27,645 nucleotides of DNA from a virus: positions 1 to 27,645 of the IMG/VR virus record IMGVR_UViG_3300008120_000718. One strand, 5' to 3'. Below the pieces are notes generated by a model, which saw only the letters and a program-made list of their open reading frames with translations, made no database searches and was not told the DNA's origin. Both the position numbers and the translations under genes were made by a program. Positions 1-27,645 of the stretch are shown here, in pieces (the first letter of the stretch is position 1; each line of letters opens with the position of its first letter).

Positions 1-79
1 TTTAAAACACGCATCGTACATTTTAGAAAAATACACAGATTTTTGCAATTTTGAGATCGTTGTGGTAAACTGGTGGACT

Positions 80-640
80 ATGAAATATTGTAAAAAGTGT
101 GATCAGACAAAACCGTTATCAGAGTACCATATTAAAAGGCAAACAAAGGACGGATACGCCCACTATTGTAAGGATTGCGTATCTGAGTATGATAGGAAAG
201 AACACGTAGGCGAAATGGTCTTTAAAAGGCTTATAAGGACCGAAACGCATAGGCAGTGTAGAACTTGTGAGAAACTGTTTCCTGCCGAGGTATTCAATAG
301 AAAATCTAAGTATCCTGATAGTTATTGTGATGAATGTAGAGATATAAGACAATATAATGCTTTGTTGAAAAGAATGGGTCTTACTAGGGAAAAATATGAA
401 AAGATGCTATCTGATCAAAACAATCTCTGCTTTATCTGTAAAAGGCCAGAGAAGGGTGATAGAAGGCTATCTATTGACCACGACCATAGTTGCTGTCCTT
501 CTGGTAGATCTTGCGGCGGGTGTGTAAGAGGATTAATATGCTTAAAGTGTAATACTGCTTTAGGTGCTTGTAATGATGATCCTCAAATATTACTATCTAT
601 GATTTCATATCTACAATCTCATACTTATAAATTAATATAA
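80..640 (+). CDS. Recombination endonuclease VII-like protein with N-terminal zinc ribbons
   Basis: Holliday-junction resolving nuclease of the phage endonuclease VII (His-Me finger) family, which debranches phage DNA before packaging. From the ATG at 80 the protein has 186 residues. Two zinc-ribbon-like units come first (C4/C7 with C30/C33; C60/C63 with C83/C86), then a C-terminal nuclease domain from about residue 98 with C117-F-I-C120, the catalytic DHDH at 133-136, and CLKCN at 154-158. The Cys-rich insert between DHDH and CLKCN is typical of the family. The same frame is open to the left window edge, with a GTG at 62 giving 6 extra residues; I prefer 80 because related phage proteins usually begin with such a ribbon and a weak GGTGG lies just upstream. 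The family call is strong; the start is not certain, and a longer, truncated gene is possible. Confidence 0.88.
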   Translation: MKYCKKCDQTKPLSEYHIKRQTKDGYAHYCKDCVSEYDRKEHVGEMVFKRLIRTETHRQCRTCEKLFPAEVFNRKSKYPDSYCDECRDIRQYNALLKRMGLTREKYEKMLSDQNNLCFICKRPEKGDRRLSIDHDHSCCPSGRSCGGCVRGLICLKCNTALGACNDDPQILLSMISYLQSHTYKLI

Positions 641-696
641 AACTATATTATAATAAATTTTAGGATCTTTCAGGGACATGATCTCTAAGAACCAAG

Positions 697-740
697 ACCC
701 CCACCTCTGCCAGTAGGTTACGTGGGGGTTATTTATTTTA
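697..740 (+). terminator. Rho-independent terminator after the endonuclease VII gene
   Basis: ACCCCCAC (697-704) pairs perfectly with GTGGGGGT (722-729). The stem is followed by a T-rich run, TATTTATTTTATTT. The 17-nt loop may form a smaller inner pairing (ACCT/AGGT). It lies 56 nt after the endonuclease stop and just before a strong promoter, so it separates two transcription units. Confidence 0.72.
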
Positions 741-741
741 T

Positions 742-771
742 TTGACAACTTCTTCTAACCTATGCTATTAT
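742..771 (+). promoter_or_regulatory. Sigma70-type promoter with extended -10
   Basis: TTGACA (742-747), an 18-nt spacer, then TATTAT (766-771) with a TG one base upstream (extended -10). The predicted start falls near 778, inside a run of seven G. Expected product: the 52-residue zinc protein starting at GTG 796. This is the best -35/-10 pair on the plus strand of the left part of the window. Confidence 0.7.
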
Positions 772-795
772 GGGGGGGTAGGGGGGGCAGATATA

Positions 796-954
796 GTGAA
801 AGAAAAAAAGAAAGAAGAAAATAAAATCCCCAAGGGTAAGAAATGTATCTGGTGTTTACAAATAAAAAGTTATCTAGAATTTGATAAATATAATAAATCC
901 TCTGATGGATATAGATCTCAATGTAATATATGTATTAAACAAAACAAAAGGTAG
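796..954 (+). CDS. Small orphan zinc-ribbon protein (52 aa)
   Basis: Starts at GTG 796, 8 nt after a G7 run that can act as ribosome binding site and 18 nt after the predicted transcription start; a TTG at 742 in the same frame is part of the promoter and cannot be the start. After a Lys/Glu-rich N-terminus come CIWC and CNIC separated by 22 residues that contain a DGY motif. The endonuclease VII at 80-640 has the same arrangement in its first ribbon (CKKC, 22 residues with DGY, CKDC), so this is probably a free-standing paralogue of that domain. Function unknown; DNA or protein binding by the zinc ribbon is inference. Confidence 0.68.
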   Translation: MKEKKKEENKIPKGKKCIWCLQIKSYLEFDKYNKSSDGYRSQCNICIKQNKR

Positions 955-956
955 GG

Positions 957-962
957 TATAAT
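957..962 (+). promoter_or_regulatory. -10 box of a leaderless promoter
   Basis: TATAAT lies exactly 6 nt before the ATG at 969, which puts the expected transcription start on the A of the start codon. There is no convincing -35 and no Shine-Dalgarno sequence for this gene. The same TATAAT-N6-ATG geometry occurs at 1950-1955 (minus), 12918, 24045 and 26454. Confidence 0.5.
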
Positions 963-968
963 AAAAGT

Positions 969-1265
969 ATGCAACATAACTATCAACCAATGATTAAAAG
1001 AGATTATAATTCTCAAGAAAGGCAACGCATGGCAGAAATGGGCCAAGCAATGCCAGATGGATCTTTTCCAATTAAAACTCGTGTAGATCTATCTAACGCT
1101 ATCCAATCTGTTGGAAGAGCATCAAACTACGAAGCAGCAAGAAGACACATCATTAGACGTGCTCGTACTCTTGGTTTAGTAGATATGCTTCCTCAAGACT
1201 GGAATGTCAAGAAATCTCTATGGGGAGATTCACTGTCTCCTTACAATGTGTTCCGTAAGTTCTAA
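969..1265 (+). CDS. DUF6582-like small phage protein
   Basis: 98 residues. The core around residues 28-75 carries MPDGSFPI, then a 'DLSNAIQSVGRA' helix, then 'AARRHIIRRARTLGL'. This order (DGS[FY]PI, Asn-Ala-Ile, Gly-Arg-Ala, basic helix, Leu-Gly) is that of the DUF6582-type domain, found alone or attached to head-maturation and portal-region proteins in actinobacterial phages. The exact role is not established. The basic helix would suit nucleic-acid or scaffold contact, which is inference. The start at 969 is favoured because TATAAT ends 6 nt before it (leaderless). A weak hairpin follows at 1279-1296. Confidence 0.72.
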   Translation: MQHNYQPMIKRDYNSQERQRMAEMGQAMPDGSFPIKTRVDLSNAIQSVGRASNYEAARRHIIRRARTLGLVDMLPQDWNVKKSLWGDSLSPYNVFRKF

Positions 1266-1278
1266 AATCGGGGTAATT

Positions 1279-1296
1279 AGAGGCTAATGTTCCTCT
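1279..1296 (+). terminator. Weak hairpin after the DUF6582-like gene
   Basis: AGAGG (1279-1283) and CCTCT (1292-1296) pair around an 8-nt loop, followed by a short T-containing stretch but no clean T-run. It may be a weak terminator. The rest of 1266-1387 shows nothing I can name. Confidence 0.25.
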
Positions 1297-1387
1297 TCTA
1301 TACATTCTTAATATCTCTATCATTAAGTCCCTTAATTTTGCCTTTATATGTCGAAATAAAAGAAAATATAAAATCGAGGGTATTCAA

Positions 1388-1474
1388 ATGAAACTCTTTG
1401 ATTCCATATATATATTATTCATAGTTACTTCTCTTTTGATATATAAAGCATATAAGACTATTAAGGATATATAG
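1388..1474 (+). CDS. Tiny single-span membrane peptide (28 aa), hypothetical
   Basis: ATG at 1388 is preceded by GAGGG (1376-1380), a reasonable ribosome binding site with 7-nt spacing. The 28-residue product has a hydrophobic stretch, roughly residues 5-18 (SIYILFIVTSLLIY), and a Lys-rich C-terminus (KAYKTIKDI), so it would be a single-span membrane peptide with the charged end in the cytoplasm. No family recognised. Short phage membrane peptides often act in lysis or membrane modification, but nothing here shows it. It could be a chance reading frame; the ribosome binding site and the hydrophobic/charged split are the only support. Confidence 0.4.
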   Translation: MKLFDSIYILFIVTSLLIYKAYKTIKDI

Positions 1475-1501
1475 GGATATTATTTATACCCTTTTATTTA
1501 A

Positions 1502-1703
1502 TACCCCCCTTTGTTTAATTTATATCGTAAGATATGGGGGTAAGGGATGGGTACATATTAGCCGACTTTAGAAGCGGGAAGCGACACTGTGGATTTGTGT
1601 GGACACGTGGAAGTGCCGCTTCCCTAGTTGCCCACTCGGATATGAAACCGATCAGAACGATACACTCTTGTATCTTGGGCAGACCGTATATATATTATAT
1701 ACG
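1502..1703. ncRNA. Candidate structured RNA, GC-rich, with a three-way junction
   Basis: A non-coding stretch with several independent pairings: TACCCCC 1502-1508 with GGGGGTA 1536-1542, enclosing ATATC/GATAT (1522-1526/1531-1535) with a GTAA tetraloop; GGGAAGCG 1576-1583 with CGCTTCCC 1617-1624, extended by CACT/AGTG (1585-1588/1612-1615); a closed three-way junction made of TGCCCA/TGGGCA (1629-1634/1676-1681), TCGG/CCGA (1636-1639/1648-1651) and GATAC/GTATC (1659-1663/1670-1674); and an 8-bp palindrome CGTATATA/TATATACG (1685-1692/1696-1703). Positions 1541-1680 contain 70 G or C of 140, against 13 of 60 at 1381-1440. It is not a tRNA: no T-loop motif or anticodon arm. The strand is uncertain: it could be an independent plus-strand RNA or the 3' region of the minus-strand gene at 1719-1943. 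Confidence 0.5.
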
Positions 1704-1718
1704 AATATTAATTTATAT

Positions 1719-1943
1719 TCAATTCGCAGAACCTTTTAATTTATTTTCTACGAGTTTATCTCGTTCATCTATAATTTCGAATGCCCACTTGCCTATAGAC
1801 TTTTCTACCTTTGCATAGTGGTGCCCGCAGAAGTACAATTCGCCCGACACTCCTGTGGCTCGAACATAGGCTTGGGCTAGGCATCGATCACATCTATCCA
1901 GTGCTGTTAAATAATATTGAACTTCTTCTTTTGTTTTTGTCAT
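1719..1943 (-). CDS. DUF7455-type zinc-binding protein
   Basis: 74 residues. 'LTALDRCDRC-AQAYVRA' at 12-29 and 'GELYFCGHH' at 34-42 match the DUF7455 pattern (CDRCxAQAYVR...GELxFCxHH), a small protein very common in Actinobacteria and their phages. C18, C21, C39 and the His pair would hold one zinc. Function unknown. It is the only minus-strand gene in the first 26.9 kb. Its ATG lies exactly where transcription from the TTGACT-N17-TATAAT promoter at 1950-1978 should start, so the mRNA is predicted to be leaderless. The charged C-terminal third is not part of the recognised core. Confidence 0.82.
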   Translation of the reverse strand: MTKTKEEVQYYLTALDRCDRCLAQAYVRATGVSGELYFCGHHYAKVEKSIGKWAFEIIDERDKLVENKLKGSAN

Positions 1944-1949
1944 ATATTA

Positions 1950-1978
1950 ATTATAATGCTATAAAATATAAAAGTCAA
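1950..1978 (-). promoter_or_regulatory. Minus-strand promoter of the DUF7455-type gene
   Basis: Read on the minus strand: TTGACT (1978-1973), 17-nt spacer, TATAAT (1955-1950), then 6 nt and the ATG at 1943. Predicted +1 is the A of the ATG. This is a near-consensus promoter driving a leaderless mRNA. Confidence 0.7.
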
Positions 1979-1987
1979 TGTTATAAT
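1979..1987 (+). promoter_or_regulatory. Extended -10 promoter facing the membrane coiled-coil gene
   Basis: TGTTATAAT (1979-1987) is an extended -10; no good -35 is seen. It abuts the -35 of the minus-strand promoter (1973-1978), making a compact divergent promoter pair. The predicted start near 1994 leaves only about 4 nt before the ATG at 1998. Confidence 0.45.
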
Positions 1988-1997
1988 TAAAGGTATC

Positions 1998-2309
1998 ATG
2001 CAAATGAATATTCTTGCTACCCTCGCCGAAACTTGGCAAATGCTAACAGTTATCGTTATCGCCTTAAGTGCAGGATATGGAATCGCCAGACGATTTGAAG
2101 GACTTTTAGGTAAAAACAAAAAAGGCGACACAGTTGTAGAAAGATTAGAAAAAATTGAAAGACAAATAATGCCTAATGGTGGCTCATCCATGTCTGACAA
2201 AATTGATTATATCCGCCGAGATCAAAACAAAATGAAACAACAAGTCTCTGAGATCTCAGGGGAACTAAAGGTCATTAAAGACATAGTCACAGTCATAGTT
2301 GATAAATAA
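1998..2309 (+). CDS. Membrane-anchored coiled-coil protein, DUF2746-like
   Basis: 103 residues. One membrane span near residues 15-30 (MLTVIVIALSAGYGIA), then a basic linker, a heptad-like 'VVERLEKIERQI', the short motif MPNGGSSMSDKID, and a second coiled-coil stretch to the C-terminus. A single span followed by 'PNGGSS.(.)D.(.)D.I' is typical of the DUF2746-type membrane proteins of actinobacterial phages, often near the tail and lysis genes. Role unproven; a membrane adaptor or lysis accessory is possible. Starts at 1998 or 2004 (both ATG) are possible; AAAGG at 1989-1993 suits 1998. Confidence 0.62.
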   Translation: MQMNILATLAETWQMLTVIVIALSAGYGIARRFEGLLGKNKKGDTVVERLEKIERQIMPNGGSSMSDKIDYIRRDQNKMKQQVSEISGELKVIKDIVTVIVDK

Positions 2310-2314
2310 TAGTT

Positions 2315-2323
2315 TGGTATAAT
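2315..2323 (+). promoter_or_regulatory. Extended -10 promoter at the head of the tail-fibre array
   Basis: TGGTATAAT (2315-2323) is a perfect extended -10 in the gap between two genes; no clear -35. The predicted start near 2330 leaves a leader of about 27 nt that includes CAGGAG (2347-2352) just before the ATG at 2357. This is the likely entry promoter for the long plus-strand array. Confidence 0.55.
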
Positions 2324-2356
2324 GTGAATAGATGATTCTTCATCTTCAGGAGTACC

Positions 2357-2701
2357 ATGACCCCAGGTAAAGTTAATTTTTTATGCCCGCAAGGAAGTAC
2401 TTTTAATCGCCGTCTAACTTATAAAATTGATGACGTGCCAGTAAACTTAAGTGGATACAGTTCAAGACTTCAAGTAAGAGAAACTCATTATGCTGAAGAA
2501 ACAATCGTAGCATTAACATCTGGAAGTGGAATTACTCTTGGTGGTAGTGCTGGAACAATAGATCTTTTAATATCAGCATCTACAACTGCAGCATTCAATG
2601 CTGGAAACTTTGTTTATGATTTAGAAATTCAATCTACAAATGGAACTATAGATAGATTAATAGAAGGATCTTTTATTGTTACCCCAGAGGTGACTAGATA
2701 A
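2357..2701 (+). CDS. Ig-like / baseplate-adaptor-type tail protein, copy 1
   Basis: 114 residues, predicted all-beta. Key pattern: a start with an FxRxLTYK-type strand, 'VNLSGYSSRLQVRE' at 29-42, 'SGSGITLGG' near 55-63, and 'GNFVYDLEIQ...DRLIEGSFIVTPEVTR' at the end. This arrangement (P..L.GY...Q.R....G.I.......G.Y.YDLE......V..L..G.F.V.PEVTR) is a common phage tail domain resembling the N-terminal module of BppU-type baseplate proteins. It likely links fibres to the baseplate (inference). A paralogue lies at 21118-21474. The stop shares one base with the ATG of the next gene, so the two are translationally coupled. Confidence 0.66.
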   Translation: MTPGKVNFLCPQGSTFNRRLTYKIDDVPVNLSGYSSRLQVRETHYAEETIVALTSGSGITLGGSAGTIDLLISASTTAAFNAGNFVYDLEIQSTNGTIDRLIEGSFIVTPEVTR

Positions 2702-3021
2702 TGGCAAATGTTGTAACCGTACAAATAATTGAAAATACTTCTAACGTAGTTGTTAATGAAGAAGAAATAGATATAATTATTGGTGAGACTGGACCGCAAG
2801 GACCTGCTGGTCAGGCTGACCCTGCAGACTTAGGTTACATTCATACACAAAATACACCGTCTACTACGTGGACGATATCACACGGTTTGGGATTTATTCC
2901 AAATATTACAGTGGTTGATTCAGGAGGAACAGTTGTTGAGGGGTCATACAACTATCCAAATGCAAATACTGTAGTACTAACTTTTTCGAGTGCATTCTCG
3001 GGAAAGGCTTATTTATCATAA
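2701..3021 (+). CDS. Short collagen-containing tail-fibre protein
   Basis: 106 residues. Residues 1-27 are an acidic beta-like anchor; residues 28-39 (GETGPQGPAGQA) are a four-triplet collagen stretch; the C-terminal part carries 'W.ISHGLGFIPNITVVDSGGTVVEGSY', a widespread phage tail-tip domain marked by W-x-I-x-H-x-L-G-x-x-P. A trimeric fibre with a small globular tip is the expected form. The gene follows the Ig-like protein with a 1-nt overlap and precedes the larger fibre at 3037. The same order (Ig-like, collagen protein, stalk protein) recurs at 21118-23366. Confidence 0.66.
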   Translation: MANVVTVQIIENTSNVVVNEEEIDIIIGETGPQGPAGQADPADLGYIHTQNTPSTTWTISHGLGFIPNITVVDSGGTVVEGSYNYPNANTVVLTFSSAFSGKAYLS

Positions 3022-3036
3022 AGGGAGGTAAGAAAA

Positions 3037-4212
3037 ATGGCGAGACAATTTTTAACACCAATTGATTTAAATAAGTTGGAACTGCAGAATGCTCGTATTC
3101 AAAACTTAGGTGCTGATCCAAATCCTGCTGTTGCTGGTCAAATTTACTATAATACAGTTGATGCACAATTAAAGTATTATAATGGATCCGCTTCAGCATG
3201 GCAAGTAATTGGTCAAAGCGTTGAACAACTAGAAGATGCAGTTGCTGATTTATTAACAGCAGGTAATGGAATTTCCATTGACTACAACGATGGCACTGGA
3301 ACATTAACAATTGCTAACACAGGAGTAACTAGTGTTTTAGGTACCGCAAACGAAGTTGACGTATCTGCATCAGCAGGTGCTGTAACTATCAGTTTGCCAA
3401 GTACAATTAATGCTAATACAACTGGCAATGCTAATACTGCAACAACATTACAAAACTCAAGAACTATTTCTTTAGGCGGAGACCTAAGTGGTAGTGCAAG
3501 TTTTAATGGTGGATCAGACATTACAATCACTGCTGCAATTCAAGCAAACTCTGTAGCATTAGGAACAGATACAACTGGAGACTATGTTGCTGGAGCAAGT
3601 GCTGGAAATGGAATTAGCGTTTCTGGAAGTGGTGGTGAAGGATCAAACCTAACTATCACTAACACAGGTGTATTAAGTCTAACTGGAACTGCAAACGAAG
3701 TAACCGTATCTGCATCAGCAGGTAATATTACTGTAGGATTGCCAGACAACGTAACTGTTGCTGGAGATTTAACAGTTGACGGAAACTTAACAGTATCAGG
3801 AAGCACAACTTATTTAAATACCGCAACACTTCAAGTAGAAGATAATAAAGTACTATTGAACAGCAATGTCACTGGTGCACCTTCTACAGATGCAGGTATT
3901 GAAATAGAACGTGGAGACGCTGCTAATGCTGAATTCTTCTGGGATGAATCAGAAGCAAGATGGTCAGCAAGCAATGGCTCTGCAACCTACGTTGCTGCAC
4001 TTAAATACTCAGCAAACGTTGGAAATAACTCTGCAACATCATTTGCAATCACGCACAATCTCGGTACAAGAGATGTTACTGTAAATGTTTACGATAATGC
4101 AACCTACGAAACAGTAGAAGTTGACATTGCAAGAACAAACTCAAACACAGTAACTGTAACTTTTGCCGCAGCACCAGGCACTGATGCATATCGTGTTGTA
4201 ATAACAGGTTAA
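3037..4212 (+). CDS. Tail-fibre protein with repeated stalk motifs
   Basis: 391 residues, with a strong ribosome binding site (AAGGGAGG, 3021-3028). N-terminus 'MARQFLTPIDLNKLELQNARIQNLG' followed by 'GQIYYNT...LKYYNGSAW' is a common phage fibre leader. The middle is a stalk with two 'GTANEV.VSASAG..T..LP' units (about residues 103-126 and 216-239) and Thr/Asn/Ser-rich linkers, then 'VAGDLTVDGNLTVSGST' (beta-prism-like). The last about 70 residues are a tip domain with 'SFAITHNLGTRDVTVNVYD', related to the tip of the preceding gene. Likely a trimeric side or central fibre. The leader is also related to that of the 889-residue gene at 4261. A stable hairpin follows at 4219-4246. Confidence 0.72.
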   Translation: MARQFLTPIDLNKLELQNARIQNLGADPNPAVAGQIYYNTVDAQLKYYNGSASAWQVIGQSVEQLEDAVADLLTAGNGISIDYNDGTGTLTIANTGVTSVLGTANEVDVSASAGAVTISLPSTINANTTGNANTATTLQNSRTISLGGDLSGSASFNGGSDITITAAIQANSVALGTDTTGDYVAGASAGNGISVSGSGGEGSNLTITNTGVLSLTGTANEVTVSASAGNITVGLPDNVTVAGDLTVDGNLTVSGSTTYLNTATLQVEDNKVLLNSNVTGAPSTDAGIEIERGDAANAEFFWDESEARWSASNGSATYVAALKYSANVGNNSATSFAITHNLGTRDVTVNVYDNATYETVEVDIARTNSNTVTVTFAAAPGTDAYRVVITG

Positions 4213-4218
4213 CAACTA

Positions 4219-4246
4219 GTGGGGGTAGGGTAAAACTTATCCCCAC
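4219..4246 (+). other. Stable intergenic hairpin before the large fibre gene
   Basis: GTGGGGGTAGG (4219-4229) pairs with CTTATCCCCAC (4236-4246), 11 bp including two G-U pairs, closing a 6-nt loop. No T-run follows, so it is not a normal terminator. It ends 7 nt before the AAAGGAAAA ribosome-binding region of the gene at 4261 and could mark an RNA processing site or set the relative dose of the two fibre genes (inference). Confidence 0.5.
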
Positions 4247-4260
4247 AAACAAAGGAAAAC

Positions 4261-6930
4261 ATGGCAAAGAAATTTTTAACAGGATTAAACCTAGCGAATT
4301 TAACTTCAGATCCAGCAACTGGGTCAGAAGGAGAAATTTATTTTAATACAACTAGTGATACTGTTAGATTATATTCAAATGGTTTATGGAAAGATTTAGT
4401 AACAACAATAAATGCTAGTACAGTATATGGAAATTTAAATAATATAGATGCAGTATCTTATCCTGATTATATTGTTTTTGATACCACCCCCGAAAGCACT
4501 TCAGCATCAGTTGGAACACTTGCTTGGGATACTGGAGAAGGAAATCTATCTTTACAGGTAACAACTAATTCAAATATTGGTATAGGACAAGAACTTATAG
4601 TTTTAGCAAATAATGGTGAAGCAACTCAATTAAACAAAGGTGAAGTAGTACGTCTTGATGGTGCATCTGGTCAAAGACCAGTAGTAAAAAGAGCATATAG
4701 TACAGATGGTGATACTGGATCAGCACTAACAATTGGTATTGTTAATGAAAATATTGCAGCGGGTGCACAAGGATTTATAGTTACTCAAGGTATTGTAAGA
4801 AATATTAATACAGATGGATTTAATGAAGGAGACGCTTTATATATATCTGCTAGCCCTGGAGTTTTGTCTACAGTAAAACCACAAGCACCAGAACATTTAG
4901 TTTTTGTTGCAATAGTATTAAAGAAAAACGCTGCTTCTGGTAGATTATATGTAAAACCTCAAAATGGTTACGAATTAGAAGAACTACATGACGTAAGAAT
5001 TACCTCAGCCTCTGCTGGAGATATTATTGTATGGAACTCTGCATCATCTATATGGTTAAATCAACCTTTGCAAACTTATTTAACTTCGGCTTCAAACGCA
5101 GCATTAGCGTCTGCTAGTGCATATACAAATACTTCCTTAATCCCATACTTAACACAATCTTCAGCATGTGCAACATATATTCCATGGAGTGCTTCTGCTT
5201 CATTAGGTGGTGGAGGTGGTGGTGGTGCTGCTGTTGACTATCAATCAACTCAACCAGATGTAACTGGTTTAGCAGCAGGAAGTTTGTGGATTGACTCTGA
5301 CCAAGATGCACCTTCAGGATTACTTCCAGCAACATTTACACGCTGGGTAAAAGTACTAAGTGCAAGTGCAACAACACTATCAGGATTAGATGATAATGCT
5401 TTATCTTTAATTTATACACCAGGATATGAAAAAGTATTTATAAATGGTACTTTATTAGTAAGAGGATCAGACTATACCGCGACAACTGGAAACACAATTG
5501 TTTTATCTGTTGCTGCAGAAGTAACTGACGTAGTAGAAGTTCACTCTTACGAATCATTCCAAATTGCAGATGTTTATACACAAGCACAAATAGATTCTAA
5601 GTTTAATAACTATACTCGTTGGTCAAAGACTTATAGTGCAAGTGCTACAACAATTACTGGTACTGATGATTATGCAAACGTATTAGACTATACAAATAAT
5701 TATGAAAGAGTATTTATCAATGGTATATTATTAGATCCTTCTGAATATACCCGCACAAGTGCGTCAGTAATTACACCAGACGAAGCAATATTGTCTGGAG
5801 ATGTTGTTGAAGTATTTAATATTGAATCTGCACAAATTGGTGACACTTATACAACTGCTCAAATTGATGCTAAGTATAATAATCGTACTCGTTGGACAAA
5901 AACTTATTCAGCCTCTGCTACAGTGATTAGCGGTGTAGATGATAATTTAAATACTCTCTCTTATACTTCTGGATACGAAGAGGTTTATCTAAATGGAATT
6001 TTATTAACACCAGTAACTGACTATGCTAGAACTAGTGCTTCGGTGGTAACCCTAGGATCGGCGGTAGTTAGTGGAGATATTATAGATGTAGTAAATGTTG
6101 TTCCATTTAACTATACTGATGCATATACTAAAGCACAAATAGATGCTAAATATAATGACTATACAAGATGGACTAAGACTTTATCTGCTTCTGCTACTAC
6201 TATAAGTGGTAATGATAATAATTCATTACCTTTATCTTATACCCCTGGAAAAGAGCAGGTTTATGTAAATGGTTCTTTAATTATGAGAGGAACTGAGTAT
6301 ACAGCCTCTTCTGGATCTACAATTGTTCTCAATGAAGCGGCGGTAGTAGATGATGTAATTGATGTTGTATCTATAGTTCCATTTAATGTTGCTAATGTTT
6401 ATACTCAAACTCAAGTTGATAGTAAAGTTGGAACTAATGGTGGTATGGTTCTTATTAATAAAACTGATTTTACTGCACAGTCTAGTATAAATATAAATAA
6501 TTGTTTTAGTTCAACTTATGATAATTATTTAGTTCAAATAGATTATACAGCGGCAGCAAGTTTAGGTATTTCTCTAAGAATGAGAGTATCTGGCACAGAT
6601 AATTCATCTTCTCTTTATTACAATCAAATATTAACAGCAGATAATACCACTGTTTCAGCATCTAAAAGTAATGCTCAAACATCTGTTTTAATTGGTTATG
6701 GAAATACTGATAGAAGTTATATTAATCTAAATGTTAATTCACCTGCTATTGCTAGAGCAACTATTGGTGTTTCTAATCTTGGTGAAAATTTAAATGGAAC
6801 TGGAAATGCTTTTAGATTTTTTGGTTGGGGCCACAACGTTGCCACTGCTTATGATGGTTTTACTATATTTACAAATACAAGTAATATAACTGGTACTATA
6901 AGAGTATATGGATATAGGAATGAATTATAA
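4261..6930 (+). CDS. Large modular tail fibre with four 92-residue repeats and a VYGY-type tip
   Basis: 889 residues. Order: 'MAKKFLTGLNLANL' leader with 'GEIYFNT..D.VRLYSNGLWK' (1-50); a beta domain near 115-240 of the kind described in many aquatic phage fibres ('KGEVVRLDGASGQRPVV...IGIVNENIAAGAQGFI'); an Ala/Ser-rich stalk with repeated SASA/YLTQSSA motifs; a run of seven Gly (about 316-322); four tandem modules starting with TRW at residues 360, 452, 543 and 635, each ending YTxAQIDxK; and a C-terminal domain (about 730-889) ending in IRVYGYRNEL. That tip domain recurs in the genes at 6953, 7483, 8384 and 10301. Probably a trimeric receptor-binding fibre. The repeats differ at many synonymous positions, so they are not a recent duplication. 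Confidence 0.78.
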   Translation: MAKKFLTGLNLANLTSDPATGSEGEIYFNTTSDTVRLYSNGLWKDLVTTINASTVYGNLNNIDAVSYPDYIVFDTTPESTSASVGTLAWDTGEGNLSLQVTTNSNIGIGQELIVLANNGEATQLNKGEVVRLDGASGQRPVVKRAYSTDGDTGSALTIGIVNENIAAGAQGFIVTQGIVRNINTDGFNEGDALYISASPGVLSTVKPQAPEHLVFVAIVLKKNAASGRLYVKPQNGYELEELHDVRITSASAGDIIVWNSASSIWLNQPLQTYLTSASNAALASASAYTNTSLIPYLTQSSACATYIPWSASASLGGGGGGGAAVDYQSTQPDVTGLAAGSLWIDSDQDAPSGLLPATFTRWVKVLSASATTLSGLDDNALSLIYTPGYEKVFINGTLLVRGSDYTATTGNTIVLSVAAEVTDVVEVHSYESFQIADVYTQAQIDSKFNNYTRWSKTYSASATTITGTDDYANVLDYTNNYERVFINGILLDPSEYTRTSASVITPDEAILSGDVVEVFNIESAQIGDTYTTAQIDAKYNNRTRWTKTYSASATVISGVDDNLNTLSYTSGYEEVYLNGILLTPVTDYARTSASVVTLGSAVVSGDIIDVVNVVPFNYTDAYTKAQIDAKYNDYTRWTKTLSASATTISGNDNNSLPLSYTPGKEQVYVNGSLIMRGTEYTASSGSTIVLNEAAVVDDVIDVVSIVPFNVANVYTQTQVDSKVGTNGGMVLINKTDFTAQSSININNCFSSTYDNYLVQIDYTAAASLGISLRMRVSGTDNSSSLYYNQILTADNTTVSASKSNAQTSVLIGYGNTDRSYINLNVNSPAIARATIGVSNLGENLNGTGNAFRFFGWGHNVATAYDGFTIFTNTSNITGTIRVYGYRNEL
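5338..6435 (+). repeat. Four tandem 92-residue fibre modules
   Basis: TRW start codons at 5338, 5614, 5887 and 6163, so periods of 276, 273 and 276 nt. Each unit reads TRW-K-[ST]ASAT..[ST]G.D[DN]....L.YT...E.V[FY][IVL]NG.[LS].........Y.........V.......VVD-V and closes with YTxxQ[IV]DxK. Two more copies are in the gene at 10301. Confidence 0.8.
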
Positions 6931-6952
6931 AATGGAGGGTATAAAATAAATT

Positions 6953-7468
6953 ATGGCTAGACCAAGAGAAGCATCTAAGGGTGCATTAATACTAACCAAT
7001 TCTTCATCACATTCTTCAACTTCTGCAATAAATATAGATAATTGTTTTAATACAAACTATAATAATTATAAAATATCATTTAACATAGTTCCAGGAACTT
7101 CTGATGCATTAATTTATGTTAGGCTAAGAACTGGTGGAACTACAAACACTTCTTCTAACTATAATCAATATAGAGTAAACTACTCTGGATCAGTCACTGT
7201 TTCTAGAGGACAAACAACTTTTTGGAATTTATATGATACTAGAGGTGTTGACAATTTTTCACCACTTACTATAGAGTTACAAAATCCATTCAACACACTA
7301 TATACAAGTGGTTATTATGAAAACGTATATGCTCCAGAAGTTTCTACGCTATCTGGTAATCATGCAATATTAGGTACATCTGTAACAACATCATATGATG
7401 GAATTAGTTTGTATGCGTCTACTGGAAATATTAGTGGAACAGTTCAAGTCTATGGATATAGGAAATAA
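6953..7468 (+). CDS. Short receptor-binding-type tail protein, M-x-R-x-R leader and VYGY tip
   Basis: 171 residues. The leader is MARPREASKG, a variant of the M-x-R-x-R-[DE] start shared by six genes here. There is almost no stalk; the tip domain begins at once: 'SAINIDNCFNTNYNNYKISF' (around 23-42), 'YVRLRTGG' and the close 'SYDGISLYASTGNISGTVQVYGYRK'. The N-C-F-x-x-x-Y-x-N-Y opening and SYDG...GYR ending define the domain also found at the end of the 889-residue fibre. The start is preceded by GGAGGG-TATAAAAT, which could be a ribosome binding site with long spacing or a -10 box. Likely an attachable adhesin tip (inference). Confidence 0.66.
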   Translation: MARPREASKGALILTNSSSHSSTSAINIDNCFNTNYNNYKISFNIVPGTSDALIYVRLRTGGTTNTSSNYNQYRVNYSGSVTVSRGQTTFWNLYDTRGVDNFSPLTIELQNPFNTLYTSGYYENVYAPEVSTLSGNHAILGTSVTTSYDGISLYASTGNISGTVQVYGYRK

Positions 7469-7482
7469 GGGGGTATATATAA

Positions 7483-8094
7483 ATGGGTAGAGCAAGAGAT
7501 CTAGCAAACATATTATCTAGTAGTGGTAGTGTTGCTTTGGATAGTGAGATGGGACTTTCTTTAATTACCCCGACTTCTATTGCTGTTACAAGTGGTAGTG
7601 GATCAATTAGTGCAACTGGTGCTGTATCCTTTACAAGTGCTTCTGCAGTAAGTTTAAATGGTTGTTTTAGTTTAAATTACGATAATTATTTAATTACACT
7701 ATCCGATACTGGTTCAACAACAACACAAAGTTTAAATTTAAGAGTTAGAGCCAATGGAATAGACAATACTTCTACTAATTATTATGGAAAGCAATATGGT
7801 GGAAATAGTGACCAAGCAAATATTACCACAAATGATATTGTTGGAACAAGTCTTCCAATAGGAATTGCAAAAAGTGGTGAGGCTAACAGTTGTGATATTA
7901 GTATTAGAAATCCTTTTAGTTCTTCTTTAAGGACTCACATATATGCTGGTTGTAGTTTTAGTGATGGCACCAATGGAAGAGTTTATACATATGGATGTTC
8001 ACTTTCAGTTACAACTTCTTATGACGGAATAACAATATTTCCAGCATCGGGAACAATTACAGGATCAATTCGTGTTTATGGATATAGAAATTAA
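7483..8094 (+). CDS. Short receptor-binding-type tail protein, MGRARD leader and VYGY tip
   Basis: 203 residues. Leader MGRARDLANILSSSG, a short linker ('DSEMGLSLITPTSIAVTSGSG' type, quoted only in part: TPTSIAVTSGSGSIS), then the tip domain: 'AVSLNGCFSLNYDNYLITL', 'LNLRVRANGIDN', Cys-containing middle, and 'SYDGITIFPASGTITGSIRV' before the YGYRN end. The linker SGSGSISATGAVSFTSASA is shared almost word for word with the genes at 8384 and 10301, so only the tip's middle varies strongly. GGGGGTATATA stands between the previous stop and this ATG. Probable adhesin; receptor unknown. Confidence 0.66.
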   Translation: MGRARDLANILSSSGSVALDSEMGLSLITPTSIAVTSGSGSISATGAVSFTSASAVSLNGCFSLNYDNYLITLSDTGSTTTQSLNLRVRANGIDNTSTNYYGKQYGGNSDQANITTNDIVGTSLPIGIAKSGEANSCDISIRNPFSSSLRTHIYAGCSFSDGTNGRVYTYGCSLSVTTSYDGITIFPASGTITGSIRVYGYRN

Positions 8095-8110
8095 GAAAAG
8101 GAGGTAAATT

Positions 8111-8335
8111 ATGTCAGAAGAAATCAGAGTATCTGAAACTAACGCAGCAACTGGAGAAACAGTTGTTAGAGTGTTAGAAGGTGCTGAACTTGAAGCGTTC
8201 TTGGCTGATCGTGCAGCAATGCAAGCAGAACAAGAAGCAAGAGAAGCAGCAGCCACAGAAAAGGCTGCAGCAAAAGCAGCAATTCTAGAAAGACTCGGGC
8301 TTACAGAAGAAGAACTAGCAACAGTTCTTTCATAA
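8111..8335 (+). CDS. Small Ala/Glu-rich helical tail-accessory protein
   Basis: 74 residues, with an excellent ribosome binding site (AAAAGGAGG). The N-terminal third is beta-like ('IRVSETNAATGETVVRVLEG'), then 'AELEAFLADRAAM' and an Ala/Glu-rich helix, closing with 'AAILERLGLTEEELATVLS'. Small proteins with an 'E....TG.T.V..L...E' start and an 'AKAAxLxRLGxTxxE' end are frequent beside tail-fibre genes of aquatic phages. A fibre chaperone or capping role is a guess from position only. It sits between two VYGY-type adhesin genes. Confidence 0.62.
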   Translation: MSEEIRVSETNAATGETVVRVLEGAELEAFLADRAAMQAEQEAREAAATEKAAAKAAILERLGLTEEELATVLS

Positions 8336-8383
8336 TTTGCCAGGGTATAAATAGAATCTAAGTTATAATTAAAGGAGATTATT

Positions 8384-9028
8384 ATGGGTAGAACTAGAGA
8401 TGTAAGTAAGATTTTAACTTCGAATACCTCGATTTTGACGCTTGCGTCTGCTAGTGCTACCTATGCTACTAAAGCAAGTTCAGGACTAGTATTGTTATCT
8501 CCGCAATCAGTTTCTACTAGCGGAGGAACATCATCAATTGGATCTGGTGGAACAGTATCTTTTACAAGTGCTTCTGCAATATCTTTAACAAATGTTTTTA
8601 ATTCAAATTATAATCATTATAGATTGGTTTTAAATAATATTATTGGAACTGCTGGAGCAAATATAAATATGAGAATGAGAAATTCAGGTGGGGATATTTT
8701 AACAAGCACATATTATCGTCAATATATTTCAGCAAATTCAACATCTGTTGCTGGAGCAAGGCCGTCAGTAGGAACTTTTTGGACAGAGGTAGGATATATA
8801 TATAATGGATATATAGAGGCTGGATCAATAATTGAAATAATGAATAATAATTTAGGAAGTTATACTAGCGTATATTCTACAACTACTAGAAATATAGGAA
8901 CAAATATTGAGTGGATTGCAAATTCATTTGGGCTAGCAGATACAAATGGTCCATTTACTGGGCTTACATTATTAATAAGTTCTGGAACTGCAACTGGAAG
9001 TTTAAGCGTATATGGATATAATAAATAA
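8384..9028 (+). CDS. Short receptor-binding-type tail protein, MGRTRD leader and VYGY tip
   Basis: 214 residues. Leader MGRTRDVSKILTSNTSIL, then 'LASASATYATKASSG' (the SASAxY linker used across the array), 'SIGSGGTVSFTSASAISLTN', and the tip domain 'VFNSNYNHYRLVL', 'INMRMRNSGG', ending GSLSVYGYNK. The Cys of the NCF opening is replaced by Val-Phe and the SYDG motif is altered to 'FTGLTLL', so this is the most diverged of the five tips. AAAGGAG (8371-8377) gives a good ribosome binding site; a TATAAT at 8364-8369 is present, but transcription from it would cut into that site. Confidence 0.66.
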   Translation: MGRTRDVSKILTSNTSILTLASASATYATKASSGLVLLSPQSVSTSGGTSSIGSGGTVSFTSASAISLTNVFNSNYNHYRLVLNNIIGTAGANINMRMRNSGGDILTSTYYRQYISANSTSVAGARPSVGTFWTEVGYIYNGYIEAGSIIEIMNNNLGSYTSVYSTTTRNIGTNIEWIANSFGLADTNGPFTGLTLLISSGTATGSLSVYGYNK

Positions 9029-9046
9029 AGAGGGTATGATTATAAT

Positions 9047-10012
9047 ATGACTAGAGCAAGAGATGTGAGTAGATTAGTTACTACCCCGACTTCTGCGTAT
9101 GATGAATTTGAAGAAGTTTTTGTAGGATCCGCTTCTCCTACTAATAAAAAAATATGGATAAATACTTCTACAGCATCTGCACCTACAATAAATGCAATAG
9201 TAAATTCTACATGGTTTGGTTCAAGTATATATAATATTAATTCTTTGTTGGTAGACTTTCTTGTTATTGCTGGTGGTGGAGGTGGTGGAACTACTCAAGC
9301 AGGAGGTAATCAAAGTTCAGGTGGTGGAGGTGCTGGTGGATATAGAACTTCTACTGGAGTTTCTGGTGGTAATTCTTCTGCAGAAAATCAAGTTGCTTTA
9401 ACTTTAGGTCAAAATTTTACAGTTACAGTTGGTGCTGGCGGAACTGGTCTTACATATCCAGTAAGTGGTGGAATAACTGCTGGAAATGGAACAAACTCTA
9501 CATTCTCAAATATAATATCACTTGGTGGTGGTGGTGGGGCAACTGTTGGCACAACTGGTGCTAGCGGAGGATCTGGTGGCGGTGGAGGTGCTGGTGCTTT
9601 TGGTGGAAACGGAAGTGGTGGTCAAGGATTTTCTGGAGGTAGTGGTAACTATAATGCACAAGGTGGCGGAGGCGGTGGTGCTGGAGAGGCTGGAAATACA
9701 GATGGAAATGGACACGGTGGTGATGGTTTATCAAACAGTATAACTGGATCTGCGGTAACAAGAGGTGGTGGAGGTGCTGGATCAAATTCTGGAACTGTTG
9801 GTGATGGAACTGGTGTTAATACTGGTGGAGGTGGTACTGGTAGTTATACAGGAACTGGTGGAAATGGAAATTCTGGTGTAGTTATATTAAGGTATCCATC
9901 ATATGCAACTTTAAATATTGGAGCAGGATTAACATCCTCAACTCAAACAGTAGCAAGTAATAAAGTTACAACTTTTACAGCAGGTTCTGATAGCGTATCG
10001 GTGGTGATATAA
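9047..10012 (+). CDS. Polyglycine-rich tail adhesin, copy 1
   Basis: 321 residues. Leader MTRARDVSRLVTTPTSAYDE, then 'KKIWINTST' and a glycine-rich domain from about residue 75 beginning LLVDFLVIAGGGGGG, with 'GGGGAGGYRTST', 'VTVGAGGTG', many GGxGGxG runs, and closing with 'SGVVILRYPSYATLNIGAGL' and a beta tail. The 'VDxLVIAGGGGGG' entry and alternating Gly runs are those of phage glycine-rich tail domains (Gly_rich type); the polyglycine adhesin gp38 of Salmonella phage S16 shows how such runs pack as polyglycine-II helices and present variable loops. Followed after 2 nt by its small partner at 10015. TATGAT ends 6 nt before the ATG. Confidence 0.74.
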   Translation: MTRARDVSRLVTTPTSAYDEFEEVFVGSASPTNKKIWINTSTASAPTINAIVNSTWFGSSIYNINSLLVDFLVIAGGGGGGTTQAGGNQSSGGGGAGGYRTSTGVSGGNSSAENQVALTLGQNFTVTVGAGGTGLTYPVSGGITAGNGTNSTFSNIISLGGGGGATVGTTGASGGSGGGGGAGAFGGNGSGGQGFSGGSGNYNAQGGGGGGAGEAGNTDGNGHGGDGLSNSITGSAVTRGGGGAGSNSGTVGDGTGVNTGGGGTGSYTGTGGNGNSGVVILRYPSYATLNIGAGLTSSTQTVASNKVTTFTAGSDSVSVVI

Positions 10013-10014
10013 AT

Positions 10015-10299
10015 ATGGCACATTATGCATTTTTAGATGAAAATAACATAGTTACAGAAGTTATTACTGGTAGAAATGAAGATGAAGTAGTAAATAATAT
10101 TAATAATTGGGAAGAATATTATGGCTCTATTAGAAATCAAAGATGTTTAAGAACTTCATACAATGGTAATATTAGAAAGAATTATGCAGGAATAGGTTAT
10201 ACTTATAATGAAGAATTGGATGCTTTTATACCGCCAAAACCAAGTGGCAACTACATTTTAAATGAAAGCACATGTCTTTGGGAAGAGGTAGCAGAATAA
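10015..10299 (+). CDS. Small 'NYAGIGY' partner of a polyglycine adhesin, copy 1
   Basis: 94 residues. MAHYAFLDENNIVTEVI start, then 'NQRCLRTSYNGNIRKNYAGIGYTY' (in part: RTSYNGN.RKNYAGIGY) and 'LDAFIPPKPSGNYILNESTC.WE'. This is a well known but uncharacterised family next to tail-fibre genes of cyanophages and other aquatic phages. Two paralogues here (14303, 20804) also directly follow polyglycine adhesin genes, which suggests an assembly or capping role for that adhesin (inference). Compared with copy 2 it lacks the C-terminal 'DDKRYVWN' extension. Confidence 0.72.
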   Translation: MAHYAFLDENNIVTEVITGRNEDEVVNNINNWEEYYGSIRNQRCLRTSYNGNIRKNYAGIGYTYNEELDAFIPPKPSGNYILNESTCLWEEVAE

Positions 10300-10300
10300 T

Positions 10301-11575
10301 ATGGCATCAGCACAAATATTGACTAGTGGAAAAGCCTTATATGCTTATAATGGTACAGAATGGGTACCTTTAAATACTACTGGAAATTTAGTTAATTCTA
10401 CCCGCTGGCAAAAAGTTGTAGCAGGTGGAGAAACATCTTTATCTGGTAATGATGATAATGGAGAATCTTTAATTTATACCCCTGGATTTGAACAGGTATA
10501 TCTTAATGGTGTTCTATTAGCAAGAGATGCTGACTATACAGCAACCACAGGAACCACTATAACAGGTCTTACAGCCCTAACAGCGGGGTATATAGTAGAA
10601 ATCATAGCCTATAACAATATAAATGTAGGAAATACATATACACAAACACAAATAGATAATAAGATTGCTAATACATTTACTAGATGGGTAGAAACATTAA
10701 GTGCTTCTGCAACTGTATTAAGTGGATTAGATGATAATTCAAATACTCTTTCTTATACCCCTGGCTTAGAGCAGGTATATGTCAATGGAATTTTATTATT
10801 ACCTTCTGAATATACTGCTACAAGCGGATCTAGTGTAGTGCTCTCAGAAGCGGCGGTATCTGGAGATGTAATTCAAATTTATACCTTAAAGAATTTTAGA
10901 GTTCCTAATACTTATACTATTGCACAAACTGATGATCAATTTTTAACTAAGATTAGTGCTAGTAGCACATATTTAACACAGGCTGCTGGAATTACTGCAG
11001 CAACAGCCTCTGCTACATATGCTCCTACGGCTGCTGGTGGGTTAGTTCAAATTATACCAACTTCTATCGCTGCAACTGGTGGCAGTGGTTCAATTTCTTC
11101 AACAGGAGCAGTATCCTTTACAGGTTCAGTTTCATCAATAAGTTTAAATGGTATATTTAATTCTTCTTACGATAGTTATTTAATAATGTATTTTGGTGAT
11201 GGATCTACAACTGCAGCAAATTTACAATTTCGTATGAGAGTTGGTGGAACTGATAATAGTACTGCAGGTTCTTATATATCACAATCTGTTCAGGGAAATA
11301 GCACTACCGTTGCTGGTGTTAGAGAAACTACTACTTATGGAGTTCTTGGGCAAGTTGGTAGTGGAAATCCAAATGCTTTAGATATGAAACTTTTTAAACC
11401 ATTTTTTGCTGAAAAAACTGCAATATTAGCACAGATGCAACAAGCAGAAGATGTATCTCGTGTTCGTAATATGTCAGGTATTCATAATCAAAATACTTCT
11501 TATGACGGAATAACATTTTTTACTAATACTGGAACATTTACAGGAACTATTCGTGTCTACGGATATAGGAATTAA
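10301..11575 (+). CDS. Modular tail fibre with two 92-residue repeats and VYGY tip
   Basis: 424 residues. Starts one base after the previous stop. A short leader with 'GKALYAYNGTEWVPLNTT' (an AYNGxxW motif like other fibre leaders) leads into two TRW modules at residues 34 and 127, which are copies of the repeat in the 889-residue fibre. An Ala/Thr/Ser stalk with 'ASSTYLTQAAG' and 'SATYAPTAAGG' follows, then the conserved linker 'SGSISSTGAVSFTG' and the tip domain (about 270-424) ending GTIRVYGYRN. It is effectively a shorter version of the gene at 4261. Likely receptor-binding. Confidence 0.74.
   Translation: MASAQILTSGKALYAYNGTEWVPLNTTGNLVNSTRWQKVVAGGETSLSGNDDNGESLIYTPGFEQVYLNGVLLARDADYTATTGTTITGLTALTAGYIVEIIAYNNINVGNTYTQTQIDNKIANTFTRWVETLSASATVLSGLDDNSNTLSYTPGLEQVYVNGILLLPSEYTATSGSSVVLSEAAVSGDVIQIYTLKNFRVPNTYTIAQTDDQFLTKISASSTYLTQAAGITAATASATYAPTAAGGLVQIIPTSIAATGGSGSISSTGAVSFTGSVSSISLNGIFNSSYDSYLIMYFGDGSTTAANLQFRMRVGGTDNSTAGSYISQSVQGNSTTVAGVRETTTYGVLGQVGSGNPNALDMKLFKPFFAEKTAILAQMQQAEDVSRVRNMSGIHNQNTSYDGITFFTNTGTFTGTIRVYGYRN
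10400..10950 (+). repeat. Two copies of the 92-residue fibre module
   Basis: TRW codons at 10400 and 10679 (279 nt apart). The units keep YTPG.EQVY.NG.LL and close with YTQTQIDNK and YTIAQTDDQ. The nearest relatives are repeats 3 and 4 of the gene at 4261, with stretches of shared DNA such as GAAGCGGCGGTA. Confidence 0.75.
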
Positions 11576-11592
11576 GGGGGGTATAAATAATC

Positions 11593-12744
11593 ATGGCTAG
11601 ATCAAGAGATATATCAAAGGTTTTATCTTCTAATACTACACTGGCTACTGACGCTGAGGTGGCTTCTACATATCAGACTAAAGCATTGAACCAGTTCCCT
11701 AATAGAAACATTATTATTAATGGTGATATGCAGATTGCACAACGCGGTACTTCTGTTTCATCAGTAACTTCTGGTGGATATTTAACTGCAGATAGATGGA
11801 ACGAAGGCATAACCACTCAAGGTACTTGGACTATATCTGTTGAAAATGATGCACCAACTGGTTCAGGTTTTCGTAAATCATTAAAATGGTTATGCACAAC
11901 AGCCGATGCTTCACCTGCTGCTGGAGATAATTTACAATTCTTTACAACACTTGAAGGTCAAAATCTTCAAACAATTAAAAAAGGTACAGCAGCAGCCGAA
12001 CAATTAACTCTTTCTTTCTGGGTTAAATCAAATGTTACTGGTACTTATGTTGCTGAACTTTATGATAATGATAATACTCGTCAAACATCAAAACAATATA
12101 CAATTTCTGCATCTGGTGTTTGGGAATATAAAACAATTACTTTTGCAGCAGATACTACTGGTGCTTTTGATAATGATAATGCTTTAAGTCTTTATGCTAT
12201 TTTTGGTTTAGGTGCAGGAAGTAACTTTACTTCTGGTACTTTACAAACTTCTTGGGCTAGTGCTACTACTGCTAATCGTTTTGTTGGTCAAGTTAACGTT
12301 GCATCAGCAACTAACAACTATTGGCAAGTAACTGGTATTCAACTTGAAGTTGGTGCTACTGCTACACCATTTGAGTTTAAAACTTTTGCACAAAGTTTAA
12401 TAGAGTGTCAAAGATATTATCAAAAAAGTTATGCCCAAGGAACTAATCCTGGAACTGCATTAGATTACGCTGGATTGGTAATATGGTCTTCAATAACAAC
12501 AGGTGCTTACGGAAGTGCAATACCTATTTATTTAAAAACAACTATGAGAGCAACACCAACTGTAACTATATATAATCCAGAGACAGGTGCTACTGGAAGT
12601 ATTAGAGGACTTAGTGCTGGTACTAATTTTGCTGGAACTGCTGAATATATTGGACAAAATAGTTTTGCAATTTATGCTACAGCAACACAATCTCCTGCTG
12701 GATATTTAATTGGTGCTCATTATGTAGCGGTGATAGAATTATAA
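11593..12744 (+). CDS. Tail fibre with carbohydrate-binding-like jelly-roll domain
   Basis: 383 residues. Leader MARSRDISKVLSSNTTLATD, then 'NRNIIINGDMQIAQRGTS' and 'YLTADRW', 'LTLSFWVKSNVTGTYVAELYD', 'WEYKTITFAADTTGAF.NDN', 'GSNFTSGT', 'NNYWQVTGIQLEVGATATPFEF' and 'LIECQRYYQKSY'. This order (INGDM..AQRGTS, DRW, SFWVKS, ..W..K.IT..GDT, QLEVG..ATPFE, CQRYY) is a very common phage fibre domain of carbohydrate-binding-module type. The last 110 residues are a different beta domain that ends without the VYGY motif. Probably binds a surface glycan. The gene shares its leader with the VYGY-type adhesins. GGGGGGTATAAA precedes the start. Confidence 0.77.
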   Translation: MARSRDISKVLSSNTTLATDAEVASTYQTKALNQFPNRNIIINGDMQIAQRGTSVSSVTSGGYLTADRWNEGITTQGTWTISVENDAPTGSGFRKSLKWLCTTADASPAAGDNLQFFTTLEGQNLQTIKKGTAAAEQLTLSFWVKSNVTGTYVAELYDNDNTRQTSKQYTISASGVWEYKTITFAADTTGAFDNDNALSLYAIFGLGAGSNFTSGTLQTSWASATTANRFVGQVNVASATNNYWQVTGIQLEVGATATPFEFKTFAQSLIECQRYYQKSYAQGTNPGTALDYAGLVIWSSITTGAYGSAIPIYLKTTMRATPTVTIYNPETGATGSIRGLSAGTNFAGTAEYIGQNSFAIYATATQSPAGYLIGAHYVAVIEL

Positions 12745-12745
12745 T

Positions 12746-12904
12746 ATGTATAAAATATTGCTAATAAACAATAGACAAATATTACAAAGAATATCAGACA
12801 GTGCCTCCATTCCTTTTGATGAAGCAAACAATGATTATCAAGAATATCTGCAATGGATTTCAGAGGGTAATGAAGCAGAAGAATATAGTCTAGAGGGTAT
12901 ATAA
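12746..12904 (+). CDS. Small tail-accessory protein with XkdW-like motif (52 aa)
   Basis: ATG one base after the previous stop (TAATATG), so translation is probably coupled. The 52-residue product starts MYKILLINNRQILQRIS, has 'SIPFDEANNDYQEYLQWISE' and ends in an acidic tail. 'IPFDxANxDYQEYLxWxxxGN' is a recognisable motif of short proteins beside phage tail fibres (XkdW-like) that are often fused to fibre-assembly proteins. Role probably in fibre assembly (inference). Easily missed because of its length, but the motif is convincing. Confidence 0.66.
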   Translation: MYKILLINNRQILQRISDSASIPFDEANNDYQEYLQWISEGNEAEEYSLEGI

Positions 12905-12917
12905 AACTAAAAGGAGA

Positions 12918-12923
12918 TATAAT
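12918..12923 (+). promoter_or_regulatory. -10 box of a leaderless promoter inside the array
   Basis: TATAAT with 6 nt to the ATG at 12930. An AGGAG at 12912-12916 is also present, 13 nt from the ATG, too far for a normal ribosome binding site. The gene may be leaderless or use the distant site. Confidence 0.4.
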
Positions 12924-12929
12924 TAATAT

Positions 12930-13025
12930 ATGAGTAAAGCAAGAGAAATGGCAGATCTTATTACTACCGTCCAAGCATTGGACGTAGACAATAATCCAGA
13001 TATATATTTGAATATGGGAGGTTAA
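12930..13025 (+). CDS. Stand-alone fibre leader module (31 aa)
   Basis: 31 residues starting MSKAREMADLITTVQALDVD, then 'NPDIYLNMGG' and a stop. The start is the same M-x-[RK]-x-R-[DE]-x-[AS]-[DKRN] leader that opens the fibres at 6953, 7483, 8384, 9047 and 11593, but no fibre domain follows. The stop codon is one base before the ATG at 13027, and the gene's last codons supply that gene's ribosome binding site (GGGAGG). It may be the remnant of a lost fibre, a free adaptor, or a docking spot for a swapped fibre. Confidence 0.58.
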   Translation: MSKAREMADLITTVQALDVDNNPDIYLNMGG

Positions 13026-13026
13026 A

Positions 13027-13356
13027 ATGGCAAAAAATTATAAAATAATTGCACAGGCTTCGCCTGCTGCTACTACAGATACTACTTTATATACTGTTCC
13101 TAGTGCAACGCAAGTTGCAATATCTAGTGTTACTATATGTAATCGTGCTGCTACTGCTGCAACCTATAGAATAGCAATGAGACCAAATGGTGAAACGTTA
13201 GCAGATAAACATTACATTGCTTTTGGAGCAACTGTTCCTGCAAATGATACCATAGCACTTACTTTGGGACTAACTGCAGATGCAGCAGATGTTATAACAG
13301 TTTACGCTTCTAGTGCTTCTGTAAGTTTTGGAATATTTGGAAGTGAAATTGTTTAA
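13027..13356 (+). CDS. Small beta-rich tail protein ending in FGSEI, copy 1
   Basis: 109 residues, predicted all-beta. 'YKIIAQASPAATTDTTLYTVPSAT' opens, then 'VAISSVTICNRAATAATYRIAM', 'ANDTIALTLGLTADAADVITVYAS' and 'VSFGIFGSEIV'. This is a common uncharacterised family of small phage structural proteins (YTVP, S.(.)V.NR, A.DT..LT.GI, ...S..FG.EI). Two paralogues are at 18760 and 23374. This copy and the one at 18760 sit directly in front of polyglycine adhesin genes, here with a 1-nt overlap. It may be an adaptor between tail and adhesin (inference). Confidence 0.7.
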   Translation: MAKNYKIIAQASPAATTDTTLYTVPSATQVAISSVTICNRAATAATYRIAMRPNGETLADKHYIAFGATVPANDTIALTLGLTADAADVITVYASSASVSFGIFGSEIV

Positions 13357-14303
13357 TGGCTGTTACTAAATTTAGTACTTCTAATATATTTGGTGCACAA
13401 AAATCTAATAGATCTGGTCAAATTATTTCATCAATTAGGTCTAATCCAATTTCTATAAATGTTGATTATCTTGTTATTGCTGGAGGTGGAGGTGGAAACG
13501 CTGGAGGAGGTGGTGCAGGTGGATATAGAACATCTACAGGAACATCTGGTGGTGGCAGTTCCGCTGAAACTATTCTAAATATAACCGAATCTAATCATAC
13601 AATAACAGTTGGATCTGGTGGTACTGGTGGAAACCCTAATGGATCAGCAGCAGGAAATGGTGAAAATTCTGTATTTTCTTCAATTATTTCAATTGGAGGA
13701 GGTCGTGGATTTTATGGTAATGCCGCTGCACCAACTGGTGGATCTGGAGGGGGTAGAGGAAATTTTGATCCCTCTTCTAGGGTACAAGGAACTTCTGGTC
13801 AAGGATACGCTGGTGGAATTGGTAGTGAGTCTCAATATGCTTTTGGAGCAGGTGGTGGTGGGGGTGCTGGAGGACTTGGCGGTAATGGAACTGGTAGTGT
13901 TGGTGGTAGTGGAGGATCTGGAGTTGCTTCAAGTATAAGTGGATCTTCTGTTACTAGAGCGGGTGGAGGTGGAGGTTCAATATTTTATGGAACTGGTGGA
14001 TATGGAACAACTTCAGGTAGTGGTGGTTCTGGAGGAGGCGGTTCTGCTGTAATAGGAGCATCATCAGTAGGTGGTGCTGGAAGTACTAATACTGGTAGTG
14101 GTGGTGGAGGGACTGGTAGTACTGGTGGAAGCCAAGGAGATATGGGAGTTGGTGGTAATGGTGGTTCAGGAATAGTAATAATAAAATTTCCAGATACATT
14201 TACACTTACAGTTGGTGCGGGTTTAACTTCAACAAATTTTACTTCAGGTGGCTTTAAAACTTATACTTTTACATCAGGAACGGGAACGGTGATTTTTTCA
14301 TAA
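13356..14303 (+). CDS. Polyglycine-rich tail adhesin, copy 2
   Basis: 315 residues. Leader MAVTKFSTSNIFGAQKSNRSG, then 'VDYLVIAGGGGGNAGGGGAGG' in part (VDYLVIAGGGGG), 'YRTSTGTSGG', 'HTITVGSGGTGG', 'SVFSSIISIGGG', many Gly-Ser and Gly-Thr runs, and a C-terminal 'SGIVIIKFPDTFTLTVGAGL' followed by a beta tail ending GTVIFS. It matches copy 1 at 9047 at the domain entry and at the tail ('GAGLTS', 'VTTFTAG' / 'KTYTFTSG'); the middle is free to vary. It overlaps both neighbours by one base, so the beta adaptor, adhesin and NYAGIGY partner form one coupled unit. Confidence 0.75.
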   Translation: MAVTKFSTSNIFGAQKSNRSGQIISSIRSNPISINVDYLVIAGGGGGNAGGGGAGGYRTSTGTSGGGSSAETILNITESNHTITVGSGGTGGNPNGSAAGNGENSVFSSIISIGGGRGFYGNAAAPTGGSGGGRGNFDPSSRVQGTSGQGYAGGIGSESQYAFGAGGGGGAGGLGGNGTGSVGGSGGSGVASSISGSSVTRAGGGGGSIFYGTGGYGTTSGSGGSGGGGSAVIGASSVGGAGSTNTGSGGGGTGSTGGSQGDMGVGGNGGSGIVIIKFPDTFTLTVGAGLTSTNFTSGGFKTYTFTSGTGTVIFS

Positions 14304-14683
14304 TGGCACATTACGCATTTTTAAATCCAGACAATATTGTTACAGAAATAATAACAGGTGTTGACGAAGAAATTATACAAACAGATTTAGATGGCACTCA
14401 AGTTGGTGGATCATCAGAGGCTTGGGAAACATTCTACGGTAACATTAGAAATCAAGTATGTAAAAGAACTTCTTATAATGGTAACTATCGTAAAAACTAT
14501 GCTGGAATAGGTTATAAATATGATCAAGAAAAAGATGCTTTTATACCCCCAAAACCTTTTAATAAATGGGTATTAAACGAAGATACTTGTAGATGGGAAT
14601 CCCCAGTTCCATACCCAAGTGATGACAAAAGGTATGTATGGAATGATAATAAAGGGATATGGGAAGAATTAATTACAGACTAG
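14303..14683 (+). CDS. Small 'NYAGIGY' partner of a polyglycine adhesin, copy 2
   Basis: 126 residues, the longest of the three copies. MAHYAFLNPDNIVTEIITG start, an extra 'TDLDGTQVGGSSEAW' stretch, then 'GNIRNQVCKRTSYNGNYRKN', 'YAGIGYKYDQEKDAFIPPKP', 'WVLNEDTCRWE' and the C-terminal 'DDKRYVWNDNKGIWEE'. The complete form with the last segment is that usually seen in cyanophages. Between copies 1 and 2 the central 40 residues are nearly identical, which suggests a duplication within this lineage. It overlaps the adhesin gene by one base. Confidence 0.73.
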   Translation: MAHYAFLNPDNIVTEIITGVDEEIIQTDLDGTQVGGSSEAWETFYGNIRNQVCKRTSYNGNYRKNYAGIGYKYDQEKDAFIPPKPFNKWVLNEDTCRWESPVPYPSDDKRYVWNDNKGIWEELITD

Positions 14684-14689
14684 TCTTAA

Positions 14690-14698
14690 TGCTATAAT
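14690..14698 (+). promoter_or_regulatory. Extended -10 promoter inside the array
   Basis: TGCTATAAT (14690-14698), a perfect extended -10 in the 36-nt gap before the Mtd_N-like gene. The expected start near 14705 would keep most of the GGGTGAAG ribosome binding region for the ATG at 14720. No clear -35. Confidence 0.45.
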
Positions 14699-14719
14699 AA
14701 GTAAGGGTGAAGTAATTTA

Positions 14720-15553
14720 ATGGCAACTAAGATCCAACTTCGAAGAGGTTTAGCCTCATCTTGGACTTTTGAAAACCCTGTTCTTTCTAGCGGTGAAATA
14801 GGTCTAGAAACAGATACTAATAAACTTAAAATTGGTGACGGTATAACTTTATGGAATAGTTTAAATTATTTTGCTATTCCTTATATAAATTCAGCATCAT
14901 CTAGTCTTGTTACATATGTAGATAATAGAATAAATAGTTTAATAGATGCTTCTCCTGGTACCCTAGCCTTTAATTCAGCCTCTGCAAATACCACACAACA
15001 GATCAATGCAGCCTCTGCAGTGTTCTTGACCCAGTCTTCTGCATCTGCTCAATATGTACCTTCTAACTCTACTGGTATAGAGTACATTCAAGATGCTGTA
15101 TCTAGTTTATTTAACCATGGTTTCCATTCAAACTTAATAGCAACTTATAATGATGCAAGCAATAGAATTCAACTTACTGCAGGTCCAACCGAAAACTCTG
15201 TTTTACAATCAGAAATAGAAGTTATACCACTTGATGATCTATCTCCACAATTCAACGGTGTACAAAGTAGATTTTTACCAACATATCAAAGTGCAAGTGT
15301 AGCAATTACAAATCCTTTAAAACTTTCAATTTCAATTAATGGTATAATACAATCAGTAGACTTTCCCGAAACTGTCTGGCAATCAATGGTTCCAAGAAAA
15401 GGTTTTAGGATAGACGATGAAGGATATATAGCATTTGCAGGACCTGTTCCAACTGGAGCGACATGTGATGCTACAATAGTATCAGGGCCATCTACTACAA
15501 CAAGAACAAGGATATATCCGTTCAGAGCGATAGATATAGCCTTGGGAGGATAA
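14720..15553 (+). CDS. Tail protein with major-tropism-determinant-type N-terminal domain
   Basis: 277 residues. 'MATKIQLRRGLASSWTFENP' followed by 'LSSGEIGLETDTNKLKIGDG' and 'TLWNSL' (about residues 1-50) is the phage Mtd_N-type domain, a small beta fold that anchors adhesins to the baseplate. The middle is a Ser/Ala stalk with SASA..YV motifs. The C-terminal 100 residues ('LSPQFNGVQSRFLPTY', 'LKLSISINGIIQSV', 'RGFRIDDEGYIAFAGPVP' as R-K-G-F...PVPTG) are a fibre-to-baseplate domain common in T4-like aquatic phages. No variable repeat or reverse transcriptase is seen, so there is no evidence of retroelement-driven variation here. Confidence 0.75.
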   Translation: MATKIQLRRGLASSWTFENPVLSSGEIGLETDTNKLKIGDGITLWNSLNYFAIPYINSASSSLVTYVDNRINSLIDASPGTLAFNSASANTTQQINAASAVFLTQSSASAQYVPSNSTGIEYIQDAVSSLFNHGFHSNLIATYNDASNRIQLTAGPTENSVLQSEIEVIPLDDLSPQFNGVQSRFLPTYQSASVAITNPLKLSISINGIIQSVDFPETVWQSMVPRKGFRIDDEGYIAFAGPVPTGATCDATIVSGPSTTTRTRIYPFRAIDIALGG

Positions 15554-15556
15554 AAT

Positions 15557-18500
15557 ATGTCAAGAGAAATATTAGAAAGATTAGATTACACTTTCACACC
15601 ATCAACAAGAACTATTGTTATTAACAATAAATTTATTCCTAGAGAAAAATTAACATTAATTACAAATGTTACAACTAATCAAGTAATCTATAACTTCTCT
15701 GACCCAGCACTAAAAGCCACATCATACAGCAACTCTATCAACTCATCAATGGTAGAAACAACAACCATAGTTTTAAATTACAATACTACATCAATGTCTT
15801 CTACAGACAAATTACAAATAATTATTGATGAATATGAAGAAAGATTTTTACCAGCCGAATCTTATATTGACGCAACTAATAAACTTCGTGTAACTACACC
15901 ACAAGCACTTATTGATACTGACTTTGAATATGGTACACAGATTACTAAATGGGAAAACTTATCTATGATTAACCAAAGACCATTTGCCTTTACTACAGCA
16001 ATTCAAATCCCTAACATTTCATCCATGACGATGAACACAAACTCTAGAACAGTTACTGTTGTGCTATCTTCTGGAACCTTTCCAGCAAACGGTACTGCAA
16101 TATTTGTTCAAGATTCATTCTTAAGTATTGCAAATGGTAATTTTATCATTGAATCTGGTGGTGGATCAAACACTGCTACATATACAGCACGTGCTGCAAA
16201 TACAACAGCAGTTACTGCTATATATGATGCTAATAAAACTGCTATATTCCAAGGAACTCTTTATACAAGTGCTGCAATTGGAGGAACTCCAACATGGTCA
16301 TTTTCTGGAACTCAAATTACTGCAACAACTACAGTTCCTCATGGATTATCAATTGGTAACGAAATTGTAGTAACAGGAACAACCGCAACAACAAATCCAC
16401 CTAATGGATCTTTCATTGTAGCAACTATAGTTAGCCCAACTCAATTTAGATTTTATGCAGCAGCAACACCTACTGGAACCATAGCAAGTGGAACAATATA
16501 TAACCTACCTCAAGGACAAGTTTTACATCGTCCAACTGATGGTGGAGTTATCTTCTCAAGTAACTCAAGTTCTAACTATGAACAAATGGTTCGTCAAACT
16601 CGCCGTTATTTCCGTTATCAATCAGGTAAGGGAATTCAAGCAAGTTCTGGAACAATCTTAAAACCAAACTTACAATTAGATTCTGTTACAGCAGTAGGAA
16701 ACTTAGTAACAGTACAAACTAAAGAAAAACACAATATACTTCCAGGAACATCTATTACAATGAGTGGATGTTTAGATCCTGTTTATAACGGAACATTTAC
16801 AGTAACATCTGTAACTGGATTCAATACTTTCCAATACACAACAGCAACAACCCCTTCTGCAAACGTTGGTTCAGGTCCATACTATGTTGCAGTAAACGGA
16901 TGGTATGGTGCACAAAACCGCTTAGGTATTTTTGATAGTCAAAATGGTTTATTCTTTGAATTTGATGGACAAACATTATTTGCAGTAAGAAGATCATCTA
17001 CTTTTCAATTAGCAGGTAGACTAAGTGTTACAAGTGGTTCAAATACAGTAACTCAAACAACTGCTTCTTTCCCAACTATATTTTCAAAACAATTAAATCC
17101 TGGTGATTACATAGTAATTCGTGGACAATCATATAAAGTACAAGATATTGCTTCTGATACTTCTATGACAATTAGCCCATCTTATAGAGGAGCAACAGCA
17201 ACACATATTATTGCTTCTAAGACGGTAGATACAAAGATTCCTCAATCTCAATTTAATTTAGATAAAATAGATGGAACTGGATTATCTGGATATAATATTG
17301 ATTTATCTAAGATGCAAATGTTTTATATTGATTATTCTTGGTATGGTGCAGGATTTATTCGCTGGGGTGTAAGAGGCCCTAAAGGTGACGTTCTATATGT
17401 ACACAAACAACCAAATAACAATTTAAATAGCGAAGCATATATGCGTTCTGGTAACTTACCAGCAAGATATGAAAGCCAAACATTCCCATATGTAACTATG
17501 ATTACATCAAATGTTGGTGCTTCCGACACAGTATTAAACGTTTCAAGTACTGCGGGATTCCCACCAAGTGGAACTCTTTGCATTAGAGATGCAAGCAAGT
17601 ATGAATATGTTAACTATACAGGAGTTTCTGCAAGTGCATTTAGTGGTTTAACTAGAGCACAAGCAGGTTTAACAACAAACCAATCAGTAACAGTAGCAAG
17701 TGGATCAAATAGTGGAACTATTGGTTCTGCATCTGGTTTACAAATTGGACAAAGAGTTGTAAGTACAGCCTTTCCAGAAGGAACATTCTTAACAAATATT
17801 TCAGGAACAACTCTAACATTTAGCAACGCTGCTTTATCAAGCAACCCTACTGATGTTCTATTCCCACCAATGGGTGCAACAAGCGGTCAATCATTTACCT
17901 ACTCTGCAACTGCTCCAGTAGTTGTTGAACAAGCATTCCCAACATTTGCTCCAACAATAAGTCACTGGGGTACTTCTGTAATTATGGATGGTAGGTTTGA
18001 TGATGATAAATCCTTAGTATTTACATATGGACAAACTACATTTACATCAGTACCAGCATCTTCATCTAGAGCACTTTTCTCAATTCGTGTTGCTCCATCT
18101 GTAGACCAAGGTGTAGTAGGTGCTTTTGGTGCAAGAGAACTTATTAACAGAATGCAGTTAGTTCTTCGTGCACTAGATATTACAACAAGTACATCAAGTG
18201 CTAATCTTTTGATTACTGCAATATTAAACGGTACTCCTTCTTCAACTACAGCATGGACAAATGCTGTAAATAACGTAACTACAGTACAAAATTCAAGTCT
18301 TGCACAAATTGCAAACTATGCAGGTGGAAGCACAACAGTATCTGGTGGTGAAGTAACTGCAGGTTTCTTCGTAGGAACTGGTGCTAATAGCGTTGATCTT
18401 AATACAGTTCGTGATTTGGGTAACTCTATTCTTGGTGGTGGATCTACAAACTCTAATACAAATATTTATCCAGATGGACCAGATACATTAACAATTGTTG

Positions 18501-18571
18501 TAACAAACCTAAATACATCAGCATCAGCAAGTGTATTGGGACGTCTATCCTGGACTGAAGCACAAGCATAG
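15557..18571 (+). CDS. Large tail/baseplate structural protein of T4-like aquatic-phage type
   Basis: 1004 residues, the longest gene here. 'MSREILERLDYTFTPSTRTI' start, a beta-rich N-terminal half with 'WENLSMINQRPF' and two 'VTG/TVTSV....FQ[FY]' Ig-like units, then 'NRLGIFDSQNGLFFEFDGQT', 'GDYIVIRGQSYKV', 'TKIPQSQFNLDKIDGTGLSG', 'MQMFYIDYSWYGAGFIRWG', 'EAYMRSGNLPARYE', 'HWGTSVIMDGRFDDDKSLVF', 'ARELINRMQLVLRALDI' and 'RLSWTEAQA'. I recognise these blocks from large structural proteins of marine T4-like myoviruses. It is probably a core piece of baseplate or tail to which the neighbouring adhesins attach. Its GGGAGG ribosome binding site overlaps the end of the previous gene. Confidence 0.74.
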   Translation: MSREILERLDYTFTPSTRTIVINNKFIPREKLTLITNVTTNQVIYNFSDPALKATSYSNSINSSMVETTTIVLNYNTTSMSSTDKLQIIIDEYEERFLPAESYIDATNKLRVTTPQALIDTDFEYGTQITKWENLSMINQRPFAFTTAIQIPNISSMTMNTNSRTVTVVLSSGTFPANGTAIFVQDSFLSIANGNFIIESGGGSNTATYTARAANTTAVTAIYDANKTAIFQGTLYTSAAIGGTPTWSFSGTQITATTTVPHGLSIGNEIVVTGTTATTNPPNGSFIVATIVSPTQFRFYAAATPTGTIASGTIYNLPQGQVLHRPTDGGVIFSSNSSSNYEQMVRQTRRYFRYQSGKGIQASSGTILKPNLQLDSVTAVGNLVTVQTKEKHNILPGTSITMSGCLDPVYNGTFTVTSVTGFNTFQYTTATTPSANVGSGPYYVAVNGWYGAQNRLGIFDSQNGLFFEFDGQTLFAVRRSSTFQLAGRLSVTSGSNTVTQTTASFPTIFSKQLNPGDYIVIRGQSYKVQDIASDTSMTISPSYRGATATHIIASKTVDTKIPQSQFNLDKIDGTGLSGYNIDLSKMQMFYIDYSWYGAGFIRWGVRGPKGDVLYVHKQPNNNLNSEAYMRSGNLPARYESQTFPYVTMITSNVGASDTVLNVSSTAGFPPSGTLCIRDASKYEYVNYTGVSASAFSGLTRAQAGLTTNQSVTVASGSNSGTIGSASGLQIGQRVVSTAFPEGTFLTNISGTTLTFSNAALSSNPTDVLFPPMGATSGQSFTYSATAPVVVEQAFPTFAPTISHWGTSVIMDGRFDDDKSLVFTYGQTTFTSVPASSSRALFSIRVAPSVDQGVVGAFGARELINRMQLVLRALDITTSTSSANLLITAILNGTPSSTTAWTNAVNNVTTVQNSSLAQIANYAGGSTTVSGGEVTAGFFVGTGANSVDLNTVRDLGNSILGGGSTNSNTNIYPDGPDTLTIVVTNLNTSASASVLGRLSWTEAQA

Positions 18572-18579
18572 GAGATATT

Positions 18580-18759
18580 ATGCCACTAGATCAATTAACG
18601 CATAATGATCCTGATAATCCATTAGAGGTTTCTTCAATTAGAATTAGTCAATTTGGTGGTACTGTTAAGGGATTAGCAGAACCAAGAGTAGATCAGGATG
18701 CCGCTACAAAAAGATATGTAGATAATATGGTTCATCCTTTTTTACTGATGGGAGCATAA
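18580..18759 (+). CDS. Short fibre protein with QDAATKxYVD motif (59 aa)
   Basis: ATG at 18580 with AGGAG spaced 6 nt upstream. 59 residues: 'MPLDQLTHNDPDNPLEVSSI', 'FGGTVKGLAEPRVDQDAATK' and 'RYVDNMVHPFLLMGA'. The GL.EP..DQDAATK.YVD motif is a hallmark of phage tail-fibre stalks, where it repeats at the base of trimeric helices; here a single copy stands alone in a minimal protein. The stop codon touches the ATG of the next gene (TAAATGG). It may be a connector or an adaptor peptide of a fibre. Short enough to be missed by automatic callers. Confidence 0.64.
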   Translation: MPLDQLTHNDPDNPLEVSSIRISQFGGTVKGLAEPRVDQDAATKRYVDNMVHPFLLMGA

Positions 18760-19095
18760 ATGGCAGTAGATTATAGAATTTTAGGACAAGCAAACGTTGC
18801 TGGTGCAATTGGAACATATAGTACAGTTGCTGGCCCAGTTGCTACTGGGAGATCTTGGATAGTTTCAACAATTGTAATATGCAATCAAACTGCTAGTGCT
18901 CAAACATATAGACTTGCAGTCTCTGGATCAACATCACCTGCTTCATCCGAATTTATTGTTTACGGTTCTACAGTGCCTGCAAATGATACAGTGACACTGA
19001 CACTAGGTATTACAATGCAGGCTGGTAAATATATAATGGCATCTGGAACAAGCAGTTCCGTTTCAATATCTGTATTTGGTACAGAAATAAGTTAA
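18760..19095 (+). CDS. Small beta-rich tail protein ending in FGTEI, copy 2
   Basis: 111 residues. 'YRILGQANVAGAIGTYSTV' start, 'SWIVSTIVICNQTASAQTYR', 'PANDTVTLTLGITMQAGKYI' and 'SVSISVFGTEIS'. It is a clear paralogue of the gene at 13027 and of 23374, with the same order of strands and the same ending. The TAATAATG junction (19093-19100) leads directly into the broken polyglycine gene at 19098, so this copy too is placed in front of an adhesin. Ribosome binding site GGGAG inside the previous gene's end. Confidence 0.7.
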   Translation: MAVDYRILGQANVAGAIGTYSTVAGPVATGRSWIVSTIVICNQTASAQTYRLAVSGSTSPASSEFIVYGSTVPANDTVTLTLGITMQAGKYIMASGTSSSVSISVFGTEIS

Positions 19096-19097
19096 TA

Positions 19098-19863
19098 ATG
19101 TCGATCAGTTGGTGGTGGAGGTTCATCCGCTCAAACAGTATCGGGACCAAGACGTGGTGCTGGTGGAGGTGGTGGTGCTGTTGTTCAGGTTAATCAATTT
19201 TATATTGGAGACTATAATACATGGTATATATTTATAGGTGGAAATGCTACTGGCTCTGTTTATGGTACTGATAACTGTTCTGGAAATTCTTGGGGACATG
19301 CAGGAAACCCAACTATTTTTTCTCCTATTTCTAACTCATTTGCTTTAGCAAATTTAACTGGTATTGATCCTAGTAACTTAAGAAGAACTTTGATAGCACC
19401 TGGAGGTGGCGGTGGTGGACACCCTTGTGGATCTGCTGGTTCATTTGGTTTAGGCTCTGCTGGTGGTACTGGCTCAAATAATGCAAATAACACTTATGGA
19501 ATGGTTCCTTATGCTATTGGTGAACCAACATCAGGAAAAGTTGCTTGGCAAGCATATGGAGGTCGTGGAGGTGTTTCTCCTACTACTGGTAGTCCAGGTG
19601 GTGGTGGTGGTGGAGCAGGAGGTACCGCTAGTAGTGGTACAGGTGGAGTTGGAATAACATTACAATCACCATTTTCTGCTGTTTGCTATGGCGGTGGAGG
19701 TGCTGGTGGTAGCGGTGGTGTTAGTGGAGACTGTGGCGGTGGAAATAATGCTGTTGGAACTAACGGAAGAGGTGGAGGCGGTGGTGCCTCTCCAACAAAT
19801 TTTGTGGGTAGTAGAACTGGTGGAACTGGGGTAGTTTTAATTAGAGAGTGGTTTTCATCATGA
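19098..19863 (+). pseudogene. Polyglycine-rich adhesin, start out of frame and N-terminally short
   Basis: An open glycine-rich frame runs from 19099 to the TGA at 19861-19863, but it has no usable start near its beginning: the ATG at 19098, in the usual coupled position, is one base out of frame and reads Trp/Cys codons to a stop at 19191-19193. In the correct frame the protein begins SVGGGGSSAQTVSGPRRGAG and continues 'VVQVNQFYIGDYNTWYIFIG', matching the intact adhesin at 19860 from its first Gly run onwards; the roughly 60-residue leader of that gene is missing. One inserted base near 19101-19104 would join the ATG to the frame and give about 255 residues. The first in-frame alternative start is a TTG at 19390. 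It may be a true pseudogene, a sequence error, or a switchable gene. Confidence 0.66.
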
Positions 19864-20807
19864 GTGTAAGAAGAATAAATACATCATATATACATTCATT
19901 AGATAACAATGTTGCTTATGGAAAATTAAAAACAAAATATAATAATGTTTCTGTTGGATTAGGAAATGCTCAATTTTTTTTAACAAATGGAATATGGACA
20001 AGACCTTCAAATGTTGATTTTATTGATATTGCATTAATTGGTGGTGGTGGTGGTGGATCACCAAGTCATGGTGGTGGAGGTGGTGGTGTAGTAACGTATA
20101 TAAAAAAATATTTTGTAGGAAATGCTACAACTTGGTATTATTGGATTGGATTTGGTGGAGACGCTGGTGGACAAAGTAGTGGAGATGGATTACAGGACAC
20201 AAATACACATGGTGAAGCAGGTGGTCCAACAATGTTTGGAAATAATGCTAGTATATCTACTTTTGCTTATACGGTAGGAGCAACTCCAAGAAGTGGAAAT
20301 CTTAACCCAATAAATGATTCAACTATTTTAATTTCACCTGGTGGTGGAGGTGGTGGTCCATCTGGAAATCCTGGATTTTTTGCTGGAACTGGTGGTGGAG
20401 CAGGTGCTGGTGCTAGTGGATCTTGGGGAAGGTTAAATGGTGGAGAATATTGGACTACTGGACATGGGTTTAATGGTGGAAGTGCTAGCGGTGCAAGTGC
20501 TGGCGGTGGTGGTGGAAGTTGTGTATCAGCAGGAGGAAATGCTTCTGGAAGTACTGGTGGAAATGGTGGACCTGGTGTGACTTTAAATGCACCACTTCCT
20601 CAAACTTTTATTAATTCTGGTTCACAAATAGTTAGTGCACTTACATTTGGTGGAGGTGGCGGTGGTGGAGGATCAGTTGGTGGAATAGGTGGAACTGGCG
20701 GTGGAGGAAACGCTAATGATAATGGAATAAACAATACTGGCGGTGGCGGTGGAGCAGGTAAAAAGGGTGGAACTGGACTAATTATATTATGGGAGCATAG
20801 ACAATGA
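19860..20807 (+). CDS. Polyglycine-rich tail adhesin, copy 3 (intact)
   Basis: 315 residues from the ATG at 19860, which overlaps the stop of the preceding reading frame as ATGA. An in-frame GTG at 19848 is less likely because it lies inside that frame's coding end. Leader MSVRRINTSYIHSLDNNVAY, then 'FFLTNGIWTRPSNVDFIDIA' and 'LIGGGGGGSPSHGGGGGG', the standard entry (G.WT.P..V....(.)(.)GGGGG), followed by 'WYYWIGFGGDAGG' and long Gly runs, a Cys near 'GGSCVSAGG', and a short C-terminus GTGLIILWEHRQ. It lacks the GAGLT tail of copies 1 and 2, so it is closer to the broken copy at 19098. Confidence 0.74.
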   Translation: MSVRRINTSYIHSLDNNVAYGKLKTKYNNVSVGLGNAQFFLTNGIWTRPSNVDFIDIALIGGGGGGSPSHGGGGGGVVTYIKKYFVGNATTWYYWIGFGGDAGGQSSGDGLQDTNTHGEAGGPTMFGNNASISTFAYTVGATPRSGNLNPINDSTILISPGGGGGGPSGNPGFFAGTGGGAGAGASGSWGRLNGGEYWTTGHGFNGGSASGASAGGGGGSCVSAGGNASGSTGGNGGPGVTLNAPLPQTFINSGSQIVSALTFGGGGGGGGSVGGIGGTGGGGNANDNGINNTGGGGGAGKKGGTGLIILWEHRQ

Positions 20808-21091
20808 GTTATATAAAAAATTTTGCAGCAGTTGATGAAAATAATTTTGTGACAGCAATATTAGCAGGGGAATCTTTAGAGCAAATGAAAATATCATTTC
20901 CTAATCAAAAATGGGTAGAAACATATTTAGATATAGAAGGTAAAATATATGCTGGTATTGGGTATAAATATGATGAGAAAGAAGATAACTTTATGCCCCC
21001 TACTTTTTTTACCGATTGGGATGAGTTAGAGCAGTGTGGCTGTGAGAAGTCTTGGGAACATTTAAAAATAGACCCTAATTCATGGGCATAG
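20804..21091 (+). CDS. Small 'YAGIGYKYD' partner of a polyglycine adhesin, copy 3
   Basis: 95 residues, overlapping the adhesin gene by 4 nt (ATGA). 'MSYIKNFAAVDENNFVTAIL', then 'WVETYLDIEGKIYAGIGYKY', 'DEKEDNFMPPTFFTDW'. It keeps the VDENNxV start, the YAGIGYKYD core and the F.PP element of copies 1 and 2 but replaces the TSYNGN segment and the C-terminal motif, ending in a Cys-containing tail (QCGCEKSW). The most diverged of the three. Its position again directly after a polyglycine adhesin supports a paired function. Confidence 0.68.
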   Translation: MSYIKNFAAVDENNFVTAILAGESLEQMKISFPNQKWVETYLDIEGKIYAGIGYKYDEKEDNFMPPTFFTDWDELEQCGCEKSWEHLKIDPNSWA

Positions 21092-21100
21092 TGATATAAT
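21092..21100 (+). promoter_or_regulatory. Extended -10 promoter before the second Ig-like gene
   Basis: TGATATAAT (21092-21100) directly after the previous stop. The expected start near 21107 would fall in the ribosome binding site AAGGAGGG (21102-21109), so transcripts from it would keep only part of it. No clear -35. It may be incidental. Confidence 0.35.
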
Positions 21101-21117
21101 TAAGGAGGGTGAATTAA

Positions 21118-21474
21118 ATGGCATTTCCTGCAACATATAATATTTCTTATTACCGTGGCGATCAATATGATTTCGTAGTAAATCCTAAAAATCCAGATGG
21201 TAGTGCATTTGATTTAACAGGATATACTAGTTTATTTATAGTAGCAAGCGAAAGAGGAGATGCAACTAAATTTGTTGGATACGGCAGTGCTTCTGTTGAC
21301 GCATCTACAGATAGCATTACATGCAAAATTAGTCCAACATTTGGTAATCAATTAACTGGTTCATCTTATGTTTACGATTTAGAAATTACAAAAACATCTT
21401 CTTCTACAGTTTATACAATATTAACTGGAGCACTATCCGTAAATCAGGATGTTAGAAAAACTGGAGAATCGTAA
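21118..21474 (+). CDS. Ig-like / baseplate-adaptor-type tail protein, copy 2
   Basis: 118 residues. 'YRGDQYDFVVNPKNPDGSAF' then 'DLTGYTSLFIVASERGD', 'STDSITCKISPTFGNQLTGS' and 'SYVYDLEITKTSSSTVYTIL', ending 'TGALSVNQDVRKT'. Same plan as the gene at 2357: D-L-[ST]-G-Y-[ST], a Q-or-V-rich strand, S.VYDLEI, L.(.)G.(.)V...V. It overlaps the collagen-bearing gene at 21474 by one base, as copy 1 does with its neighbour. Probably the attachment domain for the following fibre (inference). Confidence 0.66.
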   Translation: MAFPATYNISYYRGDQYDFVVNPKNPDGSAFDLTGYTSLFIVASERGDATKFVGYGSASVDASTDSITCKISPTFGNQLTGSSYVYDLEITKTSSSTVYTILTGALSVNQDVRKTGES

Positions 21475-22757
21475 TGGCAATTAGTCCAGTAGTAAGTACA
21501 GATCAAATTACCGTTATTGGTCCACCATCTTCTATTGATTTACAAGTAGACATTGGTCCCAAGGGCGATAGGGGAAGTTATATATTTGCTGGCCCTGGTA
21601 CACCAACTGGATCAGGTAGTGTTGTGTTTTTAAATGAATCTCCTATAATTGGAGACTTATTTATTAATAGCAATACTGGCGATCTAGATTATGGATCAAT
21701 TTATCAATATACCGCAGTTCCTGGTGACGATAGTGTTTGGCAATTTATTTTAGAATCTGGATTAAGAGGTTTACAAGGTGAAACAGGTGCAACTGGTGCT
21801 GCTGGACCATTTACAAATATTGCAATTGGATCTGTAACAAGTGGTGCAACCGCTAGTGCTTATTTTACTGGAACATCTGCAAGTGCATTCTTAAACTTAG
21901 TAATTCCACCTGGTGCTACTGGTGCTACTGGTGCTACTGGTGCCACTGGTGCTGCTGGACCTCCAGGACCAGTTGGAAATGCTGGACCCGCTGGACCTGC
22001 TGGTGCAACAGGACCAGAAGGACCTATAAATGACGCAACTTACTACAATATCTATGATATAACAAGTGCTTCAGCAACTTCAGCATCATTTACATATTTT
22101 GACATAGATACACAAGCATTTATTACTAGTACATTATATCCACAAGTATATTATGTTGGTGGTATAGAAACACAAGAAGTACAGTTATTAAGAGGACAAT
22201 TATATAAATTATCTGTAAATACCCTTGGAAATCCAGCCTATATTAGAAGTGCTTATTCGTATGCAGCAAGTGCTATATATAATGACGGTGTAACTAATAA
22301 TGGCGATGATGATGGAGATATTATATTTAAAGTACCATTTAACTCCCCCGATGTTTTATATTTAATATCTGATAATCAGCCATCTATGCAAATGATTTTA
22401 AATACTGCAGATATTGTAACAGAATATAACTATTCAACGTTTGACCTTGAAAGTGTAACTATATCATCTTCTGGATCTGTAGTATTAGGAACGGTAAGCA
22501 AAGATCAATTAAGAACTGTAGATTTAAAGTTACAAATAAGTCAAAATGGAAACTATCTATTTCACGAAGAAAGAATTATTCATAATGGAACAACTATTTC
22601 ATCTAGTACCCCTAGCGTAGTAAGTAGTGGAACTATAAACTATACCGTTGTCAAATATATTTCAGGTGATGATATTGTATTTGGGTTATCAGTAACTAAT
22701 GCTGCTACCTTTAATGCTGACGTTAGGTACGAATTTAAGGATACCTTCCCTGTATAA
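21474..22757 (+). CDS. Collagen-repeat tail fibre
   Basis: 427 residues. N-terminal beta region with 'IGPKGDRGS' (28-36) and 'GSVVFLNESPIIGDLFINSN' (a fibre tag seen before 'VWQF' strands), a first collagen stretch at about 96-112 (GLRGLQGETGATGAAG), a Ser/Ala linker, a longer collagen run at about 147-187 (GAT repeats, then GPPGPVGNAGPAGPAGATGP), and a 240-residue C-terminal head with 'ATYYNIYDITSASATSASFT', 'QEVQLLRGQLYKLSV' and 'GTVSKDQLRTVDLKLQISQN'. Collagen triplets should form a trimeric rod that holds the head. The head I do not recognise. The gene overlaps the Ig-like gene by one base. Confidence 0.73.
   Translation: MAISPVVSTDQITVIGPPSSIDLQVDIGPKGDRGSYIFAGPGTPTGSGSVVFLNESPIIGDLFINSNTGDLDYGSIYQYTAVPGDDSVWQFILESGLRGLQGETGATGAAGPFTNIAIGSVTSGATASAYFTGTSASAFLNLVIPPGATGATGATGATGAAGPPGPVGNAGPAGPAGATGPEGPINDATYYNIYDITSASATSASFTYFDIDTQAFITSTLYPQVYYVGGIETQEVQLLRGQLYKLSVNTLGNPAYIRSAYSYAASAIYNDGVTNNGDDDGDIIFKVPFNSPDVLYLISDNQPSMQMILNTADIVTEYNYSTFDLESVTISSSGSVVLGTVSKDQLRTVDLKLQISQNGNYLFHEERIIHNGTTISSSTPSVVSSGTINYTVVKYISGDDIVFGLSVTNAATFNADVRYEFKDTFPV
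21912..21958 (+). repeat. Tandem 9-bp collagen-coding repeats
   Basis: About five head-to-tail copies of GGTGCTACT (one copy as GGTGCCACT, the last as GGTGCTGCT) encode Gly-Ala-Thr triplets. Such near-perfect units can gain or lose copies by slippage without breaking the frame. Confidence 0.7.
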
Positions 22758-22766
22758 TGGAGACAT

Positions 22767-23366
22767 ATGGCAGAATTAATTAGTATAGCAGCGAATTATC
22801 CAGCGGTAGAATTTGATACCCTGATACCAGAACTTACTGACCCAGCAAATATTAGAGAAGCATTTTTAGCATATCACTTTGGTGTTGAAAATTTTGATGG
22901 AGCAACAGATACTCCAGCAGCAGACAGTATCCATAGTCATATAAAAACATTTAAAGATCTTTTAGATGGAATTGCTGCAAGTGCTGTATTAACTTTGGCT
23001 GGAACTGTTAATGAAATTAGTCTTTCAGCATCTAGTGGATTTGTAACAATTGGTCTTCCAGATGATGTTACTATATCTAACAATTTAACAGTATCAAATG
23101 ATTCTACTTTAAGTGGCAATTTAAACGTAGGTAGCAGCACTACCCTTAGTGGTACAGCAACCGCAATTTCTGGAATAAATATATTTGCTGACTCTTCTGC
23201 TAGAGACGCAGCAATAAATGCACCAGTTGAAGGCACAATAGCGTATTTACAGGACACTAACCAACAAAGCATATGGTCTGGATCAAGTTGGGTTGGAATA
23301 GAAGAACATGGAACTTTAGGTGGTAGAATAGATAATACAGAAGTTCTAGCACTGTTAGGACTATAG
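22767..23366 (+). CDS. Tail-fibre stalk protein
   Basis: 199 residues. N-terminal helical part (residues 1-70: 'VEFDTLIPELTDPANIREAF', 'AYHFGVENFDGATDTPAADS', 'IHSHIKTF') is a common phage fibre leader with an IxxHI pattern. Then 'TLAGTVNEISLSASSGFVTI', 'GLPDDVTISNNLTVSNDSTL' and 'SGNLNVGSSTTLSGTA' match the stalk of the gene at 3037. The C-terminal 60 residues have 'ADSSARDAAINAPVEGTIAY' and 'QSIWSGSSWVGI', the usual 'SxARDxAIxxPxEG...L....W.GSxW' tip. With the two genes before it, this repeats the order seen at 2357-4212. Confidence 0.7.
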   Translation: MAELISIAANYPAVEFDTLIPELTDPANIREAFLAYHFGVENFDGATDTPAADSIHSHIKTFKDLLDGIAASAVLTLAGTVNEISLSASSGFVTIGLPDDVTISNNLTVSNDSTLSGNLNVGSSTTLSGTATAISGINIFADSSARDAAINAPVEGTIAYLQDTNQQSIWSGSSWVGIEEHGTLGGRIDNTEVLALLGL

Positions 23367-23373
23367 GAGAAAA

Positions 23374-23688
23374 ATGGCAAATACATTTAAGGTAATATAT
23401 AGAGGTGCAACACCAGCAGTATCACCTACTTCTGCTAGCACTGTTTATACAGTACCATCTGCAACAACAACTTTAATTACAAATATTGTAGTTAGTAATT
23501 CAGACACTACTGCAAGAACATATTCTATCTTTTTAAATAACATAGGTTTGGCTGTAGAATCAACCGTTCCCCCAAGAGACTCTGTGATAATTGATGCTAA
23601 ACAGGTTTTAGTAGCCACAAATACCGTTAGGCTGGTAGCGAGCAACGCTGCAGTTAGTTTTCATATAAGCGGTCTAGAGATAAGTTAA
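23374..23688 (+). CDS. Small beta-rich tail protein ending in SGLEI, copy 3
   Basis: 104 residues. 'FKVIYRGATPAVSPTSASTV', 'YTVPSATTTLITNIVVSNSD', 'TTARTYSIFLNNIGLAVEST', 'VPPRDSVIIDAKQVLVATNT' and 'VRLVASNAAVSFHISGLEIS'. It is the paralogue of the genes at 13027 and 18760. The central loop differs (no ANDT; here PPRDS) and it is not followed by a polyglycine adhesin. Ribosome binding site AGGAG overlaps the previous stop (TATAGGAG). It is the last gene before the holin promoter. Confidence 0.7.
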   Translation: MANTFKVIYRGATPAVSPTSASTVYTVPSATTTLITNIVVSNSDTTARTYSIFLNNIGLAVESTVPPRDSVIIDAKQVLVATNTVRLVASNAAVSFHISGLEIS

Positions 23689-23692
23689 GGTA

Positions 23693-23721
23693 TTGACACC
23701 ACCAAGCATGGGGTGTACAAT
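23693..23721 (+). promoter_or_regulatory. Consensus promoter of the holin-like gene
   Basis: TTGACA (23693-23698), 17-nt spacer, TACAAT (23716-23721). Starts near 23728 and leaves a 25-nt leader with AAAGGAGG just before the ATG at 23753. This is the strongest promoter of the window by sequence. Confidence 0.72.
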
Positions 23722-23752
23722 TATATAATCAATGTCCTAAAGGAGGATATTA

Positions 23753-23995
23753 ATGGAATCAGTACTAAACAAAAAAGTTCTTGGATCAGCCTTGAACGCA
23801 TTTGTTATCGCATTAGTAACACAATTTGTTGCTACTGGTGCAGACCTAACATCTTTAACTGGAGATGCTTTAGGAACAATTCTAAACTCAGCAGTTTCTG
23901 CAGCAGTTTGGGTTGTTATTCGTGCAGTTAATCCAAAAGATAGCAAATTTGGTATCGGTGCAAAGCCAGAAGCCAAACCTGCTAAAAAGAAATAA
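23753..23995 (+). CDS. Holin-like two-span membrane protein
   Basis: 80 residues. Two hydrophobic segments, about 13-32 (ALNAFVIALVTQFVATGADL) and 40-59 (LGTILNSAVSAAVWVVIRAV), joined by a short polar loop, and a Lys/Pro-rich tail (AKPEAKPAKKK). Size, two spans and a basic C-terminus fit phage holins, which open the inner membrane at lysis time. No family motif proves it. The gene has its own consensus promoter, an excellent ribosome binding site (AAAGGAGG) and a following terminator, so it can be switched separately from the fibre genes, as expected for lysis. The predicted lysin at 26981-27490 is on the other strand. Confidence 0.62.
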   Translation: MESVLNKKVLGSALNAFVIALVTQFVATGADLTSLTGDALGTILNSAVSAAVWVVIRAVNPKDSKFGIGAKPEAKPAKKK

Positions 23996-24006
23996 AAATT
24001 AAAAAT

Positions 24007-24037
24007 AAAGGGGGTAGGAGAAATTCTACCCTCTTTT
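24007..24037 (+). terminator. Strong Rho-independent terminator after the holin-like gene
   Basis: Stem AAAGGGGGTAGGA / TTCTACCCTCTTT (24007-24019 with 24024-24036, including G-U pairs) around a GAAA tetraloop (24020-24023), with T residues at the 3' end. It ends the holin transcript just before the next promoter. Confidence 0.78.
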
Positions 24038-24044
24038 GCTATTG

Positions 24045-24050
24045 TATAAT
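24045..24050 (+). promoter_or_regulatory. -10 box of a leaderless promoter
   Basis: TATAAT, then 6 nt, then the ATG at 24057. It follows a strong terminator, so the next gene needs its own promoter, and no ribosome binding site is present. This is the clearest leaderless case on the plus strand. Confidence 0.6.
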
Positions 24051-24056
24051 TGATAT

Positions 24057-24860
24057 ATGAGAATAGGTTCATCTACTTTAAGTCAAAATAAGACTTTAAA
24101 TAAACAAAATACTATTAAAGGTTTAATACCTCAACAAGTTAAGAATTTTAACCCTAGCATATCTGACAGTTTTAATATTTTAAATGGATGGGATCCTATA
24201 AGGGGAACTTGGTCTACAGATGGAGATACTGTCTCAACATCTACTTCATCTAGTTCATATCCAATACTAACAAGTTTTGACTTAAGGTCTCAAAATATTA
24301 CAGCAACTATGTCTCTTACATCCGCAGGAGCAGGTGTTGTTTTTTGGCTTCAAGATCAAAATAACTGGTGGGCAGGAGTAACCTACTATACAACTGGCTC
24401 TGAGAGTTACATAACTGGTAGTTTTGAAAACTGTGTTCCTAGAGGTTTTTGTTATGGAGTAGACGCTAATGGATTTCCTTGGGGATGTGAGTCTTGCTCC
24501 ACTGGTTATAACTACAGTACTAGAACAAGATATAATTTTTATATTAGATTATTAAACTCAGTAAATGGAACAGTATCTGATATAACTAATATTTTATTAA
24601 GAAGTACATGTAATGCTTCTACTTCATTTTCACCCTGTACCGTTGCAAGTAACGACAATATAAACGGAATACAAATAACTACATCTGGAGATACTATAAC
24701 AGTTAGAGGAAGAGACGACTCTAGTAACTTTTATGGAAGTGCTATTTCTTACACAGCATCTAATCCAAATAAAGGACATCAATCTGGAGTAATATTTGTT
24801 CCTGGTAGTAACTATCTAGAGTCATCTGCTGTTCAAGATATAACGATCGTTGGTTCATAA
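24057..24860 (+). CDS. Lectin-like virion protein with a Cys-rich loop
   Basis: 267 residues. After a polar N-terminal tail comes 'DSFNILNGWDPIRGTWSTDG', 'LTSFDLRSQNITATMSLTSA' and 'GAGVVFWLQDQNNWWAGVTY' (about 38-110), the strand order of a concanavalin/LamG-like sandwich used in phage adhesins. A loop at about 126-147 holds four Cys (C126, C132, C144, C147) and two more Cys come later in 'RSTCNASTSFSPC', suggesting disulfide bonds and so exposure outside the cell. The C-terminus 'ESSAVQDITIVGS' closes the sandwich. Likely a virion surface protein. Start supported by the leaderless promoter; the stop overlaps the next ATG by one base. Confidence 0.64.
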   Translation: MRIGSSTLSQNKTLNKQNTIKGLIPQQVKNFNPSISDSFNILNGWDPIRGTWSTDGDTVSTSTSSSSYPILTSFDLRSQNITATMSLTSAGAGVVFWLQDQNNWWAGVTYYTTGSESYITGSFENCVPRGFCYGVDANGFPWGCESCSTGYNYSTRTRYNFYIRLLNSVNGTVSDITNILLRSTCNASTSFSPCTVASNDNINGIQITTSGDTITVRGRDDSSNFYGSAISYTASNPNKGHQSGVIFVPGSNYLESSAVQDITIVGS

Positions 24861-25096
24861 TGTCAAGTAAGTGGGAACTTTGGAAAGAAAAAAATGCTGG
24901 AGACTCTGTTCGTCCTTGGGACATGATAAATCCTAATATAGAAAAGGTATCAAAAGAAGAATTTGACAAACGCTTGAATATTTGCTTGAACTGTGATAGA
25001 CTGTTTAAACCAACTCGTCAATGTAAGGAATGTGGATGCTTTATGGATCTTAAGGCTCAACTAGGCCACGCTAACTGTCCTTTAGGAAAGTGGTAA
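24860..25096 (+). CDS. DUF6171-type zinc protein
   Basis: 78 residues. Six Cys in the order C42-x2-C45, C55-x2-C58-G-C60, C73-P ('CLNCDRLFKPTRQCKECGCF', 'ANCPLGKW'). The 'KPTRQCKECGCFM.LK..L..A.CP.GKW' ending is that of DUF6171, found in T4-like and other phages and in some bacteria; its role is unknown. The N-terminus is helical and ends 'SKEEFDKRLNIC'. It overlaps the lectin-like gene by one base and is followed by a gene one base later, so it is part of a coupled group leading to the glycosyltransferase. Confidence 0.78.
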   Translation: MSSKWELWKEKNAGDSVRPWDMINPNIEKVSKEEFDKRLNICLNCDRLFKPTRQCKECGCFMDLKAQLGHANCPLGKW

Positions 25097-25097
25097 T

Positions 25098-25370
25098 ATG
25101 CCATCTGTAAAGAAAGATAGAAGTTTGCAGGGTATTCAAATATCTACAGATAAAATATATAATGGACAAGTAGTTTTAGCATTTATCATTGATGAAGAAG
25201 TAGTTCAAACCTTTATGTGTGATGAAAGAATGGCTGCTATATTACAAAGTAATCCAATTATAGTTGAAATTACAGATAGAGATCCATTTTTAAATGGACC
25301 ACATGTTGGTTGGAAATATAAAGATAACACATTCTCAATGCCTAAACCTAATAAAGAAAGCATTAATTAA
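25098..25370 (+). CDS. Hypothetical small phage protein
   Basis: 90 residues. 'QISTDKIYNGQVVLAFIIDE', 'EVVQTFMCDERMAAILQSNP', 'IIVEITDRDPFLNGPHVGWK', 'YKDNTFSMPK'. The pattern of a short beta start, 'VQ....DER..A.L.S.P...[DE][VI]T', and a final 'VGWKY..N.F' is common in small proteins near tail or neck genes of aquatic phages, but I do not know a function. The stop overlaps the ATG of the glycosyltransferase by one base (TAATGA). Confidence 0.62.
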   Translation: MPSVKKDRSLQGIQISTDKIYNGQVVLAFIIDEEVVQTFMCDERMAAILQSNPIIVEITDRDPFLNGPHVGWKYKDNTFSMPKPNKESIN

Positions 25371-26458
25371 TGAGCAAACCAACTATTGGATTTTTAACCT
25401 ATGACTGGGCTTTTGGACTAAAGCCTATACAACCAAATGGATGTGCTTGGTATAGGTGTTATTTGCCCCTACAACAGTTAAAAAAGGACAAATATGAGGC
25501 TGGTATGGGTATGCCAGGGTATAACGATAAATATGGATTTGGAATACTAATTCCTGATCAACAAGCAATTCATGGCTGGGACATAGTTGTACTTAAACTT
25601 ATTATGTTAGAAAAAGTTGTAGAACAAGTAGATAAAGCAATTTCAATGGGACAAAAAATAGTTGTTGATTTAGATGATCATATGGAAGGTCTTGCTAAGA
25701 CTAATCTTGCTTATACTATGACAGACCCTTCTAAGAACCCAAACAATAATAGAGAACATTATTTTAAGATTATTGAAAAGGCTACTGCGTTAATTACCTC
25801 TACCCCTTTTCTTCAAGAATTTTATCAAAAGAAACATCCAGATAAACCAGTTTATTTAGTTCGTAATGGAATAGATTTAGAAAGATGGAAAGTTAGAAAT
25901 GATCATTCTGGACACTTGCCAACATATGGTTGGGTTGGTGCAACACCTTGGCGTAGTAGTGATCTAGAAAACTTAAATCCTTATTTTGGTGAATTTATAG
26001 AAAAACAAAGATGTAAATTTCATCACTCTGGAAGTATTAAAAATGCTCCAGAAGTATGGAAGCAAATAGGATTAAAAAATAAATACTTTACCCATGAGCC
26101 AATGAAACCTATCTTGTCTTACCCTGAACTGTTTAGAAAAATAGATGTTGGTATAGTACCTTTAACTGATCTAGAATTTAACCATGCTAAGTCATTTATT
26201 AAAGGTCTTGAATATACAGCAGCAGGAATTCCTTTTATCGCTAGCCCAAGTCCTGAATATGTATATCTAGCAGAGCATGGTGTTGGAAGAATAGCAAAGA
26301 CACCAGAAGAATGGATAGAGCATGCTAAAGAACTTATTGATCCAAAAGTAAGAAAAGAAGAAAGAGAAAAGAATAGAGAGATTGTAAAAGAAAAGTTTAG
26401 TATGCAAGCAAGGGCTGCTGACTGGGAAGAAACTTTTGACAAAATTCTTGCGTTATAA
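25370..26458 (+). CDS. GT-B fold glycosyltransferase (GT4-like)
   Basis: 362 residues. N-terminal half: 'GCAWYRCYLPLQQL' (24-37), 'GWDIVVLKLIM' (69-79), 'IVVDLDDHMEGL' (97-108, a Rossmann strand with an acidic end). Linker 'YLVRNGIDLERW' (162-173) is the typical V..NG.D...(.)(.) motif of GT4 enzymes. C-terminal half: 'YGWVGATPWRSSDL' (186-199), 'DVGIVPLTDLEFNHAKSFIK' (259-278) and 'GLEYTAAGIPFIAS' (279-292), where E281 and the K in 'AKSFIK' sit at the usual nucleotide-sugar contact sites. The sugar and acceptor cannot be told from sequence. Targets could be virion proteins, phage DNA or host glycans; position after tail genes favours virion or host surface. Confidence 0.8.
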   Translation: MSKPTIGFLTYDWAFGLKPIQPNGCAWYRCYLPLQQLKKDKYEAGMGMPGYNDKYGFGILIPDQQAIHGWDIVVLKLIMLEKVVEQVDKAISMGQKIVVDLDDHMEGLAKTNLAYTMTDPSKNPNNNREHYFKIIEKATALITSTPFLQEFYQKKHPDKPVYLVRNGIDLERWKVRNDHSGHLPTYGWVGATPWRSSDLENLNPYFGEFIEKQRCKFHHSGSIKNAPEVWKQIGLKNKYFTHEPMKPILSYPELFRKIDVGIVPLTDLEFNHAKSFIKGLEYTAAGIPFIASPSPEYVYLAEHGVGRIAKTPEEWIEHAKELIDPKVRKEEREKNREIVKEKFSMQARAADWEETFDKILAL

Positions 26459-26459
26459 T
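26454..26459 (+). promoter_or_regulatory. -10 box of a leaderless promoter overlapping a stop codon
   Basis: TATAAT overlaps the glycosyltransferase stop (26456-26458) and lies 6 nt before the ATG at 26466. A TTGACA at 26436-26441 is only 12 nt upstream, too close for a normal spacer. No ribosome binding site is visible for this gene. Confidence 0.45.
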
Positions 26460-26465
26460 TAATAC

Positions 26466-26984
26466 ATGGCTAAAATTTATATTACAAGCATAGATGACCT
26501 TAAACCTTTAGCAACCGTTATAGAAGACTTTTTAAAGAGGAATAGCGGGCACAGAAAAGCACTTTTTCAAAACCAAGCAGACCTCACCTTAGACTTAGGA
26601 AAAGAAAGACAATTAGGTAGCAAAAATCCAGTTATATACATATATGATGAAAATGATCTAGTATCTGGATTAGGAAAGACTATTACTAAAAACTTTAGGG
26701 ATAACCTTATAGATTGTTCATACCCACAAAACAATGGGGGTAGCAAAGAATATTTAACCTTAACTATTAATGTATGTAGACAAAATGATTCTATTGATCA
26801 AAATAAATATGGAAAAATTATAGGAGAAGCAATAGTTAAATACTTTAATCCTGAATATGAAGAAATATTAAAGCATCAACAAAATAATGAAAGAAAGTCA
26901 TCTAAAGATAAGACTTATTATGATAGAGCATTTAATCAGAATGCTACTAATAACTCTTCCTTGATTTTTGGCAAAAAGCCTTAA
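26466..26984 (+). CDS. Unrecognised phage protein
   Basis: 172 residues. I cannot assign a family. Visible parts: a helix 'IDDLKPLATVIEDFLKR', a Lys/Arg-rich patch around 'GHRKALFQNQADLTLDLGKE', a beta pair 'NPVIYIYDENDLVSGLGKTI' then 'YLTLTINVCRQN', a helix 'YGKIIGEAIVKYFNPEYEEI', and a polar disordered tail (about 135-172, Asn/Lys-rich). The beta-beta-helix middle could fit a small tail-terminator or neck-type fold, but that is a guess. Its stop overlaps the stop of the minus-strand transglycosylase gene by four bases (TTAA). Probably leaderless. Confidence 0.58.
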   Translation: MAKIYITSIDDLKPLATVIEDFLKRNSGHRKALFQNQADLTLDLGKERQLGSKNPVIYIYDENDLVSGLGKTITKNFRDNLIDCSYPQNNGGSKEYLTLTINVCRQNDSIDQNKYGKIIGEAIVKYFNPEYEEILKHQQNNERKSSKDKTYYDRAFNQNATNNSSLIFGKKP

Positions 26985-27490
26985 TACCAGCCTTTATACT
27001 TTCTAAAGTCCCAAGCCTTGCAACCATCTTCATAAACTAAATCTACATACTTGATCATTGCATCAATTTGAGCATATGGGTTAGTTGTTTTCTTTGCGTC
27101 AACCAAAGCCCAAGTACTATTTAAAAATTGACCAATACCAAAAGCAGTTGACTTAGGATTGTCTGCAAGCGGATTCCATTTTGATTCTCTGTCTATGATA
27201 TTAAAATAGCAGTTTAATTCTTTTGCTGGAACATTCTGCTTCAAATAATGTTGATAGGCTAAAATTGCTCTTTGAGACTTTGGATCTGTAAATTGAGCCT
27301 TAGATCTACTAGCGGTCACTGCGTTGCTTTCACGAGCCTCTAGGAGCCCCTTTAAAGGGCTAAAGGTGGCTTGTCCTTGTTCGACAGCCACCAAAGGTTC
27401 AGCGGTATAAATGGGTCTATGTCTATCTACATAATTAGAATATGTTCCTACAAAAATAAATGCTAAAGTTGCTAATACTACACTCTTCAT
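26981..27490 (-). CDS. Secreted lytic transglycosylase-type lysin
   Basis: 169 residues. Signal-like N-terminus (K2, then a hydrophobic run about 4-16, then 'TYSNYVDRH'), a low-complexity linker, then an SLT/lysozyme-like domain from about residue 70: 'CYFNIIDRESKWNPLADNPK' with E102 as the likely catalytic acid, 'STAFGIGQFLNSTW' (114-127), 'NPYAQIDAMIKYV' and the end 'GCKAWDFRKYKGWY'. The ESxWNP, GxxQFxxSTW, and C-x-A-W...GWY parts match actinobacterial transglycosylases of the resuscitation-factor/aggregation-factor kind. It would cut peptidoglycan glycan strands, as a lysin or a virion-borne enzyme. It has its own promoter and a strong ribosome binding site (GGGAGGTAACTT-ATG read on the minus strand). 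It converges with the plus-strand genes. Confidence 0.8.
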   Translation of the reverse strand: MKSVVLATLAFIFVGTYSNYVDRHRPIYTAEPLVAVEQGQATFSPLKGLLEARESNAVTASRSKAQFTDPKSQRAILAYQHYLKQNVPAKELNCYFNIIDRESKWNPLADNPKSTAFGIGQFLNSTWALVDAKKTTNPYAQIDAMIKYVDLVYEDGCKAWDFRKYKGWY

Positions 27491-27523
27491 AAGTTACCTC
27501 CCTGAAGAAGTATTTTTAGTGAC

Positions 27524-27535
27524 TATACTAGTATA
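27524..27535. promoter_or_regulatory. 12-bp palindrome over the -10 box of the lysin promoter
   Basis: TATACTAGTATA is a perfect palindrome, so a TATACT box is present on both strands. It contains the minus-strand -10 (27530-27535). It may be a repressor operator or simply a chance product of the -10 sequence. Confidence 0.4.
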
Positions 27536-27558
27536 ACCCATGAATTTATAAAAATCAA
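27530..27558 (-). promoter_or_regulatory. Minus-strand promoter of the lytic transglycosylase gene
   Basis: Read on the minus strand: TTGATT (27558-27553), 17-nt spacer, TATACT (27535-27530). Start expected near 27523, leaving a leader of about 32 nt with GGGAGG before the ATG at 27490. Confidence 0.62.
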
Positions 27559-27608
27559 CTATTTTTCAATATTTTTTAAAAAAGTGATATAAACCACAAA
27601 AAGAATTT

Positions 27609-27630
27609 ACATATATACATATATACATAT
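27609..27630. repeat. Short AT-rich tandem repeat (ACATATAT)
   Basis: 2.75 copies of the 8-bp unit ACATATAT in the non-coding end of the window, beyond the lysin promoter. It may be a binding-site array or a simple microsatellite; the rest of 27559-27645 is AT-rich without a gene I can support. Confidence 0.5.
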
Positions 27631-27645
27631 CTAGATATTATTAAT

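Follow-up and report, generated by a model that had tools for sequence, protein, structure and literature searches.

Swapping of adhesins is well known in phages and usually concerns one fibre with a variable end. In the branched tailspike clusters of the Ackermannviridae (TSP1-4), adjacent receptor-binding genes have conserved 5' ends and their variable receptor-binding parts are exchanged; an attempted addition of a fifth gene recombined, placing the TSP4 N-terminus onto another receptor-binding domain (PMC11414711). At the distal tail fibre locus gp37/gp38 of T-even phages, specificity is swapped by recombination between conserved motifs, according to Tetart 1998 and Trojet 2011 as cited in PMC3797505. 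The pelagimyophages and cyanomyophages carry a host recognition cluster, a hypervariable tail-fibre island of T4-like aquatic phages, which is divergent and for which gradual divergence was argued from one pair (PMC7029224). Distant Alteromonas phages have modules of a tail fibre and its cognate chaperone in common (PMC10579305).

The stretch analysed here (the window) is an entire IMG/VR virus record of 27,645 bases, which probably covers just part of a larger genome. Its fibre and adhesin genes (3037-14683) lie beside a gene for a T4-like structural protein, phrog_5838 (15557-18571, the anchor), whose best annotated relatives are those of cyanomyophages at ~45-47 % amino acid identity. As in the host recognition cluster, a variable fibre array adjoins a conserved T4-like structural gene; relative to that work, the present comparison resolves slot structure, breakpoints and exchange units (PMC7029224).

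The array is a variant of known phage adhesin mosaicism and exchange. Like the Ackermannviridae clusters it places receptor-binding-type genes side by side, with conserved 5' ends and exchanged variable parts, but it has more slots, unrelated body types, type-specific partners and a stand-alone leader. The conserved N-termini of the Ackermannviridae are structured anchor, XD and TD domains, whereas the leaders described here comprise ~10-30 residues (PMC11414711); scanning the proteins of the array against PHROG and Pfam returned no family named as gp10-like XD or TD1. The T-even locus, as presented in the account cited above, is a single one, whereas the window has a parallel array of slots between which bodies have moved. 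As in the Alteromonas modules, a fibre and a small cognate partner move together between phages, with the differences that the partner families here are without known function and that movement also involves slots of one array (PMC10579305).

Layout of the array

The sequence-only reading had reported six genes starting with M-x-[RK]-x-R-[DE], and all are present: MARPRE (6953), MGRARD (7483), MGRTRD (8384), MTRARD (9047), MARSRD (11593) and MSKARE (12930). The chance expectation for such starts is ~0.006 among the 35 window genes of at least 60 aa; the sixth leader gene, 12930, is shorter than 60 aa and hence outside this estimate. The C-terminal domain said to be shared by 4261, 6953, 7483, 8384 and 10301 was recovered by BLASTP (E 5e-5 to 6e-54). 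Its VYGY ending occurs five times against 0.12 expected, but 2-4 further residues trail the motif, which is thus not strictly terminal.

All genes of the array are on the plus strand. Slot 0 (4261-6930) encodes a long fibre whose shaft domains are repeated and whose tip is of the VYGY type, assigned from the repeats and tip homology. It is followed by slot A (6953-7468), with the leader MARPREASKG and a VYGY tip recognized by HMM match, and slot B (7483-8094), with the leader MGRARDLANIL and a VYGY tip. A small partner of the VYGY tips, of the LEAFLADR...ILERLGLTEEEL type (8111-8335), separates slot B from slot C (8384-9028), where the leader MGRTRDVSKIL precedes a further VYGY tip. In slot D (9047-10012) the leader MTRARDVSRLV is joined to a glycine-rich adhesin (PF21722), with the small partner of glycine-rich bodies, phrog_7759, immediately downstream (10015-10299). 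Slot E (10301-11575) consists of a MASAQIL shaft with a VYGY tip. Slot F (11593-12744) has the leader MARSRDISKVL and a fibre matching phrog_4492 (E 3e-68), a tail-fibre body abbreviated CBM in this text after the carbohydrate-binding annotation of some relatives; its small partner, of the MYK...IPxDxxNxDY type, is phrog_20370 (12746-12904). Slot G (12930-13025) is a stand-alone leader: the earlier identification of a leader gene there stands for the leader, but the product is just 31 aa and no body lies behind it. A Ser/Ala-rich hinge was found in 11/25 leader genes against 15/124 others, an enriched rather than universal feature.

Junction DNA is alike, as had been reported, with 75 % identity between 7388-7518 and 11495-11628, 82 % between 8014-8095 and 11495-11576, and 73 % between 6888-6969 and 8992-9063. 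The described succession of tip end, stop, RBS and leader (for example at 7451-7500) is present at four joins, 4261/6953, 6953/7483, 8384/9047 and 10301/11593; at the remaining joins the small genes 8111, 10015 and 12746 intervene.

The AF2 model of the slot B protein has a pLDDT of 87.8, the exception to this good modelling being the leader, a short low-confidence helix. The model resembles lectin-like beta-sandwiches, with a best Z of 8.4, which is near background for such models, and also many uncharacterized phage proteins. The bodies may bind host receptors. No match to the slot B protein was found among sequenced phages. Searching the proteins of sequenced phages with the leader alone was uninformative, 30 aa being too short a query, and tblastn of the leader against bacterial genomes found none.

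Several neighbouring genes were also noted. At the window edge, 62-640 encodes an endonuclease VII-like protein (phrog_2633), a possible recombination or homing nuclease, and on the minus strand 26981-27490 encodes a protein which we take to resemble a lytic transglycosylase. Three proteins of ~105-111 aa are similar in sequence and length (13027-13356, 18760-19095 and 23374-23688); the first matches phrog_1276, and two of the three genes directly precede glycine-rich genes. More pairs of a glycine-rich adhesin and a phrog_7759-like partner lie outside the leader array, at 13356-14683 and 19848-21091. The structural proteins of the window are cyanomyophage-like, whereas the partner genes of the array also occur on siphovirus-like contigs.

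Leaders and bodies in related lineages

Relatives were gathered by searches with the anchor and the array. Two other lineages had the same array: X, a single contig from one assembly (L090), and Y, four contigs (L170-L173) that are mutually ~99.97-99.99 % identical. Between X and the window, amino acid identity in the anchor is 93 % and nucleotide identity in the backbone 85-87 %, backbone proteins near the array being mostly 78-97 % identical. Two additional contigs, L180 and L182, are essentially 100 % identical to the window over 5.4 and 9.5 kb, except for two short stretches absent from the window. Relative to L182, 90 nt are missing within gene 14720 (at 14964) and ~177 nt near 19104 (19104-19108), the latter gap removing the start of a glycine-rich gene; these are either real deletions or assembly collapse.

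The skeleton of the array is kept slot by slot in the window, X and Y. Over 36 nt, leader DNA averages 93 % identity in same-slot pairs between lineages and 67 % in other leader pairs. For any slot present in both genomes of a pair, the leader is most similar to that of its own slot, with one tie (slot B of X with slots B and P of Y), and between the window and Y almost all leaders are identical. Different bodies do stand behind conserved leaders, including VYGY, glycine-rich and CBM-like ones in agreement with the reported mixing of types, but the leaders are slot-specific rather than generic mixing parts. Window and X leaders are 92 % identical, against 90 % for ordinary gene starts over the same length; because the two are about equally conserved, the leaders need not be special recombination sites. 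The motif TACCCCG was considered as a common break point of slots D and G and rejected as too rare and not confined to leaders.

The bodies behind these leaders differ between lineages. Slot A has a tip ending in IYGI in X and was not found in Y, while slot B holds a VYGY tip in all three lineages. Slot C holds VYGY in the window and Y and a CBM body (phrog_4492) with its partner in X. The glycine-rich body and phrog_7759 partner of slot D in the window are replaced by another glycine-rich body in X and by a CBM fibre with partner in Y. Slot E has one shaft with differing tips in the three lineages; slot F, with CBM and partner in the window, holds VYGY in X and Y; and slot G is a leader alone in the window and X, with a CBM fibre in Y. 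The window and X are thus reversed at two slots, 8384 (VYGY in the window, CBM in X) and 11593 (CBM in the window, VYGY in X). In slot 0 of Y, a shaft 77 % identical to that of the window at the nucleotide level carries another C-terminal domain in place of VYGY. By eye that domain of the Y fibre (L173 8057-9379, with repeated shaft) is C1q-like, no family match confirming it. An interpretation of 12930 as an empty cassette left by recent loss was rejected: at this position X likewise has a short leader without a body, and Y carries another stand-alone leader before a MATKTYK gene. It is probably a stable small gene.

Homology breaks sharply behind the conserved 5' part. For slots A, C, D, F and G, every change point falls within codons 8-26, at positions that differ between slots. 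Between the window and X, the first 33 nt of slot A are identical and identity is 41 % thereafter, and slot C is 96 % identical to nt 79 and then 37 %; between the window and Y, 42 identical nt in slot D are followed by 41 %, and 99 % identity to nt 72 in slot F is followed by 40 %. Homology picks up again in the last ~90 nt of the tips or at the next RBS. In slot B, the leader and proximal tip are 80-83 % identical to X and Y, the tip middle has diverged and the end is conserved; there is no sharp break at codons 8-26 because the proximal tip is also common to the lineages. Tip middles of orthologous slots have 8-23 % amino acid identity, no higher than other tip pairs.

A second clade was represented by three separate contigs (L275, L276 and L277), whose two slots are named P (leader MGRARDIASLL) and Q (leader MGITREMSKIL). 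Slot P is occupied by CBM in L276 and by a CBM-like body in L277; in slot Q, L276 carries VYGY and L277 a body of 174 aa. In L275 a single gene joins leader P to the L277-type Q body (86 % nucleotide identity) near the common hinge, which looks as a deletion between slots P and Q would leave it.

The sequence-only reading had expected gain, loss or swapping of cassettes whose boundaries lie at the leader and the tip/stop junction, and such differences were seen against X, Y and the second clade. The comparison with X and Y did not give one gene order with smooth divergence and no breakpoints at the junctions. Judging from the alignments, past replacement and permutation are shown, the bodies of slots C, D, F and G having been replaced rather than having drifted.

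The unit that moved often includes a body-type-specific partner gene, a refinement of the cassette as first described. Over non-redundant loci, 163/164 partner neighbours were type-matched: a CBM body was followed by a 12746-type gene 64 times, a glycine-rich body by a 10015-type gene 79 times and a VYGY tip by an 8111-type gene 20 times. The loci were partly collected via these genes, so these totals are not frequencies; that does not explain the near absence of mixed pairs, of which there was one, many bodies having no adjacent partner. The 8111 gene is 95-97 % identical at the nucleotide level among the window, X and Y, and its type also sits behind tip genes in unrelated phages. A close homologue of 12746 follows the CBM body in slot D of Y. 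The partner is probably a folding helper or cap.

Exchange and competing explanations

With good confidence, these data are best explained by repeated homologous exchange of adhesin cassettes between leaders that are specific to their slots. This is supported by the abrupt breaks between conserved leaders and differing bodies, by the return of homology at the tip end or the following RBS, by the occurrence of one body class in different slots, by the second clade with its fusion of leader P to a Q body, by the linkage of bodies to their partners, by the concordance of independent assemblies for the window and for Y, and by the RecA-family gene on the X contig. A further point is phylogenetic incongruence: the slot E shaft is closest between the window and Y (94.5 % nucleotide identity, against 85.2 % for the window and X and 84.0 % for X and Y), whereas backbone 21118-21950 is closest between the window and X (89.6 % against 71.1 % for the window and Y). 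Backbone 22767-23366 is about equal (75.0 % for the window and X, 76.8 % for the window and Y). Counted against exchange are that crossovers were not directly observed, that break positions vary, that the leaders of the window and X are about as conserved as ordinary gene starts, that X is one assembly, that no donor closer than 79 % nucleotide identity was found and that the arrays of the window, L180 and L182 are identical over their common parts. Exchange is therefore supported as past events, with no shuffling among near-identical copies.

An old array that arose by gene duplication and descended vertically, its bodies diverging very rapidly under selection and with no exchange between slots or phages, is unlikely as a general account. 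VYGY tips of one fold with diverged middles and the similarity of the slot B proximal halves would agree with it, and some of the differences between tips may still have arisen in this way. It is contradicted by slots C, D, F and G, in which near-identical leaders precede bodies of different classes, and further opposed by the body and partner of slot F in the window, which match slot D of Y at 79 % nucleotide identity, by the conflict between shaft and backbone relationships and by the fusion of leader P to a Q body. Chimeric metagenome assembly is very unlikely: repeated leaders and tips can cause misassembly, a single contig represents X and the window differs from L182 by the two short deletions, but independent assemblies are concordant, Y being the same in four contigs and the window matching two more over common parts, and the second clade comprises three separate contigs. 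A programmed device rearranging the array within one genome (a diversity-generating retroelement, invertible segment or site-specific shufflon) would produce repeated leaders and tip ends around a variable middle, but is highly improbable given that no reverse transcriptase and no serine or tyrosine recombinase (invertase, resolvase or integrase) was found on five contigs, all fragments, that no inverted repeats bounding cassettes were found, that the fibre genes are all on one strand and that copies within one population are identical.

In this explanation the locus serves host recognition in an aquatic, T4-like phage and is organized in slots. Every slot opens with a conserved RBS, followed by a leader of its own, M-x-[RK]-x-[RK]-[DE], of ~10-30 residues, in several genes continuing into the hinge; then come an exchangeable body (a VYGY tip predicted to be a lectin-like beta-sandwich, a glycine-rich adhesin, a phrog_4492 fibre or some other type) and often a small partner of matching type. 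General homologous recombination within short conserved stretches fits best as the mechanism: the left crossover would fall in the RBS-leader-hinge DNA and the right one either in the conserved end of the tip or in the RBS and leader that follow, probably by the phage's own RecA/UvsX-type recombinase during coinfection; the X contig encodes a RecA-family protein. Since paralogous leaders are only ~67 % alike, moves between slots may need microhomology or homology between bodies. The leader itself may serve as a virion docking peptide.

More tentatively, the RBS-leader-hinge and tip ends could form a standing exchange platform on which cassettes and their cognate partners turn over, a reading we hold possible at less than even confidence. 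If true, nearly every slot would turn over much faster than the remaining genome, and one virion would display a changing set of adhesins docked via interchangeable leader peptides.

Swapping is readable here slot by slot: between the window and Y, slots D, F and G differ in body class, slots 0 and E differ in tips, and the VYGY tip middles of slots B and C no longer match. In uncultured phages it thereby becomes possible to measure which unit of an adhesin is exchanged, where its boundaries lie and at what relative rate this happens. The leaders are candidates for minimal tags by which phage adhesins dock, and each of three unnamed small gene families is predicted to be the partner of one adhesin type. 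The array illustrates how such phages can recombine their host-binding repertoire.
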